Positions 1 to 64,000 of a stretch of 64,000 nt of DNA are shown here, piece after piece (positions within the stretch are counted from its first letter, which is position 1; the number at the start of each line of letters is the position of its first letter). Source of the DNA: Konateibacter massiliensis (GTDB lineage: Bacteria; Bacillota; Clostridia; Lachnospirales; Lachnospiraceae); NCBI RefSeq assembly GCF_900184995.1, contig NZ_LT860099.1, positions 2,608,332-2,672,331 on the forward strand. The letters are read 5' to 3'. The notes beneath the pieces were generated by a model. It made no database searches and had not been told where the DNA came from. It worked only from the letters and a program-made list of their open reading frames with translations. The position numbers and the translations under genes were made by a program.

Positions 1-1424
1 TTTTTAAGTACTTCTATTTTTTTGCCCTTTATTTTATAAATTCGATTGCAAACCTGCTTTAAATCGCTGCTGTTTACTGACAAAAATAAGAAGGATTTTT
101 TCTCGGCAAGGCATTTTTCTATATTTTCAATCATTCCATCCCATCTTGCATCATCCACATGTGCCCAAAACTCCTCCGCCACAATTAATTTAGAGCTGTT
201 CATACTCAGCCTGTGAAAAATAATACCCTCCCTCTCCTTCCAGCTGCAATCGTCAATCCGCTCCTTCGGCGGCATCTTATTTTTCTCCCGGTATTTTGCA
301 TAGATAAACTCCATAAAGGTTCGGTTCAAAAACAGCCTGCCCTTGCTTGTCCTCTTCATGCTGTTAATAATCAGATTTTCCTTGACCGAGAGATTGTGAA
401 ACAAATTGTTTTGAATATCAATCATATCAAGCTCATAAACTCCTTCAAAAACTGCCCGTTCATAACTATCCGGAACGTAAAATTTATTGTTTATCCACAT
501 ATACCAGTTCTGAAGCTGTCTTTTTCCCAGAATTTCTTCCAAAAAAGCATTAAGCTCCCCCGTGTTTTCAAAGATAATGCCTACACACTCCCCTTTTGCA
601 ATAAAAATCGGCTCTTTGCTCTGCCCTTCCCTGATTCGCAGTCGGAATAACTCGTCATCCTTTTTCTTACCTATCCAGTCTGCCTGCCTTGTGTGGCTCG
701 TCTGATTTACCATTTTACTTAAAATTTCTTTGTCCTCCGGTGTATCAAAAAAGGTTCTGACATTTTTTCCATGGTGCATTACAACAAGCTTATCCATATA
801 TTTTATTGTATTCATACATTTTCCTGTAATCCAGAGTATAGAAGTCCCCTTGCTCTGCAAAAATCGAATTGCCGAGAAGAGTTTGTCTCGCTCAGCAGGT
901 GTATAGATGTCAGCCATGTCATTTATGATAACAAGCCTTGCTTTTCTGCAGTACGCCTTTGCAAGCTTTACAATCTGCCTGTCAATCTTTGATATTTGTC
1001 CCGCTAACTTTTCGGGCGGAATACCGACTCCCATCATGTTGAGAATGTGTTCTGTCTCCCGATAAAGTATCCTTCTTGGCAAAGTGAAGCTAAACATATT
1101 TTGTTTCCACGACAAAAATATATTTTCGGCAACGGACATTCCCAAAACCAAGCCGGTATGGTCGGATACGGCAAATATGCCAAGCTTATCAGGCTTTATC
1201 GGCTCCCTAATGTCAAGAGGTTCTTCATTTATATAGATTCTGCCCGCCAACGCTGTATTCTGCCCCATTAAAAGCTCCGCGACCTCCTTTCTGCCACAGC
1301 CAAAATTGCCGTACAGTATGACAAACTCTCCCTCCAAAATATTTAATTTAAAATCAGACAATACCGCAGCACCCTTACTTTTCATCTCAATGTGCTCCAG
1401 CCTTACTATTTCATTTTTTATCAT
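1..1424 (-). CDS. Degenerate RbsA/MglA-type double ABC protein (partial, runs off left edge)
   Basis: The 474 visible residues have the layout of a sugar ABC ATPase (two ABC domains, normally about 500 residues). I translated the nucleotide-binding motifs and found every one altered. In domain 1 the P-loop reads GNFGCGRKE (no lysine in the GKS/T position), the signature reads AGQISKIDRQ, Walker B reads LVIINDMAD with no catalytic glutamate, and the H-loop reads LWITGK with no histidine. In domain 2 the P-loop region reads GIIFENTGELN and the signature region CSWKEREG. ATP hydrolysis is therefore unlikely. The ATG overlaps the end of the upstream kinase gene by 14 nt, so the two are translationally coupled. 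No permease or binding-protein gene is adjacent in the window. Inference: a pseudo-ATPase with a regulatory or adaptor role for the neighbouring kinase. The C-terminus lies outside the window. Confidence 0.8.
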   Translation of the reverse strand, partial: MIKNEIVRLEHIEMKSKGAAVLSDFKLNILEGEFVILYGNFGCGRKEVAELLMGQNTALAGRIYINEEPLDIREPIKPDKLGIFAVSDHTGLVLGMSVAENIFLSWKQNMFSFTLPRRILYRETEHILNMMGVGIPPEKLAGQISKIDRQIVKLAKAYCRKARLVIINDMADIYTPAERDKLFSAIRFLQSKGTSILWITGKCMNTIKYMDKLVVMHHGKNVRTFFDTPEDKEILSKMVNQTSHTRQADWIGKKKDDELFRLRIREGQSKEPIFIAKGECVGIIFENTGELNAFLEEILGKRQLQNWYMWINNKFYVPDSYERAVFEGVYELDMIDIQNNLFHNLSVKENLIINSMKRTSKGRLFLNRTFMEFIYAKYREKNKMPPKERIDDCSWKEREGIIFHRLSMNSSKLIVAEEFWAHVDDARWDGMIENIEKCLAEKKSFLFLSVNSSDLKQVCNRIYKIKGKKIEVLK

Positions 1425-2256
1425 ATTCTGCCTTTTCCTTTACAACCCGTGGCAAAACAATTTCCGCCTCTGTCCCGATACCCTTTACGGAAGAAAACGT
1501 CAGTCCATATTCCTCCCCATAAATCATCTGGATTCTCTGATTAATATTTGAAAGGGCAATTCCTCCCCTCCTATCCTCACTCTCCAGAATCTCCTTGTTT
1601 GTCCGCAGTCCTTCCTGTACTTTCCTCAGTATCTCCTCCGGCATTCCCGGCCCGTTATCCCAAACCGTGATAATAATTCTCTTTTCTGTTGCAAAAAGGT
1701 GCACCGTTACCTTGCCACCATTTATGTTTTTCTCAATACCATGGTAAATCGAATTTTCTACCAATGGCTGTAAAATCAACTTTGGCATTTGCGCATTCTC
1801 AATTAAATGCTTTTCGGTGTGATAGACCGTCTCGTATGCAATTCGCTGCTTAAACCGAAATTTCTGGATTCGAATATAACTTTCAATATTCTCAAGCTCC
1901 TCTCTGATGGTCACCAAATCGCTCTTTTTGCTGATGTTGTAGCGAAAATAGTCTGCAAGCGACTCCGACATCATCGCGGCATCCATGTCTCCATGCATAA
2001 GCGCTTCGCTTCGGATTGTCTCAAGCGTATTATATAGAAAGTGGGGATTAATCTGGTTTTGAAGGCTTGATATCTCAGCCTTTCTCTTATCCCGTAAAAT
2101 GTCATTTTCCTCTTCCAGCCTTGCCATAAGATGCCCAATAATTTTGCTGTAATATTCCGTTAGTTGAGAATTACTATATCGCCTCGGAAGAGGTATGCTC
2201 TCCGTTTTGTATTTTTTTGTCTCCTCGACTAATTTTTTATGCATATCTTTATTCAC
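1411..2256 (-). CDS. YesM/LytS-family histidine kinase without membrane segments
   Basis: A 281-residue protein starting with GTG, eight bases after a GGAGG site. It contains the His_kinase phosphoacceptor motif QINPHFLYNTL (His72) and the HATPase features ENSIYHGIE (N box) and DNGPGMP (G1 box). A short helical stretch (about residues 40-65, rich in Glu/Arg/Lys) precedes the phosphoacceptor. Family members normally carry two transmembrane helices and a Cache sensor and run near 580 residues; here both are missing and no hydrophobic segment is seen, so the protein should be cytoplasmic. It lies 14 nt after the response-regulator gene and overlaps the degenerate ABC gene, which suggests that the ABC-like protein or another partner supplies the signal (inference). 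Phosphotransfer partner: the regulator just upstream. Confidence 0.88.
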   Translation of the reverse strand: MNKDMHKKLVEETKKYKTESIPLPRRYSNSQLTEYYSKIIGHLMARLEEENDILRDKRKAEISSLQNQINPHFLYNTLETIRSEALMHGDMDAAMMSESLADYFRYNISKKSDLVTIREELENIESYIRIQKFRFKQRIAYETVYHTEKHLIENAQMPKLILQPLVENSIYHGIEKNINGGKVTVHLFATEKRIIITVWDNGPGMPEEILRKVQEGLRTNKEILESEDRRGGIALSNINQRIQMIYGEEYGLTFSSVKGIGTEAEIVLPRVVKEKAEYDKK

Positions 2257-2270
2257 CGCATTGTCCTCCC

Positions 2271-3887
2271 TTATGAATATAGCTTCCTATACTCTGAGGG
2301 CTTTAACCCCATATATTTTTTGCACAGCTTACGGAAATACTTTAAGTCTGCGTAGCCAACCTCCTCCGCTATGTTCGCAATCGCTTTATCCGTATTCCGA
2401 AGCAGCTCGGAGGCCTTTTCAATTCGCTTCGATACAAGATACTCAGAAAAGTTAGTTCCTGTCTCATTTTTAAACATTTTAGATAGATAATTGGGACTTA
2501 ACATAACTGCCTCCGCCACCAATTCAAGTGTAATCGGCTCCCGATAATGCTCTGCTATGTATTCCATCGCAAGGCGCAGCGGCTTTACCGTCGTATTTTT
2601 CATGGCATGCGCCACATAGTCAATGCTGTATTCTGCAAAGCCCTCTGCCGCTCTCCATATATCCTCAGCGGATATCGCATGGTCAATTTCCTCATTGTAT
2701 TTGATATATGCCTGCCGTTTCTCCTCCTCACTATCCGTTATCTCCTCCATATTTCCCTTCAGCCACATACCAAACTGAGCGGCATAATCATATAACAACA
2801 GCGGTGAACAGTTTTGTATCTTGGCGATATCCGACTTTGTTTTCAGGATACACCTGTGAAGTCCGTCCTTATTTCCTGTCTTTAAGCAATTTTTAATGAT
2901 TTCTTCTATCTCCCTCGTCAAAACAGTACTGATGTCTACCTCCTTATATTGGTATTTCTCATATTCCAATATGTGCTCCTCCTCGTTTACAATCCGGTAT
3001 TTCACGGCGGAACCGGCAGTTTGCATACACTCCCTGATATATTTAATATCCGTCTGCTTTGCACCGATACCTATCGTGAGCCGTAGATATTCAAATAAGT
3101 CCACCTGTTTTTCAAGGCTTTCGTATAGCCCTTGAATAAATGTTAAAAAACAGGTTGTCTTTTCAACGGGATAGTTAACCAGATAAATAATGCCCGTATG
3201 AGTTCTTGTCCCTGCATATTCGGAGCAAAAAGCCTTCATTTCAGCATCAATTTTCTCCTCCATGCGAAGCATAAGCTGTTCCAGCTCCTTATGAGCCTTG
3301 CTCACATCATCCAGCTTGAAAAAAATGGTCTGATATACTCCCTTCTGAAAATTTAGTTTATATTGTTCGTTGATATCCGTCTCTGCGATATCTTCATTGG
3401 AAGTCATACTGTTACCAAAGATATAGCTATTGATAAAATGTCTTTTTAGGTTATCCTTGTTCAGGTCTATGACCTTCTGCATCACCAGTTTGTCCTCTTC
3501 CACGTCCTTCTCCTGACGTATTCCGTTGCTGATCTGCTGCAGCGTCTCCACAAGCTCATCTTTTTTAATTGGTTTTAGCAAATAATCTACGGCACCATAC
3601 TTCATTGCTCCATGTGCGTATTCAAAATGCCGAAAGCCGCTTATAATGATGCATTTCAGCCTTGGCTGGTTATCCCTGCACCACTTAATCAGCTCAATCC
3701 CGTCACAGCCGGGCATGCGGGCGTCCGAAATTAATATGTCAATCCGCTGCTCCTTCAGTACCTCGATTGCCTCACCCCCATTGTGAAGCATGCAGACAAC
3801 CTGCATATCAAGCTCCTTCCACGGCACTAAATAGTGAATCAAATTGCAAATACTTTCCTCGTCATCTACGATTAAAACCTTTAACAT
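2271..3887 (-). CDS. YesN-like response regulator, AraC output
   Basis: A 539-residue regulator. Residues 1-120 form a receiver domain with the acidic pocket (VDDEE), phosphoacceptor Asp55 (ISDARMPG) and the conserved Lys in LLKPIKK. A long middle region of about 300 residues with no recognisable motif follows. The last 100 residues are an AraC-type double helix-turn-helix (LVAEAVMLSPNYLSKMFK; IANIAEEVGYADLKYFRK). I chose the ATG at 3887 because it follows GGAGGG at good spacing; an upstream in-frame start would add ten unsupported residues. First gene of the leftward operon RR-HK-ABC-like protein. Regulators of this family typically control carbohydrate uptake or degradation genes; the actual target here is unknown. 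Confidence 0.9.
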   Translation of the reverse strand: MLKVLIVDDEESICNLIHYLVPWKELDMQVVCMLHNGGEAIEVLKEQRIDILISDARMPGCDGIELIKWCRDNQPRLKCIIISGFRHFEYAHGAMKYGAVDYLLKPIKKDELVETLQQISNGIRQEKDVEEDKLVMQKVIDLNKDNLKRHFINSYIFGNSMTSNEDIAETDINEQYKLNFQKGVYQTIFFKLDDVSKAHKELEQLMLRMEEKIDAEMKAFCSEYAGTRTHTGIIYLVNYPVEKTTCFLTFIQGLYESLEKQVDLFEYLRLTIGIGAKQTDIKYIRECMQTAGSAVKYRIVNEEEHILEYEKYQYKEVDISTVLTREIEEIIKNCLKTGNKDGLHRCILKTKSDIAKIQNCSPLLLYDYAAQFGMWLKGNMEEITDSEEEKRQAYIKYNEEIDHAISAEDIWRAAEGFAEYSIDYVAHAMKNTTVKPLRLAMEYIAEHYREPITLELVAEAVMLSPNYLSKMFKNETGTNFSEYLVSKRIEKASELLRNTDKAIANIAEEVGYADLKYFRKLCKKYMGLKPSEYRKLYS

Positions 3888-4029
3888 TTTTTTCCCTCCA
3901 ATTCTTTCGTTGGACAATACCGTTATTCTTTTATTTTAACTGCGGGAGGGCATTTTTTCTTTTCAATATTTGTCGTATTTTTAGTCGATTATTTAATCTT
4001 TTTAGGGGTTGAAGTTTGGAGCATATAAA

Positions 4030-4071
4030 AAAGCACGATAAACAATTAATTTTTATTGTTTACCATGCTTT
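4030..4071 (-). terminator. Intrinsic terminator after the YitT-family gene
   Basis: Arms of about 17 nt (AAAGCATGGTAAACAAT on the minus strand) pair with two mismatches around an 8-nt loop and are followed on the minus strand by a run of T. It begins 20 nt after the stop codon of the YitT-family gene. Confidence 0.75.
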
Positions 4072-4090
4072 CTTTTAACCATTATTAATT

Positions 4091-4960
4091 TTACTTTTCA
4101 TGCTTTAAATACCGCTTTCCGGCACTAAATCCTCTGCCCCTTACCTCGCTGACACGGCTAATCATAACGAAAGCTTCCTCATCAATTTGGTGTACCAGCT
4201 TTTCCACCTTATAAAGCTCACGATTTGAAACCACACTAAGGACAATATCAGTCTCCTTTTCCAGATAACCTGTACTGCCATGCAAAAGGGTAACACCCCT
4301 GTCTATTTCATCAATTATGGCTTCTTTTATCTCTTTGGAGCGTTTGCTAACAATCTCCAACTGCATTTTATTTGAGCCAAGTACAAGAAGCTTATCCAAC
4401 ACAATCGTGTAAATAAGGACCAAGACAATACCATAAAGAATTTTCTCACTGTCGCTGAAAGCTGCCTGCAATACCAAAATAACACAATCAGCAACATACA
4501 AACTTACAGAAACCGAAATTCGTGTATATTTATTGAGTATCAACGGCGGTATATCCATGCCGCCTGTGCTTGCTCCTGCACGAATAACCATCGCAATCGC
4601 TGCCCCGATGCAGATACCTCCAAACAGCGTGCATAAAAAAATATCATCAGTCAGTCTGTAATCGCCTGCTGCTTTTTGCAGTACCTCTAGTGCAATCGGG
4701 TAGCAAAATGTGCTAACAAGAGTTGTCAGTGCAAATTTCTTTCCCAAAACTACAAACCCTAGCAAAAACATTAACATGTTAAAACCAAAAATAAAGTAGG
4801 ACATCGGAAGACCGGTAAAATGGTTGACGCTCAACGCAATACCGGTCGTTCCCCCTGTGATAAGTCCCACAGGCAAAATAAAAAATACGATTCCCGATGC
4901 ATAGAGAATATTTCCGAATATAACAACTAAAATATTAAATAACAGCTTTTTATTTTCCAT
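4091..4960 (-). CDS. YitT family membrane protein (DUF161/DUF2179)
   Basis: A 289-residue protein with five or six hydrophobic segments in the first 180 residues, including GLITGGTTGIAL and GASTGGMDIPP (small-residue repeats typical of the YitT/DUF161 membrane part), followed by a soluble C-terminal domain of about 90 residues (VSKRSKEIKEAII ... VLSVVSNRELYKVEKLV) matching DUF2179. These proteins are widespread in Firmicutes; their transport or sensing role is not well defined. The ATG at 4960 follows GGAGG by 5 nt; an in-frame TTG 12 nt upstream overlaps that site and is rejected. It has its own promoter and a terminator, so it is probably monocistronic despite lying after the glycoside operon. 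Confidence 0.87.
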   Translation of the reverse strand: MENKKLLFNILVVIFGNILYASGIVFFILPVGLITGGTTGIALSVNHFTGLPMSYFIFGFNMLMFLLGFVVLGKKFALTTLVSTFCYPIALEVLQKAAGDYRLTDDIFLCTLFGGICIGAAIAMVIRAGASTGGMDIPPLILNKYTRISVSVSLYVADCVILVLQAAFSDSEKILYGIVLVLIYTIVLDKLLVLGSNKMQLEIVSKRSKEIKEAIIDEIDRGVTLLHGSTGYLEKETDIVLSVVSNRELYKVEKLVHQIDEEAFVMISRVSEVRGRGFSAGKRYLKHEK

Positions 4961-4982
4961 ATTGACCTCCAAAATATCTTAT

Positions 4983-5011
4983 ATGATAAAATAAATTGCG
5001 TTATCCGTCAA
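4983..5011 (-). promoter_or_regulatory. Sigma-A-type promoter of the YitT-family gene
   Basis: On the minus strand TTGACG (5011-5006), a 17-bp spacer, then TATCAT (4988-4983). It lies 23 bp upstream of the ATG and inside the 69-nt gap after the preceding gene. Confidence 0.65.
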
Positions 5012-5029
5012 CCACTATTGTTTTAATTC

Positions 5030-6079
5030 CTATTCAAAGCAAACCGCTTCTCCACTCTCAGCTGACCTTCTGGCAGCCTCCATCACAGCAAGCACACGGC
5101 GGACTTCACTTATCTTTATTTTGAATTCCTCACGGCCGTTAATCGCCTCCGTTACATTCCGGTAAAATTCAACCCAGTCCGTCTCTACCATCGGCAGCTC
5201 CTCGGTCACAATGCCGCCGGGCGGTACGGGAGCAAATTGTCTGGTTGGTCCTGCTACCGTCTCTGTTATCTGAGGAGGCAGCTTTTTTAATAATTCTCCT
5301 GTATGATAAATTTTGCCTTCACAGCTAAAGTCCTTGATAACCAAGGTTCCCTTGTCGCCACCTACAAGCCATCTCGGCTGATAATCTAAAATATAGGTGG
5401 AGAGTTCAATATGCGCTGTCACGCCGTTATCCAGCTTCAGAATAATCTTGAAATAATCATCTACCTCCTCGTGGAGTACATTTTTGATATCTGCGTACAG
5501 TGATTTGATTTTTGCCTCAGGCATCATGTACAAAATCTGATCAATCAGATGAACACCCCAGTCGTAAATCATTCCGCCTCCAAACTTTTGATACAGATGC
5601 CACTCATGCATGTATCCGTTTCCGGAGTGAAGCTTTGATTCAATCGTGAATATCTTTCCAAGCCTTCCCTCCTCATACGCCTTTTTTACAATGAGCATAT
5701 CTCTGTCCCATCTTCTGTTTTGATGAACGGTAAAGGCAACCTTTGCAGCCTTGCATGCCTTCTCCATCTCGTCAAGCTCCGCCACACTCATCGCCGCCGG
5801 CTTTTCTGCGATTACATTTTTTCCTGCCCTTGCAGCCTTTAAGCACATTTCATGGTGCAGGTGATTCGGAACGGTAAGAATTACCGTGTTTACCTCTTTA
5901 TCCGCAAGCAACTCCTCAGTTGAGGAATAGGTGAGATATCCGTCATTTTTTCCCTGCGCTATTTTTTCTTTGTCAATATCACAGACTGCGGCTATCTCCA
6001 CTCCCGCGCGGGGTGCATTTTTTGCATGCCATTTTCCCATGCCGCCGTAACCTATTATTCCAAGCTTAATTGTCTTCAT
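5030..6079 (-). CDS. Gfo/Idh/MocA-family oxidoreductase (second of the operon)
   Basis: A 349-residue NAD(P)-dependent sugar oxidoreductase. The N-terminal Rossmann fold starts KLGIIGYGGMGKWHA; the family lysine is in EKPAAMS and the active-site aspartate/histidine are in YDWGVHLID. Start: ATG at 6079 sits at better distance from AGAGG than the in-frame GTG at 6091, which overlaps that site. The gene follows the TIM-barrel gene by 14 nt and is last in the five-gene operon. In C-glycoside and 3-keto-glycoside pathways a second Gfo/Idh enzyme may handle the released 3-oxo sugar, for instance reducing it and recycling NADH. That role is an inference. Family membership is secure, substrate is not. 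Confidence 0.88.
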   Translation of the reverse strand: MKTIKLGIIGYGGMGKWHAKNAPRAGVEIAAVCDIDKEKIAQGKNDGYLTYSSTEELLADKEVNTVILTVPNHLHHEMCLKAARAGKNVIAEKPAAMSVAELDEMEKACKAAKVAFTVHQNRRWDRDMLIVKKAYEEGRLGKIFTIESKLHSGNGYMHEWHLYQKFGGGMIYDWGVHLIDQILYMMPEAKIKSLYADIKNVLHEEVDDYFKIILKLDNGVTAHIELSTYILDYQPRWLVGGDKGTLVIKDFSCEGKIYHTGELLKKLPPQITETVAGPTRQFAPVPPGGIVTEELPMVETDWVEFYRNVTEAINGREEFKIKISEVRRVLAVMEAARRSAESGEAVCFE

Positions 6080-6093
6080 CTTTTTATTCACCT

Positions 6094-7014
6094 CTAAATC
6101 ACAAAATTTCTTAGGTAGACAGCACTTAGCACAAGCGCTTTTTTTGCATCGTCGGGCGATTTCTCGAATGCCTTATCTTCCACCTCGATACAGCTATAGC
6201 CTTCATAGCCGATATCCGTCAGGGCACTCACATATTTTCCCCAGTCAACATCCCCAAGCCCCGGAAGTTTCGGGGACATAAAGTCGAGCGGATATGCCAT
6301 AATACCGACCTGATTTCGTTTTTCCTCATATACCTTGATATCTTTATAATGAACATGAAAAATTTTATCCCGAAACTCATAAATCGGTTTGACATAGTCA
6401 ATCATCTGCCACACAAAATGAGACGGATCATAGTTAATGCCGAGATTTTTGCTTGGAAGAATCTCAAATACTTTTTTCCAGATATCCGGTGTCGTCATTA
6501 GATTTTGGCCACCCGGCCACTGATCCGGCCCAAAAAGCATCGGGCAGTTTTCAATTGCAATTTTTACGTTTTCCCGCTCTGCCATCTCGATAATGGGCGG
6601 CCAGATTTCTTTTACAAGCTTTAGGTTTTCCTCCACAGTCTTTGTCTGGTCACGGCCGATAAAAGTCGTCACCATACCGACTTTAAGCCGGCTGCTTGCT
6701 AAAATAACATTTTTTAAATGCTCTATGATACCCTCTCGCTTTTGAGGGTCAGGGTCCATTGTATTTGGGTAAAAGGCAAGGGAAGAGAGTTCAACTCTTT
6801 TTTCCCTTGCATAATCTATGATGCGGTCTGCATATTTCGCATCCTCTAAAACGCGCTCTGCATCAATATGGCTCACTCCTGCATATCTTCTCTCCGCCTT
6901 ACCGCTTGGCCAGCAAGCCACCTCGACACATTCAAAACCGTTAGCCGAGGCAAAATCCATCATTTCCTCATAGCTGCTCTGATCCAAAATCGCACTTACA
7001 AATCCAAGCTTCAT
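6094..7014 (-). CDS. Sugar phosphate isomerase/epimerase-like TIM barrel
   Basis: A 306-residue AP-endonuclease-2-type TIM barrel. Probable divalent-metal ligands are visible in the usual order: Glu in VKIAIENCP, Asp/His in NYDPSHFVWQ, His in HVHYKDI and Glu in CIEVEDK. Length and motifs fit canonical isomerases/epimerases (IolE, YcjR and relatives). It lies 14 nt downstream of the probable C-deglycosidase alpha subunit and 14 nt upstream of a Gfo/Idh gene. Known relatives include YcjR, a 3-keto-glycoside C4-epimerase, so action on a 3-oxo-sugar intermediate is plausible. It is only distantly similar to the neighbouring alpha-subunit gene, so the two should have different jobs. Confidence 0.85.
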   Translation of the reverse strand: MKLGFVSAILDQSSYEEMMDFASANGFECVEVACWPSGKAERRYAGVSHIDAERVLEDAKYADRIIDYAREKRVELSSLAFYPNTMDPDPQKREGIIEHLKNVILASSRLKVGMVTTFIGRDQTKTVEENLKLVKEIWPPIIEMAERENVKIAIENCPMLFGPDQWPGGQNLMTTPDIWKKVFEILPSKNLGINYDPSHFVWQMIDYVKPIYEFRDKIFHVHYKDIKVYEEKRNQVGIMAYPLDFMSPKLPGLGDVDWGKYVSALTDIGYEGYSCIEVEDKAFEKSPDDAKKALVLSAVYLRNFVI

Positions 7015-7028
7015 ACTTTGCCTCCCAT

Positions 7029-8015
7029 CTATTTAATGCCCAAAATTTTCTTTTCCATTGCAATCTGTCTTTTTGTAAATTCTGTACCGCCGCAGCCAAT
7101 CTCATCCTCGTATTCGCAGATGATATAGCCGCCGTAGTCTGATTCCTTTAACACCGCTAAAATCTCGCCATAAGGGATACTCGGCTCCACGCAGTCTTCA
7201 CTTAAATAGTGAAACTTTCCGTGCATTTCAAAGCAGTAAGGCAGTATTTCCTTCAAGCTTTCAAGGAGAGCCGGCAGTTCCGACTTCGGGCGGAACTGTA
7301 CAAAACCGTACATTCCTTGAATTACCATGTTAATCATCGGATGTGCGCCTGCTGCTGACAATGTCTTTGTTGTCTCCTCCATGGAAGCACCCTCTGTTCT
7401 CATCTTCGCGGCAAGCTGTAAATATTCCTCCTTCACTCCTGCCTTCAACGCCTTATCCCAATGCGGCTTATTCGGTGCCACCGAAAAACAGCCAAAGTCC
7501 GGTACAAATCCAAGATATTTGGAGCCCGTTCTTTTGATAACCTTTAAGTATTCCTGTATCTTAGGGGAGGAAGGGGTTTCCGGGTTATGAATTTCAATTC
7601 CTACCTTCACATCATAAAGCTCTGCGTATTCTGCCAGCCTCTCAAATGCTTCAGGAGAAAGCATATACTGTGCACGCATCACCTTGCAGCCCAGCTTATT
7701 TGCTGCCTTCAAATCAATAATTGCATCCGCAAGCATCTCATCATCTGTCAGATTGCGGTCCCAGCGCATTCCCTTGTCATTGTTTGCTCCATAGCCCACA
7801 GGAGCAATCTGGTATTTTGCCTTTAGCTTATTTACAAGCCCCAGAAATTCATCACTTACATTCGGATAGGAAGGAATCATCTGTGTTGCAACAATCTCAT
7901 ATCCCGTCGCACCGGCTAATGCCGCCTGCTTTACACACTCCTCAAAATCATATTCATATCTGGCATACTCTGTCCCATAGCAAAACAGCGTTGCTCCCAA
8001 TTTAATATTGCTCAT
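7029..8015 (-). CDS. Probable C-glycoside deglycosidase alpha subunit (DfgA/DgpC-like)
   Basis: A 328-residue TIM barrel of the sugar phosphate isomerase/epimerase superfamily. Candidate metal ligands and catalytic residues are Glu141 and His143 (VGIEIHNPE), Asp173 (FVPDFG), His265/His269 (EMHGKFH) and Glu301 (ICEYEDE). In characterised C-glycoside deglycosidases a histidine two residues after the metal-binding glutamate acts as base, as I recall from DfgA/DgpC studies, and that E-x-H pattern is present. The decisive context is the DUF6379 beta-subunit gene just upstream (13 nt) and a DgpA-like oxidoreductase before it. The enzyme would cleave the C-C bond between sugar and aglycone after C3 oxidation. 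The substrate, and whether it is a C- or O-glycoside, cannot be read from sequence. Confidence 0.75.
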   Translation of the reverse strand: MSNIKLGATLFCYGTEYARYEYDFEECVKQAALAGATGYEIVATQMIPSYPNVSDEFLGLVNKLKAKYQIAPVGYGANNDKGMRWDRNLTDDEMLADAIIDLKAANKLGCKVMRAQYMLSPEAFERLAEYAELYDVKVGIEIHNPETPSSPKIQEYLKVIKRTGSKYLGFVPDFGCFSVAPNKPHWDKALKAGVKEEYLQLAAKMRTEGASMEETTKTLSAAGAHPMINMVIQGMYGFVQFRPKSELPALLESLKEILPYCFEMHGKFHYLSEDCVEPSIPYGEILAVLKESDYGGYIICEYEDEIGCGGTEFTKRQIAMEKKILGIK

Positions 8016-8028
8016 CTTATTTCCCTCC

Positions 8029-8463
8029 TTAATTTAAAATTTCTACCGTTACGCTGTCTCCGCTGTCCAGTGGCATAAACATATGGTCCGGTCCAAGCTC
8101 CATATAAGGCACGCGAAGCATTAGCTTTAAGGTAAGTTCATGTGTTCCGGCAGATAATCCTCCCTTTTTAATAACGCGGATTTTTGCCGGCACGACCTGA
8201 CTCCAAAATTCCGTCATCGCATAATTCAGCTTATAGAGCGGCATTTCTTTACCGTTTAACTCAAATGTAACCGCTTCTTTCGGCATCAGTTCTCCATCCG
8301 CATATACTTCAAGCAGCTCGATATCAGACAGATAATGACCTCTATAATAAGCAAGCTGAGCATCAAATTCAAATCCGTTTTTCTCTCCGTTAATATATAT
8401 ACTTTTCACCGTAGATTTCTTGATAATCTCCTCATTTAACTTCATTCTCATTGCAAATCCCAT
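8029..8463 (-). CDS. DUF6379 protein, probable C-glycoside deglycosidase beta subunit
   Basis: A 144-residue beta-rich protein. The stretch YYRGHYLSDIELLEVYADGE and the later GGLSAGTHELTLKLMLR and MLRVPYM are patterns I recognise from the small subunit of C-glycoside deglycosidases (DfgB/DgpB, DUF6379). In those enzymes the small subunit packs on the TIM-barrel subunit and completes the active site. The ATG at 8463 follows GGGAGGT by 6 nt; the TTG 15 nt upstream overlaps that site and is rejected. The gene sits between the DgpA-like dehydrogenase and the alpha subunit with gaps of about 14 nt, consistent with co-translation of a complex. Confidence 0.8.
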   Translation of the reverse strand: MGFAMRMKLNEEIIKKSTVKSIYINGEKNGFEFDAQLAYYRGHYLSDIELLEVYADGELMPKEAVTFELNGKEMPLYKLNYAMTEFWSQVVPAKIRVIKKGGLSAGTHELTLKLMLRVPYMELGPDHMFMPLDSGDSVTVEILN

Positions 8464-8478
8464 GTCAATACCTCCCAA

Positions 8479-9585
8479 TTATTCAAAAACAATTTCCTTT
8501 CCCTCTTCTGCGGAACGATAAATTGCATCTAATATTTTTGTCACCATAAATGCTTCCTCTGGTTGTACAAGCGGCTCTGTGTTATTTTGTACTGACAAAA
8601 GCCACTGCTCACAGTCAACCGTTCCCTCGGCTCCGCCGCCTCCGCCAAAATACGCAACGCCTCCTACCGGAGAGAGTGTTTCCTCCATAAGCTGCCCGTT
8701 TCTTCCTCTGTTGTAAATCAGTTCATTTTTAGAATGGCTCATGCCGGAATGAATCTCTGCTCCTGCAAGAGTACCGCAAAGTGTTGTGGACGCTTCCCTT
8801 GACTCCAGCACATTCAATGCCCAGCTTGCCTCCAAATTAATTGTTGCGCCGTCCTTCATCTTGATAAAGCCCATTGCCGAATCCTCAACCTCAAACGTCT
8901 TTGGGTCCCACGGACCAAACAGATTGCCCTCTGTTGCCTGCTGCAAATTTCCCAATTTATAAAATACGGAGCCGGATACGCTTTTTACATCGTAGTTGTC
9001 CATGCACCAGAGCGTGATATCAAGCGCATGTGTTCCGATATCAATGAGCGGTCCGCCGCCCTGCTGTGACTTGTCAGGAAATACACCCCAAGTCGGCACT
9101 CCTCTGCGGCGAACTGCATGTGCTTTTCCATAGTAAACCTCTCCAAGTTCTCCGTTTTGGCAGGCATTGTGCAGATTTTGCACCTCCTGGCGAAAGCGAT
9201 TCTGGTAACCTACTGTAAATTTCTTTCCGGACTTCTTCCAAGCTTCCATCATTTTCTCCGCCTCAACAGTATTGTGCGCCATCGGCTTTTCGCAGTACAC
9301 ATTTTTATCTGCTTCAAATGCCGCCACCGTAATTTCGCTGTGAGAGACATTCGGTGTACATACATGGACAATATCGATGGATTTGTCCTTTAAAAGTTCT
9401 CTGTAGTCCGTATATATCTTGGCATCCTCTGCTCCAAATTCCTTCGCAGCCTGCACTGCACGCTCCTTTACAATGTCACAAAATGCCACAATCTCACATA
9501 AATTTGCATTTGCCTTTAATGCCGGAAAATGCTTTTGGTTTGCGATACCTCCGCATCCAATTATACCTATTTTTAATTTCGCCAT
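8479..9585 (-). CDS. DgpA-like glycoside 3-dehydrogenase (Gfo/Idh/MocA family)
   Basis: A 368-residue oxidoreductase with Rossmann motif IGIIGCGGIANQKHFPA, family lysine in CEKPMAHN and the catalytic aspartate/histidine pair in LIDIGTHALD. The start of the protein, including the GGIANQKHFP segment, and its length resemble DgpA, which oxidises the C3 hydroxyl of the sugar of puerarin to give a 3-oxo-glucoside before C-C cleavage. The sequence also resembles YcjS-type glucoside 3-dehydrogenases. First gene of the leftward five-gene operon, followed directly by the beta and alpha deglycosidase genes. Family is certain, glycoside 3-oxidation likely, natural substrate unknown. Confidence 0.8.
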   Translation of the reverse strand: MAKLKIGIIGCGGIANQKHFPALKANANLCEIVAFCDIVKERAVQAAKEFGAEDAKIYTDYRELLKDKSIDIVHVCTPNVSHSEITVAAFEADKNVYCEKPMAHNTVEAEKMMEAWKKSGKKFTVGYQNRFRQEVQNLHNACQNGELGEVYYGKAHAVRRRGVPTWGVFPDKSQQGGGPLIDIGTHALDITLWCMDNYDVKSVSGSVFYKLGNLQQATEGNLFGPWDPKTFEVEDSAMGFIKMKDGATINLEASWALNVLESREASTTLCGTLAGAEIHSGMSHSKNELIYNRGRNGQLMEETLSPVGGVAYFGGGGGAEGTVDCEQWLLSVQNNTEPLVQPEEAFMVTKILDAIYRSAEEGKEIVFE

Positions 9586-9625
9586 TTCCTTGTCCTCTCT
9601 TTCCCGCGACGAGCGCGATTAGCAC

Positions 9626-9672
9626 TGCCGACAACCTTCTCTTGGCGCAAGTGCGCATAATAGTTTCTATCT
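9626..9672 (-). repeat. Dispersed repeat, copy A (diverged)
   Basis: Shares AAGTGCGCATAATAGTTT-type sequence and the preceding CTTCTC block with copies near 41462-41505 and 61547-61600. Here it lies in the leader of the glycoside operon, about 40 nt upstream of the first start codon. This copy is the most diverged. Confidence 0.45.
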
Positions 9673-9706
9673 ATCACAGGGATTTCCTATGCCCTATAAA
9701 AATAAT

Positions 9707-9742
9707 AAAGGATATGAAAAGTTCACACCTTTCATATCCTTT
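9707..9742 (-). terminator. Intrinsic terminator after the AraC-GH39 gene
   Basis: A perfect 13-bp stem (AAAGGATATGAAA / TTTCATATCCTTT) with a 10-nt loop, followed on the minus strand by a T-rich tract. It separates the sensory operon upstream from the glycoside operon downstream. The rest of the 262-nt gap holds the repeat copy A and no clear sigma-A promoter. Confidence 0.8.
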
Positions 9743-9847
9743 CGAATTTTTATTAATTTTTTTCCTAAATTTAGCCCGTATTTGTTTCAAATTCAAGATT
9801 TGATAAAAATATTTATTTAATTTTGTTGTTGCAAGCTCCGCAGCTCT

Positions 9848-12259
9848 TTAACCGGTAATTGTCAAAAGCATTACCTCATGTGCCTTCAACTCCACTGAAA
9901 TTGCCAGACTTTCGTTTGTAACCTCCGCTGTACATCTATAAATATGTGGTCTGCATATCGTTTTTAAATAATCAATATCTTCCTTATTTACCTCGCCTAC
10001 ATAGCCTAGATTTTTCCACTCATTTAAAATGCTGCCATATTCCTCATTTAAGATATGCTTCTTGATATGGTAACTGCCGTTTTTCACGTTTGAAAGCTCA
10101 AATTCCAGTGTAAGCGGCTCATAATTCTCAAAAATATCCTCTAAGTCATCCACCGTAATTTCATTTTCTGCCTTCAAATAATAAGTATGGTTAAATCGCT
10201 TTGGATTGCATAGTAAAATATAATATTTATTTTTTCCGTTTGTGGTCACTAAGTATTGTTCACCCCTTGCAACCAAATTGCTTCCAAGCCGCCCCATAAA
10301 GAGATAGGTGTAAAATACGGGCTTTGGTATTCCGTCTCTCGTCAAAAGTCCCGTTGCACCAACAAGCGGCTCCTTTACATCATAATACTGCGCCAGCAAA
10401 TCGCTCACCTGAAAATACGCAAGCAGCTTTGTTTTTCCCGCCAGTTGAATCAGCTGGTGTGCCACATGCGCTGCCTTGGCACAGCTATCATTGTAGTAAT
10501 TCCGCTCCGAGATACTCGTGTTCCACTCGGTTATATAAACATCTTTCTGAGGATAATGAAGTTCCTTCAAAAACCGCTCATAGTCCTCAAGCATCTTTGG
10601 TGCAAACTGCCAGTCAGTCATTCGCTTTGCGTAAATTTCTTTTTCCGGTCCTTGCTTGCTGTAAGGGTAGATATAAGTAGTCAAAAAGTCCGGCTCACAG
10701 CTGCTTTCCTTCCAAAACTCCAAATGTTCCTGCAACTTTTTCTTGTTGTAGACAACACCAAGTCCATTCCCACCTATGCGGATTTGCGGACAGATACTCT
10801 TTACTGTATCCCAGGCTGCTTTATAGTACTCCATGTAGTAATTTGCTTCGGTCTCCTCATCAAAAATCAAATACTGCTCGTCATACCAAAATTCCAAGAG
10901 CCAGCCGGAAATCTCCTCCTCTTCATATCTTCGTACAATATGACGGATAAATTCCGCGAGCATTTCCTTCCACTCTCCAATATCTTGAAAGCTCCTGCTC
11001 TCTTGTGCATTTCCTATGATTAAATCTTTTCCCACACCGAGGGCAGCGCGCTTTGGCTTTGTCCCCAAATCAAGCACAGGAATCATACCGTTTTCCACAA
11101 TAAAATCAAGCACAGAGTCCAATTTGTCAAAATTATACTGCCCTAAGCTGCTCTGTTCACATATGTGGAGACTTGGGTGAAACACATTGCAGATACGGAT
11201 ATATTGAAGCCTGAGCGCATCCTTAATATCCAAAATCTGCTCCCGCAGCTTTCCCATTAACAAATCAGATGCAAGCCCTGCATTGATGCAATTCATTTCC
11301 TCTAACGAAAATTCCTTAAAGTCTGCTGCATCCACCACAATATGCTTTCTCTCTTTTTGATTTGTCTCCTCCGTGACCGTCTGCTCCCTTAAGTACGCCT
11401 CAAGCTGTTCCTCGCATTTTCTTGTCTCCAAATCCTCCTTCCTCATAATCCGGTTTCTCATCAACTTTTTGTAGGAAGTAGGAGACATTTGGTATATCTC
11501 CTTAAATATTTTGTTAAAAGCGGACGGATTAGAAAAACCACAATCCAGTGCAATATTTGTAATTGACTTGTTTGTATATAAAATATCTTCAATTGCGTAA
11601 TTCATGCGGATATGATTCACATACTCCACAAAATTTACACCCATGAGCTTTTTAAAATATCTGGAAAAGGAGGAATCTGACATATAAAATTGATTTGCCA
11701 GCTCTGACAGGGTTATCGCCCGCCCGTAGTGATTGTTGATATATTGAAGAATTCGGGCTGTCTTCTCGTCCTCATTGTCAGTCCAAGTTCCCTCGCTTTG
11801 AACAAGGAAATTCTTAGTTAAACTTTCCAGCATACAGTAAGAAAGACTTTTCATCATAAAGCTTTCTTCCTCCCGGCAGACCGCATACTCCCGAAGCATC
11901 TGATTTAAAATATTGCAAAGCTCGGCATAATCCTTGTCCTCATTGATTGCAGAATTGCACCAAAACATGATAAAGTCACGCTTCAGTGCCTTGACAAGCA
12001 TAAAATAATCAATCGAAACCTTGCACAGCAGGGTGTTTTCCTCGACGCTGTAATGATGTTTTTTATTCGTGTTGATCAGAATAACTTTTCCCTTACTCAG
12101 CGTGTATTTTTCCTCTGGCAAATAGACATGCACCGTCCCGGCGAGCACATAGAGCAGCTCTATTTCCATATGAAAATGCTCCGGCTCGCTTTTTCCAGTC
12201 AATACTTGAAATATAACTCCTGTCTTTTCCTTTGACTCACCCACGGTGATTTCCTCCAT
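9848..12259 (-). CDS. AraC-family regulator fused to a GH39-like domain
   Basis: An 803-residue protein: cupin-like sensor (about 20-100), AraC double helix-turn-helix (about 168-268, with LSELANQFYMSDSSFSRYFK and ITNIALDCGFSNPSAFNKIF), then a domain of about 490 residues resembling glycoside hydrolase family 39 beta-xylosidases. The GH39 nucleophile region is kept (YITEWNTS, Glu578), but the acid/base motif, normally WNEP, reads WYDEQ (residues 458-462). The module may therefore bind rather than cleave a glycoside (inference). No signal peptide or membrane segment is present, so it acts in the cytoplasm. It is the last gene of the RR-HK-SBP-SBP operon, 30 nt after the previous stop, and precedes the glycoside-cleaving operon, which is its likely target. 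Confidence 0.87.
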   Translation of the reverse strand: MEEITVGESKEKTGVIFQVLTGKSEPEHFHMEIELLYVLAGTVHVYLPEEKYTLSKGKVILINTNKKHHYSVEENTLLCKVSIDYFMLVKALKRDFIMFWCNSAINEDKDYAELCNILNQMLREYAVCREEESFMMKSLSYCMLESLTKNFLVQSEGTWTDNEDEKTARILQYINNHYGRAITLSELANQFYMSDSSFSRYFKKLMGVNFVEYVNHIRMNYAIEDILYTNKSITNIALDCGFSNPSAFNKIFKEIYQMSPTSYKKLMRNRIMRKEDLETRKCEEQLEAYLREQTVTEETNQKERKHIVVDAADFKEFSLEEMNCINAGLASDLLMGKLREQILDIKDALRLQYIRICNVFHPSLHICEQSSLGQYNFDKLDSVLDFIVENGMIPVLDLGTKPKRAALGVGKDLIIGNAQESRSFQDIGEWKEMLAEFIRHIVRRYEEEEISGWLLEFWYDEQYLIFDEETEANYYMEYYKAAWDTVKSICPQIRIGGNGLGVVYNKKKLQEHLEFWKESSCEPDFLTTYIYPYSKQGPEKEIYAKRMTDWQFAPKMLEDYERFLKELHYPQKDVYITEWNTSISERNYYNDSCAKAAHVAHQLIQLAGKTKLLAYFQVSDLLAQYYDVKEPLVGATGLLTRDGIPKPVFYTYLFMGRLGSNLVARGEQYLVTTNGKNKYYILLCNPKRFNHTYYLKAENEITVDDLEDIFENYEPLTLEFELSNVKNGSYHIKKHILNEEYGSILNEWKNLGYVGEVNKEDIDYLKTICRPHIYRCTAEVTNESLAISVELKAHEVMLLTITG

Positions 12260-12289
12260 CCAATCCTCGTTTTTATATGTGCTTAAATA

Positions 12290-13354
12290 CTAATCCAACA
12301 TCCTAATATACTCCTGCACATTATCATAAGTAATCTTCTCATACGGCAGATAAACATATTTATCATCAACCAGATTCACATCCTCCGGAATCTCCTGACC
12401 CACAGAAAGAGCATAAGCTATCTGCACAATGGCTTTCGCCTGTCCTCTGTAATCATGGTATACCGTTCCAACCATTTCCTTTTTCTTTACACTGTCAAGT
12501 CCTGCCGGAATGCCGTCCACTCCGACAATAATCGGATATTGCTGTATTTTGCTGTTTTTCAGGGCCTCAAGTGCCCCTAATGCCATCTCGTCGTTGTTGG
12601 CAAAGATGATTTCTATCTCCTCACCAAACTCCTCGAGCCATGCGGAAGCCTTTGTGATTGCCTGTACACGGCTCCAGTTGGCGATTTCATCGCCGAGCTT
12701 TTGAAGTGTATAGCCGGCATCTGTCACTGTTTTCACGGAATTTTCCGTTCGAATCATGGCATCCTGATGCCCTGGCTCGCCCTCCAGCATTACATATTGC
12801 AATATGCCGTCACCGTTTTTGTCAATTCCGTCAAAGTTTTCCTCCAGAGCATCTATAATAATTTCTCCCTGCATATTGCCCGAGTCTGCAGCATTGGCGC
12901 CCACATAATAAAGCTTATCCCATCGCTCCATATCCTCTTTTACTAGCTCCCGGTTAAAAAATACAATTGGAATATCTGCGCTTTTACATTTTTCAATTAC
13001 TCCGGAGGCGTCGGTTCTGTCCACCAATCCGACGCAGACAACATCATAATTTTTATCTACAAAGCTTTCAATCTGGTCATTCTGGGTAATCTGACTTCCT
13101 CCACAGCCCTGTATTTCCAAGGTGATGGCGATTCCATCCTCCGTCTCCTTCTGCTTTGCCCACGCCGTTATCTCCTGCATTAAGGTCATCATGTAGGTAT
13201 CATACTCATCATAGATGCTAACTCCTATTTTAATACTTTTAATCTCATGTGACTCCTGCTGCTGCTTGGAATACTCTCGAACTCCCAAAAACAAAATAAC
13301 CGCTATCACAATAATTGAAACAAGTCCAATTTTCAGCTTATTTTTTCCACTCAT
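12290..13354 (-). CDS. Membrane-anchored galactose/glucose-binding-protein-like sensor
   Basis: A 354-residue periplasmic-binding-protein type 1 domain behind one N-terminal hydrophobic helix (IGLVSIIVIAVILFLGV). There is no lipobox cysteine, so it is held by an uncleaved anchor rather than as a lipoprotein. The loop DKNGDGILQ matches the calcium-binding loop of MglB-type glucose/galactose-binding proteins. RBS AAGGAG precedes the ATG. Because the gene lies in an operon with a kinase and regulator and not next to the permease, it is best read as an extracytoplasmic sensor partner, as in XylFII-LytS systems, rather than a transport component. Probable ligand: an aldohexose or related sugar. 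Confidence 0.82.
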   Translation of the reverse strand: MSGKNKLKIGLVSIIVIAVILFLGVREYSKQQQESHEIKSIKIGVSIYDEYDTYMMTLMQEITAWAKQKETEDGIAITLEIQGCGGSQITQNDQIESFVDKNYDVVCVGLVDRTDASGVIEKCKSADIPIVFFNRELVKEDMERWDKLYYVGANAADSGNMQGEIIIDALEENFDGIDKNGDGILQYVMLEGEPGHQDAMIRTENSVKTVTDAGYTLQKLGDEIANWSRVQAITKASAWLEEFGEEIEIIFANNDEMALGALEALKNSKIQQYPIIVGVDGIPAGLDSVKKKEMVGTVYHDYRGQAKAIVQIAYALSVGQEIPEDVNLVDDKYVYLPYEKITYDNVQEYIRMLD

Positions 13355-13394
13355 GCCGTTTTCTCCTTCTATTATGGGTACTAAACAGTCACTT

Positions 13395-14351
13395 CTACTT
13401 TACAAACGGGAAAAGAACCCGCTCATTTTCCGGCAAATACAATGTCTCATCATTTACAATATGATATTTAATATAGTTTGACATTTCCTTTTCATTATAG
13501 TTTTCTTTTCCGAGAAGGCTTTCAATCCCTATATAGCCGATACTGAATTCGTCCTGATAAACGAGATTTTTTATCCTTCCGGTATCCAGATAGTACACGG
13601 CTTTGTCTGAATTGGCTATCCCGTATATTTTTACCTTTTTGTTCAGGTTTAGGGTTGCATCAATAACCGCTTCCAGAGAAGTATTATCGAGTGCCACAAC
13701 CACGTCCACGGCCTCCGCCACCAGTTCCCTCTGGGCAGAAATCATAGGGCGGCTTTCCCCCTCTTCCCTTCTCCAAAAAGTAAAATTGTAGAATTTCTCC
13801 ACCACCTTGTTATAGAAGCCCTCATATCGCTCCTTCACACTGTTTCGCTGCTGATTGTCCATCACGATAGCAATTTTTGCAATCGGACTTTCCTGCGCTA
13901 TGACCTCAAGTGCCAGACTCTCTCCCATCGTGTAATTATCGGCACTCACCAAGTTTATCCTCTGGTCATTCACCCCGGATTCCACACAAATAATCGGAAA
14001 ATCTTTTGACGGAAAGGAAATACTGCTCAAATCCATATCACTGTCACTTGCCGCAAGAATAATACCTTCTGCTCCGTTATCAATCTCTCTTTGTATCAAG
14101 GAAAGCTGCTCCTCTGAATTCGTATCTGTTGACATAACTACAAAATTTATCTCGGCACCATAATCCTTGCCAGCCTGCTCAATGCCCTGTTTTAAGCTGT
14201 CCCATCTGTCTATTGTATTTCCGTATAAAATAGCGGAGATGTACTTCGGCTCTTCCACCTTTTTGTCGCTGTACATGCGGATAGAAACGGCAATAAGCAA
14301 AAAGGCTATTGCAACACCTGACGCAATTAAAATCATCCTTTTATTTCTCAT
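13395..14351 (-). CDS. Membrane-anchored RbsB-like sugar-binding sensor protein
   Basis: A 318-residue protein with an N-terminal transmembrane helix (MILIASGVAIAFLLIAVSI) and a type 1 periplasmic binding fold (YISAILYGNTIDRWDSLKQG; IDNGAEGIILAASDSD; VVVALDNTSLEAVID). No lipobox. Its ATG overlaps the stop of the kinase gene by 11 nt, so production of binding protein and kinase is coupled. It differs clearly from the second binding protein that follows it by 40 nt. Likely role: ligand-binding input to the Cache kinase, not transport. Confidence 0.82.
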   Translation of the reverse strand: MRNKRMILIASGVAIAFLLIAVSIRMYSDKKVEEPKYISAILYGNTIDRWDSLKQGIEQAGKDYGAEINFVVMSTDTNSEEQLSLIQREIDNGAEGIILAASDSDMDLSSISFPSKDFPIICVESGVNDQRINLVSADNYTMGESLALEVIAQESPIAKIAIVMDNQQRNSVKERYEGFYNKVVEKFYNFTFWRREEGESRPMISAQRELVAEAVDVVVALDNTSLEAVIDATLNLNKKVKIYGIANSDKAVYYLDTGRIKNLVYQDEFSIGYIGIESLLGKENYNEKEMSNYIKYHIVNDETLYLPENERVLFPFVK

Positions 14352-16140
14352 TTTTTTCCTCCTTGTACTTTATTTTCGGAAGATGAATGAGAATAGTCGT
14401 TCCCTCATCTAGCTCACTTTTAATTTGTAAGCCATACGGCTCACCATAATACAATTTGATTCTCTGATGAACATTGATAAGTCCGATACCTGAGCCTCTC
14501 TTTCTCGCTCTGCTGTTGTCCGTCAGTAAAAGCTCCTGTTCTTCAGCTGGGATACCCATTCCGTTATCGGATACCTCGATAAAAATATCGCCCTGCTCCT
14601 CATAACCTCGTATCGTAATCTCTCCCTCGTCGCGCATAGATTCCACGCCATAATAGATAGCATTTTCAAGAAGCGGCTGTACAATAAGCTTAATTGTGCT
14701 GTACTCTTCTATCGCAGGGTCAATCTCTGTCTTCACACTGAACTGGTCCTTGTAGCGTACCTTCTGGATTTTTAAATAGTTGTCGGCATGCTGTATTTCA
14801 TCCTTAATCGAAATGATATTCTTTCCTTTGCTGAGGCTGATACGAAAAAGACTTGCAAGGGCTGTTACCATCGAAATTGCCTCGGGATACCGCTCTGATT
14901 CCACCATCCATACAATGGAATCCAGTGTATTATAAAGAAAATGCGGGTTTATCTGTGACTGCAGTGCATCCAGCTCACTCTTTTTCTTTGCCTCCTGCTC
15001 CTTCACGATATCGTCCATCATATTTTTCATCTGATTTACCATAGACGTAATCGTGCTTCCCAAATGCTGGATTTCATGAGGACCTTCCGTGTAAATATTA
15101 GAATTTAAGTTTCCGTTTTCCAACTCGCGCACAGATTCCTCCAGCTTTCGGATCGGATTGGTCACCTTTTCGGAAATCAATATATTACCGATAATAATAA
15201 CAATAATCGAAACCCCCAGTATACTGAAGGTAAAAAATTTGAACTGATTTAAATTAGTCGAAATCTCCCTAATCGGTGTCACGCTTATAATTTTCCACCC
15301 GGTATATCCCACCGTTTTTACAATAACAGCGCGTTCCTCCCCTTCATATTTTTCAATATGGCTTCCGTCCTCGTATTTTGCCGCCATATAATTATTCTCC
15401 GACATGAGATTCGTGTAAATCATCTTCTGCTTTGGATGATAAATAATCTCTCCTTCTCCGTCTGTCAGATAGACGTAGCCCTCTCCCTTGGCGTTTACCT
15501 TTGAAAAGAGCTGCTCAATATCACTGAAGTTCATATCAACAAGCAAAATACCGCGGCTTGTATTGCCATAGTAGTTAAGACTAACCACACGGCTTAGGGA
15601 TACCACCCAGTAATAGCGAAAATTGCTGTCATCAAACAAGTCCTGCACGTGGGGTGTTGAAAAATGCAGGTTTTCTATTTTCCGGTTGGCTTGTACAAAC
15701 CAATCCTGATTGTAGACACTAACCTTCTCCTTCATTGTACCAATCGGGGAGGCTGCAATCAGCTTCCCCATATTATCAAAACAGGCAATACTGATTAAAT
15801 TATTTTTGTTTGCCTCATATAAAAGTGCCATCTCCTTGTTCATGTCCTCATATCCCAAATCTTTACCCTTGATTACGCTGTAGTACATCGTATCGGATAT
15901 GTTCATCATATTTCGGATATAAGTATCCAGATTTAACCCCGCTTGGTCAATAAGCTGTTTGTTTTTCTGATTGACAAGCTCAATCGAATTTTCCGTATAC
16001 TTCTCATATAAGGTCAAGCCGACAAAGCCCATACTGATAATGGCAATCGCCGTAAAAGATATGGACACGGTAAACTGTATGCTTCTTCTCTGATAGGTTT
16101 TCGTAATACGCCTGATAAACTGGTTAATTTTATCCTTCAT
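14341..16140 (-). CDS. YesM-type sensor histidine kinase with Cache domain
   Basis: A 599-residue kinase: transmembrane helix near residues 25-48, extracellular dCache-type sensor (about 50-290), second transmembrane helix (FFTFSILGVSIIVIIIGNIL), HAMP linker (NPIRKLEESVRELENG), phosphoacceptor motif SQINPHFLYNTLDS and an HATPase domain (ENAIYYGVE; DNGMGIP; GSGIGLINV). Length is typical. The ATG overlaps the stop of the response-regulator gene by 11 nt and its own stop overlaps the binding-protein start, giving a tightly coupled sensory unit. The stimulus is probably a sugar bound by the two anchored binding proteins. Confidence 0.92.
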   Translation of the reverse strand: MKDKINQFIRRITKTYQRRSIQFTVSISFTAIAIISMGFVGLTLYEKYTENSIELVNQKNKQLIDQAGLNLDTYIRNMMNISDTMYYSVIKGKDLGYEDMNKEMALLYEANKNNLISIACFDNMGKLIAASPIGTMKEKVSVYNQDWFVQANRKIENLHFSTPHVQDLFDDSNFRYYWVVSLSRVVSLNYYGNTSRGILLVDMNFSDIEQLFSKVNAKGEGYVYLTDGEGEIIYHPKQKMIYTNLMSENNYMAAKYEDGSHIEKYEGEERAVIVKTVGYTGWKIISVTPIREISTNLNQFKFFTFSILGVSIIVIIIGNILISEKVTNPIRKLEESVRELENGNLNSNIYTEGPHEIQHLGSTITSMVNQMKNMMDDIVKEQEAKKKSELDALQSQINPHFLYNTLDSIVWMVESERYPEAISMVTALASLFRISLSKGKNIISIKDEIQHADNYLKIQKVRYKDQFSVKTEIDPAIEEYSTIKLIVQPLLENAIYYGVESMRDEGEITIRGYEEQGDIFIEVSDNGMGIPAEEQELLLTDNSRARKRGSGIGLINVHQRIKLYYGEPYGLQIKSELDEGTTILIHLPKIKYKEEKNEK

Positions 16141-17764
16141 TATTTTCTACCTGACTGGCACGGTATTTCGACGGCGACATCCCATACTCCTTTTTAAACA
16201 CATAGCTGAAATAATTCGGCTCCGCATAACCCACCTGTCCCGCTATCGTGTATGCCTTCTCGGAGGTGGTGCTCAAAAGCCTGAGTGCCTGCTCCATTCG
16301 AACCTTTGTTAAGTAATTCACAAATCCCATGCCCGTTTCCTTCTTGAATATTGTGGAAAAATAGGCGGCACTTACATTTAGCATCCCACAGATAACATCA
16401 ACCGACAGCTCTTGATTGCTATAATTTTCATCGATATACTGGATTGCCTTCTGGGTGATGAGCTTTGCCGTATCTGTCCGCTCCCTTCGAATAAGCTTTC
16501 GAACCTGCATACAGATAGAAAGCAGCCATTTGCCTATCTCCTCAATGCTGTCAAACTTGCTGATATCCTGGTACAGGTTAAAATCCTCGCCTGTAACCTG
16601 CTCTATATCCACCTCGTAAACCCTGCCAAGCTTTATGATTTCCACAAATATTTCCATCAGAAAAAGCTGTAGCTGAGAAATGGATATTTTGTAGTGCTTC
16701 ACTTTCGCCATTAACTGGTTAATTGCTCTTTCAAGGTCCTCGTGACTGCCGACCTTGATTCCCTTCATAATGTTTTGAACCTCATTTTCGTCGATGCTGA
16801 TACGCTCCTCTGACTTTGGCTCAATATCCTGAATGTAAATTGCCTGGTTTGGCTCGAGCAAAATTTTATATTCAAACGCACTTTTCGCACCTGCATAGGA
16901 ATTGGATAAGCCGGATAGGCTGTCACATGTCTGCCCGATTCCCACGGAAGTGTTTACGTTTAATATTCTGGAAATTATTTTACAAATTTGATTCATACTG
17001 TTTATAAACCTGCTGATATCATTGTTTTTCTCAAGCAGCGCAATGACAACAACCCAGTCCAGATAAATAAAGCTTCGATAGGAAAACAGGTTGTCCAGAT
17101 TTTCCTCCACAATCTGCTTCTGGGAAACCGAAAGAAGCTGGGAGTACATAACCTCCTCGTTATTCCTATCTTGGTTCTCTCTGCTGATAGACTCCGAATG
17201 TAGGACTGCCACCGCATAATACGGTGCCTCCAGCTCGCTGTCATATAAATTTTTTAACTCTTCTATTTTATTTTTCTCTAATTTTCCCTCTAATAAGCTT
17301 CCCATAAAACGTTCCTTCATTACAGGAAGGCTTTCAAAATAACACTTTTTCAAATTATCAATGTTTCGTTTCTCTTCAATTTCATCATCAAGACTTTTTT
17401 TAATTCTCTCAAACACCAGCTTTAACTGCTCTGCATCAATCGGCTTTAATATATATTCCTCCACCTCAAGCTGAATTGCCTCTCTCGCATATTCAAACTC
17501 ATCATAACCGGAGAATATAATAATCTTGGTATTCTTCGCTATCGTCTTCAGTCTCCTGCACATGGTGAGTCCGTCCATAAAAGGCATATGAATATCCGTC
17601 ATAACGACGTCAGGTCTGAGATTTTCCGCCAGTTCCAACGCTTCTTCTCCGTTTTCGGCATATCCCACCACCTCAAAGCCGGCTTCCTCCCAATTTAACT
17701 TTTTAATAATCGCCTGTCTGACTTCTTCTTCGTCATCTACAAGCATTACACTGTATTTACTCAT
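16130..17764 (-). CDS. YesN-type response regulator, AraC output
   Basis: A 544-residue protein: receiver domain (VDDEEE; phosphoacceptor Asp57 in MTDIHMPF; Lys in ILKPID), a long central region of about 280 residues, and a C-terminal AraC double helix-turn-helix (VICGMLNVSAAYFSTIFKKE; IAGQVGYAEPNYFSYVFKKEYG). The GGAGG site lies 6 nt before the ATG. First gene of the sensory operon and directly downstream, in the leftward sense, of the ChvE/Mms transporter operon, the most likely target set together with the glycoside genes. Confidence 0.92.
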   Translation of the reverse strand: MSKYSVMLVDDEEEVRQAIIKKLNWEEAGFEVVGYAENGEEALELAENLRPDVVMTDIHMPFMDGLTMCRRLKTIAKNTKIIIFSGYDEFEYAREAIQLEVEEYILKPIDAEQLKLVFERIKKSLDDEIEEKRNIDNLKKCYFESLPVMKERFMGSLLEGKLEKNKIEELKNLYDSELEAPYYAVAVLHSESISRENQDRNNEEVMYSQLLSVSQKQIVEENLDNLFSYRSFIYLDWVVVIALLEKNNDISRFINSMNQICKIISRILNVNTSVGIGQTCDSLSGLSNSYAGAKSAFEYKILLEPNQAIYIQDIEPKSEERISIDENEVQNIMKGIKVGSHEDLERAINQLMAKVKHYKISISQLQLFLMEIFVEIIKLGRVYEVDIEQVTGEDFNLYQDISKFDSIEEIGKWLLSICMQVRKLIRRERTDTAKLITQKAIQYIDENYSNQELSVDVICGMLNVSAAYFSTIFKKETGMGFVNYLTKVRMEQALRLLSTTSEKAYTIAGQVGYAEPNYFSYVFKKEYGMSPSKYRASQVENNEG

Positions 17765-17800
17765 ATAACCTCCAGATGTGTTGTTTTTCTTATTACATGA

Positions 17801-17856
17801 ATTATAACCATTTATTGATATTATGTAAAGAATCGAAACAAAGCGGACAAGTCCGC
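17801..17856 (-). promoter_or_regulatory. Promoter of the sensory operon plus an upstream palindrome
   Basis: On the minus strand TTTACA (17829-17824), 17-bp spacer, TATAAT (17806-17801), about 37 nt before the regulator start codon. Immediately upstream (17843-17856) is the perfect 14-bp palindrome GCGGACAAGTCCGC, centred close to -50, a position suited to an activator or repressor. The binding protein is unknown. Confidence 0.7.
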
Positions 17857-17877
17857 ATCAACAACTTCATGATATGA

Positions 17878-17919
17878 AAACAACTAGCAATTCTGTTTTT
17901 GCAAAATTACTAGTTGTTT
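17878..17919 (-). terminator. Terminator after the mms transporter operon
   Basis: Imperfect stem of about 18 bp (AAACAACTAGTAATTTTG pairing with its complement, two mismatches), 6-nt loop, then TTTTC on the minus strand. Lies 32 nt after the permease stop. Confidence 0.65.
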
Positions 17920-17951
17920 CAATATATAAATTTCTATTACTCTTTTTTCAA

Positions 17952-19121
17952 TTATGCTGCTTTACGTTTTGATAATACGTCGAAGGTTACGGCACCAAGT
18001 AAAACGATACCTTTTACTACCTTCTGGATATCAGTTGACCAGCCAATCAAGGACATACCATTGTTTAAGATACCCATGATGAAAGCACCTACAACCGCTC
18101 CCATGATAGTTCCGATACCACCTGCTGCTGCTGCACCACCGATGTAACAAGAACCGATTGCATCAAGCTCGAAACCGTCACCTGCTTTTGGTGTTGCGGA
18201 AGCGTTACGAGCGGATAATACAATACCTGCTACCGCTGCCAAAACACCCATGTTTGCATAAACCCAGAAGAATACTTTTCTTGTATCAATACCCGAAAGT
18301 CTTGCTGCCTTTGCGTTACCGCCCAATGCATAAATCTGGCGTCCCGCTACGGTTTTGCTCGTAATGAAGTGGTAAACACCTACCAAAATTCCCATTAATA
18401 CAAGTACATATGGAATTCCGTTGTAGGTTGCAAGCTTAAAGAAGAAGAACCATACAATTGCAAGTATTACAACTAATTTTATGATTGTCTGCCACATTGG
18501 ATTTGTAGCAAAGTTATAGCTTTTCTTTGTTTTGATATTTTTTAATTCTGATAAAATAATAAGAACACTTGCAATAGTTGCAATTAAAACGCAAACCAAA
18601 TCAATTGTTCCGGCTCCAAACGGAACCTTTACCGTCGGAATAAATCCGGCTCCAATCCATGTGTAATCACCCTGAAGAGGTCCTTTTGTCTGTGCCTTTA
18701 AGATTGTGTATGTAAGACCACGTCCCATAAGCATCGTTGCAAGCGTTACAACGAAAGGAGGAATATCAAGGTAAGCAATAAAGAAACCTGTGAATAAACC
18801 TGTAAGTAATCCTACTGCCAAAGCTGCCAAGAAGGCAACCGGTACTGCAACCTTCATATCTACTACTAAAATAGCTGCTGTTGCACCGCTTAATGCTACT
18901 ACTGAACCTACACCCAAGTCGATGTTACCTGTTAATACACATAGGAGCATACCTACTGCAAGGATAACAACATATCCGTTTTGCATAACAAGGTTGTTAA
19001 TGTTTGTTGATGAAGCGTTTTTTCCGCCTGATAAAATATAAAATAAGATAAAGATGGCGATCAGTGCAATTACCATTCCATATTGTTTCATGTCAAGATT
19101 GACTGTCTTTTTATTCTCCAT
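17952..19121 (-). CDS. mmsB: MmsB/GguB-type monosaccharide ABC transporter permease
   Basis: A 389-residue integral membrane protein of the RbsC/BPD_transp_2 family with about ten hydrophobic segments and the conserved GLLTGLFTGF and FVVTLATMLMGRGL segments and the late ALGGNAKAARLSGI loop, the usual site of contact with the ATPase. Start chosen at 19121: AAAGGAG lies 7 nt before this ATG, while the longer reading frame overlaps the ATPase gene. Last gene of the binding protein - ATPase - permease operon. With ChvE-like and MmsA-like partners it forms a multiple-monosaccharide importer. Confidence 0.9.
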   Translation of the reverse strand: MENKKTVNLDMKQYGMVIALIAIFILFYILSGGKNASSTNINNLVMQNGYVVILAVGMLLCVLTGNIDLGVGSVVALSGATAAILVVDMKVAVPVAFLAALAVGLLTGLFTGFFIAYLDIPPFVVTLATMLMGRGLTYTILKAQTKGPLQGDYTWIGAGFIPTVKVPFGAGTIDLVCVLIATIASVLIILSELKNIKTKKSYNFATNPMWQTIIKLVVILAIVWFFFFKLATYNGIPYVLVLMGILVGVYHFITSKTVAGRQIYALGGNAKAARLSGIDTRKVFFWVYANMGVLAAVAGIVLSARNASATPKAGDGFELDAIGSCYIGGAAAAGGIGTIMGAVVGAFIMGILNNGMSLIGWSTDIQKVVKGIVLLGAVTFDVLSKRKAA

Positions 19122-19123
19122 TT

Positions 19124-20674
19124 TTATTCTCCTTTCCCATTGTGCTGCATAATGCATTTCATAATTTTTTCCTGTGTCACTTCTTCTTTGGATAATTCTC
19201 CCGCTATCTTGCCTTCGTTGATTACATAGATTCTATCGCAAGTACCTATGATTTCCGGCATTTCGGAGGAGATAACGATAACCGCTTTACCCGCTTTTGC
19301 CAAGTCATTAATTGCACAATAGATTTCATACTTTGCACCTACGTCAATACCTCTTGTAGGTTCGTCTAGAATGAGAATATCAGGCTCTGTCAGCATCCAT
19401 TTTGCGAGAACAACCTTTTGCTGGTTTCCTCCCGACAGGGAGCTGACCGTTTGATTAACGGAGTTTGCCTTTACATTAATGAGCTTCTTATATTTTTCCG
19501 CAGCAACAATTTCATCATTGCTGTTTACAACGCCGCGCTTAGAAAAGAAATTGCGGAGTGCCGCCATCGTCATATTTCTTTTGATGTCATCCATCAAAAC
19601 AAGACCATAGTTCTTTCTGTCCTCGGATGTATAAGCAATTTTATTATCAATCGCGTCTTTTACATTCTTAATATGAACTTCCTTGCCATGCATCTTTATC
19701 GTTCCTGTGATTTTCTGTCCGTAGGATTTACCGAAGATACTCATCGCAAGCTCTGTTCTTCCCGCGCCCATAAGTCCCGCAAAACCTACGACCTCACCGG
19801 CTCTTACCTTGAAGGAAACGTCCTTAATCATCTGTCTGTTTGCATCCTCTGGATGGAATACATTCCAGTCATTAACCTCCATAATCATCTCACCGATTTT
19901 GCAGTCTTCTCTTTCCGGATAGCGGTTCTTTAACTCACGTCCAACCATACCTTTTATAATACGGTCCTCTGTAAATTCATCTTTTCCCTTTACTAATGTT
20001 TCGATGGTTTTTCCGTCTCGAATAACGGTAATTGCATCGGCAACATAGCTGATTTCATTTAATTTATGTGAAATAATAATACATGTTATTCCTTGTTTTT
20101 TCAGCTCCAGCATGATTTCAAGGAGCTTCGCACTTTCTTCATCATTCAATGCCGCTGTCGGCTCGTCAAGAATTAATAGTTCAACTTTTTTCGCCATTGC
20201 TTTGGCTATTTCAATAAGCTGCTGTTTTCCCACACCGAGTGAATTTACCGGTGCATTGATATCTTCATTTCCAAGACCAACCTTCGCAAGCATTTCTTTT
20301 GCTCTGGTTCTTGTCTTTGTCCAGTCAATTACTCCTTTAACTGATTTTTGTTCATTTCCCATAAATACATTTTCTGCTACTGTTAAATACGGGCTTAACG
20401 CAAGCTCCTGGTGAATGATAACAATTCCCTTCTGCTCACTGTCTTTAATATTGTGAAACTGTCCCTCTGCTCCATTGTATCGTATTTCACCTGAATAGGT
20501 TCCATACGGATAAATTCCGGACAAAACATTCATCAAAGTAGATTTACCGGCTCCGTTCTCACCACACAATGCATGAATCTCGCCCCGTTTTACTTTTAAA
20601 TTAACATCATCAAGTGCTTTTACACCTGAAAACTCTTTGGTTATGTGATTCATTTCCAAGATGATATCAGACAT
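19124..20674 (-). CDS. mmsA: MmsA/GguA-type monosaccharide ABC transporter ATP-binding protein
   Basis: A 516-residue double ABC ATPase. Domain 1 is complete ([41 protein letters not shown]). Domain 2 has the usual family variation in the P-loop (GAGRTE) with LSGGNQQKV and [11 protein letters not shown]. This intact protein is the natural contrast to the degraded relative at the left end of the window. It stands 79 nt after the ChvE-like gene and its stop is 2 nt from the permease start. Confidence 0.93.
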
Positions 20675-20753
20675 ATTTTTTCAACTCCTTTGTCTTATTA
20701 GGAAACGGGCGGCAGCCATATGCCGCCGCCCATATTTTTGCAATTCTTTCTGA

Positions 20754-21929
20754 TTATTCAGCTAACTGCTCTTCTGTGTAGTATCCGCCATCTACAATGA
20801 TTTCTTTGTAGTTGCTCTGATCTACTGCAACTGGTGTGCAAAGGTAAGCAGGAACTACAATCTTGTTGTTGTTATACTGCTCTGTATCATTGATTTCTGG
20901 CTCTGTACCTTCCAATACAGCCTGAACCATTGTTACACACTTGTCAGCAAGAACACGAGTATCTTTGTAAATTGACATTGTCTGGTATCCGGAGATGATG
21001 TTCTTTGTTGCCATAAGTTCAGCATCCTGTCCTGTGATAAGAGGCCATTCATCGCCTAATGTGTATCCAGCACCTTCTAATGCAGCACGAACGCCATAAG
21101 CAAATCCGTCAAATGCTGTACACGCAATATCTAATTTCTCATCTGCATAGTATCCTGATAAGTAGTTTTCACACCACTGCTGAGCTGTTTCCTGTGACCA
21201 TCTTAAAATACATGTTTCTTCGAAAGAAGTTCTTCCTGTTTTAGAAACTAATGTACCGTCATCTAAGTATGGTTTTAATACTTCCATAACACCATTGTAT
21301 AAGAACAATGCGTTATTATCGTCCGGTGAACCCATGAAGAATTCAATTGTGTAAGATTCGCCTGCTGCCTGAGCTGCTTTTAAATCTTTTGTTTCTTCAA
21401 TATATTTACCGATTGCTGTACCAACACCCTTGTTATCAAATGTTGCATAGTAGGAAACTGCATCTGTATCCATTAACAGACGGTCATAAGCGATAACCGG
21501 AATGCTGTTATCCTTTGCCTGCTGAAGAACGTTTACTAACGCTGATGAGTCAACTGCTGCGATTACTAAGCAATCAGCTCCGTTTGCAATTAAGTTCTCA
21601 ATCTGGGAAACCTGAGCCTGTACGTCGTCCTCTGCATACTGCATATCAACTTCATATCCTAATGCTTCCAATCTTGATTTCATGTTAGCACCATCGTTAA
21701 TCCAACGCTCGGATGACTGTGTAGGCATTGCTACACCAACCTTTTTGGTCTCTCCTGTTGAAGCGGTATCAGCAGCTTTGTCTGTGCTATCCGTTGCTGT
21801 TGTATCTGTAGTTGTCTCTGATGTTGTTGTATCTGTGGTTGATCCTGTTGATGATGTGCTTCCACATCCTGTTACCATAGTGGCAACCATTGCTGCACAT
21901 AAAAGTGCACTAACTAGTTTCTTTTTCAT
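20754..21929 (-). CDS. chvE: ChvE-like multiple-monosaccharide-binding lipoprotein
   Basis: A 391-residue lipoprotein with signal peptide KKKLVSALLCAAMVATMVTGC (lipobox cysteine at 22) and a Ser/Thr/Asp-rich linker of about 30 residues. The mature domain carries blocks characteristic of ChvE: VGVAMPTQSSERWINDG, QYAEDDVQAQVSQIENL, VIAYDRLLMDTDAVSYYATF, GSPDDNNA and VDGGYYTEEQL. ChvE binds several aldoses and, in Agrobacterium, also works as a sensor ligand carrier. The start at 21929 follows AAGGAGG; upstream in-frame codons lie before that site and are rejected. First gene of the mms operon. Confidence 0.92.
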   Translation of the reverse strand: MKKKLVSALLCAAMVATMVTGCGSTSSTGSTTDTTTSETTTDTTATDSTDKAADTASTGETKKVGVAMPTQSSERWINDGANMKSRLEALGYEVDMQYAEDDVQAQVSQIENLIANGADCLVIAAVDSSALVNVLQQAKDNSIPVIAYDRLLMDTDAVSYYATFDNKGVGTAIGKYIEETKDLKAAQAAGESYTIEFFMGSPDDNNALFLYNGVMEVLKPYLDDGTLVSKTGRTSFEETCILRWSQETAQQWCENYLSGYYADEKLDIACTAFDGFAYGVRAALEGAGYTLGDEWPLITGQDAELMATKNIISGYQTMSIYKDTRVLADKCVTMVQAVLEGTEPEINDTEQYNNNKIVVPAYLCTPVAVDQSNYKEIIVDGGYYTEEQLAE

Positions 21930-22055
21930 ACGTGAAATCCTCCTTAATGATTTTTTGTATTTTTGCTCCCTTGTTGTTACTTTCACAGTATAGCAAAAAA
22001 AATATACAAGTTACATACGATATTCTTCTCAAATCTATAAAATTTATTGGCTAAA

Positions 22056-22104
22056 TGTACATTTTATATATTTTGTCTGTTTGGTTTTTGTGCATTTTTA
22101 TATA
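22056..22104. repeat. Direct repeat upstream of the ChvE-like gene
   Basis: TGTACATTTTATATA (22056-22070) recurs as TGTGCATTTTTATATA (22089-22104), 33 bp apart, about three helical turns, some 130-180 bp upstream of the start codon. It may be a binding site for the YesN-like regulator. The 21930-22335 gap otherwise holds AT-rich DNA with no clear sigma-A promoter, plus the terminator listed next. Confidence 0.35.
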
Positions 22105-22229
22105 ATTACCTAAAAAAATATATAGGTGTATTATTCCTCTGTCGTCATAGTGTATACTTCAATTTTTTTAAAAAAAGAAAATATTTATTATAATTGAGAT
22201 GTCAAACACATCAAAACGGAATTTTTGAC

Positions 22230-22273
22230 ATAAAAGATTGCCGGAAAAGCAAGCTTTCCCGGCAATCTTTTAT
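22230..22273. terminator. Strong hairpin terminator
   Basis: Arms of about 21 bp (ATAAAAGATTGCCGG on one side) with one mismatch and a 2-nt loop, flanked by A/T tracts on both sides. It lies 62 nt after the stop of the small membrane protein gene (minus strand) and probably ends that transcript. Confidence 0.75.
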
Positions 22274-22335
22274 GTTACTATTCGTACAAAGCACCTTTTG
22301 GCACCTTAATCTTATTATTAAATCTCCTTCTTCTG

Positions 22336-22725
22336 TCAAGCCACTTTCCTTTTCCAAAAATTAAGAGAAAATGCTATCATGCAAATCGCGGCTCCCATGC
22401 TCACCAATAATATTAAATTTGTCTCGTCTCCTATTCCAAATACATCTTTTTCCATACCTAGTATAGCAAACAAAAAAATCTCTACAAGCAGCGTGACTAT
22501 TCTGCTTCTATCCTTTTGCCTGACTACCTCAAGCATTTCCCATATAAACATGATAAAGAATGTAACTGCCGCTAAAATAATGACAACAGCAAAAGGGATT
22601 ATAAAGTAACTGGACACTTCTATCTCTGTCTCTTTCGAAAATGTAGCCCACGCAACCACTACTGCACAAAATAACAGAAATAACCCTGCCAGAACTTTAC
22701 TTATTAAAATAAGATATTTTCTCAA
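22336..22725 (-). CDS. Small membrane protein of unknown function
   Basis: A 129-residue protein with four hydrophobic segments (ISKVLAGLFLLFCAVVVAWA; IIPFAVVIILAAVTFFIMFIW; VTLLVEIFLFAILGM; LILLVSMGAAICMIAFSL). It starts with TTG inside the TTGA overlap with the preceding gene, with GGGG upstream. No family recognised. Coupled to the next small membrane protein, so the two may form a complex. Confidence 0.7.
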   Translation of the reverse strand: MRKYLILISKVLAGLFLLFCAVVVAWATFSKETEIEVSSYFIIPFAVVIILAAVTFFIMFIWEMLEVVRQKDRSRIVTLLVEIFLFAILGMEKDVFGIGDETNLILLVSMGAAICMIAFSLNFWKRKVA

Positions 22726-23018
22726 TCTGTTTCATCCCCTTTGTCTTGGCTATCCTCGCCTTCAGCCTCACTATCTTTTTCCTCTTCCTGAGGCCCCTTA
22801 TCATATTCGCCCTTTATCAAAGACTTTGCTGAGAATATAACAACAACGGCTCCTATCAATCCAAAAACGGCAACCACTGCAATCCAGAAATACATTTCAC
22901 TTGTACCTGCTGCCTCTTGAATGCTTGGTATGAGCGTAAAAGCAAGATATACTAAATAACCGCCCACTAAAATGCGAAGTCCCAAACTCGTAATTGTTGA
23001 AGTTCCTTTTTTTAACAT
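22722..23018 (-). CDS. Small membrane protein with acidic tail
   Basis: A 98-residue protein with two transmembrane helices (ILVGGYLVYLAFTLIP; FWIAVVAVFGLIGAVVVIF) and a highly acidic cytoplasmic tail of about 30 residues (Glu/Asp/Gln-rich). ATG follows GGAGG. Translationally coupled to the downstream four-helix protein. I do not recognise the family. Confidence 0.7.
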   Translation of the reverse strand: MLKKGTSTITSLGLRILVGGYLVYLAFTLIPSIQEAAGTSEMYFWIAVVAVFGLIGAVVVIFSAKSLIKGEYDKGPQEEEKDSEAEGEDSQDKGDETD

Positions 23019-23107
23019 GCACTTTCCTCCATTGCCCTTTGGGCCGGTATAATGTTTATCCGCATCATGCGAATTACTTCATAATTCATGTGAATCCTAT
23101 TCGGAAT

Positions 23108-23144
23108 GTTATAATTGTCACAATTATAACATATTGTCACAATT
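23108..23144. promoter_or_regulatory. Palindrome and direct repeats in a divergent region
   Basis: Perfect 10-bp inverted repeat GTTATAATTG-TCA-CAATTATAAC (23108-23130), and TTGTCACAATT occurs twice (23115-23125 and 23134-23144). It lies between the divergent membrane-protein operon and the hydrolase-marR operon, so it is a candidate operator for either. Confidence 0.5.
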
Positions 23145-23167
23145 CCTAAAACCCTAAAATTTTTCTA

Positions 23168-23207
23168 TTGACATAAATAAAAAACAATCATATACTTGAC
23201 TGAGTCA
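23168..23207 (+). promoter_or_regulatory. Promoter of the hydrolase-marR operon with a likely operator
   Basis: TTGACA (23168-23173), 17-bp spacer, TATACT (23191-23196), followed at once by the palindrome TGACTGAGTCA (23197-23207) over the expected transcription start. The downstream gene product of the operon is a MarR regulator, so autoregulation through this site is likely. Confidence 0.7.
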
Positions 23208-23234
23208 TCTATCTTTTTTATTAAAGGAGGCAGT

Positions 23235-24316
23235 ATGAGTATTCAAAAAATATTAAATTCAAAACCTAAAATATTTTTTCTATAATCGGCATTCTCGTTA
23301 TTGTTTTGATTCTTACGGCTGTTGTTGCTATCCTCTACATGAACAACTATAAAAATCCGTGGGATAAGCGCCTTGCAGACGCCGGCGTTGTCGAGAAAAC
23401 AGCTTATGTCGGTGAGGTAAATTTCAATTATGCAGAGGGACCGGACAACGGGCCCGCGCTTCTTTTATTGCATGCTCAACTTCTTGACTGGTATACTTAC
23501 AGTGAGGCACTGCCGGAATTGTCAAAGCACTTTCACGTCTTTGCCGTTGATTACCCAGGGCACGGAAAAACAACTTATCCCGATGATTACCCGATGACTG
23601 CCAATCAGATAGGAAACGATTTGGCAAATTTTATTGAGAGTGTAATTCAGGAACCTGCCTATGTGACCGGAAATTCCTCAGGCGGACTTTTAACTACATG
23701 GCTTGCTGCCAATAAACCGGATTTGGTAAAAGCTATCGTACTGGAAGATCCTCCTTTGTTTTCATCCGAATACCCTGAAATCAAGCAGACGATTGCCTAT
23801 CGTTCCTTTACAACAAGTTATAACGCTCTTCAAACCGGCTATCATAATGATTTTTTAGGATACTGGCTGGAAAGCAGTAAAACCTTTTTTACGAACCATG
23901 TCGGTCCCTTCTCAGAGCCTATCATTGCATTTGCTGTAAATTGCTATCGAGACGCAAATCCGGGGGAACCGGTAGAGATAGTTTATCTTCCTCCCGTTGT
24001 CAGGGAAATGATTCGAGGCTTAAACTATTACGACCCACGTTTTGGTTCTGCTTTCTATGAGGGCACTTGGAATGAGGGCTTTGACCACACCGAGGCACTT
24101 CAAAAAATTCAATGCCCGGCTTTACTTGTTCAAGCAAACTTTGAAATTTTGGATTCCGGTATATTGGACGGTGCCATGTCGCAGGAACACGCAGACAAGG
24201 CAGTTTCCCTCATTCCAAACGTTAAATATATGAAAGTCGACTCCTCACATGTTGTCAATCTTGAGCACCCTGATGAGTTTGCAAAAATATTGGAGGACTT
24301 TTTCTTGGAGGATTAA
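23235..24316 (+). pseudogene. Membrane-anchored alpha/beta hydrolase with a frameshifted N-terminus
   Basis: The reading frame from 23306 encodes an alpha/beta hydrolase: nucleophile elbow GNSSGG, oxyanion region LLLHAQLLDW, DYPGHGKT, and a late histidine in DSSHVVNLEHP. The best start, an ATG at 23235 with AAAGGAGG before it, is in another frame and stops at 23283. Adding one T to the run of six at 23274-23279 joins the frames and restores KIFFSIIGILVIVLILTAVV, a proper N-terminal membrane anchor. So a 1-nt loss (real mutation, slippage-controlled expression or read error) splits the gene. A TTG at 23306 could still start translation, but without a good binding site and with only half the helix. 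The catalytic domain itself is intact. It lies 6 nt before the marR gene. Confidence 0.75.
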
Positions 24317-24322
24317 TATTAT

Positions 24323-24751
24323 ATGGAATACGTTAAAATTATCAGATCTTTTGGCATACTCAACCGTACCTTTTTAAGCTATATTTCAAAGGCTCTCTCG
24401 GACAAAGAACTTTCCTACTCCGACAGCGTTTTCTTGGTGAACATCGGAGAAAATGAAGGCACCACGCAGGAGGAGATAGCAAGCGCTTTAGCCATTGACA
24501 AAGCCGCCATCGCACGCTCGGTAAAGAGCATGGTAAAATCGGGCTACATCCGCGCCGAACAGTCCAAATCGGATAAAAGGGCAAAGGCACTTTATCTGAC
24601 CGACTCCGGCAGGGAGCTTTATCGGTTTATGCAAGAACTAAACCGCAAATGGGTTGATTACGTTTTAAGCGATTTTAATTCAGCCGATATAGACTCTTTT
24701 AGTCAGACAATCAATAGCATAAGTGAAAAATCCAAACATTTTCATAATTAA
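24323..24751 (+). CDS. MarR-family transcriptional regulator
   Basis: A 142-residue winged-helix regulator: recognition region EEIASALAIDKAAIARSVKSM and wing KSDKRAKALYLTDSGREL are typical of MarR proteins. GGAGG lies in the last codons of the hydrolase gene, so the genes are coupled. It likely controls its own operon through the TGACTGAGTCA site at the promoter and may respond to a small lipophilic or phenolic ligand (family knowledge). Confidence 0.9.
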   Translation: MEYVKIIRSFGILNRTFLSYISKALSDKELSYSDSVFLVNIGENEGTTQEEIASALAIDKAAIARSVKSMVKSGYIRAEQSKSDKRAKALYLTDSGRELYRFMQELNRKWVDYVLSDFNSADIDSFSQTINSISEKSKHFHN

Positions 24752-24796
24752 AAAGCAGCCAAGTCCCTTATGAGTTAGGAACTTGGTTGCTTTTTT
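24751..24796 (+). terminator. Intrinsic terminator after marR
   Basis: Stem AAAAGCAGCCAAGTCCCT pairing with AGGAACTTGGTTGCTTTT (two mismatches), 8-nt loop, then six T. It starts at the last base of the marR stop codon. Confidence 0.85.
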
Positions 24797-24828
24797 ACTT
24801 CTGATAATATTCCTTATATAATGATTAA

Positions 24829-26685
24829 TTAATTTTCCGCCGGTGCACTTTCCATGGATGGTGCTGTTCCGTCTGTCGGCGGAGTCGGCATTTCACCGTC
24901 TGCCGGCATTTCCGGCATCGTTCCGTCTTCCGGTCTCTCACCATTCTGGAACATCTGACCGCGTCCGCCGCCTCCAAATCCCATCGTATTTGCCGTAGCA
25001 GCCGCTCCTGTCTCATCGGTTGTTGTGATAATTCCGCTAAGCGTAATCTGTCCGAGTGTTGTTCCGTCTGAAGTCAGAGTATAAGTCTCTCCATCCTTTA
25101 AGTCTGAGGTGCTGACTACAATCGAGCTGTAATCCTTTACAGATGTATAGCTTAACACTTCATTTTGGCTGCTGTCTAATAAGGAAACCACGCTTCCTGC
25201 CTTCTGGCTGCTTGTGTACATAACCGCAAGCCCTGCCTGCGTAGAAGTATCACTGATGCTCTGTGCCATTCCTGAACTTCCGATTGCCACTAAAGTGCCT
25301 CCGCTGATTTCAAAACTTCCCGCATAATCCAATGAACCGTTTCCTGAATTTGTAGGACCGTTTACATATACGGTTCCGCCTGTCATATAAATATTGCCGT
25401 TTGAGTCAATTCCGTCACCTTCTGCATTTACTGTCAGGGTGCCTCCTGTGATGGTAATGACACAGCTCTCATCAAGCTCATCCATGCCACCTCCCATACC
25501 GCCGCCACCGCCACGCATCATTTGGTCTTGGTTTTGCGTTGTGCCGGACTCTCCGTTTGTTGCGGTACTATCCTGCGTTGTATCAGCGGTAAGTGTAATT
25601 GCCGCACTTGCATCCTCCGGTGCTGACATAGTCTCAGCTTCTGCATTATCCGGTGGTGTCACCTCGCTGCCGCTCGTTGTGTTGCCTGTTGTACTCTCCG
25701 TTGTCTCCGTATCGTCTTGGTTTGCCGCATTTAATCCGTCATCGCTTGATACGATATCAATATCGCCGCCGTTGATTGTGATGGTCAAGCCCTCAATTCC
25801 TTCATAGGCCTCTAATACATTGATTGTTCCTCCGTTTACCACAACTGCATAGTCTGCATGCAGCGCCTTCTTTACCGCTTTCAGAGAGAACGTTCCGCCT
25901 TCCACGGTCAGATTTCCCTTGGAGTTAAGGGCGTTATGCTCCGCGTCAATCGTGTAGGTTCCGTCTAATATTGTCAAGGTATCCTTTCCGTGTAATGCAT
26001 TGTTTACCGCTGTGATATCATAGGTTCCTGATGCAAAAAGTAAATTATCCTTGGACTGGATACCGTTGTTATAATTTCCTTTCACTGTTAAGCTGCCGGT
26101 TCCAGTTAAAATCAGATCATCTTTTGAAAAGATTGCTGAATCAGGCTCCGTTTCCTCTGTGCTTTCATATACATAGGTTGTGGCGTCTGATACGGAATTT
26201 TTTGTACCGTCTGCTAAGATAATAATCACTTTATCCGACTGCTCCGCATAGATTGCGGCACTTGTTGAACTGCTTATGCTGGCGCCGTTTAAAACAAGAC
26301 GTACCGTATCCTCCTTATCTGCTGACACAATAACCTGTCCGTCTGTCAGTTCACCGCTTAAAATATAAGTTCCTGCCTCACTAATCGTAACGGTTGTCCC
26401 AGAAACCTCGGCTCCTGTTCCGTCCACGCTGATGGAATCTCCGCTAAGGGTTATTCCCGTGGCACTTGATTCATCGTAACTTGCGTCAATGTCCTCGCTT
26501 GTATATTCAAATGCTTCTATTGTACTGCTTTCTGATGAAGTTTCTGTTGCCTCCGCCGTTGTTTCTGTTGTTGTCTCCGTGGTTGTCGTTTCCGTTGCTG
26601 TACTTGTCCCGCAGCCCGTTATACTTCCTGCTGCCAGCACTCCCGCTAACAGGACGGCACATACTTTCATTTTATGATTTTTCAT
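24829..26685 (-). CDS. Carbohydrate-binding-domain lipoprotein (Cthe_2159-like)
   Basis: A 618-residue lipoprotein: signal peptide ending GSITGC, a Thr/Glu-rich linker, then a repetitive beta-rich region (ISEAGTYILSGELTDGQVIV; AIYAEQSDKVIIILADGT; SKDDLILTGTGSLTVKGNY; INGGDIDIVSSDDGLNA) of the Cthe_2159 / DUF4353 type, a right-handed beta-helix reported to bind acidic polysaccharide. A Ser/Thr/Asp-rich insert and a glycine-rich loop (GGGGGMGGGMDEL) interrupt the helix, and the C-terminus is low complexity with repeated PEDGTMPEM / PADGEMPTP units. Start chosen at 26685 after GGAGG. Last gene of an operon with VTC and DUF4956 proteins. Surface-exposed; ligand unknown. Confidence 0.82.
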   Translation of the reverse strand: MKNHKMKVCAVLLAGVLAAGSITGCGTSTATETTTTETTTETTAEATETSSESSTIEAFEYTSEDIDASYDESSATGITLSGDSISVDGTGAEVSGTTVTISEAGTYILSGELTDGQVIVSADKEDTVRLVLNGASISSSTSAAIYAEQSDKVIIILADGTKNSVSDATTYVYESTEETEPDSAIFSKDDLILTGTGSLTVKGNYNNGIQSKDNLLFASGTYDITAVNNALHGKDTLTILDGTYTIDAEHNALNSKGNLTVEGGTFSLKAVKKALHADYAVVVNGGTINVLEAYEGIEGLTITINGGDIDIVSSDDGLNAANQDDTETTESTTGNTTSGSEVTPPDNAEAETMSAPEDASAAITLTADTTQDSTATNGESGTTQNQDQMMRGGGGGMGGGMDELDESCVITITGGTLTVNAEGDGIDSNGNIYMTGGTVYVNGPTNSGNGSLDYAGSFEISGGTLVAIGSSGMAQSISDTSTQAGLAVMYTSSQKAGSVVSLLDSSQNEVLSYTSVKDYSSIVVSTSDLKDGETYTLTSDGTTLGQITLSGIITTTDETGAAATANTMGFGGGGRGQMFQNGERPEDGTMPEMPADGEMPTPPTDGTAPSMESAPAEN

Positions 26686-26741
26686 AATGCATTCCTCCAT
26701 TATCTTTCTATCTTTATAAATCATGTTATCTTTTCTTCTAA

Positions 26742-27419
26742 TTACAATTCTTCTCTTGTCATCGGCACCTTGCCGCAAGTAATGTTCAAATTACCGTTTC
26801 TGCAACGGATTTCATCAATAAATTCTTTTTCAAGCGTCTGATCCTTTATTGTGATATGATACTGCAATTCGTAAAGGCTTCCCATATTTGTTGTTCTTAC
26901 TCTTACCAGCTCTGTTGAATTTGTGTATTTTTCAAATAAATCATCAAAAATTCCATTATAATCCAGACTTTCTGCAATTGTAATCTTTAACTCTTTCTCT
27001 GCCTCGTTCTTCTCACCGAATTTGCTGCCCGCTAAAACAATCATAACGCTTCCGATGATAACAAAGAATATCGCTGCATAACCAACATATCCCATTCCTG
27101 TTGTAAGTCCCAGTGCCATTGCGAAGAAAATGCTTAAAATCTCCCTTGAGGTTCCCGGAACGGAGCGAAATCTTACTAAACTGAAGGCACCCATTACCGC
27201 AACTCCGGCACCAAGATTGCCGTTTACCATCATAATAACCAATTGAATCAGTGCCGGCATCAAAGCCAGAGTGATGATAAAATTTTTGGAATATTTACTT
27301 TTATACATATATACGAGAGCAACTCCAAATCCCATTATCAATGAAGCGATGGTACATATAATAATACTTTGAAAGCTGATATCTCCTGAAGTGGTGGTTG
27401 TTAATAAACTATTAAGCAC
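26742..27419 (-). CDS. DUF4956 membrane protein
   Basis: A 225-residue protein with four transmembrane segments in the first 135 residues (including FSLVRFRSVPGTSREI, a block conserved in DUF4956) and a soluble C-terminal domain of about 80 residues. It starts with GTG overlapping the end of the VTC gene by 8 nt; GGAGG lies within that gene. DUF4956 proteins regularly neighbour VTC-domain polyphosphate-polymerase-like proteins and extracellular CotH or carbohydrate-binding proteins, as here. Function not established. Confidence 0.88.
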   Translation of the reverse strand: MLNSLLTTTTSGDISFQSIIICTIASLIMGFGVALVYMYKSKYSKNFIITLALMPALIQLVIMMVNGNLGAGVAVMGAFSLVRFRSVPGTSREILSIFFAMALGLTTGMGYVGYAAIFFVIIGSVMIVLAGSKFGEKNEAEKELKITIAESLDYNGIFDDLFEKYTNSTELVRVRTTNMGSLYELQYHITIKDQTLEKEFIDEIRCRNGNLNITCGKVPMTREEL

Positions 27420-28167
27420 AGTGCATTCCTCCTAATTGTGTATTCATAATATTTTTATCCAGATTTCGTAAAAATGTATGGATAAGATGGTTTTTGTAAC
27501 AGGTTCCGTACTTGGAAAATGATGTGGAATAAATCTCCATCTCATTGAGCAAATGACTCATCCAAAGCGGCATAACACCCGGAATTTTAATTTCCATCAA
27601 TACCTGTCCCGGCTGCAAAAGCTGTCTTCCGTTTGAGCCTCTTGCCAAATCCAGATTTTCTTCCCGCCATCTTATATTCGTATCGAATGTAATTCTCAAA
27701 TCCGCATCCTCTTTTCCGAATAACGCGATTCGGTCATATGCGATAAAAACCTTCGGTGACAAATCATAGGATTTTAAAAACCAGTCAATCTCTCTTGTAA
27801 TTTGTGAAGTGCTGCACGGCTGCTTTCCATCTAAAACATACTTGCCTGCCTCATCAAGCTTCATCGCGGTTCTTCTTTTATAGACAACTCCATCATATTT
27901 TTTCTTAATTTCCAAAAAAACATTGCTGTCCTTCGTCGGCGTTCCGTAGCTTCTCAGTCTCAGCTTTTCCTTGTAGATTGGTTTCTCCAGTGATTTCCTG
28001 ATTAGTCTGTAATCATCTGTGTCATAGTAAATATTATTGATTGTGTGTAATCCGTAACTATCTTCTTCCATATACTCTGCAAGCCGTTCCCTTAGTAATT
28101 TATATTGATAGTCGGTAAGTAAATATTTTTTCTCGTATCTTTTGAAAACTCCCTGATAGTCTGCCAT
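27412..28167 (-). CDS. VTC-domain protein (polyphosphate polymerase-like)
   Basis: A 251-residue tunnel-fold (CYTH/VTC) protein. Basic and acidic residues expected to line the tunnel are visible: RYEKKYLL, YYDTDDY, KEKLRLRSYG, FLEIKKKYDGVVYKRR, RITFDTNIRWR and VLMEIKIPG. Related eukaryotic Vtc4 makes polyphosphate from ATP; bacterial stand-alone forms are less studied and may act in an envelope-linked modification with DUF4956. Start taken as the second ATG after GAGGAGG (28167); an ATG six bases upstream is too close to that site. First gene of the three-gene operon. Confidence 0.87.
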   Translation of the reverse strand: MADYQGVFKRYEKKYLLTDYQYKLLRERLAEYMEEDSYGLHTINNIYYDTDDYRLIRKSLEKPIYKEKLRLRSYGTPTKDSNVFLEIKKKYDGVVYKRRTAMKLDEAGKYVLDGKQPCSTSQITREIDWFLKSYDLSPKVFIAYDRIALFGKEDADLRITFDTNIRWREENLDLARGSNGRQLLQPGQVLMEIKIPGVMPLWMSHLLNEMEIYSTSFSKYGTCYKNHLIHTFLRNLDKNIMNTQLGGMHCA

Positions 28168-28298
28168 TTCCATTACCTCCTCGTGGTTTCTTCTATTATT
28201 TGATACACCCATCATAACGCATCTAACTTAAATTACTCTTAAAAAAACATTTCAGGTTAAATTAAGGTAAAAAATGTGTAAAACTTCCCTATCATATA

Positions 28299-28322
28299 AA
28301 AAACCCGCATTTAGCGGGTTTT
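28299..28322 (-). terminator. Terminator overlapping the MocR stop codon
   Basis: Stem AAAACCCGC / GCGGGTTTT with a 5-nt loop and flanking A/T runs. It sits on the stop codon of the minus-strand MocR-type gene. Confidence 0.75.
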
Positions 28323-29721
28323 AAAAGTATGTAAATTCTGTTTTTGATTCCAATATTTTTTTTAAAATTTTTAAACCTTTTTCAAATTTCTCATCATTCT
28401 CCTCGGCTGTGACTGCGATTCGAACCGCCGATGGCACCTTACTGCTTCCCACGACAAAACGTTCGGCACAATAGAGCTGCACCCCTGCATTTTTAGCGTA
28501 AAGCTCGAAGGTTCTTCCTGTAAAGCCTTCCGGCAGAACAAGCCAACGGAAATTGCAGAGCTCATCTCCATATATTTCATATCCATCCAAAATACTGTTT
28601 AACCGGCGGTTTCTGTTTCTTGTATGCTCACGCCTGCTCTCCAAAATATCATCTGCCGCTTTTGAATGGATAAGGCGGATTGCTGCCTCAATCATAAGAG
28701 GGGAAACCATAATGTTCATATTATAAAAGCCGAGAGATAAATTCTTATAATAAGACGGGGGTGCCGCAACAAAGGCAATTCGAAGCCCCGGTGACAATGT
28801 TTTTGACAGGCTTGACAGGTAGATAACCTGATCGGGCGCATAGCTTGCAATGGGAGGAAGTGGATTTTCTCTTAAAAGACTGTTAATTCCGTCCTCAATC
28901 ACAATGATGCCAAGCTCCTTTGCCGCCTGCGCAATCTCCTCTCGTGTCCTTGTATCCATACTGTAGGTAGTCGGATTATGATAGTCTGCAATCAGGTAAA
29001 CGCCCTTCAAATCCTCCTTCCTGCAAACCTGCCGCAGTGTATCCGCAAATGCCTCGTTTTCCCTGTTCGGGATTGGCACCAACTGAATTCCAAGCATATT
29101 CGCTAAGGATTTAATTCCCGGATAAATAACCTCGTTCGTCCCTATTTTATCACCGCAGCGAAACATGGAGGATAGGATGCCCGCAAGCGCATTCTGCCCG
29201 CCTGCCGCAAACAGAATATTGTCTGAATCTACATGATAATTGGAACGCTCCAGCCACTTAGCAGCCGCACGCTTTTGTAACAGATTGTCCTCTACCAAAT
29301 CGTACTGAAGCAACCGATACATTTCCGGCTCTCGAATCAGCCTTTGAATTGTCTCCAAAATAATCTGGTTCGGCGTTGCAGACGGCATAATCGCTCCCAT
29401 TTCAATTAGCTTTTCCTCATTTCCGCTAAGTAAAACCGTACTGTGTGCCACATCTGATGCCACAAAGGTTCCCCTTCCAACCGCACCATATACAAGTCCC
29501 TTTTGCTCACACAGCTTAAAGGCTCTCGATACAGTACTCAAATTGATATCCATATAATCTGCCAGCTCTCGCTGGGGTGGCAGCATTGTGCCCGGCTTTA
29601 GGATGCCACTTTTAATGTCATTCTCCAATTGCGTTGCCAGTTCTTTATATAAAGAATTGTTTCTATTTTTAATCGTTGGTTTCCAGCTCATCGGATAATT
29701 TTCAAAAGAATTTACAGGCAT
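28321..29721 (-). CDS. MocR/GntR-family regulator with aminotransferase domain
   Basis: A 466-residue MocR protein: GntR winged helix (residues about 15-80, ELADYMDINLSTVSRAFKL), linker, then a fold-type I aminotransferase domain (about 110-460) with the PLP-binding lysine in YLSSLSKTLSPGLRIAF and the Asp/Tyr region ADYHNPTTYS. Start set at 29721 by AGGAGAG. It is divergent from an aminotransferase gene across a perfect palindrome that overlaps both promoters, so it probably controls both. MocR relatives include PdxR (vitamin B6) and GabR; the effector here is unknown. Confidence 0.9.
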   Translation of the reverse strand: MPVNSFENYPMSWKPTIKNRNNSLYKELATQLENDIKSGILKPGTMLPPQRELADYMDINLSTVSRAFKLCEQKGLVYGAVGRGTFVASDVAHSTVLLSGNEEKLIEMGAIMPSATPNQIILETIQRLIREPEMYRLLQYDLVEDNLLQKRAAAKWLERSNYHVDSDNILFAAGGQNALAGILSSMFRCGDKIGTNEVIYPGIKSLANMLGIQLVPIPNRENEAFADTLRQVCRKEDLKGVYLIADYHNPTTYSMDTRTREEIAQAAKELGIIVIEDGINSLLRENPLPPIASYAPDQVIYLSSLSKTLSPGLRIAFVAAPPSYYKNLSLGFYNMNIMVSPLMIEAAIRLIHSKAADDILESRREHTRNRNRRLNSILDGYEIYGDELCNFRWLVLPEGFTGRTFELYAKNAGVQLYCAERFVVGSSKVPSAVRIAVTAEENDEKFEKGLKILKKILESKTEFTYF

Positions 29722-29747
29722 TGTCTCTCTCCTAATATTATTGTTTT

Positions 29748-29792
29748 GCATACAATTATATCATTGTATGCATATTGTTGCAATGCTATAAT
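29748..29792. promoter_or_regulatory. Divergent overlapping promoters with a 9-bp palindrome
   Basis: Perfect inverted repeat GCATACAAT-TATATC-ATTGTATGC (29748-29771). Plus promoter: TTGTAT (29764-29769), 17 bp, TATAAT (29787-29792). Minus promoter: TTGCAA (29783-29778), 17 bp, TATAAT (29760-29755). The palindrome covers the plus -35 and the minus -10, so a dimer bound there would block both. Confidence 0.8.
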
Positions 29793-29842
29793 CAAAACAA
29801 TAAAAGCGTTTATCTATCGCTTGGTTTTTAGGAGGAATCGTG

Positions 29843-31030
29843 ATGGAACAATTATTTTCGGATGGAGTGTTAAATACTCCGTCTTCATTTATTCGTGAAA
29901 TACTAAAGGTTACGCAGAGTGATGATATCATCTCCTTTGCCGGCGGACTGCCAAACCCGATTTCGTTTCCTGCGGATGCGTTAAAGGAATCCTCAGACCG
30001 TGTAATCCATGATTTTCAGGGCAAAGTATTTCAGTATTCCACAACCGAGGGTTATGACCCCCTGCGAGAATACATCGCAAAGCGCTATGAGGAAAAGTTC
30101 GAGCTAAGCTATGATAAGAATGATATTCTGATTACGACCGGCTCCCAGCAGGCACTTGACTTGCTTGGAAAGGTTTTGATTAACAAAGGAGACCGCCTTG
30201 CAATCGAGCGTCCCGGCTATCTTGGCGCCATTCAGTCCTTTTCCATGTATCAGCCTTCTTTTGTGGGAATTGATTTAAAGGACAACGGATTAGATGCTGC
30301 TATGCTAAAGACTGAACTTGAGAAAGGTCCCATTAAGCTTTTATATACGGTTCCAAACTTCCAGAATCCGACCGGACTCACCTATTCAAAGGAAAGCAGG
30401 GAGCAAGTCTGTAACATATTGCAAGACTATAATACCGTTCTGATTGAGGATGATCCTTACGGCGACCTTCGATTTGACGGAGAGAATCTTCCTTACATCG
30501 GTGCTGGAAAACTTCCAAACAGCGTTTTGCTTGGCTCCATCTCAAAAATTATAACACCGGGCTTTCGTCTTGGCTGGATTTGCACGAAGAATAGAGAGCT
30601 TATGCATCAGCTTGTCATTGCAAAACAGGCTTCCGATTTGCACAGCAATATTTTCTCCCAATATGTGATTTATGACTACCTGTCCCATCATGATTTGACC
30701 GAGCATATTGTAAAAATCAGACAGCTTTATAAGGAGCAGAGCAGTGCAATGCTTGCCGCTATCCAAAAATATTTTCCGAGTACGATAAAGTACACCGTTC
30801 CGCAAGGCGGCATGTTCTTGTGGGCTACTCTTCCCGACGGACAGTCCGCGCTTGAATTATTCCAGAAGGCATCCAAGAAAAAGGTCGCTTTTGTACCGGG
30901 TGACCCATTTTATGTGGGCGAAAAAAATGTACCGTCTTTCCGCCTCAACTACACGAACTCTGATTCCGATACTATTTTTGAGGGAATTAAGAGGATTGCG
31001 CAGGCAATAGAAGACCTCTTATCTCCATAA
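29843..31030 (+). CDS. PLP-dependent aminotransferase (class I/II)
   Basis: A 395-residue fold-type I aminotransferase similar to 2-aminoadipate/LysN-type and MocR-like enzymes. PLP lysine in LLGSISKIITPGFRLGW; PNFQNPTG motif and DDPYGDLRF are present; FRLNYTNSD near the end carries the substrate-carboxylate arginine. ATG at 29843 follows AGGAGG by 7 nt (an in-frame GTG directly before it is less well placed). Divergent from the MocR regulator, its likely controller. Substrate not determined. Confidence 0.88.
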   Translation: MEQLFSDGVLNTPSSFIREILKVTQSDDIISFAGGLPNPISFPADALKESSDRVIHDFQGKVFQYSTTEGYDPLREYIAKRYEEKFELSYDKNDILITTGSQQALDLLGKVLINKGDRLAIERPGYLGAIQSFSMYQPSFVGIDLKDNGLDAAMLKTELEKGPIKLLYTVPNFQNPTGLTYSKESREQVCNILQDYNTVLIEDDPYGDLRFDGENLPYIGAGKLPNSVLLGSISKIITPGFRLGWICTKNRELMHQLVIAKQASDLHSNIFSQYVIYDYLSHHDLTEHIVKIRQLYKEQSSAMLAAIQKYFPSTIKYTVPQGGMFLWATLPDGQSALELFQKASKKKVAFVPGDPFYVGEKNVPSFRLNYTNSDSDTIFEGIKRIAQAIEDLLSP

Positions 31031-31080
31031 AAAATAAAATTGTCAGCATTCCCACTCCGGAACCTGACAATTTTATTTTT
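31030..31080. terminator. Bidirectional terminator between convergent genes
   Basis: Perfect 17-bp stem AAAAATAAAATTGTCAG / CTGACAATTTTATTTTT with a 17-nt loop, serving the aminotransferase (plus) and the HD-GYP gene (minus). Confidence 0.85.
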
Positions 31081-31083
31081 TAT

Positions 31084-33330
31084 TCATTCCTCTTTATTCT
31101 CCGCATCGTCAGTACATGTACTCTCGTCACTTAACACCTTATCAATGAAGATTTTCACAAACGGCTCATAGAACTGGGCTCCTGCTTCCTTTTTCAGTTC
31201 CTCTACGGCATATTCCTGCGACATTGCCTGGCGATAGCTTCGTTCACTGGTCATCGCGTCATAGGCATCGGCAATCGCGATAATTCTAGATTGGATTGGT
31301 ATTTCTTCACCCTTTAATCCCTTTGGATAACCTTTTCCGTCCCATCTCTCATGATGTGCCAGTATATAATCTGCTATCTCCGACATCTCATTTACTGTAC
31401 TCAAAATACGGTAACCGATTTCCGGATGTCTCTTTACTTCCTCCCATTCGTCCTCGGTGAGCTTGCCCTCCTTATTCAAAATCCCCTCTTCAATGGCAAT
31501 CTTTCCGATATCATGGAGAAGTCCCACGGTTTTTAGCTCTTTTGCATTATCTTCGGACATTCCGATTGCAAGTCCCATTTTTTCACATAAGCAGGATACT
31601 CGCAAGGAATGCTGTTCCTCTCTCGGATTCTTTTCGTGAAGTGCTGACATGATTGTGAATACATTCTTTCCTCTTATACTCGGACTTTCGATCAGCTTTC
31701 TTTTATACATGTAATTTTCTGCTTTTTTCAAAACTTCTAATATAGACTCATCATTGTCGGTCTTGGCACAGAAGCCAAAGGAAATCGATAATGCGACAGA
31801 ATTCACCGTTTCTTTTTTTGCCAACTCTTTAATCTGTTGTATCATAGTTTCCATCTCATCTAAATCGGTTTTTGGAGAAAATATAATAAACTCATCACCA
31901 GCCAGACGGCATACAACGTCCTGCTCTCTGACTCCTTCTGTCAGCACCGTTGCCACCTTCTGAATATAACTGTCACCCACAGTATGTCCAAAAGAGTCGT
32001 TGATTAGCTTTAATCCATTAATATCTGCCATTGTAAGCATAAGCGGATAATTTTCCTCTGCATCAAGCCGAATCATTTCTTCCTCAAAAAATCGCCTGTT
32101 ATATAAACCCGTTAACTGATCGTGATAGCTTAAATAATTGAGCTTTTCTTCCATCTCTTTGCGATTGCTGATATCACGGCATACTGTATGTATTACTTTT
32201 TTTCCGTCCGATTCTATCGCGGTCATCATAATGTCATTTGGAACCAGAAAACCGTCCTTCCTAAGATGCCACCATTCAAACTGCGTTTTTCCGTTTTTCA
32301 TACAGCTTTCCAGCTTTTCAAAAAAGACATCCTTTGAAACACTGCCATCGGGCTGCTTTGGCATGGCAAAATGTGTCGGGCTTTTTCCTATAATTGTTTC
32401 TCTTGAAGTAAATCCAAGCATTCTTGCAGCTGCATTGTTGCAATTTGTAATCTTAAAGTCATCAATCAAAAAAATACTGTCTGAAGAATGTTCGAACAGA
32501 TTTCTAAAATTGTTTTCGCTAATTCGCATCTGCTCCTCTGCTTGCTTTCTTTTTGTAATATCATTTACAATAATGGCAAGCTGATTTAGCATCGGGCGGT
32601 AGGCAATGATTTCATAATAAAGATCGGTATGGATCTGATATCTTTCATAGCGGCTCGGTTCTCCCGTCTTAACGGTGTGAATAATCTTGTCCAAATTTTC
32701 GCTTTTCATCTCACGGTGTATTTCATAAAAATATTTTCCGAGCACCTCATTTTTCTTAAATCCCGTCAGCACCTCATGGCTGTAATTTGCGTCAATGAGT
32801 TTATAATGCAAAATATCCTCATTCGTTGTGCCTTCATAAAGGGCAAGCCCCAACTGCATCTGGCTAACTAGCGTCTTATATTTTTCCTCACTTATGCGAA
32901 GCATTTTATCAAACTCTATAATTTGGTCATATTGACTGCGAAGCTCTGACTCTGACGCTGTAAGCTGCTCCACATATGCCTGAAGCTCTTCATTTGCCGC
33001 AGAAAGTTCATCATAGCTTTCCGTCAGCTTTTTCTCGGCAACATCCACCTTTTTCAAAAGCTTGGACATAAGATAAAAAAGAAGAATCGTGCTGATTAAA
33101 ACATAACCCAAGCCTTTATATGTATTAACCACCAAAATAAGTTTGCTGTCTTTTATAACGTGAGCAACCAGGCGATCGGAAAAAGAAATCCATAAAAATC
33201 CAATAACCAAATAAAGCGTACAGATTCTTACGCTCTCCCACTTTAACTGATTTAGTTGATCTTTTGATAATAACAAACGTAATCCATCTCTAAGTTTTCC
33301 AATCATATCGTTCTCCGAATAATACAGCAC
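31084..33330 (-). CDS. PAS-GGDEF-HD-GYP cyclic-di-GMP signalling protein
   Basis: A 748-residue membrane protein: two N-terminal transmembrane helices (about 30-50 and 65-90), a coiled coil (about 95-145), two PAS domains (about 145-270 and 275-390), a GGDEF domain with the active-site loop written AGDEF (RLAGDEFIIF), and a complete HD-GYP phosphodiesterase (HDIGKIA; HHERWDGKGYPKG). It could both make and degrade c-di-GMP; alanine at the first glycine of GGDEF is often tolerated. The assigned start is GTG with GAGGAG close by; an ATG at 33306 with GGAG at 6 nt is an equal alternative. Single gene, convergent with the aminotransferase. Confidence 0.88.
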   Translation of the reverse strand: MLYYSENDMIGKLRDGLRLLLSKDQLNQLKWESVRICTLYLVIGFLWISFSDRLVAHVIKDSKLILVVNTYKGLGYVLISTILLFYLMSKLLKKVDVAEKKLTESYDELSAANEELQAYVEQLTASESELRSQYDQIIEFDKMLRISEEKYKTLVSQMQLGLALYEGTTNEDILHYKLIDANYSHEVLTGFKKNEVLGKYFYEIHREMKSENLDKIIHTVKTGEPSRYERYQIHTDLYYEIIAYRPMLNQLAIIVNDITKRKQAEEQMRISENNFRNLFEHSSDSIFLIDDFKITNCNNAAARMLGFTSRETIIGKSPTHFAMPKQPDGSVSKDVFFEKLESCMKNGKTQFEWWHLRKDGFLVPNDIMMTAIESDGKKVIHTVCRDISNRKEMEEKLNYLSYHDQLTGLYNRRFFEEEMIRLDAEENYPLMLTMADINGLKLINDSFGHTVGDSYIQKVATVLTEGVREQDVVCRLAGDEFIIFSPKTDLDEMETMIQQIKELAKKETVNSVALSISFGFCAKTDNDESILEVLKKAENYMYKRKLIESPSIRGKNVFTIMSALHEKNPREEQHSLRVSCLCEKMGLAIGMSEDNAKELKTVGLLHDIGKIAIEEGILNKEGKLTEDEWEEVKRHPEIGYRILSTVNEMSEIADYILAHHERWDGKGYPKGLKGEEIPIQSRIIAIADAYDAMTSERSYRQAMSQEYAVEELKKEAGAQFYEPFVKIFIDKVLSDESTCTDDAENKEE

Positions 33331-33461
33331 TTATCTCCTCATGCGCCTTTGGTGGTTATAATCATATCTTTTGCTACATTATACATCATTTTTCTCGCTG
33401 TATATAATTATATCTACTTATTTAATAAAATTATAATAATTGGATTTTAACTCAAAAATAC

Positions 33462-33491
33462 TTGCATAATAAGCATAGATGACCTTATACT
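33462..33491 (+). promoter_or_regulatory. Possible promoter of the NYN-domain gene
   Basis: TTGCAT (33462-33467), 18-bp spacer, TATACT (33486-33491), 60 bp before the start codon. Confidence 0.4.
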
Positions 33492-33550
33492 TGTTATAGA
33501 TTTTACTTTGCAAAGGGGCGGCCCTTAAATCTAATTGGAGGACAAAAACT

Positions 33551-34318
33551 ATGGATAATCTTGAAAAAATGGTAGTTCTGATTGACGCGGATAATACGCG
33601 TATTTCAAAAATAGAAGCCGTTATGCGTGAACTTTCTGCCTACGGACGCATTATCGTGAAAAGAGCCTACGGCAACTGGAAAAAGGATACACTGAAAAAT
33701 TGGGAAGCTGAATTAAAACGTCTGGCGATAAAGGCAGAGCAGCAATTTGACTATGTCAAAGGCAAAAATGCAACTGATATTGCCTTAGCTATCAGTGCAA
33801 TTGATTTACTTCACTCCGGCATCTATGATGCCTTCGTTCTTGTTGCCAGTGACAGCGATTATACCCCCCTTGCTCTTAGGCTTCGCGAATCCGGTGTCTC
33901 TGTGATTGGTGTCGGCGAAAAAAAAACACCTGAGGCATTTCGAAATGCCTGTGATGAATTTATTTTCTTGGAGAACCTCACCAACACAGCCGGAACGTCT
34001 GAGATTACTGACACGGACAAGGCTGTTATAGAATTGGATGCTGAGGTCGAGGAAGAATATCCACAAAATACAATTGCAACCATCGATGAAATCCACAGCC
34101 TGCTCGAAATTGCCTCCGAAAAATATCAGGAGGATGACGGCTTTGTAAATGTAAGCTCCGTGGGCGCGTTCCTAAAAAGAACAAAACCGGACTTCGATAC
34201 TCGTACTTATGGACATTCCAAACTCTCAAATTTACTGGAAGCATATCCTGATCGATATGAAATTAAGAAATACCGCGGAAAGGGTAATGCCAGTATTGTG
34301 GCTTATAAGTGTTTATAG
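33551..34318 (+). CDS. NYN-domain (PIN-like) RNase with OST-HTH/LOTUS domain
   Basis: A 255-residue protein. The NYN domain (residues 1-145) keeps its acidic metal-binding residues: LIDADN (Asp12, Asp14), KNATDIALAI and VASDSDYTPL. A C-terminal OST-HTH/LOTUS module (about 165-255, FVNVSSVGAFLKRTKPDFD and YGHSKLSNLLEAYPDRYEI) is thought to bind RNA. Predicted role: endonuclease or RNA-processing factor related to MARF1/LabA. ATG follows TTGGAGG by 8 nt. Monocistronic. Confidence 0.9.
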   Translation: MDNLEKMVVLIDADNTRISKIEAVMRELSAYGRIIVKRAYGNWKKDTLKNWEAELKRLAIKAEQQFDYVKGKNATDIALAISAIDLLHSGIYDAFVLVASDSDYTPLALRLRESGVSVIGVGEKKTPEAFRNACDEFIFLENLTNTAGTSEITDTDKAVIELDAEVEEEYPQNTIATIDEIHSLLEIASEKYQEDDGFVNVSSVGAFLKRTKPDFDTRTYGHSKLSNLLEAYPDRYEIKKYRGKGNASIVAYKCL

Positions 34319-34321
34319 TTC

Positions 34322-34501
34322 TGTAAAAAAATATCTTCGACACTTCAACTTCCCTACCTCTCAATCCGAGGCGGTGGTGCTCTATATACAGCCTTGGGTT
34401 TAAGTGCACCGCAAAATCTGGTGAATGAATATACTGTGAATGTTATGTCGGTATCAATGGATGTAATCACAAATTCTTTGCTTGAACTGGCCAATCGTTA
34501 A
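34322..34501 (+). pseudogene. Unidentified gene remnant
   Basis: An open stretch in frame 2 without a start codon, ending at TAA (34499-34501), encodes about 59 residues including GGGALYTALGLSAPQNL and SMDVITNSLLELANR, which reads like a genuine C-terminus. It lies exactly at the border between host-like and GC-richer DNA and may be the tail of a gene cut by insertion of the iron-uptake segment. I do not recognise the family. Confidence 0.35.
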
Positions 34502-34507
34502 ACAAGA

Positions 34508-34558
34508 TTGATATAGCACCCAATCTATGGTATACTTCTAGTTAGTTTTATCTAACTA
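34508..34558 (+). promoter_or_regulatory. Promoter and 20-bp palindromic operator of the iron-uptake operon
   Basis: TTGATA (34508-34513), 17 bp, TATACT (34531-34536), then the perfect inverted repeat TAGTTAG-TTTTAT-CTAACTA (34539-34558) at the expected start of transcription. Spacing and TTAG/CTAA half-sites resemble DtxR/IdeR-type operators, which would fit iron control. Autoregulation by the AraC product is the alternative. Confidence 0.65.
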
Positions 34559-34582
34559 AAGGTGTTTCTAGAGAGGTGTACT

Positions 34583-36532
34583 ATGAACAACAACTCATCA
34601 ATCTTTACACAAAAGGAAATTGCCGCTGCGCTCCAGATATGGAACCGGGCGGCTATTTCCCTTTTGGATATTCGCCACAACTTGATTTCTCCCAATGAAC
34701 CGCTTCAAAGCTATCGACTGCCGGCCAGTGCCTTTGTGTATGCCGGGGGCGGCGCGGAGCTATCGTTAAATGATACCGTGTACAGCGTAGATCGCTTCGG
34801 CCTGTTTCACGGCGGCAAGGGCACGGAGCTGTCAATCCACCCGACCGGAAACTGGCTCGAATACTATATGGTGCTGTATAAGGCGACAGAGCCTTCTGTC
34901 CATAGAAGACAGTATGCGCGGCTTTTGGAGCAGGTCAATCCGTTTCAGCAGCACTATGGTTTTGCGCCGGAAAACCCTCTTTTCTTTGCAGAACAACTGC
35001 GAAGGATGTTTGAAAAATGGAGTGGTCCCACACCTCTGAATTTGTTCTATGGGAAAACGGCTTTTTACCAACTGGTGTATGAGGTCTACGAGGAACTGGA
35101 CCGCGGTAAAGTCAGTGTTTTTGAGCCTGATATAATTGTACTGGCGCAGAAATATTTAAATACGCATTATGATGAAGCCCTATCCATACAGAATATGAGG
35201 GAGGTACTGGGTATTAGCAACTCACATTTCCACCGCCTGTTTACCGCACGGACGGGGCAAAGCCCCCAAGAATATCTGATTAACCTGAGGTTGGCTGCAA
35301 CGAAGAAATATCTTTCTGATACGAACTGCACCCTTCGGGAAATTGCTACCAAATGTGGGTTTTCGGATGAGCTGAGTCTGATGCGTATGTTTCGCAAGCA
35401 CGAGCATATGACTACAACGCAGTACAGGGATATTTGTACATCCCAAATGGGAGATGCGCCCATAGATAACCTGCTGTCTTTTCCGTATAATTGGGAGAGT
35501 CTAGTTAGTCTTGACAAACTCAAAGGAAAAGGAGAAACTTTTATGTTCAAACAAATGCGGAGCAAAGCGGTGGTAGCTGCGGCGCTGTCCCTGATGCTGC
35601 TGATGAGCGCTTGCGGTACTACGCCGGTGAATACTAACAGTGATACATCAGCGCCAACAACCTCCATAACAGCCCAAACCTCTACCGAGGAAGAAACAAG
35701 GATAATCAGCACGGAAAAGGGCGACGTTGAAATTACGGGGACGCCTGAACGGATAGTGGCAAACTACTATTATGGTGAACTGCTAGCGCTTGGGGCAATG
35801 CCTGTAGGTATTGGTTCATGGATGCCGGTTGGCTCTACGCTCGAAAACAAACTGGATGATGCTCAAAAAATTGAAACTTGGGAAGCCGAGACCATTATGG
35901 CGCTGGAGCCGGATGTCATTATCACAAGTTCAGAAAAGGATTATGAGAAACTTAGCAAAGTAGCCCCTGTTGTTTACCTCAATCCGTCAAACAACATGAC
36001 CGCTCTGGAAAGAATGCTGTTTTTGGCTGAGGTTTTGAACACAGAAAATGGAAGCCAAACAGCAACAGATCTTATCCAAACATATGACGAGAAAGCAGCA
36101 ACCGCAAAAAAACAACTGGAAAGCACTGGGGTTTTGGACAAAACAATAACAATTATAGTTGCTACGGACTATGACAATATTATGATTATTGGTACTGGAT
36201 GGGTAAATTATGGCGCTAATATAATTTACAATGATTTGGGAATGAATATGCCGGAGAAGCTGCAACAGACACTCTCAGCAGCCGGCGCCACCTATATGCA
36301 GAATGTATCGATGGAAATGCTGCCAGAGTATTGCGGTGATATTGTTATGCACATTAATTACAACGAGGACACCGATGTTTTTGCTGACGATCCTGTTTTT
36401 CAAAATATTCCGGCCGTAAAAGAAGGTCGATATTTTCAGGTTGCGAATGGTTATATGTTTTACAGTGACATTCTTTCTAGTACCGAGCATCTTGACTACA
36501 TAACAAAGGCTTTGGCCGAACTGCCTCAATAG
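34583..36532 (+). CDS. AraC regulator in frame with a siderophore-binding lipoprotein
   Basis: One uninterrupted 649-codon frame. Residues 1-285: AraC-type regulator, N-terminal sensor plus double helix-turn-helix (MREVLGISNSHFHRLFTART; LREIATKCGFSDELSLMRMFRKH). Residues 286-320: linker. Residue 321 is an internal ATG (35543) with AAGGAG eight bases before it, beginning a signal peptide with lipobox LLMSAC (cysteine at 344). Residues 345-649: FecB/FhuD-type substrate-binding domain (GTPERIVANYYYGELLALG; MALEPDVIITS). Either the stop between two genes has been lost, giving a fusion plus a free lipoprotein from the internal start, or the protein is a membrane-tethered AraC sensor. First gene of the siderophore operon. 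Start at 34583 follows AGAGGTG. Confidence 0.85.
   Translation: MNNNSSIFTQKEIAAALQIWNRAAISLLDIRHNLISPNEPLQSYRLPASAFVYAGGGAELSLNDTVYSVDRFGLFHGGKGTELSIHPTGNWLEYYMVLYKATEPSVHRRQYARLLEQVNPFQQHYGFAPENPLFFAEQLRRMFEKWSGPTPLNLFYGKTAFYQLVYEVYEELDRGKVSVFEPDIIVLAQKYLNTHYDEALSIQNMREVLGISNSHFHRLFTARTGQSPQEYLINLRLAATKKYLSDTNCTLREIATKCGFSDELSLMRMFRKHEHMTTTQYRDICTSQMGDAPIDNLLSFPYNWESLVSLDKLKGKGETFMFKQMRSKAVVAAALSLMLLMSACGTTPVNTNSDTSAPTTSITAQTSTEEETRIISTEKGDVEITGTPERIVANYYYGELLALGAMPVGIGSWMPVGSTLENKLDDAQKIETWEAETIMALEPDVIITSSEKDYEKLSKVAPVVYLNPSNNMTALERMLFLAEVLNTENGSQTATDLIQTYDEKAATAKKQLESTGVLDKTITIIVATDYDNIMIIGTGWVNYGANIIYNDLGMNMPEKLQQTLSAAGATYMQNVSMEMLPEYCGDIVMHINYNEDTDVFADDPVFQNIPAVKEGRYFQVANGYMFYSDILSSTEHLDYITKALAELPQ
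35482..35520 (+). repeat. Repeat copy 1 in the AraC/lipoprotein linker
   Basis: Contains CGTATAAT, GAGAGT and GTTAGTCTTGACAAACT (35504-35520). A close copy lies at 36725-36761 upstream of the first FecCD gene. Each copy stands upstream of a start codon in the operon, by about 20 and 75 nt. Confidence 0.55.
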
Positions 36533-36597
36533 CTCGGCATCTGCATATCGGAATGATAATGCTGTACAAAACAAGAAACGCATGCATCACAACCCAG

Positions 36598-36621
36598 ACC
36601 CCCTGCGAAAATGCTGGGGGT
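36598..36621 (+). other. GC hairpin in the 305-nt gap before the FecCD genes
   Basis: ACCCCC ... GGGGGT stem with a T-T mismatch and two inner GC pairs, 65 nt after the binding-protein stop. Few T follow, so it may be an mRNA-processing or attenuation hairpin that lowers expression of the membrane components. The rest of the 36533-36837 gap holds repeat copy 2 and no further gene. Confidence 0.45.
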
Positions 36622-36724
36622 TATTCCGTGTACATCTTTAAACGCGGCAGAATAGCCTATGAACGTAAAGAGAAAAATCGCCATCTCATATGAGAGATTA
36701 TGTCATTGGAAAAGACGAGTGCTT

Positions 36725-36761
36725 TTCGTATAATAAAAGAGTTGGTTAGTCTTGGCAAACT
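36725..36761 (+). repeat. Repeat copy 2 upstream of the FecCD genes
   Basis: CGTATAAT, AGAGT and GTTAGTCTTGGCAAACT (36745-36761); the last 17 bases differ at one position from copy 1 at 35504-35520. Both copies can be read as LVSLxKL in the same relative frame, so it is either a duplicated coding tail or a shared regulatory site. Confidence 0.55.
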
Positions 36762-36837
36762 TGGTTATTCTATGCTGGCAAGCCTAAGTACTACGATTTA
36801 TACAACTACAAGTCTATCATCGAAAGGATACATATAC

Positions 36838-37866
36838 ATGCAACATCTCCTCGCAAAACAGCCAAAGCGCGGCACTGCCCGTTTTGCGCTCTACATGATT
36901 GCGGGGGCTGGATTTCTGGCACTGATGTCAGCGGCGTCGATTAGCTTCGGCGCCGCCGATATGAGTTTGTATACAGCCTGGAGGGCGGTTTTTAACTTCA
37001 ATCCCAACCTGACAGAGCACCAGATTATCCAGACCCTCCGCTTTCCCCGTACTGTGGCTGACCTTATCGTTGGGTGCAGCCTTGCCATCTGCGGTGCGCT
37101 AATGCAAGGCACCACAAGAAATCCTCTTGCCGATTCCGGCTTGATGGGTATCAGCTCCGGCGCAACCTTTGCCATTGCTCTGTGCATGGCATTTCTGCCA
37201 ACCCGCTCCTATGGGCAGACTATGCTGTTTGCTTTTATGGGAGCGGCGGTAACCACCGGAATGACCTATAGCATCGCCTCTCTCGGCAAACGGGGTATGA
37301 CGCCGCAACGGCTGGTGCTGGCAGGCATCTCCATATCAATGCTGTTCGGTGCGTTTTCTCAATACATATCAATTAAATACAGGCTGGGACAGGCGCTGGC
37401 CTACTGGACGGCAGGCGGCACCGCCGGAGCCAAATGGAGCGAGCTTGCTATCGTGGCCCCTTTTTTCGCAGTGGCTGTTTTGGCCTCCCTTGCATTGTCG
37501 CCCGCTGTAACGGTGATGAGCCTTGGCGAGGACGTGGCAACAGGATTAGGACTGAAAACCCGGCTTGTTAAGGGGATTTCGACCATCATTGTACTGGTAC
37601 TCACCGGGCTTTCGGTCATCGTTGTGGGACCGGTGGGCTTTGTAGGACTTATCACGCCGCATATTGTCCGCTATCTGGTGGGTGTGGATTACCGCTATAT
37701 CATTCCGGCATCAGGTCTTTACGGTGCACTTCTTACCGTAACTGCCGATTTAGTGGGGCGGCTAATCAATAAGCCCTACGAAACCCCCATCGGCATCATT
37801 TTCGCGGTAGTCGGTGTTCCATACTTTCTCTACCTTGCCAGAAAGCAAAGGAGGGAGTTTGAATGA
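36838..37866 (+). CDS. FecCD-family iron-siderophore permease (first)
   Basis: A 342-residue permease with about nine or ten transmembrane segments. Family blocks present: LRFPRTVADLIVGCSLAICGALMQ split over LRFPRT and GALMQGTTRNPLADSGLMG, SSGATFAIAL, TGLSVIVVGPVGFVGLITPHIVRYLVG and the late ETPIGIIFAVVGVPYFLYL. The ATG at 36838 with AAAGGA before it gives the normal family length; the longer reading frame from 36700 would add 46 atypical residues. Overlaps the next permease by 4 nt (ATGA). Confidence 0.92.
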   Translation: MQHLLAKQPKRGTARFALYMIAGAGFLALMSAASISFGAADMSLYTAWRAVFNFNPNLTEHQIIQTLRFPRTVADLIVGCSLAICGALMQGTTRNPLADSGLMGISSGATFAIALCMAFLPTRSYGQTMLFAFMGAAVTTGMTYSIASLGKRGMTPQRLVLAGISISMLFGAFSQYISIKYRLGQALAYWTAGGTAGAKWSELAIVAPFFAVAVLASLALSPAVTVMSLGEDVATGLGLKTRLVKGISTIIVLVLTGLSVIVVGPVGFVGLITPHIVRYLVGVDYRYIIPASGLYGALLTVTADLVGRLINKPYETPIGIIFAVVGVPYFLYLARKQRREFE

Positions 37867-38876
37867 ACAAGCAGCGTTTTACAACTAAACGGGGGATAAT
37901 CATCCTGCTTTTGATGTTTCTCCTGATGCTTGCAATTGCCGTCATCAGCATGAACTCCGGGAAGATGAATCTTTCTCCTATAGAGGTACTAAATGTTATC
38001 TTGGGCAAGGGCACAGATAAACAGAACCTCATTGTGTTTGAGTTTCGGTTGCCTCGCATTATCCTTGGTATGCTGGTGGGCATCGGCATGGGTGCCTCCG
38101 GCTGTATCATGCAGAGCCTGCTGCGCAACGATATGGCAAGCCCCGGTACACTGGGCATCAGCTCCGGTTCGGGCCTGTTTGTACTGCTTTTCGTAGTCAT
38201 TTTCTCAGTGCAGGGTATGTCTTCAGCCATAGCTTTGCCGCTTCTTGCGTTTGTGGGAGGTATGACAGCGGCGGGACTGATTTTCCTGCTTTCGTACCGA
38301 CGGGGCAGGGATATTTCACCCACCGGATTGATTCTTACCGGCGTTGCATTGTCCTCCGGTTACGGTGCGTTGACCACGCTCCTCACCCTGAAGCTCGACG
38401 AAAATCAAATGGATTTCATGCAGCGCTGGAATGCGGGCAGCCTATGGGGAGACAACTGGCACTACCTTGCCATCTTAGCCCCGTGGACTCTGCTTTTGTG
38501 CTTCTATGTGTTCTATAAATCCCGCATTTTGAACACACTGCATCTCGGCAACCAGACAGCGACAGGGCTTGGCGTTGCGGTAAAGCCGGAGTTTCTGGGG
38601 CTTTCCATTGCGGCGGTAGCTCTTTCCTCGGGAAGCGTATCATTGGGTGGGAACTTTTTCTTTGTCGGCATGATCAGCCCCCATATGGCAAGAAAGCTAG
38701 TAGGGCCAAACCATAAGCTTTTGCTTCCGGCCTCTTGCCTGGTCGGGGCCATCATCGTGTTGCTGGCAGATACCCTTACTCGTACCGTGAGTCTTGGTGC
38801 GGATATCCCTACCGGCATTGTCATTACCATCTTGTCAACACCGTACTTTTTGTACCTGCTGGCTAAAGCGAACTAA
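37863..38876 (+). CDS. FecCD-family iron-siderophore permease (second)
   Basis: A 337-residue partner permease of the same family: FRLPRIILGMLVGIGMGASG, LLRNDMASPGTLGISSGSG, FFFVGMISPHMARKLVG and DIPTGIVITILSTPYFLYLL. Two different permeases imply a heterodimeric channel, as in FepDG or FeuBC. GGAGG lies in the end of the previous gene. Base composition is GC-richer than the genes on either side of the operon. Confidence 0.92.
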   Translation: MNKQRFTTKRGIIILLLMFLLMLAIAVISMNSGKMNLSPIEVLNVILGKGTDKQNLIVFEFRLPRIILGMLVGIGMGASGCIMQSLLRNDMASPGTLGISSGSGLFVLLFVVIFSVQGMSSAIALPLLAFVGGMTAAGLIFLLSYRRGRDISPTGLILTGVALSSGYGALTTLLTLKLDENQMDFMQRWNAGSLWGDNWHYLAILAPWTLLLCFYVFYKSRILNTLHLGNQTATGLGVAVKPEFLGLSIAAVALSSGSVSLGGNFFFVGMISPHMARKLVGPNHKLLLPASCLVGAIIVLLADTLTRTVSLGADIPTGIVITILSTPYFLYLLAKAN

Positions 38877-38885
38877 GGAGGAACC

Positions 38886-39722
38886 ATGAACAACACAACA
38901 AACAGCATTACAACCGAACAGTTAGACATTGCCTATGACGAAGCCCTTATTGTTAAGGCACTGGATATGAATATACCCCACGGAAAAATTACATCCATTA
39001 TCGGTCCCAACGGCTGTGGAAAATCCACTGTACTTAAGGCTGTGGGACGGATTCTCAAGCCCAAAACCGGGCTGGTATATCTCTCCGGCGAAGATATCCG
39101 CAAGCTTTCCACCAACGATGTGGCAAAAAAGATGGCAATTCTGCCGCAAACACCTACAGCTCCCAGCGGTCTAACGGTGAGCGAACTGGTGGCCTATGGA
39201 CGCTTCCCTCATCAGCATGGTTTTGGGAAGCTCACCCCTGAGGACAAAAAAATAGTCCAGTGGGCGCTCTCCGTGACCAAGCTGACGGAGTTTGAAGTCC
39301 GGGAGGTAGACACCCTCTCCGGCGGGCAGCGACAGCGGGTGTGGATCGCCATGGCTCTTGCCCAGCAGACGGATTTGATTCTGCTGGATGAGCCGACCAC
39401 CTATTTGGATCTTGCGCATCAGCTGGAGGTTCTGGAGCTTTTGTATGATTTGAACCGAAAGCAGGGCGTCACCATTGTAATGGTGCTGCATGACCTGAAT
39501 CTTGCAGCGCGCTTTTCCGATTATATGATTGCTATTCGGGATGGGAAAATTATAAGGCACGGCGGCCCTGAGGAGGTTATACTGCCCCAAGTGCTCAAAG
39601 ATGCCTTCTCGATTGACGCAGAGATTGTCCACGAGCCCCGCACCGGACGCCCCGTCTGCCTTACCTACGACTTGCTGCGCAGCGAGGCTCCCCCTGTAGC
39701 AAAGGAGGCAGTTGCCGTATGA
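38886..39722 (+). CDS. FecE-family iron-siderophore ABC ATPase
   Basis: A 278-residue ATPase with intact motifs: Walker A GPNGCGKST, signature LSGGQRQRVWIA, Walker B LILLDEPTTYLDL, H-loop MVLHDLN. Ten nucleotides after the second permease, with AAGGAGG before the ATG. It energises import by the two FecCD permeases. The last 4 nt overlap the following exporter-type ABC gene. Confidence 0.93.
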   Translation: MNNTTNSITTEQLDIAYDEALIVKALDMNIPHGKITSIIGPNGCGKSTVLKAVGRILKPKTGLVYLSGEDIRKLSTNDVAKKMAILPQTPTAPSGLTVSELVAYGRFPHQHGFGKLTPEDKKIVQWALSVTKLTEFEVREVDTLSGGQRQRVWIAMALAQQTDLILLDEPTTYLDLAHQLEVLELLYDLNRKQGVTIVMVLHDLNLAARFSDYMIAIRDGKIIRHGGPEEVILPQVLKDAFSIDAEIVHEPRTGRPVCLTYDLLRSEAPPVAKEAVAV

Positions 39723-41443
39723 AGACCACAATTCGTGTTTTTTATGAAGCCAGACAGTATTGGGGGCTTTTTATTGTCGCATTCTTGGCACTTGTGGTGT
39801 CTACCGTTGCAGGCTTTTATACCCCATGGGCCCTGCGGGAGATGACGGCGCTTGCAACGGACGGGGTTGCCGATTTTTCCTCCGAAGCGATGCGAATCGG
39901 GTTGTTACTGCTGCTCGCTACCTTTGTGCAGGCAGCGGGAAAGTCTGTGTCCGGTTATCTGAACCATTATGGTGCGCTGCATTATGTGGCCGACCTGCGA
40001 AAGCGGGTATATTCCAAACTCCAGCATATGAGCCTGAAATATTTTCACAAAAGTCGCACCGGTGACCTGACTGGACGAGTGGTCAGTGACGCGATGGAGG
40101 CCGAGATTCTTCTTGCCCATGTGGTACCGGATTTTATATTTAATATCCTTACTTTTGTGGGTGTGGGTATTATTCTGCTAACCATCAACTGGAAGCTGGC
40201 CCTCATGAGCCTTATCACTATCCCTTTCTTGCTGGGAATAACTTTTTGGCAGAGCAGACATGTTTCCCCCACATGGAAGATAAACGCAAAGATACGTGGA
40301 GAGCTGGCTGGAACGGTTCAGGACAACCTCTCCGGTATTAAGGAAATCCAGATATTCAACCAACAAGATCACGAGGAAAAGAAGGTGGCAAGTCTCTCTT
40401 TGCGCCACAGCTTAGCCTATTTAAGATCCAGCTTTTTCTTTGAAACGACGTATCCGTTGTTGGCCTTTGTAACGGCGCTCGGCACTGTAGTGGTCGTGGT
40501 GTATGGCGGACATCTGGTGGGCACCCGCCAGATTGCCATCGCAGATATCGTTGGGTTTGTGATGTATCTTTCCATGTTTTACGGTCCGGTCAAGAGCATA
40601 TCCGGTCTTGTGGAGCGTGCGGGGGAATCCTCCGCCGGGTGTAGGCGCATCTTTGACGTTATTGACGATTCACCTGACGTAAAGGAGCAGAAGAATGCTC
40701 GAGTGCTGCCCCGGGTCAAGGGTAAAATTGAGCTGGTAGATCTTTCTTTTGCTTATAATGAAGAAATTCCCGTACTGCAAAATGTGAACATAACCATACA
40801 GCCGGGGCAGACGGTCGCTCTGATTGGCACGACCGGTGTGGGGAAATCTACGATTGCCAATCTGATTAACCGTTTCTATGATCCACAACAAGGCGCAGTT
40901 CTGATTGACGGCACTGACATTGGCGAGGTCACACTTACAAGCCTGAGAGACAATATATCTATGGTGTTACAGGATACCTTCCTGTTTAACGGCACAGCAT
41001 ACGAAAACATCGTTTACGGCTGGAAGGACGCCAATCGGGAGGACGTCATTGCAGCGGCAAAAGCGGCCAACGCACATGAATTCATAGAAAAAATGGAGAA
41101 TGGTTATGACACGGTGATTGGTGAGCGGGGCATCCGCTTATCAGGCGGACAGAAGCAACGCATTTCCATCGCCAGAGCAATTCTAAGAAATTCACCCATC
41201 CTGATTTTGGATGAGGCCACCTCCGCACTGGACACCAAGACCGAGCAGGAAATTCAGCTGGCGTTGGATGAAATATCCAAGGAGCGCACGACATTAGTCA
41301 TCGCCCATCGGCTTTCCACCATTCGCCATGCCGATCAGATCGTAGTGCTTGACGGCACCGGCATAGCGGAAATCGGCACCCACAATCAGCTGATGTCGCA
41401 AAACGGTATCTACGCGAGACTTCACGCCGCTCAGGCGTCCTAA
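39719..41443 (+). CDS. Exporter-fold ABC protein (fused membrane and ATPase domains)
   Basis: A 574-residue type IV ABC protein: six-helix membrane domain (about 15-310) and an ATPase domain with GTTGVGKST, LSGGQKQRISIARA, ILILDEATSALD and VIAHRLSTI. All catalytic motifs are intact. It overlaps fecE by 4 nt, so it belongs to the siderophore operon. Exporter-fold proteins in such loci either export a siderophore or, like YbtP/YbtQ and IrtAB, import the iron complex; only one gene is present, so a homodimer is expected. Last gene of the GC-richer segment. Confidence 0.88.
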   Translation: MKTTIRVFYEARQYWGLFIVAFLALVVSTVAGFYTPWALREMTALATDGVADFSSEAMRIGLLLLLATFVQAAGKSVSGYLNHYGALHYVADLRKRVYSKLQHMSLKYFHKSRTGDLTGRVVSDAMEAEILLAHVVPDFIFNILTFVGVGIILLTINWKLALMSLITIPFLLGITFWQSRHVSPTWKINAKIRGELAGTVQDNLSGIKEIQIFNQQDHEEKKVASLSLRHSLAYLRSSFFFETTYPLLAFVTALGTVVVVVYGGHLVGTRQIAIADIVGFVMYLSMFYGPVKSISGLVERAGESSAGCRRIFDVIDDSPDVKEQKNARVLPRVKGKIELVDLSFAYNEEIPVLQNVNITIQPGQTVALIGTTGVGKSTIANLINRFYDPQQGAVLIDGTDIGEVTLTSLRDNISMVLQDTFLFNGTAYENIVYGWKDANREDVIAAAKAANAHEFIEKMENGYDTVIGERGIRLSGGQKQRISIARAILRNSPILILDEATSALDTKTEQEIQLALDEISKERTTLVIAHRLSTIRHADQIVVLDGTGIAEIGTHNQLMSQNGIYARLHAAQAS

Positions 41444-41461
41444 TGATAATTTGGAAGGGGA

Positions 41462-41505
41462 GGGAGCAACAACTTCCTCTCCGCGAAGTGCACATAAATA
41501 GTTTT
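41462..41505 (-). repeat. Dispersed repeat, copy B
   Basis: GCAACAACTTCCTCTCCGC (19 nt) is identical to copy C at 61569-61587 and is followed by GAAGTGCACATAAATAGTTT, which resembles copy A near 9650. Lies between the convergent ABC exporter and 6-phospho-beta-glucosidase genes, directly after the latter's stop codon. Confidence 0.6.
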
Positions 41506-41506
41506 T

Positions 41507-42961
<1,455 letters not shown>

Positions 42962-44827
42962 CTAGACCATAACTTGATACATGACATCTCCACATGTTAC
43001 AGTTGTCTTATCTTCTATAATAATATCTTTTACATCATCCGCATTTGTTATAATTACCGGTGATACAAGTGAATATCCTTGTTCTTGAATCAATTCTCTG
43101 TCAAACTTAATAATAGGTTGCCCTGCCTTTACTTTATCGCCTTTTTCAACTAAGTTTTCAAATCCTTGTCCGTCAAGCATTACTGTGTTTAGCCCGACAT
43201 GAATCAATAACTCGACACCGTCAGCCGTCGTTATTCCTAATGCATGTTTGCTGGGAAAAACAACTGTAACTTCACCTTCACAAGGTGCTTTTATTATATT
43301 ACCGTCAGGATCAATCGCAAGTCCCTTTCCTGTTACACCGCTTGCAAAAACTTCATCATCCACTTTTTCTAATGAAATTATTTTACCGTCGGCAGGAGCT
43401 TGAATATCTACCATTTTTACTCCCAATGCTGCTTCTTTTTCTACTATTTCTGCCGCCGCTTCAAAGTCACCCATATCTTCCTCACGAATTCCCCAGAAAT
43501 ACGTCAGCAATGCACCAACTACCAAAGATGCTAAAATACCAATAACAAAGAAGCCAAATGGTGAATATGTCATCATGGATGCTGAAAAAATATTGTGGAA
43601 TACATATGCATCACATGTAACACCAAAAGTACCGTTAATTGCTCCGCCGATGCCGGCTGCTATTGCAACAACAGCAAATAATCTCTTATATTCCATTACA
43701 ATACCGTAAAGAATTGGTTCGGTTACTCCCGCCAAAACACCGGTTAATACATTCGGTCCGGCAATACCTTTAATTTTTGAACCTTTTTTACCTTTTAAAT
43801 ATGCACCGATTGCAATACCTATCTGTGCATATACTGCGCAAACCGCAACGCCTTCAATTACATCTCCGCCATAAAGTTCAAGATTTTGCAATGTAATCGG
43901 TGTAAATCCCCAATGCAATCCAAGAATTGTAAGATAAGGATATGTTGCTCCTAAAATGACGCCTGCCAAAGTTCCGTTTAATTCAAACAGCCAGCTGACA
44001 ACTGCTGAAACGGCATTTCCGACAGTTGTACCAAAAGGTCCGAATACAATTGCTGTAAATGGCACCATAATCATAAGACTTAACATTGGTACAAGGAACA
44101 ACTGTAATTCCTGTCTAATTATTTTCTTTAACCCTTTTTCTAATAACGCATAAACCATCATTGCAATAAAAATAGGGAAAATTGTTGCAGAATAGTTAAT
44201 GGCTGTAACATTTATTCCAAGAAACGTTGTTCCCTCTACATCAATTAGTGCTGTAAAGCTTGGTTCAAGCAATGCTGCACCGATAGCCGCGCCAACATAC
44301 GGATTGGCACCAAACTGCTTTGCTAATGTATATCCCAAGAATAACGGCATGAAATAAAATACACTATTTCCGGCTGCTGAAATTATGGCATATGTGGAAC
44401 CTGCATCTGACATCACACCTGCTGTTGCAAGTACGGTCAGCAGAGCCTTTACCATACCTGCCCCGGCAAGTAATGGTATCAACGGAGAGAATGCTCCGGA
44501 AATAACTTTTAAAATCATATCAAGATTTATCTTTTTTTTGTCAGAATCTTCTTTTTGTCCATCTGCCTTTATATCACTGCTGATATTTGAAACTTTTAAT
44601 ATGGCATCATAATAGTCCGCAACAGCCGGCCCTACAACAATCTGACACTGTCCGCCACTCTGTACTACCTGCATTACATATGGAAGTTTTTTTAATTCCT
44701 CTTTATCCACTTTACTTTCATTTTTCAATTCAAATCGTAGTCTTGTTGCACAGTGAAGTAAATTATTTACATTTTTTTCTCCACCCACCAAACTTACTAT
44801 TGTTTTGGCTTCCTGTTCATATTTCAT
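42962..44827 (-). CDS. Beta-glucoside PTS enzyme IIBCA
   Basis: A 621-residue membrane permease with domain order IIB-IIC-IIA: IIB phosphocysteine in NLLHCATRLRFEL (about residue 26), IIC membrane domain (about 100-450), and IIA with phosphohistidine in VELLIHVGLNTV (about 546). It imports and phosphorylates beta-glucosides such as cellobiose-type or arbutin/salicin-type substrates. The ATG at 44827 follows GGAGG; the longer frame runs into the terminator leader and is rejected. Controlled by the RAT/terminator element in its leader. Confidence 0.94.
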   Translation of the reverse strand: MKYEQEAKTIVSLVGGEKNVNNLLHCATRLRFELKNESKVDKEELKKLPYVMQVVQSGGQCQIVVGPAVADYYDAILKVSNISSDIKADGQKEDSDKKKINLDMILKVISGAFSPLIPLLAGAGMVKALLTVLATAGVMSDAGSTYAIISAAGNSVFYFMPLFLGYTLAKQFGANPYVGAAIGAALLEPSFTALIDVEGTTFLGINVTAINYSATIFPIFIAMMVYALLEKGLKKIIRQELQLFLVPMLSLMIMVPFTAIVFGPFGTTVGNAVSAVVSWLFELNGTLAGVILGATYPYLTILGLHWGFTPITLQNLELYGGDVIEGVAVCAVYAQIGIAIGAYLKGKKGSKIKGIAGPNVLTGVLAGVTEPILYGIVMEYKRLFAVVAIAAGIGGAINGTFGVTCDAYVFHNIFSASMMTYSPFGFFVIGILASLVVGALLTYFWGIREEDMGDFEAAAEIVEKEAALGVKMVDIQAPADGKIISLEKVDDEVFASGVTGKGLAIDPDGNIIKAPCEGEVTVVFPSKHALGITTADGVELLIHVGLNTVMLDGQGFENLVEKGDKVKAGQPIIKFDRELIQEQGYSLVSPVIITNADDVKDIIIEDKTTVTCGDVMYQVMV

Positions 44828-44912
44828 CTTTTTTCCTCCATTCAAGTGTCTACTTGCTGGCATGTAGTGCCTTTTATATAATAGGAAATCTCGCAGAACT
44901 TTCTTCATATAT

Positions 44913-44992
44913 AAAAAAGACCCAAAACTAAACCTTTGTTTCATTTTATGGAAACAATAGTCGTTTTGAGTCATGCCTGCCTAACAGTAACA
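44913..44992 (-). promoter_or_regulatory. RAT antiterminator and terminator in front of the PTS gene
   Basis: Minus strand: RAT sequence TGTTACTGTTAGGCAGGCAT plus GACTCAAAAC (44992-44963), whose end overlaps the first arm of a terminator (GACTCAAAAC ... GTTTTGGGTC, 44972-44919) followed by six T (44918-44913). LicT binding to the RAT would prevent the terminator from forming. It lies 4 nt after the licT stop codon. Confidence 0.88.
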
Positions 44993-44996
44993 CTTC

Positions 44997-45836
44997 TTAA
45001 TTTTTTTCATTCACGTTGATTCGGTTCAGGTGCAAGGTCAAATAGAGTTTTTCTCCGTCGGTGACATCCCATTGATAATTATGTTTTAGAAATTCTGCAA
45101 TCTTCAGTGCACATTTGTAATCTTTCGGGCACTGCTTTCCTATCATCTCTGCCATTGTAATATCAGCCGTTAATTTCTGTCCGCTAACCTGTCTTCTAAC
45201 AAAATACTGTATATGAGTAATAAATCTGCTAACATTAAAATCATCCTCATGAAACTCACGTCCATAATACACCCTTGTAATATTCAAGATGTTTTGGATA
45301 ATCTTCGTACACAACACTGTTTCATTCATTCCTGATCCGTCAAACCTGGAATTAATAAAGTGTAACGCAATAAAAGCAGCTTCCTGATTTGGTATTTCAT
45401 ATCCGGTTTTTTTCCGAAGTTTTTCTATCACTTTTTCTGAATATCTGTATTCTTTCGGGTAAATTAATTGAATATCCCATTGCAATGGGGACGTAAAATA
45501 CAATCCGTCTTTTGCGCGTTCCAACATCATACCCAAGTGGTCTGATAAAGTAAGGATAATACTGTCCCTGCATTGATAACCTAATTGATTTTCTCCATCC
45601 TTAATAATATTGCTGGCCAATTCAACATCATCGACACGGATTCTATCAAGCAGGTTTTCAAAGGCTTTTTTCTTTCCATTCCCGTCAAGAACAAATCTTT
45701 TTTCCACAAGTGCTTCATTTATTTGTTCTCCAGAATGTACTTTGAAGGACACTCCGCTGCCCATGACAACTTCTTCCTGATTATTTTCATTTTTTACTAA
45801 TGCAATATTGTTATTTAATGCTTTAATCAGTTCCAT
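44997..45836 (-). CDS. licT: LicT/BglG-family transcription antiterminator
   Basis: A 279-residue protein: N-terminal RNA-binding CAT domain (about 1-55, MELIKALNNNIALVK and MGSGVSFKVHSGE) and two PTS-regulation domains with conserved histidines (SDHLGMMLERA and ALHFINSRF in PRD1; THIQYFVRR and TLHLNRI in PRD2). HPr and the adjacent EII would phosphorylate these to set activity. It binds the two RAT elements flanking its own gene. ATG at 45836 follows TTGGAGG. Confidence 0.94.
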   Translation of the reverse strand: MELIKALNNNIALVKNENNQEEVVMGSGVSFKVHSGEQINEALVEKRFVLDGNGKKKAFENLLDRIRVDDVELASNIIKDGENQLGYQCRDSIILTLSDHLGMMLERAKDGLYFTSPLQWDIQLIYPKEYRYSEKVIEKLRKKTGYEIPNQEAAFIALHFINSRFDGSGMNETVLCTKIIQNILNITRVYYGREFHEDDFNVSRFITHIQYFVRRQVSGQKLTADITMAEMIGKQCPKDYKCALKIAEFLKHNYQWDVTDGEKLYLTLHLNRINVNEKN

Positions 45837-45850
45837 AGTTCCTCCAAATA

Positions 45851-45921
45851 AAAAAACACAACCACCAACTATACTTGATGCCAAGTATATATTAATAGTC
45901 GTGCCTGCTTTATCAGTAACA
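45851..45921 (-). promoter_or_regulatory. RAT antiterminator and terminator in front of licT
   Basis: Minus strand: TGTTACTGATAAAGCAGGCA (45921-45902), a near-consensus RAT, continuing into the first arm of a long hairpin (CACGACTATTAATATATACTTG / CAAGTATAGTTGGTGGTTGTG, down to 45857) followed by six or seven T. Gives autoregulation of licT by antitermination. Confidence 0.9.
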
Positions 45922-45930
45922 CCTATTAAT

Positions 45931-45959
45931 ACTATAAGTCAACTCATCTGCTATGTCAA
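45931..45959 (-). promoter_or_regulatory. Promoter of the licT-PTS-GH1 operon
   Basis: Minus strand TTGACA (45959-45954), 17-bp spacer, TATAGT (45936-45931). Transcription would begin directly before the first RAT element. Confidence 0.82.
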
Positions 45960-46034
45960 CACGTTTTTGTTATTTTGTATATATCATACAAGTATTATAC
46001 TTGTTTTTTGTGCGATTTACTAAACCGTTTTAAA

Positions 46035-46076
46035 ATAAAAAAACTCCAAAAGCCTTATCCATACAGCTTTTGGAGT
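46035..46076 (-). terminator. Terminator of tRNA-Pro
   Basis: Perfect 11-bp stem ACTCCAAAAGC / GCTTTTGGAGT, 12-nt loop, followed on the minus strand by a run of T; 16 nt past the tRNA 3' end. Confidence 0.85.
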
Positions 46077-46091
46077 ATCTCAAACAAGTAG

Positions 46092-46165
46092 TCGAAGCGA
46101 CGGGATTCGAACCCACGACCTCTGCGTCCCGAACGCAGCGCTCTACCAAACTGAGCCACGCTTCG
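46092..46165 (-). tRNA. tRNA-Pro (anticodon CGG)
   Basis: Full cloverleaf on the minus strand: acceptor CGAAGCG/CGCTTCG, D arm GCTC...GAGC, anticodon stem CTGCG/CGCAG with loop TTCGGGA (anticodon CGG), T loop TTCGAAT. CCA is not encoded. Confidence 0.93.
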
Positions 46166-46216
46166 CTTTCCGACTACTCTATTATATAACAATTTTTATA
46201 AAATGCAACTCAAAAT

Positions 46217-47023
46217 TTAATTTTTTTCAAAGGAATTTTTCAAGATCCAATCTCCTGCCATTTTAATCCATGGCTGAACTTCCTCGACAACCTGCCCGGT
46301 TTCTTCTGTTCCGAGGCCGAGACCATGTCCTCCCTCCTCAAAAATATGAAGGGCAAACGGCACCTTTGCTTTTCTCATGGCATTTGCAAGAAGCAGAGCA
46401 TTTTCAACCGGCACGGCACCGTCCTCATAGGTGTGCCAGATAAATGCCTTCGGCATTGTTCCATCCACCTGCTTTTCCAAGGACACCAGCTCTCGCCAAT
46501 TGGTATCGTCTTTCCTGTCTCCCAAGAGATTTTCAAAGCTTCCTGTGTGGGCATGTTCTCCTGAGGTAATAACCGGATAGCACAGCACTAAGCCGTTTGG
46601 CTCAATTTGCTCCGGCTTTAGATTTAATTCCCGAAGTAAAAATTCCTTGTTCCAAAATACGCCGAAGCTGGTTGCAAGATGTCCCCCCGCAGAAAAACCA
46701 AGTACAATAATCTTACTAGGGTCAACGTGCCACTTTTTTGCATTTTCTCGAATCAGTTTTACAGACTTTGCAACCTGATTCAGTGCCGTCGGAAATTCTG
46801 CCGGAGCACAGCTATAATTTAACACACAGGCATGAATGCCAAAGCTGTTCATTTGAAGGGCAATCGGTTCCCCCTCCTTCGGTGAGGTCATCACATAACC
46901 GCCTCCCGGACACACCAAAACAAGCGGTCTTATTTTATCTGGCTCAACCGTATTGTCAACGATATAAGTACTTAACTCCGCCTGAAATTCTCCGTCTCTT
47001 ATTTCTATTTTTTCATGAATCAT
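46217..47023 (-). CDS. Alpha/beta hydrolase (acetyl esterase-like)
   Basis: A 268-residue cytoplasmic hydrolase of the Aes/BD-FAE type. Oxyanion region CPGGGYVMTSPKE, nucleophile elbow GFSAGGHLA (Ser), aspartate/glutamate region WHTYEDGAVPVENAL and catalytic His in EEGGHGLGLGTEE. Such enzymes deacetylate sugars or xylo-oligosaccharides. ATG follows AAGGAGG. No signal peptide. Lies between tRNA-Pro and a metal exporter with no evident operon partner. Confidence 0.87.
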   Translation of the reverse strand: MIHEKIEIRDGEFQAELSTYIVDNTVEPDKIRPLVLVCPGGGYVMTSPKEGEPIALQMNSFGIHACVLNYSCAPAEFPTALNQVAKSVKLIRENAKKWHVDPSKIIVLGFSAGGHLATSFGVFWNKEFLLRELNLKPEQIEPNGLVLCYPVITSGEHAHTGSFENLLGDRKDDTNWRELVSLEKQVDGTMPKAFIWHTYEDGAVPVENALLLANAMRKAKVPFALHIFEEGGHGLGLGTEETGQVVEEVQPWIKMAGDWILKNSFEKN

Positions 47024-47059
47024 TGTCTGCTTCCTCCTTAGATTTCTTTATATCATAAC

Positions 47060-48226
47060 CTACACAAACGACTTATCAACCTTTACCACCGGATGACAGT
47101 TCTCCCATGTGTCCGTTATCCTCTTCTCAATCTCTCTTTTTACCGCCTCATCGCTTAAACTAAATTTATACGGCACCACCGCATCAAATATTACATTCGT
47201 AATCGTAGGTCCCTTGACAAGGCGAAAGTCATGAATTGTAATTTCGGGGCTGATGTTCTTAATCAGCTCTTCCACTTTTGCGCGCATTCGCTGCACCTCT
47301 TCATCCTCCACGGCAACCGGGTCCATATGTATGACAGCCTCACAGCCAAGCTTTGTATTCAATTCGTTTTCAATCAGATCAATTGCCTCATGAATCTTAA
47401 AAATATCGCCGTTTCCTGCCACTTCTCCGTGTAAAGATATCATTACTCTTCCCGGTCCATAGTCATGCACAATCAAATCATGGATACCGGAAATCTCCTC
47501 ATGTGCCAGCACAATTTCTTTTATCTGGTTTACATAATCAGGGTCCGGCATTCTTCCAAGCAACGGGGACATCGTATTTTTTGCTGCACTATAACCCGCA
47601 TACAGAATAAACAATGCCACTACAATACCGCACCACCCATCAATTGCTATGCCTGTAGTCTTCATCACCACAATTGAAAGCAGTACAACCAGAGTCGCTA
47701 TCGCATCGGAAAAACTATCTGTCGCCGTTGCCTTCATCGCCTCTGAATCTATTTTTCTTCCAATTCGTCTGTTGTATAGTGTCATATAGATTTTAATAAT
47801 AATAGAAAGAATCAAAATTGCAACCGTAAGCCCGCTGCTATCCACCGGGGTCGGTGCAAGAATTTTCCCGACGGAGGATTTCGCCAGCTCAAAGCCTACC
47901 AATATAATCGCCATCGATACAATAAATCCCGAAATATATTCCATTCTTCCATGCCCGAATGGATGCTCCTCATCCGGTTTCTTTCCCGAAAATTGGAAGC
48001 CGACCAGCGTAATCACGCTGGAGCCTGCATCTGAGAGATTATTGAACGCATCCGCCATAATGGCGATGGAGCCGCTGACCACCCCGGCAAAATATTTTAT
48101 AACAAACAGCAAAATATTAAGAGAAATTCCCACAATGCTGCCGAGCATTCCATAATTTCTCCTGACCTTGGCATCGTTTATATTTTCTCTGTCCTTAATA
48201 AATAACTTTACCAGTAATGTAATCAT
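47060..48226 (-). CDS. Cation diffusion facilitator, manganese-type
   Basis: A 388-residue CDF exporter with six transmembrane helices and a C-terminal metallochaperone-like domain (IVHDYGPGRVMISLHGEV; HMDPVAVEDEEV). The metal site in helix 2 reads NNLSD (N-x-x-x-D) and helix 5 DSFSD (D-x-x-x-D), the combination linked to manganese export (MntE) rather than the H/D-x-x-x-D set of zinc carriers. Probably a proton-coupled Mn2+ exporter. ATG at 48226 after GAGAGGGG. Confidence 0.88.
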   Translation of the reverse strand: MITLLVKLFIKDRENINDAKVRRNYGMLGSIVGISLNILLFVIKYFAGVVSGSIAIMADAFNNLSDAGSSVITLVGFQFSGKKPDEEHPFGHGRMEYISGFIVSMAIILVGFELAKSSVGKILAPTPVDSSGLTVAILILSIIIKIYMTLYNRRIGRKIDSEAMKATATDSFSDAIATLVVLLSIVVMKTTGIAIDGWCGIVVALFILYAGYSAAKNTMSPLLGRMPDPDYVNQIKEIVLAHEEISGIHDLIVHDYGPGRVMISLHGEVAGNGDIFKIHEAIDLIENELNTKLGCEAVIHMDPVAVEDEEVQRMRAKVEELIKNISPEITIHDFRLVKGPTITNVIFDAVVPYKFSLSDEAVKREIEKRITDTWENCHPVVKVDKSFV

Positions 48227-48288
48227 AATTTCCCCTCTCCCATGCATTCACAATAAGTTTCCGTTTATACAGTTCTTACAATGTATAC

Positions 48289-48331
48289 AAAAAACACCGT
48301 CCCCGAAGCTTCTAAGTCTTCAAAAACAGTG
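48289..48331 (-). terminator. Probable terminator of tRNA-Lys
   Basis: Imperfect hairpin (CACTGT...GAAG pairing with CTTC...GACGGTG) followed on the minus strand by six T. Confidence 0.6.
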
Positions 48332-48337
48332 CTCTAG

Positions 48338-48410
48338 TGCGCCAACAGGGGCTCGAACCCGGGACACCCTGATTAAGAGTCAGGTGCTCTACCAACTGAG
48401 CTATTAGCGC
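48338..48410 (-). tRNA. tRNA-Lys (anticodon CTT)
   Basis: Minus strand: acceptor GCGCTAA/TTGGCGC, D arm GCTC...GAGC, anticodon stem CCTGA/TCAGG with loop CTCTTAA (anticodon CTT), T loop TTCGAGC with one C-U mismatch in the T stem. CCA is not encoded. Confidence 0.92.
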
Positions 48411-48578
48411 GTTTCTATCTATTATGAATTGCCACTTGTGCAATGCAAAAATTATTATATTATATAAATTTGAATAATGCAAGCACTTTTTTTATTTTTT
48501 TCAATTTTTTTGTTACTATTTAACTATTATAAAAAATAACGCACATTTCTTACCATAGAAGGGAGCATTTTTGCCCCC

Positions 48579-48722
48579 TTATTTTCCACCCTTTGTGTTA
48601 ATTATTTTGTTGACCTCATCAAAGGATTTTTTCATCTGGCTTACCCTTGCGTTGAACGTTGGCTTATCATAGGTAATCTTGTTGATTTTGTCTTTTACCT
48701 GCTTACTGATGCTGACCGCCAT
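48579..48722 (-). CDS. Small basic protein of 47 residues, unknown function
   Basis: The minus-strand reading frame starts ATGGCGGTC, seven bases after GAGGAG, and encodes 47 residues (begins MAVSISKQVKDKINKITYD, ends NKIINTKGGK). It is rich in Lys and Ile, with no cysteine or membrane segment, and is probably helical. It ends at a small hairpin (AAGGG-GC / GC-CCCTT, 48559-48581). It follows trmB by 51 nt on the same strand and may share its transcript. I do not recognise a family; a good ribosome binding site and natural composition argue that it is real. Confidence 0.6.
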   Translation of the reverse strand: MAVSISKQVKDKINKITYDKPTFNARVSQMKKSFDEVNKIINTKGGK

Positions 48723-48773
48723 TTCATGGCTCCTCTTCCCTTTTCTATATCATATGCAAGAAGGAATGATTCT

Positions 48774-49418
48774 TTACCGTTCTCTCACCGCGATAAGCTT
48801 ATGAATCGGATTTCCTGCTTTCGAGAATTTTTCTTCATATTCTGTCATGACATTATCCACGTTGAGCACCTCATCGTGATGTAAATCGTAAGTGCATGCC
48901 TTTAGCTCCCATCCTGCGGCCGGAATCTCCTCCACAGAAAAGTCAAACAGCAGTCTGTTGTCCGTTTTAAATTCAATACAGCTCTCCGGTTTCAGTATCA
49001 CATCATACTTTTTTAAATACTCTCTTGATGTCAATCTTCTCCTTGCATGACGATCCTTTGGCCATGGATCGGAAAAATTTAGATAAATTTTATCTATTTC
49101 ATATTTATTAAAAGTTTCTAAAATATCTTCGGCATCCATTTTGACAAATTTCAGGTTTGAAAGCTCTAATTCCTTTGCTTTATCAATAGCTCTGACCAAT
49201 ACACTGGAATATTTTTCAATTCCTATATAATTTATATTTGAATTTTTTTGTGCGAGCGTCGTAATAAATTTTCCCTTACCCATTCCAATCTCAATATAAA
49301 TGGGGTTTTCATTCCCAAATAGCTCGCTCCATTTTCCTTTTTGCTCCTCGTGATTATGAACCACATGCTCACTCTTTTCAATAGCTTCCTCTGAACCTTT
49401 TACGTTTCTTAATCTCAT
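48774..49418 (-). CDS. trmB: tRNA (guanine-46-N7)-methyltransferase
   Basis: A 214-residue SAM-dependent methyltransferase. PIYIEIGMGKGKF forms the SAM site, NYIGIEKYSSV follows, and the family signature LNFSDPWPKDRHARRRL is complete, with the C-terminal TEYEEKF block. It makes m7G46 in the variable loop of tRNAs. GAGG precedes the ATG. Divergent from the V-ATPase operon across a region with a long hairpin. Confidence 0.96.
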   Translation of the reverse strand: MRLRNVKGSEEAIEKSEHVVHNHEEQKGKWSELFGNENPIYIEIGMGKGKFITTLAQKNSNINYIGIEKYSSVLVRAIDKAKELELSNLKFVKMDAEDILETFNKYEIDKIYLNFSDPWPKDRHARRRLTSREYLKKYDVILKPESCIEFKTDNRLLFDFSVEEIPAAGWELKACTYDLHHDEVLNVDNVMTEYEEKFSKAGNPIHKLIAVRER

Positions 49419-49504
49419 CTTCTACCTCATATTTCTTTTATCATTTTTATTATTTTTTAAGTTTTTTATTATTTTACAATAAATTAGAAATTTTTTAAAG
49501 TTTA

Positions 49505-49569
49505 TTCGGCTTTTTAGTCAAATTTTGTGTCAAAATGACTATGGACTTTAGCCGAAAAAGTAGTATGAT
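49505..49569 (+). promoter_or_regulatory. Long palindromic hairpin and probable V-ATPase promoter
   Basis: Nested inverted repeats: TTCGGCT (49505-49511) with AGCCGAA (49550-49556), TAGTCA (49515-49520) with TGACTA (49536-49541), and TTTTG with CAAAA at the tip. No T run follows on either strand, so it is not a plain terminator. TGGACT (49542-49547), 16 bp, TATGAT (49564-49569) is a plausible promoter for the V-ATPase operon and overlaps the hairpin. Confidence 0.5.
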
Positions 49570-49575
49570 AAGAAG

Positions 49576-49721
49576 AAGGTATGTTATGCTCTCATAGCGG
49601 AAATACTGGAACTAGCTGAAACATTTGCTGGTTTTGTGACTTGGCGGTTTGTCTTAATCATAAAATATACAGATTATTCAAGGCTGCTGTCACAAACAAT
49701 AAAATATATAGGAGGATAGTT
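49576..49721 (+). other. Leader RNA of the V-ATPase operon, possibly structured
   Basis: About 146 nt of non-coding leader. TTTGTGAC (49633-49640) pairs perfectly with GTCACAAA (49689-49696), enclosing about 48 nt, and a smaller pair AACTAGC / GCTGGTT lies upstream. The size and pairing would suit a regulatory RNA; I could not match it to a known riboswitch class by eye. Confidence 0.35.
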
Positions 49722-50033
49722 ATGGAAAAGGTAGTTAATAAACTATCAGAAATCGAAGCTGCTGCTGTTTCCATTATGGATGAAGCTAATCAGAAGAAAA
49801 AAGAACTTTCTGATAAGATGGACCTCCAGATAGCCGCATTCGACAAAAAAGTTGATGCAGAAACTGCAAATACTCTTTCTGAATTAACTAAAAAGCTCCA
49901 AGCAGAAACAGAGCAAGATTTAGAAAGCATTGAAACTCAGATGCAAAAAGCTCTGGAAACTTTAGATGATGAGTATAATAAAAATCATTCTGCTTTAGCA
50001 AATGAGATTTTCAGTACTATTGTAAGGGAGTGA
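49722..50033 (+). CDS. V-type ATPase subunit G/H (peripheral stalk)
   Basis: A 103-residue protein that is almost all charged coiled coil (Glu/Lys/Asp/Gln heptads from about residue 8 to 95), as expected for the NtpF/AhaH stalk subunit that pairs with subunit E. The ATG at 49722 follows AGGAGG by 5 nt; the longer upstream frame lies in the leader. First gene of the V-ATPase operon, 4 nt before subunit C. Confidence 0.8.
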   Translation: MEKVVNKLSEIEAAAVSIMDEANQKKKELSDKMDLQIAAFDKKVDAETANTLSELTKKLQAETEQDLESIETQMQKALETLDDEYNKNHSALANEIFSTIVRE

Positions 50034-50037
50034 TTTT

Positions 50038-51087
50038 ATGCTGATTGACTTATTATCGTACAGTGGTATCACCACTAAAATAAGAGCAATGGAAAGCAAT
50101 CTGCTTACGGATAATGATTTTAGGGAATTTGTTGGGCTTCGAAGTGTAACAGAGGCTGCCGCTTTTTTGAAAAGCAAACCGGCTTATAAGGAATTGTTTG
50201 CTGATGTAGACGAGACCCGTATTCACAGAGGTCAGATAGAGCGTTTACTCAATATCTCTTCCTTTACGGATTTTACAAAGATTTATCGATTTGCGAACTC
50301 AAAACAGCGTGAGTTTCTTCATTTATACTTTTTGCACTACGAGGTTTCCTTATTAAAAACCTGTATGAGATCCGTATTAAACGGCAGTTTTGACCTTCCA
50401 TACAGAGATGTCGTAACAGAATTTTTAAAGCGGTATTCTTCTATTGATATAGACAGTTTAGCTTCTGCCCATACAATCGAGGAATTCATTGCATGCTTAA
50501 AAGGAACCGAATATTATAAGCCGTTGTCAAAGTTATTGGATTTGACCGAGCCTACTCTCTTTGATTATGAGATGACTCTTGATTTATATTATTTCTCCCA
50601 TCTGTGGGAATTGAGTCATGAGTTCTTATCAGGCAAAGAGCTGAAGAGCTTATCCGAGGCATACGGAACGAAAATCGACATGTTGAATCTTCAATGGATT
50701 TACCGTTCGAAGAAATATTATAATATGTCCGCAGCTGATATTTACGCTCTGCTGATTCCAGTATCCTATAAGCTGAAAAAACAAGACATAGTGCACCTTG
50801 TGGAATCTGCCAATATGGAAGATTTCAACATGAATTTGGCAAACACTCGTTATGCCAAGGCTGTACTGCCCGATGCTTTTTCCGGTGAAAGCTTAGAACA
50901 TTTTTATGTTACTCTGGTGGAAAAAGTTACTTATATTAGTGCGCGCAAAAACCCTTATTCTGTGGCAATGCTCAACATGTATTTGACAAGAAAAGAGCAT
51001 GAAGTCCGCAAGATTACAACTGCTCTGGAATGTATCCGCTACGGTCTAGAGGCGAGCGAGACAGTAAAATATATTAATATAAACTAA
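50038..51087 (+). CDS. ntpC: V-type ATPase subunit C (AC39/d family)
   Basis: A 349-residue helical protein of the vATP-synt_AC39 family (central-stalk cap linking the rotor ring to subunits D and F). Repeated three-domain helical pattern with FLHLYFLHYEVSLLKTCMRS and TEYYKPLSKLLDL. In Enterococcus hirae ntpC lies after ntpE; here it precedes subunit I. GGGAGTGATTTT lies before the ATG, at the end of the G/H gene. Confidence 0.9.
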   Translation: MLIDLLSYSGITTKIRAMESNLLTDNDFREFVGLRSVTEAAAFLKSKPAYKELFADVDETRIHRGQIERLLNISSFTDFTKIYRFANSKQREFLHLYFLHYEVSLLKTCMRSVLNGSFDLPYRDVVTEFLKRYSSIDIDSLASAHTIEEFIACLKGTEYYKPLSKLLDLTEPTLFDYEMTLDLYYFSHLWELSHEFLSGKELKSLSEAYGTKIDMLNLQWIYRSKKYYNMSAADIYALLIPVSYKLKKQDIVHLVESANMEDFNMNLANTRYAKAVLPDAFSGESLEHFYVTLVEKVTYISARKNPYSVAMLNMYLTRKEHEVRKITTALECIRYGLEASETVKYININ

Positions 51088-51102
51088 TCGGGAGGTGAAA
51101 CT

Positions 51103-53031
51103 GTGATTGTTAAAATGAAATTCTTGAGTGTTACGGGACCCAAAGCCGACATTGACCGAGTTTCTGAACATTATTTATCCAAATATGACGTTCAGCTTGA
51201 AAACTCTCAGACAGAGCTTAAAACCCTGCAAGACTTAAGACCCTATGTGGAAATAAACCCATATAAAAATCTCCTGATAAAGGCAAGTGACTATCTTAAT
51301 CTTGTCACCGAAAAAGGTCCGATTGAACCTACCTCCATTACTCTTGAGGAAACTGAGGATAAGCTCCTTAAGCTTGAAAAGGTAATTAATGACTTAAAGT
51401 TCAAGAGGCAGGCGCAAGAGGATAAGAAGGTAAAATATTTAGACCTTCTGCACAAGATTGAACCTTTTCGGGAGTTAAATTATGATGTTGAGAAAATTCT
51501 TAACTTCAAATTTATTAAATACCGTTTTGGTAAAATATCCAAGGATTATTTTGCAAAGCTGGAACACTATATGTATTCTGATTTGGATACTATTTTCTAC
51601 AGATGTCATACTGATGAGAGCTATGTTTGGGGAGTTTACTTCCTTCCGGCTTATCAGGAAGAAAAGATTGATGACATTTATGAGTCCATGCATTTTGAAA
51701 GACTGAATTTGCCGGCTGAGTACAACGGAACGCCTGATGAAGCTTTCCATAGGCTTGAGTCACTGATTGATTCAATTAACGATGAAATTAAGGCAATTAA
51801 TAATGAGATTACAGAGAAGATTAACTCTTCTAAGACATTCATTTACGCAGCTTACAAAACCTTGGATGAATTATCAAGAAACTTTGATGTCAGAAAGCTT
51901 GCAGCATGTACGAACAATGAGATATCAACCTTCTATATTGTATGCGGCTGGATGACGGAGACTGATGCCGAGGCCTTCCAGAAGGAAGTATCCGAGGACC
52001 CGAATGTATTTTGTATCATCGAAGATGAGTTCAATAACATTTTAAGCAGTCCTCCGACAAAACTGGAAAATCCAAAATTCTTCAAGCCATTTGAAATGTT
52101 CTTAAAGATGTACGGACTTCCGGCATATAATGAGTTTGACCCAACCATATTTGTAGCAATTACTTATACATTTATTTTCGGCATTATGTTCGGTGATTTA
52201 GGACAGGGCTTTATCCTGTTTGCAGGCGGTATTCTTCTTTATAAATATAAGAAGATGGACATTGCAGCAATCGTGTCCGTAGCCGGTGTGTTCTCCATGA
52301 TATTCGGTGTTTTGTACGGAAGTGTGTTCGGTTTTGAGGATGTTTTTCCCGCCGTGTGGATGCACCCGATGCATACGTATGTCACCTTGCCTCTTGTAGG
52401 TAACATTAATACAATCCTTGTACTTGCTATTGCATTTGGTATGGGATTAATCTTACTCGCCATGATATTTAATATGATTAACGGTATCAGGCAGAAGAAT
52501 GTTGAAAAAATATTTTTTGACACCAACGGTGTTGCAGGCTTTGTATTTTACGGCTCTGTTGTAGCTTGCGCCGTATTGTTTATGACAGGCAACACACTGC
52601 CGGGAGGAATTATACTCTTTGTTATGTTCATCCTTCCGCTTATTGTCATCGCTATGAAGGAACCATTGGCTGCCCTCGTTGAGAGAAAAGCAGATGAGCT
52701 TCCAAAGGAAGTCGGCATGTTTTTAGTTCAGTCCATATTTGAACTTGTGGAGGTTTTACTGAGCTATATGTCAAACACCATTTCCTTCGTCCGTATCGGT
52801 GCCTTTGCACTGAGCCATGCGGGTATGATGCAGGTTGTTATGTCACTTGCCGGTGCTGAAAACGGTTCGCCAAACTGGATTGTAGTCGTAATCGGTAACT
52901 TACTTGTTCTTGCAATGGAAGGACTTATCGTTGGTATTCATGTTCTTCGTCTTGAGTACTACGAGATATTCAGTCGTTTCTTCTCAGGAAGCGGCAGGGA
53001 ATTTATTCCTTATTCAAAACAGAAGCAATAA
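51103..53031 (+). CDS. ntpI: V-type ATPase subunit I (a subunit)
   Basis: A 642-residue protein: N-terminal cytoplasmic part with coiled coils (1-345) and a C-terminal membrane part with seven or eight helices (about 345-630). The family blocks FIFGIMFGDLGQGF, GVLYGSVFGFED and SNTISFVRIGAFALSHAGMM (with the half-channel arginine in SFVRIG) are present. It forms the stator and ion path against the K ring. The start is GTG after GGGAGGTG. Confidence 0.93.
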   Translation: MIVKMKFLSVTGPKADIDRVSEHYLSKYDVQLENSQTELKTLQDLRPYVEINPYKNLLIKASDYLNLVTEKGPIEPTSITLEETEDKLLKLEKVINDLKFKRQAQEDKKVKYLDLLHKIEPFRELNYDVEKILNFKFIKYRFGKISKDYFAKLEHYMYSDLDTIFYRCHTDESYVWGVYFLPAYQEEKIDDIYESMHFERLNLPAEYNGTPDEAFHRLESLIDSINDEIKAINNEITEKINSSKTFIYAAYKTLDELSRNFDVRKLAACTNNEISTFYIVCGWMTETDAEAFQKEVSEDPNVFCIIEDEFNNILSSPPTKLENPKFFKPFEMFLKMYGLPAYNEFDPTIFVAITYTFIFGIMFGDLGQGFILFAGGILLYKYKKMDIAAIVSVAGVFSMIFGVLYGSVFGFEDVFPAVWMHPMHTYVTLPLVGNINTILVLAIAFGMGLILLAMIFNMINGIRQKNVEKIFFDTNGVAGFVFYGSVVACAVLFMTGNTLPGGIILFVMFILPLIVIAMKEPLAALVERKADELPKEVGMFLVQSIFELVEVLLSYMSNTISFVRIGAFALSHAGMMQVVMSLAGAENGSPNWIVVVIGNLLVLAMEGLIVGIHVLRLEYYEIFSRFFSGSGREFIPYSKQKQ

Positions 53032-53103
53032 AATTTATAATATATTTTTATCAAAAAATTACATCAAAAAAGATTTTATTTAATGAAAGAGGAGGTCACA
53101 TTT

Positions 53104-53529
53104 ATGTTGACAAAAATTATTTTAGTAGCTGCACTTATTCTTAGTATCATCGTTCCTTTCGGAGCTTATTTAATCGGGGAAAAGAACAGAGGACGTTTTA
53201 AAACTTCTTTAGCTGTTAACGTATTCTTTTTCTTTGGCACAATTGCTATTTCCAGTATTTTCTTATTCAGCGGAAACCCAGTACAGGCTGCTGAAGCTAC
53301 AACTACTGCTGCTTCAGGCGTAGGTTTAGGTTACATTGCTGCTGCTTTATCAACTAGTATTTCTTGTATTGGTGCCGGTATCGCCGTTGCAAGTGCCGCA
53401 AGTTCAGCTCTTGGTGCAATCAGTGAAGATTCAAGTATCCTTGGTAAATCACTTATCTTCGTTGCTCTTGCAGAGGGAGTTGCTCTGTACGGACTTATCG
53501 TTTCTATCATGATTTTAGGTAAATTATAG
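53104..53529 (+). CDS. ntpK: V-type ATPase subunit K (rotor ring proteolipid)
   Basis: A 141-residue, four-helix proteolipid. Helices 1-2 (3-25, 34-56) lack an acidic residue, while helices 3-4 (73-107, 113-140) carry the ion-binding glutamate at 124 in ALAEGVALYG. One carboxylate per four helices is the V-type arrangement favouring pumping. I cannot decide between Na+ and H+ from sequence by eye; E. hirae-type TQ ligands are not obvious. ATG at 53104 follows GAGGAGG. Confidence 0.9.
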   Translation: MLTKIILVAALILSIIVPFGAYLIGEKNRGRFKTSLAVNVFFFFGTIAISSIFLFSGNPVQAAEATTTAASGVGLGYIAAALSTSISCIGAGIAVASAASSALGAISEDSSILGKSLIFVALAEGVALYGLIVSIMILGKL

Positions 53530-53549
53530 GAAAAGGAAAGCCCACTAAT

Positions 53550-53858
53550 ATGAAAATATATCTGATTAGTGATAATATTGATACCTATACGGGAATGAGA
53601 CTTGCAGGCGTTGAAGGTGCGGTTGTTCATGAACGAAATGAATTAAAAGAAGAATTGGAAAAGGTTCTGGCCGATAAATCAGTTGGTATTATACTGCTGA
53701 CTGAGAAATTCGGCCGCGAATTTCCTGACATCATTGATGATGTCAAGTTAAATCGGAAACTTCCGCTGATCGTTGAAATCCCGGATAGACACGGAACCGG
53801 CCGTAAACCAGACTTTATCACTGCTTATGTAAATGAAGCCATAGGCTTAAAGCTTTAG
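53550..53858 (+). CDS. ntpG: V-type ATPase subunit F (NtpG-like)
   Basis: A 102-residue central-stalk protein. KIYLISDNIDTYTGMRLAGV and GIILLTEKFGREFPDII match the Rossmann-like fold of ATP-synt_F, which binds subunit D in the rotor shaft. Twenty nucleotides after subunit K with AAAGGAAA upstream. Confidence 0.92.
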   Translation: MKIYLISDNIDTYTGMRLAGVEGAVVHERNELKEELEKVLADKSVGIILLTEKFGREFPDIIDDVKLNRKLPLIVEIPDRHGTGRKPDFITAYVNEAIGLKL

Positions 53859-53878
53859 AAGAAAGATAGGTGAAACTA

Positions 53879-54466
53879 TTGACGTTAGAAGAAAAATTAC
53901 AGCATTTTCAAGAATTTACCTTGCAGGATGCAAAGGCAAAAAGTGTTCAGATGATTGATGAATATAACGCCTCTCTTGAGAAATCGTTTGAAGAACACAA
54001 GGAAAAAAAGCTTCGCCAGGCTCAAGTAGAATTAAAAATAGAAAAAGAAAATTTGAAGCGTAATAAAAATAAAGCGTTATCTAAGCAGAATCTTGAAGTC
54101 AAAAGAAAGATTACAAGAAAGCAGGAGGAGTTAAAAGGAAAGCTCTTTGTTGAAGTAAAGGACTTACTTTCTAAATATATGGAAACTCCTGAATATGAAA
54201 AGCTTTTAATTTCTCAAATTAACGCTGCTAAGAATTTTGCAAAAAATGAAGACATCGTTATCTATATTGATCCTGCGGACTCCTCCAGACAATCCAGCTT
54301 GGAGGCTGCAACTAATACATCGCTTACTGTAAGTGAATATTCCTTCCTCGGAGGAACGAGAGCTGCCATAAAAGCCAGAAACATCTTAATTGACAACTCT
54401 TTTGAGACCTTACTTGCAGAAGCAAGAGCAAAATTTATATTTAACGGAGGTATCTCCAATGACTAA
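53879..54466 (+). CDS. ntpE: V-type ATPase subunit E (peripheral stalk)
   Basis: A protein of about 195 residues with a long N-terminal coiled coil (about 1-95, many Glu/Lys) and a globular end (SLEAATNTSLTVSEYSFLGGTRA), typical of subunit E. I favour the TTG at 53879, placed 7 nt after AGGTG; an in-frame GTG at 53870 overlaps that site. Pairs with subunit G/H. Its end overlaps subunit A by 8 nt. Confidence 0.88.
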   Translation: MTLEEKLQHFQEFTLQDAKAKSVQMIDEYNASLEKSFEEHKEKKLRQAQVELKIEKENLKRNKNKALSKQNLEVKRKITRKQEELKGKLFVEVKDLLSKYMETPEYEKLLISQINAAKNFAKNEDIVIYIDPADSSRQSSLEAATNTSLTVSEYSFLGGTRAAIKARNILIDNSFETLLAEARAKFIFNGGISND

Positions 54467-56225
54467 AACTGGAATTATATATGGTGTAAACGGACCAATT
54501 GTTTACCTTCGCGGCAATACAGGCTTTAAAATGTCTGAAATGGTTTACGTTGGTAAAGAAAATTTGGTAGGTGAAGTAATCAATCTGACTACTGACACCA
54601 CCACCGTACAGGTTTATGAGGAAACAACCGGTATCAAACCAGGTGAAGAAGTAACAGCCACTGGTGATGCTATTTCTGTTACACTCGGACCTGGTATTTT
54701 AAATAATATTTTTGACGGTATTGAACGTCCACTTAGTGAAATTGCCAAAGAAGGCGGTGCTTATATCAACCGTGGTGTAAGTGTTGATTCTCTTGACACT
54801 GCAAAGCTTTGGGATGTTCATATGACTGTAAAAGTGGGTCAGGAAATATATGGCGGTACCATTATTGCCGAGGTTCCTGAGACATCCGCTATCACTCATA
54901 AGTCCATGGTTCCTCCTAACGTAGAGGGACGCATTGTGAGCGTTGTAGAAGACGGACAATATAACATTACTGATACAATCGCTGTTGTTCAGTTACTTGA
55001 CGGTACAGAGATGAAATTGACCTTGGCTCAGAAATGGCCAATCCGTGTTCCTAGACCTACACAGAAACGTTTCCCTACCTCCGTTCCGCTTATCACAGGA
55101 CAGAGAATATTGGATACTCTTTTTCCAATCGCAAAGGGCGGTACTGCTGCAATTCCTGGAGGTTTCGGTACCGGTAAGACAATGACACAGCACCAGATTG
55201 CTAAATGGTCTGACGCTGACATTATCGTTTACATCGGTTGTGGAGAGCGTGGAAACGAGATGACACAGGTTTTGGAAGATTTCTCTCAGTTGGTTGACCC
55301 TAAGTCCGGAAATCCTTTGATGGACAGAACAACTCTGATTGCAAATACTTCAAACATGCCGGTTGCTGCCCGTGAGGCAAGTATTTACACCGGAATTACC
55401 CTTGCTGAGTATTACAGAGACATGGGTTATGATGTAGCTATCATGGCAGACTCCACTTCCCGTTGGGCGGAAGCACTTCGTGAGCTTTCCGGACGTCTGG
55501 AGGAAATGCCTGCCGAGGAAGGTTTCCCAGCTTACCTTGCTTCCAAATTATCCGCTTTCTATGAGAGAGCCGGTATGATGGAAAACTTAAACGGTACAGA
55601 AGGCTCCGTATCGATTATCGGTGCAGTATCCCCACAGGGTGGTGACTTCTCTGAGCCGGTTACACAGAATACGAAGCGTTTCGTAAGATGCTTCTGGGGA
55701 CTTGATAAATCTCTTGCTTATGCACGTCACTTCCCTGCTATTCACTGGCTGACCAGTTATAGTGAATATATGGATGATTTGACTCCTTGGTACAGAAGTA
55801 ATGTTTCTGCAAACTTTATGGAATGTAGAAGCCAGATAATTTCTCTGTTAAACCAGGAAAGCAGCTTGATGGAAATTGTTAAGCTGATTGGTAGCGATGT
55901 TCTTCCTGATGAGCAGAAGCTTGTTCTTGAGATTGCAAAGGCAATCCGTTTAGGCTTCTTACAGCAGAATGCCTTCCACCCGGAAGATACCTGCGTTCCA
56001 ATGGAAAAGCAGTACAAGATGATGGATGTTATTTTATACTTATATACGAAATCAAAAGCTTTGGTTGCTATGGGTATGCCGATGTCCGTTTTGAAGGAAG
56101 ACAATATCTTCGAGCGTGTTGTTTCGGTTAAATATGATGTGGCAAACAGCGAACTGGAGAAGCTTGACCAGTTAAAGAAAGACATTGATGATTTCTATAA
56201 TAAAGTAATCGATAAGAATGCATAA
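54459..56225 (+). CDS. ntpA: V-type ATPase catalytic subunit A
   Basis: A 588-residue catalytic subunit: beta-barrel (1-75), A-specific bulge insert (about 115-185), P-loop GGFGTGKT, Walker B region [17 protein letters not shown], and the helical C-terminal domain. GERGNEM carries the catalytic glutamate. ATG after GGAGG within the end of subunit E. Hydrolyses or makes ATP in the A3B3 head. Confidence 0.96.
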
Positions 56226-56240
56226 GGAGGAGGTTATAAT

Positions 56241-57617
56241 ATGTCAATTGAATATTTAGGACTTAGTCAAATTAACGGCCCCCTTATCGTTTTGGAAGGT
56301 GTTCAGGATGCCGCATTTGAGGAAATCGTTGAACTTACCGTAGAAGGCAATCAAAAGAAATTGGGTCGTATTGTTGAAATTTACGATGATAAGGCAATTA
56401 TTCAGGTATTTGAAGGAACAGAAAACATGTCCCTGAAAAATACTCACACAAAATTAACAGGACATCCGATGGAAATCGCTCTTTCCACCAGCATGCTCGG
56501 ACGTACTTTCAATGGTATCGGTGAGCCGATTGATGGTTTAGGACCTATCATGTCCAATGTAAAAAAGAATGTTAACGGTTTACCGCTTAACCCGGTTACG
56601 CGTGAATATCCTCGTAACTATATCCGTACCGGTATCTCAGCTATCGACGGACTTACCACACTGATCCGTGGACAGAAGCTTCCTATTTTCTCAGGAAACG
56701 GTCTTCCTCATGATCAGCTCGCTGCACAGATTGTACAGCAGGCTTCCCTTGGAGATGACTCCGATGAAGACTTTGCTATCGTTTTCTGCGCGATGGGTGT
56801 AAAATATGACGTTGCTGAGTTCTTCCGCCGTACCTTTGAGGAGAGCGGTGTTTCAGACCACGTTGCTATGTTCCTTAATTTAGCAAACGATCCGGTTGTA
56901 GAAAGATTGATTACACCAAAGGTTGCTTTGACCTTGGCTGAGTATTTGGCATTTGAGAAGAACATGCATATTCTTGTTATCTTAACAGATATGACTTCCT
57001 ATGCGGAGGCAATGCGTGAGGTTTCCTCTTCAAAGGGTGAAATCCCATCCAGAAAGGGCTTCCCGGGCTATCTTTACAGTGAGCTCGCTACTATTTACGA
57101 AAGAGCCGGAATTGTACAGGGCATCAACGGATCTGTGACACAGATTCCAATTTTAACAATGCCGAATGATGATATTACACATCCAATTCCTGACTTAACA
57201 GGATACATTACAGAGGGACAGATTGTATTAGACCGCAGTATTCACGGAAAGTCCATCTACCCTCCAATCAATGTTCTTCCTTCTCTTTCCCGTCTGATGA
57301 AGGACGGTATCGGTGAAGGCTATACAAGAGCAGATCATCAGGACGTTGCAAACCAGCTCTTCTCTTCCTATGCAAAGGTTGGTGAGGCGAGAGCACTTGC
57401 TTCCGTTATCGGTGAGGATGAGCTTTCTCCTATCGATAAGAAATACTTAAAATTCGGTCTTGCCTTTGAAGCTGAATATGTAGGCCAGGGCCCGGCTGAG
57501 AACAGAACAATTGAACAAACCTTAGATTTAGGCTGGAGACTCCTTGGATTACTTCCTAAGGAAGAACTTGACCGTATTGATACAAAGATTCTTGATAAAT
57601 ATTATAAAGCTGAATAA
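56241..57617 (+). CDS. ntpB: V-type ATPase regulatory subunit B
   Basis: A 458-residue non-catalytic subunit. The P-loop site is altered to [14 protein letters not shown], which is normal for B, and the [27 protein letters not shown] region is strongly conserved (here over [15 protein letters not shown]). Forms the A3B3 hexamer with subunit A. GGAGGAGG precedes the ATG; 15 nt gap from subunit A. Confidence 0.96.
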
Positions 57618-57628
57618 GAGGTGATTCA

Positions 57629-58246
57629 ATGGATCCAAATACATTCCCCACTAAGGGTAATTTAATGTTGGCAAAAAACTCTCTTGTTCTTGCAAAACAA
57701 GGCTATGAACTTATGGATAAGAAACGAAACATTCTTATCCGTGAGTTAATGGAATTGATTGATGAGGCAAAGGGTGTTCAATCAGAAATTGATGTTACCT
57801 TTACATCCGCATACAGGGCATTACAGCGAACAAATATGGAGCTTGGTATCAACTATGTGCAGGAAATTGCCACAACGATACCGATCGAAGATTCTATCAT
57901 GATTAAGACCCGTAGTATTATGGGAACTGAAATTCCATTAGTACAGGCAGAACATTGCGATACAATGCCTACTTATGCTTATTACAGTACAAGGGAATCG
58001 CTTGATATCGCAAGATCTTGTTTTGAAAAGGTAAAGCAGTTAACGATTAATCTTTCTATGATTGAGAATGCCGCATATCGCTTGGCAACCAACATCAAGA
58101 AGACACAGAAACGTGCGAATGCCCTTAAAAATATTACCATTCCTTATTATGAAACACTTACTACAAGTATTCAAAATGCTTTGGAAGAAAAAGAGCGTGA
58201 AGAATTTACACGATTAAAGGTAATCAAGAGAACGCATTCAAAATAA
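57629..58246 (+). CDS. ntpD: V-type ATPase subunit D (rotor shaft)
   Basis: A 205-residue coiled-coil rotor protein: N-terminal helix (NLMLAKNSLVLAKQGYELMDKK), central hairpin and C-terminal helix (KKTQKRANALKNITIPYYE). The conserved RRTNALE-like block appears as KRANALKNI. Last gene of the operon, followed by a terminator. Confidence 0.94.
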   Translation: MDPNTFPTKGNLMLAKNSLVLAKQGYELMDKKRNILIRELMELIDEAKGVQSEIDVTFTSAYRALQRTNMELGINYVQEIATTIPIEDSIMIKTRSIMGTEIPLVQAEHCDTMPTYAYYSTRESLDIARSCFEKVKQLTINLSMIENAAYRLATNIKKTQKRANALKNITIPYYETLTTSIQNALEEKEREEFTRLKVIKRTHSK

Positions 58247-58248
58247 TA

Positions 58249-58276
58249 AAAAGTGTGAGTTTTTGCTCACACTTTT
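58249..58276 (+). terminator. Terminator of the V-ATPase operon
   Basis: Perfect stem AAAAGTGTGAG / CTCACACTTTT with a 6-nt loop, ending in a T-rich tract; probably bidirectional with the convergent CheR-like gene. Confidence 0.9.
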
Positions 58277-58302
58277 ATTATTTTATGCATTTTACTTCCT
58301 AT

Positions 58303-59112
58303 TTATATTTTGCGGTATACAGAAGGCTGTACGCATATCAGCTTATGAGAAACAATACGTATCTCCTCCTTGATTCCGATAAACAGGTATCCACCAACCT
58401 CTAAATAATCCGCTATCTTATCCACAATTTGATTCGCTAATCCACTTTCGAAGTAGCTCAATATATTCCTTAAGAAAATAACATGAAACGTTTTCTCAAA
58501 CTCAAACTCAGATACCAGATTCAACTCATAAAACACAGCTTTTTCTTTTACAAAATCATTAATCCGATAGCCGCCGTCAATTTTAGGTGTAAAATACGCT
58601 CTTATCCACTCCTCCGGAAGCTTCTCCACCTCTATCTTACTGTACTCACCAATTTCTGCCCTCTTTAGCATTTCCTTAGATATATCGGTTCCCACAACCT
58701 CTATCTTCCAGTCCTTCGCCTCCTCCTTCATAAAGTCCAGAACTGTCATTAAAATAGAATATGCCTCCTCACCGGACGAAGATGCTGCAGACCATACTTT
58801 TATCCCTGTCTCCGTATTTCCACGCTTATATAGCTTAGGGAGCACAACATCCGTTAACAACTCAAAATGAAGAGATTCACGCAGAAAATAAGTGTAACTT
58901 GTCGCCATGGAGGAAATCAGTCTTGCATTAAGCTCCTCATTTTTGCCGTACTCAACCGCTTCTGTAAATTCATCCACACTTTGACAGTGCGTTTCCTCCA
59001 TAAGCCTTTCCAGTCTTTTTTCTACAAAGTCCCTCTTACTGCTTAGGTTCACGCCATATTTTTGCTTGATATAATTTGTGATTCTAAAAAATTGTCTGTC
59101 GTCTATTTTCAA
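58303..59112 (-). CDS. CheR-family methyltransferase with altered motifs
   Basis: A 269-residue protein with the CheR N-terminal helical domain (1-75) and SAM methyltransferase domain. SAM motif VWSAASSSGEEAYSI and VVGTDISKEMLKRA are good. The usual substrate-site block CRNVLIYF reads LRNILSYF, and the late GHSE motif reads GIKEE. It also lacks other chemotaxis genes around it. It may methylate a receptor encoded elsewhere or another target. Start is TTG, 11 nt after GGGAGG, and is uncertain. Convergent with the V-ATPase operon. Confidence 0.82.
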   Translation of the reverse strand: MKIDDRQFFRITNYIKQKYGVNLSSKRDFVEKRLERLMEETHCQSVDEFTEAVEYGKNEELNARLISSMATSYTYFLRESLHFELLTDVVLPKLYKRGNTETGIKVWSAASSSGEEAYSILMTVLDFMKEEAKDWKIEVVGTDISKEMLKRAEIGEYSKIEVEKLPEEWIRAYFTPKIDGGYRINDFVKEKAVFYELNLVSEFEFEKTFHVIFLRNILSYFESGLANQIVDKIADYLEVGGYLFIGIKEEIRIVSHKLICVQPSVYRKI

Positions 59113-59146
59113 AGCTCATCAAGCCTCCCTGCAAAACTAGTTATAA

Positions 59147-60067
59147 CTATTTTAACAATAAAATATATATCGCCGGTATCGATACCATAGAAAGCAGTGT
59201 GGTCAGAAATACACCGACCGAAGCCGTTTTTTCCTGTCCCTCGTATTTTAAACTCAGCATAACACACATCGAAGCTGCCGGCATTCCCATCGAAAGTGTT
59301 GCAACGCCAATAATAATCGGATCGGTAAATACATTTTTAAAGATAAGCCAAACAGCAATCGGAATCACAATCAATTTAATCACCGCAACAAGGTATAGTT
59401 TCTTCTCGTTGAATAAATCTTTGATTGGATAATTTCCAAGCACGCTTCCAAGTATGATCATCGACATCGGTGTCGTAATTCCTCCAAGGAAGGATGCTGT
59501 TTCAGCAATAAAGGACGGTACCGGTATCTCGGCAAAGTAGATAAGTGCAGCTGCCAGTGCAGCCAGAAGTCCTGGTGAAAGAATATCCTTTAGCTTCACC
59601 TTTACACCGCCCTCATCCTTTGCCAGCAGATATTCACCGTAGGTAAAGATTAGAATATTAAAAGGCATATGAAAAAGGGTATTGTAAAATATAGCGGCAT
59701 CGCCGTAAAGAGCCTGTACAATCGGATAACTCATAAAAGAACAGTTGGAAAAGATAATCAGCATCTGATAAATGCCTGCCTTGTCCTTCTCTACCCGGAT
59801 GAGCTTCACAATCAGAAAAGCGAGAATTGGCATAACTATATATATTATAACACCAATTCCTACAATTTTAAGCACCTCCATCTTATTTGCCGCCTCAATA
59901 TTGCATACGGAGCTTATAATAAGGGCAGGTGCCGTAAATTGAACAACCATATTTGATAATCTGGCGTTTGTATCCTCATCAAAGTATTTTTTCTTATTGA
60001 AAAAATAACCCAAAAGCAACAGTGCAAATAGCTTAAACATTGTGTCAATAATTCCTAAATAGCCCAT
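59147..60067 (-). CDS. AEC-family transporter
   Basis: A 306-residue membrane protein with eight to ten hydrophobic helices in two inverted halves, including LLLGYFFNKKKYFDED near the start and MSMIILGSVLGNYP in the second half, typical of the auxin efflux carrier family (malate permease or amino-acid/organic-acid carriers). Substrate unknown. A promoter is visible upstream; the stop is 35 nt from the cheR-like gene start on the same strand, so the two may be co-transcribed. Confidence 0.88.
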   Translation of the reverse strand: MGYLGIIDTMFKLFALLLLGYFFNKKKYFDEDTNARLSNMVVQFTAPALIISSVCNIEAANKMEVLKIVGIGVIIYIVMPILAFLIVKLIRVEKDKAGIYQMLIIFSNCSFMSYPIVQALYGDAAIFYNTLFHMPFNILIFTYGEYLLAKDEGGVKVKLKDILSPGLLAALAAALIYFAEIPVPSFIAETASFLGGITTPMSMIILGSVLGNYPIKDLFNEKKLYLVAVIKLIVIPIAVWLIFKNVFTDPIIIGVATLSMGMPAASMCVMLSLKYEGQEKTASVGVFLTTLLSMVSIPAIYILLLK

Positions 60068-60105
60068 TTCTGATGTTCTCCAGTCTATAATAAAATATTA
60101 TGTCT

Positions 60106-60133
60106 ATTATAGCACTTTCACTGTACCAAACAA
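60106..60133 (-). promoter_or_regulatory. Probable promoter of the AEC transporter gene
   Basis: Minus strand TTGTTT (60133-60128), 16-bp spacer, TATAAT (60111-60106), about 40 bp before the ATG. Confidence 0.6.
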
Positions 60134-60171
60134 TCATTATAAATAATAAATTTCAAATTTCTCCATATTGT

Positions 60172-61527
60172 TTAGTTTTCAAAGGATTTAAACTCCTTTT
60201 TTATTAATAAAATCGCAAAAACCGCGGCGATTCCCTCTGCAATCGGAAAGGAAATCCATACTCCGGTCAATCCCATGAACCTTGATAGAACGATTGTCAG
60301 ACCCACCGTCACGACAAGCTGTCTCAAAAGAGAGATAATAAGCGATTCCCTTCCTTTTCCCAATGCCTCAAACAGACCTGAATAGATAATTCCCACCGAA
60401 GATACAATAAAGCCGCAGCTTATAATACGAAGCATACCGACACCGATTGCATTCATCTCCTCTGTTGCCGAGAACATAGATAGGATAAGCTTTGGCGCAC
60501 CCATAAAGATTACCGTTCCTATCGCCATAATCACGCCTGCCACAATAAGGCTCACCTTCACCGTCTTTTTCAGGCGGTCATATCTTCCTGCACCATAGTT
60601 GTAGGATATGATAGGACGCATTCCCTGAATAAGTCCGGTTGCAGGCATATACACAAAGGTCTGCAGCTTATAATACAGTCCAAACACTGCAACCGCAGTA
60701 TTTGATATGCTTCCCAAAATACCGTTTAAAATACTGATTAATATGGAAGGAAGTGACATCATAATCGCTGACGGAATAGCAATCGAATAAATCCTCTTCA
60801 CCATCGACCACTTTAGCTTATACTTCTTTAAACTGATATGAACCTCCTTGTTCATAATCGCAAAGGAAATAACTGCAAGGAGGCATGCTGTCATCTGCGC
60901 AATAACCGTCGCAATCGCAGCTCCTCTTACCTCCAGTGCAGGAAGACCAAACATTCCAAATATCAAAATCGGGGCAAGAATAATATTTATAATCGCACCC
61001 ACACCTTGCAAAATCATTGGCACAAACATATTGCCCGATGCCTGAAACATCTTTTCTATATTAATATGAAACAGACTTCCGAATGAAAAACAAATTACAA
61101 TCTGACCATATTCCAGCGCCCATTTCAATACCTGTTCATTATTCGTAAACATCTCCAAATACGGTTTTACAAGAAACAGACCGATTAGCAGGAGCAGCAA
61201 GGAGTGAAATACAGTCAAAACAATGCCGTTTGACGCTGTCAGATTCACAGTTTCCTTATTTTTTGCTCCCATATTAATTGCCATACAGGCATTGATACCG
61301 ACTCCCAGTCCTACCGCAATGGCGAGCACCAGGTTCTGCAGCGGAAACACAATGGAAACCGCTGTAATCGCATCCTCACCAAGTTTTGCTACAAATATAC
61401 TATCTACTATATTATAAAGAGATTGAATCAGCATGGAAATCATCGGCGGTATTGAATTGGACAATAATAAAGGAAGAATCTCCTTTTTCTCCATCACATG
61501 AACCGATTGTTCTTCTACTTTTACCAT
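60172..61527 (-). CDS. MATE-family efflux protein
   Basis: A 451-residue, twelve-helix MATE exporter (DinF/NorM/MepA superfamily). SIPPMISMLIQSLYNIVDSIFVAKLGEDA in the first helices (seen as LIQSLYNIVDSIFVAKLG), QNLVLAIAVGLGVGIN, and the pseudo-repeat in the second half (GLIQGMRPIISYNYGAGRYD) are typical. Likely exports organic cations or drugs in exchange for H+ or Na+. The leader carries a terminator-like hairpin and a dispersed repeat, which suggests regulated readthrough. Confidence 0.92.
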   Translation of the reverse strand: MVKVEEQSVHVMEKKEILPLLLSNSIPPMISMLIQSLYNIVDSIFVAKLGEDAITAVSIVFPLQNLVLAIAVGLGVGINACMAINMGAKNKETVNLTASNGIVLTVFHSLLLLLIGLFLVKPYLEMFTNNEQVLKWALEYGQIVICFSFGSLFHINIEKMFQASGNMFVPMILQGVGAIINIILAPILIFGMFGLPALEVRGAAIATVIAQMTACLLAVISFAIMNKEVHISLKKYKLKWSMVKRIYSIAIPSAIMMSLPSILISILNGILGSISNTAVAVFGLYYKLQTFVYMPATGLIQGMRPIISYNYGAGRYDRLKKTVKVSLIVAGVIMAIGTVIFMGAPKLILSMFSATEEMNAIGVGMLRIISCGFIVSSVGIIYSGLFEALGKGRESLIISLLRQLVVTVGLTIVLSRFMGLTGVWISFPIAEGIAAVFAILLIKKEFKSFEN

Positions 61528-61546
61528 AATAAGCTCCTCTCACACT

Positions 61547-61600
61547 TCGCACCCAAGCGGATTGCGAAGCAACAACTTCCTCTCCGCAAGGTGCGTATAA
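61547..61600 (-). repeat. Dispersed repeat, copy C, with inverted-repeat ends
   Basis: CGCACCCAAGCGGA (61548-61561) pairs with TCCGCAAGGTGCG (61583-61595), and the loop contains GCAACAACTTCCTCTCCGC, identical to copy B at 41467-41485. Located 20-75 nt before the MATE start codon. Confidence 0.65.
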
Positions 61601-61655
61601 AAAAAGCTATAGAAACCTACTGTTTAACAAATCAGAAACAGTAAAATCTATAGCT
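61599..61655 (-). terminator. Terminator hairpin in the MATE leader (attenuator candidate)
   Basis: Minus strand: AGCTATAGA / TCTATAGCT outer stem and ACTGTTT / AAACAGT inner stem, followed by about seven T (61605-61599). No minus-strand gene lies upstream before 63351, so the hairpin can only act on a transcript leading into the MATE gene. The 61656-61771 stretch upstream would be the sensing leader; no other gene is seen in the 61528-61862 gap. Confidence 0.7.
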
Positions 61656-61771
61656 CAACATCATTATTCCATAATTAATGGTTGTAACTCTATTAACCTA
61701 ACATATTTATGAATATTTGTCCATACCTGAAGCCGTATTTTTGTGTTTTTTGTGAATATTTTGAAATATAA

Positions 61772-61827
61772 TTGCGAAGTATAAAAAAATGCAATATAAT
61801 GATAAGGACGTTACCGTAATCGTAACG
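61772..61827 (+). promoter_or_regulatory. Promoter of the carboxypeptidase gene plus inverted repeat
   Basis: TTGCGA (61772-61777), 17 bp, TATAAT (61795-61800). CGTTAC (61809-61814) and GTAACG (61822-61827) form an inverted repeat at the start of the transcript, either an operator or a 5' hairpin. Confidence 0.7.
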
Positions 61828-61862
61828 ATGGAAACAAAACCACATGAGGAGATTTATAGATA

Positions 61863-63302
61863 ATGAGAAAACCAAAGAGATTGCTTTGCCATGCACTTAT
61901 TGCATTTTTATGCTTATCAAATATATTAACTGTTCACGCTACCGCGGAAACCACAGAGGTATCCACAGAAGAAACAACAAATGAAACAAACAGTGATCCC
62001 AGCCTTTGGCCTGACGGTCCTTCGGTGGAGGCTGAATCTGCTATCCTAATGGATATCAACACCGGAACTATTCTATATGAAAAAAATGTAAATGAAGAAT
62101 TATATCCAGCAAGTATCACAAAAATTATGACCACTCTTCTGGCACTTGAGAATTGCAGCCTGGATGAAATTGTAACTTTTTCCCACAATGCGGTTTACTC
62201 GATTGAGCCGGGAAGCAGCCATATCGGCATCGTGGACGGTGAGCAGCTCACCATGGAGCAATGCCTCTACGGAATTATGCTGGAAAGCGCAAATGAGGTG
62301 TCTAACGCGGTTGCAGAGCATGTCGGAGGAAGCATTGAGGGCTTTGTCGATATGATGAATGCGAAAGCTGCGGAGCTTGGCTGTTTAAATACACATTTTG
62401 ACAATGCAAACGGACTTCCTGATGAGGAGCATTACACCTCCGCCTACGATATGGCGTTAATCGGAAGAGCTGCGATGCAGAATGAGACCTTCCGCACTAT
62501 CACCTCCACAACGAGTTATACCATACCTCCGACAAATCTTCAGGTGGAGGCAAGACCGCTTTCCAATCACCATAAGATGCTTCCGAAAAGAAGCTATGCG
62601 GATGCCGACGTAATTGGCGGAAAAACCGGTTATACGAACGTAGCCAGACAAACTTTAGTTACCTTTGCCAAACGGGGTGATATGGAGCTTGTATGCGTTG
62701 TTATGAAGACAGAGGCGCCTCTTCAATATACGGAGACAAAAGAACTGTTTGACTGGGGCTTTGAAAACTTTCAGATTTTGAATATTTCGGAAAACGAAAA
62801 GGATTATACACTTCAAAACGCAAGCTTTTATGACAGCGAGACAAGTATTTTTGGAAATACGGATTCTATGATTGAAATTAATAAATCGGGCGAAATCATA
62901 CTTCCGATTACAGCAGCTTTTTCCGATGCCGACTCAACACTGGAATACAACAATGACGGAAGTAATTCCTTTGCCTCCTTATCTTACTCTTATGGCGGCA
63001 AAACGGTGGGTTCCACAACGATTGATTTAACGAATTTAAATATACCGGAGTTTAATTTTTCATCTTCAAATTCCGTTGATGCTTCCGATAGCAGTACCGC
63101 TTCCACCCCGGATTCTTCAAAAAAAGCGATTGTCTTTACTAAGACACAGATTATTGTTGTCGTTGTAATCGTCATTGTTCTTATTTTACTGACAATTCTC
63201 TCTGTTATTCTGTTTCGAAATTATCACTTCTTTAAGAGGAGACAAATAAGGAAGCACAGACGGGAACGTCTTAAACTGGACGATTTTGATTTTAAATCAT
63301 AA
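61863..63302 (+). CDS. D-alanyl-D-alanine carboxypeptidase (DacF-like PBP)
   Basis: A 479-residue low-molecular-weight penicillin-binding protein: signal peptide (1-27), Thr/Glu-rich linker, peptidase S11 domain with SITK (active-site serine in YPASITKIMTT), SAN (LESANEVS) and KTG (GGKTGYTN), a C-terminal beta domain, and an unusual C-terminal transmembrane helix (IIVVVVIVIVLILLTILSVI) with a basic tail. It trims peptidoglycan pentapeptides outside the membrane. Many S11 enzymes use an amphipathic helix instead of this true membrane span. Confidence 0.93.
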   Translation: MRKPKRLLCHALIAFLCLSNILTVHATAETTEVSTEETTNETNSDPSLWPDGPSVEAESAILMDINTGTILYEKNVNEELYPASITKIMTTLLALENCSLDEIVTFSHNAVYSIEPGSSHIGIVDGEQLTMEQCLYGIMLESANEVSNAVAEHVGGSIEGFVDMMNAKAAELGCLNTHFDNANGLPDEEHYTSAYDMALIGRAAMQNETFRTITSTTSYTIPPTNLQVEARPLSNHHKMLPKRSYADADVIGGKTGYTNVARQTLVTFAKRGDMELVCVVMKTEAPLQYTETKELFDWGFENFQILNISENEKDYTLQNASFYDSETSIFGNTDSMIEINKSGEIILPITAAFSDADSTLEYNNDGSNSFASLSYSYGGKTVGSTTIDLTNLNIPEFNFSSSNSVDASDSSTASTPDSSKKAIVFTKTQIIVVVVIVIVLILLTILSVILFRNYHFFKRRQIRKHRRERLKLDDFDFKS

Positions 63303-63318
63303 GCAACTTTGATATACA

Positions 63319-63352
63319 AAAAGGAATTTCCTTTGAATGGGAAATTCCTTTT
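63319..63352. terminator. Bidirectional terminator
   Basis: Stem AAAGGAATTTCC / GGGAAATTCCTTT with a 7-nt loop between the convergent carboxypeptidase and exonuclease-like genes; it touches the stop codon of the latter. Confidence 0.82.
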
Positions 63353-64000
63353 ATATTGTATTCTCTTTTTTCAGTTTCCGCTTGACTCTTCTTTTTACCC
63401 GAAGCTCGTCCCTCTTATCTCCGATGAGGAAGCTTTCCTCCTCACTGATATGCTTTATTGTCTTTACCACAAAGTATTTCTCTTTCTCACTCTTCTTCAT
63501 TCTGATTTTGCACTTCATATAACCGTGCTCTGCACAATACCCGAGCGCATAATAAATTCTTGAATTGATAGAAAACCATCTTATTTTTCTTTTTAAATTC
63601 TTGTTGCAATATTTACATCTTGTACTGATAACTTCCCTATCAAGCATAGCCTCCTCTTTCGAAGGGAATTCTCTTGAAACATATTTATTATAATTCTCAT
63701 ACTTTAAATAAACTTCTTCTTCCCTATTTGCCGGAGGTGTATAATAATCAATCGACTTATTTTTCATTACAAAATTCTGGCTGATGAGTGACAATATTTT
63801 TCCTGTATATTCCGCATCAAAAAGGGCTTTGTGAAATTCCTTTTTTCTCTCGATATTAAGCTGCTCAACAGCATATTCCAGCGTTCGCCTCTCCTTTGAT
63901 TTCTCAAAATAAAGCCCATACAGCTTTTGCACATCGCAGTATTCAAGAGGATATTCAAACTTATGCTTCATCCTGTAATATTTCATATTACGCTGCAGCT
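63351..64000 (-). CDS. C-terminal part of a probable DEDDh exonuclease (partial)
   Basis: The reading frame stays open to the right edge, so the ATG at 63986 is probably internal. RRTLEYAVEQLNIERK followed by FHKALFDAEYTGKIL matches the last motif (H-x4-D) of DEDDh exonuclease domains (DnaQ/PolC epsilon type); the earlier catalytic motifs would lie outside the window. After it come a cysteine motif CKYCNK, a later histidine/cysteine pair (GYCAEHGY) suggesting a zinc site, and a very basic tail (KRRVKRKLKKE). Function beyond exonuclease likeness is not clear. Confidence 0.65.
   Translation of the reverse strand, partial: LQRNMKYYRMKHKFEYPLEYCDVQKLYGLYFEKSKERRTLEYAVEQLNIERKKEFHKALFDAEYTGKILSLISQNFVMKNKSIDYYTPPANREEEVYLKYENYNKYVSREFPSKEEAMLDREVISTRCKYCNKNLKRKIRWFSINSRIYYALGYCAEHGYMKCKIRMKKSEKEKYFVVKTIKHISEEESFLIGDKRDELRVKRRVKRKLKKENTI

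Follow-up and report, generated by a model that had tools for sequence, protein, structure and literature searches.

Transporter-coupled kinases are already known. In the Bce-type modules (BceAB-BceRS of Bacillus subtilis), as described in excerpts of PMC10314905 and PMC6978683, a kinase without a sensing domain is encoded with an ABC transporter that acts upstream of it in the signal path, and in PstSCAB-PhoU-PhoR, according to an excerpt of the latter source, a non-transporting protein joins importer and kinase. The three-component systems CuaDSR and XylFII-LytS, as excerpted from PMC10384115, combine a YesM/LytS-like kinase, an AraC-type regulator, and a sugar-binding protein whose docking site is a large kinase domain outside the cell (in CuaS, with helices at 30-49 and 316-339). 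The locus analyzed here comprises a YesN-type regulator, a YesM-type kinase, and an RbsA-like tandem-NBD pseudo-ATPase (pABC), a trio encoded on the minus strand, in which the link to the transporter seems to be a copy of a transport ATPase, dedicated and conserved but catalytically dead. As in Bce-type modules, a kinase lacking an extracellular sensing domain is encoded beside an ABC transporter, but this transporter is an RbsABC-type sugar importer (a BPD_transp_2 permease with an RbsA-like ATPase, rather than a BceAB-type transporter with BceB), the kinase belongs to the His_kinase/YesM class, the regulator is AraC-type, and the dead ATPase is an extra subunit. As in the Pst system, a non-transporting protein, the role proposed for pABC, would connect importer and kinase, but this link, unlike the unrelated PhoU, has an ABC ATPase fold and would have arisen from the ATPase of the transporter itself. 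The trio loci contain the same three part types as CuaDSR and XylFII-LytS, whereas their kinases have no comparable extracellular domain for binding-protein docking (absent from 40/40; length 281–368 aa). A pseudo-ATPase paired with a YesM kinase was not found in the open-access PMC literature searched, although other literature could hold one. We estimate at roughly 60% the probability that the trio works as a two-component system coupled to a transporter for sugar or glycoside uptake, with the pseudo-ATPase connecting RbsC permease and kinase.

The three genes lie at the left end of the window, i.e., the whole 64,000-nt stretch of DNA analyzed (Table 1). They are closely packed or overlapping, as stated in the initial annotation, with 14 nt between regulator and kinase and a 14-nt overlap between the kinase and ABC genes, and a C-glycoside deglycosidase gene lies upstream. 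The pABC gene ends 4 nt beyond the window edge (full protein, 475 aa), and this edge splits the operon: past it are encoded a sugar-binding protein, an intact RbsA, and an RbsC permease. A second cluster of the same kind is present in the same genome. The partner initially suggested, a nearby ChvE/Mms sugar transport system, corresponds to a cluster at 12290–21986, which we rejected because it owns a YesM-type kinase with a dCache domain (14341–16140), a two-domain ATPase, a permease, and three binding proteins, an inventory that leaves out a 544-aa frame at 16130–17764. The likely partner is instead the SBP-RbsA-RbsC operon directly downstream of the trio, left of the window edge.

Table 1 Features of the trio locus, in window coordinates.
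Feature	Position	Strand	Details and basis
YesN-type response regulator, receiver and AraC-type DNA-binding domain	2271..3887	(-)	538 aa; Response_reg and HTH_18 (Pfam)
YesM-type histidine kinase	1411..2256	(-)	281 aa, GTG start; His_kinase and HATPase_c (Pfam)
pABC, RbsA-like tandem-NBD pseudo-ATPase	3..1424	(-)	One ABC_tran domain, 22-167 (Pfam)
Degenerate NBD1 P-loop GNFGCGRKE, residues 39-47	1284..1310	(-)	Residue comparison with relatives
NBD1 Q-loop and post-Q-loop stretch, residues 86-103, candidate permease-docking surface	1116..1169	(-)	Conservation; role inferred from LptB
NBD2 post-Q-loop stretch, residues 338-355, candidate permease-docking surface	360..413	(-)	Conservation; role inferred

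pABC resembles RbsA-type (CUT2) ATPases in its full-length homology, its two NBDs, and the adjoining genes for RbsC and a binding protein. The NCBIfam AraG and RbsA models cover residues 5–466, marking it as a tandem-NBD homolog of RbsA/AraG/MglA, but it reaches 108 bits with the best NCBIfam model, whose cut-off is 689. An AlphaFold2 model (pLDDT 79) has two NBD-like halves and matches the ABC ATPase fold; a fold search with this model placed general ABC NBDs on top and was uninformative on subfamily. None of the best 60 of 144 matched solved structures was labeled as an RbsA-type ATPase, so that the docking surface is not mapped on a true relative.

In NBD1 of the window protein, the P-loop Lys is replaced by Arg, the Walker B Asp by Asn, the catalytic Glu by Asp, the H-loop His by Gly, and the Q-loop Gln by Asp; ISKIDRQ occupies the signature position. 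NBD2 has FENTGELNA at the P-loop, CSWKEREG at the signature, and Glu for the Walker B Asp. The changes include every loss initially described (P-loop Lys, catalytic Glu, signature, and H-loop His in NBD1; P-loop and signature in NBD2). The degradation extends to the family in that not even one complete catalytic site (P-loop Lys, Walker B Asp, catalytic Glu, and signature) occurs in the window protein or its 43 relatives (0/44), so that the refuting case of homologs with intact motifs, named in the initial annotation, did not arise, while such sites are present in RbsA from the same loci. Lys, Asp, and Glu of NBD1 never occur together, and the NBD2 signature glycines and Walker B Asp are each absent from all 44; relatives are nonetheless partly less degraded than the window copy, with the NBD1 P-loop Lys alone retained in 19/44. 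Automatic annotation probably takes these proteins for ordinary sugar ABC transporter ATPases.

The regulator-kinase-pABC order, proposed as a search target in other Lachnospiraceae, was found there, in further families of the Clostridia, and outside that class. An intact kinase gene lies directly upstream of 40 of the 44 pABCs and of none of 49 RbsA-like controls, and a 4-nt overlap is common to 11 of 29 kinase-pABC junctions. Three further trios were detected outside the class; L168–L170 are excluded from the 44, as is L068, a near copy of L067. Some loci count against a coupled system: L154 encodes pABC alone, with no kinase, regulator, or transporter within the fetched 19 kb, and in L066–L068 pABC is separated from the kinase, which in L066 and L068 is followed by an intact RbsA. 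One named-genome scan used MSFMDNL and MKKEILRM as queries, so the common N-terminus in L059–L071 is partly a selection effect; of the 15 loci that it gave, two (L072 and L073) are non-trio, and L070 contributes just a piece of pABC where the stretch ends. The profile searches were kinase-independent and scored 4–5 candidates per genome (8 in the search of 200 family genomes, 4 in another), hence pABC counts are minimum values. Trios and plain RbsAs are not fully separated by a score gap, with trios at 340 (L121) and 331 bits (L122) and a plain RbsA at 318 (L123); in another profile search the gap runs from 416 to 339 bits, with plain RbsAs at 339 (L166) and 333 (L167). Counts cover profile matches down to these scores.

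pABC could also be a functionless RbsA duplicate, decaying or drifting neutrally, and the long branches in the tree and the position of the window pABC as the most distant of 30 are compatible with it. The check for relaxed selection envisaged in the initial annotation nevertheless returned low dN/dS values (0.049 and 0.068) for two close pABC pairs, both among relatives of the window gene, which suggests that these proteins are not decaying. No close ortholog of the window pABC was recovered by the P0001 search of 200 family genomes and 3 genus genomes, so dN/dS is not computable for it. A single branch separated all 44 pABCs from 40 RbsAs (SH-aLRT 100) in a quick tree whose long branches, above all L021 and L122, were flagged by the program as possibly misplaced. 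The trio is also kept together while transporter gene order varies among loci. Given the dN/dS values, the separate branch, and the conservation pattern described below, we rejected simple decay, and a functionless pABC of any kind is highly improbable.

The trio kinases and regulators retain intact active sites, including the receiver residues in all 42 aligned regulators. The window kinase has H, N, and G boxes and no sensor domain, and no hydrophobic segment was found in it; other YesM-type frames of the same genome span 494–659 codons in 24 of 25 cases. The earlier description of a soluble, sensorless kinase thus stands for the window, but solubility is not a family rule, since the other 39 trio kinases all carry an N-terminal hydrophobic stretch and the missing membrane helix is peculiar to this copy. 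Membrane anchoring of 39/40 kinases bears on the idea that pABC is a cytoplasmic ligand sensor, binding ATP or a sugar metabolite and controlling the kinase without permease contact. Solubility of the window kinase would suit such a sensor, as would the P-loop Lys of 19 pABCs, which makes nucleotide binding possible in some. Yet the ATP-site columns are the most eroded of the protein and the analysis revealed no new conserved pocket; we regard this sensor as quite unlikely.

Coupling through the permease agrees better with where pABC is conserved. The segments by which known ABC ATPases hold their permease are among its best-conserved parts: relative to RbsA, conservation is 88% in the post-Q-loop stretches, 53% in ATP-site columns, and 69% in others. 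At the sequence level, this pattern fits docking onto an RbsC-type permease, although the post-Q-loop stretch is structurally needed in any NBD as well, and the window pABC deviates from family positions (e.g., Lys at 377, where 41/44 have Glu). Distances were compared across 30 loci, after dropping near copies (L063, L067, L156, L159, and L160) and loci short of any of the five proteins. Controlling for RbsA, pABC distances track those of the kinase (0.65), and controlling for the kinase they track those of RbsC (0.47); kinase and RbsC show no such relation once pABC is controlled for (0.10, p 0.12). Against this, pABC and RbsC correlate at just 0.16 with RbsA held (p 0.09), and the pABC-regulator value (0.44, kinase held) is at least as high as that for pABC and kinase (0.23, regulator held).

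Alternatively, pABC could be an adaptor on a working RbsABC complex or on RbsA, reporting flux or throttling transport while RbsA keeps its permease seat. RbsA is encoded within the fetched stretch of 33/44 pABC loci, and BceS reportedly throttles the ATPase of BceAB (excerpt of PMC10314905). However, pABC retains its tandem architecture together with the two post-Q-loop stretches, as seating on a permease dimer would need, beyond what binding another subunit would, which makes the adaptor an unlikely alternative, if less so than the ligand sensor.

The preferred reading, a pseudo-ATPase linking RbsC to the kinase, has as its computed basis the conserved trio, the adjoining RbsABC genes, a selected non-catalytic pABC, kinases lacking an extracellular domain, intact kinase and regulator active sites, and preferential post-Q-loop conservation. 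Because a dead ATPase copy is encoded beside a kinase without its own sensor, the transporter itself probably reports the presence of sugar to the cell. An RbsA duplicate may have lost ATP hydrolysis while retaining its two-domain shape and RbsC-gripping stretches; a loaded binding protein engaging the permease would then move pABC and switch the neighboring sensorless kinase, and the phosphorylated YesN regulator would raise expression of the transporter operon. In this scheme we infer pABC-RbsC and pABC-kinase binding, which way the signal runs, and which promoter is controlled. The initial interpretation, in which the dead ATPase docks on a sugar permease and reports transport state to a cytoplasmic kinase, is as a whole partly supported. 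More tentatively, subunits might be exchanged: an RbsC dimer with RbsA would be an importer, and with the dead RbsA copy a transmembrane sugar receptor signaling to the kinase, in which case the window kinase, having given up its anchor, would be held at the membrane only via the pseudo-ATPase. If the preferred reading is true, a pseudoenzyme signaling subunit operates across several anaerobic Bacillota families, encoded near genes for sugar and glycoside breakdown; such a subunit would account for the way sensorless kinases learn which sugar is outside, and offer a clean test case for a kinase reading the state of a permease. A dead RbsA-like copy beside a sensorless kinase occurs in many anaerobic Clostridia.

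The YesN-type regulator, the YesM-type kinase and the RbsA-like tandem-NBD pseudo-ATPase (pABC) are three closely packed genes, as first annotated, all on the minus strand, with a 14-nt overlap between the kinase and pABC genes (see table). Beyond the left window edge, the operon continues in the same direction with genes for a Peripla_BP_4 binding protein of 359 aa, a 494-aa RbsA whose motifs are intact, and a BPD_transp_2 RbsC-type permease (316 aa). A second cluster on another contig of this genome reads regulator-kinase-pABC-binding protein, followed by PTS- and glycosidase-like genes and then RbsA-RbsC.

Features of the window and of trio loci (L-numbers) from genome searches
Feature	Position	Strand	Remark
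YesN-type regulator	window 3887..2271	minus	
YesM-type kinase	window 2256..1411	minus	
RbsA-like protein (pABC)	window 1424..3	minus	gene end 4 nt past window; 475 aa
Gfo/Idh dehydrogenases, TIM-barrel proteins, PF19906 gene	window 5030-9585	minus	upstream of trio
C-glycoside deglycosidase beta subunit	window 8029-8478	minus	PF19906, 7.9e-33
Second sugar transporter cluster: three Peripla_BP_4 binding proteins, permease, two-domain ATPase, YesM-type kinase with dCache + HAMP	window 12290-21986	minus	
AraC-type regulator fused to Peripla_BP_2 domain, then FecCD permease, ABC exporter-like protein	window 34562-41443	plus	
Chemoreceptor (methyl-accepting chemotaxis protein) adjoining trio locus	L066:11853-13889		
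Chemoreceptor (methyl-accepting chemotaxis protein) adjoining trio locus	L106:11635-13365		

The losses ascribed to the window pABC were borne out: in NBD1 the P-loop Lys is Arg, the catalytic Glu is Asp, the H-loop His is Gly and the signature is absent, and NBD2 has neither P-loop nor signature. The Walker B Asp is also missing from both domains, as is the Q-loop Gln from NBD1. Its predicted fold is a tandem ABC NBD (mean pLDDT 79, pTM 0.55, model from 13 sequences), with 238 residues of NBD1 superposing on 1g6h at rmsd 3.1 (Z 25.1) and the best-ranked Foldseek matches being mostly DppABCD and OppABCD two-NBD ATPase chains. The loss of a complete catalytic site, whose conservation had been put forward as a check, is shared by homologues: none of 44 pABCs compared combines the NBD1 Lys, Asp and Glu, and both the signature glycines and the Walker B Asp of NBD2 are missing from all 44, compared with presence of these residues in 33/33 RbsAs (P-loop Lys 32/33, one being cut by its stretch). 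The NBD1 P-loop Lys is retained in 19/44 pABCs, so that some may bind ATP. Relaxed selection, named in the initial annotation as a sign of simple decay, was not indicated by dN/dS (NG86) in two close pairs of relatives, where pABC values were low (0.049 for L062/L063, 0.068 for L066/L067; RbsA, 0.025 in L062/L063 and 0.041 in L066/L068). A single branch separates all 44 pABCs from 40 RbsAs (SH-aLRT 100), which is compatible with, though not proof of, a single origin.

The gene order recurs widely. A scan of named genomes gave 15 loci, including Anaerosacchariphilus, Anaerobium, Robinsoniella, a candidate Blautia and Ruminiclostridium cellobioparum, and a 13-pABC profile gave 23 matches of at least 366 bits in 21 of 299 family genomes. 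Seventeen of the 23 were new to the profile, and 16 of these are immediately preceded, on the same strand, by an intact YesM-type kinase gene (a split kinase frame in the other), a positive answer to the proposed search of other Lachnospiraceae for the arrangement; two lower-scoring loci (L121, L122) are trios too. A 32-pABC profile added 12 genomes from five other families among 391 class genomes, 11 of them with trios, and 299 phylum genomes yielded regulator-kinase-pABC-RbsA in three more from outside the class. In the compared set, an intact kinase lies directly upstream of 40/44 pABCs, the remainder being L066 and L067 (kinase farther along), L105 (split kinase) and L154, as against 0/49 RbsA-like genes (1.5 kb flanks); in L066 and L068, however, an RbsA comes after the kinase. 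RbsA is present within the fetched stretch at 33/44 pABC loci (one cut by the stretch end); transporter position varies (downstream, upstream or divergent) and the trio remains together. With starts called mechanically, 11/29 kinase-pABC junctions have a 4-nt frame overlap. The kinase frame in pieces 5' of the L105 pABC (L105:6550-7590) may stem from a sequencing error; otherwise the gene is broken. The L154 pABC (L154:8615-10069) stands alone, adjoining an ileS-like gene, and neither kinase nor regulator nor transporter was recognised within 19 kb; its partners may lie elsewhere in its genome.

The window kinase was described as lacking both membrane helices and a sensor, and hydropathy indeed finds no hydrophobic stretch in it, but helix loss is not shared: by hydropathy, 39/40 trio kinases (281-368 aa, n=40) carry an N-terminal hydrophobic stretch, single or two a few residues apart, with no space for an extracellular domain. 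In the genome of the window, this kinase domain occurs in 25 further frames, 24 of 494-659 codons and one of 212. The acceptor His and N-box Asn are present in 42/42 aligned kinases and the five receiver residues in 42/42 aligned regulators. Judged from sequence, the trio is a system with intact signalling chemistry and no sensing of its own.

Conservation of pABC relative to RbsA is 53% in ATP-site columns, 69% in other columns and 88% in the post-Q-loop stretches (ATP vs post-Q, p = 2e-10; post-Q vs other, p = 2e-4; leaving out three long branches gives a similar result). Both post-Q-loop stretches rank among the best-kept segments of pABC, and LptB F90, R91 and L93 fall in the same stretch. 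These NBD-groove residues are the contact site for permease coupling helices, according to PMC5082905. Four positions are pABC-specific and not kept in RbsA (E5 44/44, R8 42/44, E377 41/44, Y378 37/44; the window pABC has Lys at 377), and these are a candidate kinase contact. Across 30 loci, pABC distances track those of the kinase when RbsA is controlled for (0.65, p 0.001) and those of RbsC when the kinase is controlled for (0.47, p 0.001), whereas no such link joins kinase and RbsC after control for pABC (0.10, p 0.12). This pattern suits pABC as a bridge. Shared ancestry is a possible cause as well, and two results run against the simple reading: pABC tracks RbsC at only 0.16 (p 0.09) after control for RbsA, and tracks the regulator too (0.44, controlled for the kinase).

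Most likely, through contacts that we infer throughout, the kinase reads the state of the RbsC permease via pABC. A sugar-loaded binding protein would dock on the RbsC dimer, pABC, in place of RbsA or beside it, would move, and the kinase would sense this movement and phosphorylate the regulator, which would then raise operon expression. Bce modules, which pair a transporter without transport with a two-component system without a sensing domain (PMC10314905), and PstSCAB-PhoU-PhoR (PMC6978683) work alike, yet the trio belongs to neither, differing in permease, kinase class and link protein. It differs also from CuaDSR, for which PMC10384115 describes a large extracellular domain of the kinase as the docking site of the binding protein. 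Among the papers listed by searches of the open-access PMC literature, none describes a pseudo-ATPase in such a signalling role.

The second pABC cluster of this genome also has a PF19906 gene (in the stretch L022:369-2883), and the window system could plausibly be induced by a glycoside or a keto-sugar. Trio neighbours elsewhere include D-lyxose isomerase (L110), class II aldolase (L109) and PfkB with ROK (L107); given these varied neighbours and the chemoreceptors in L066 and L106, which may share a binding protein with the trio locus, the module probably serves many sugars. Within the window, the second sugar transporter cluster is a conventional counterpart to the trio, and the AraC-Peripla_BP_2 fusion places a binding-protein domain in cytoplasm-facing use.
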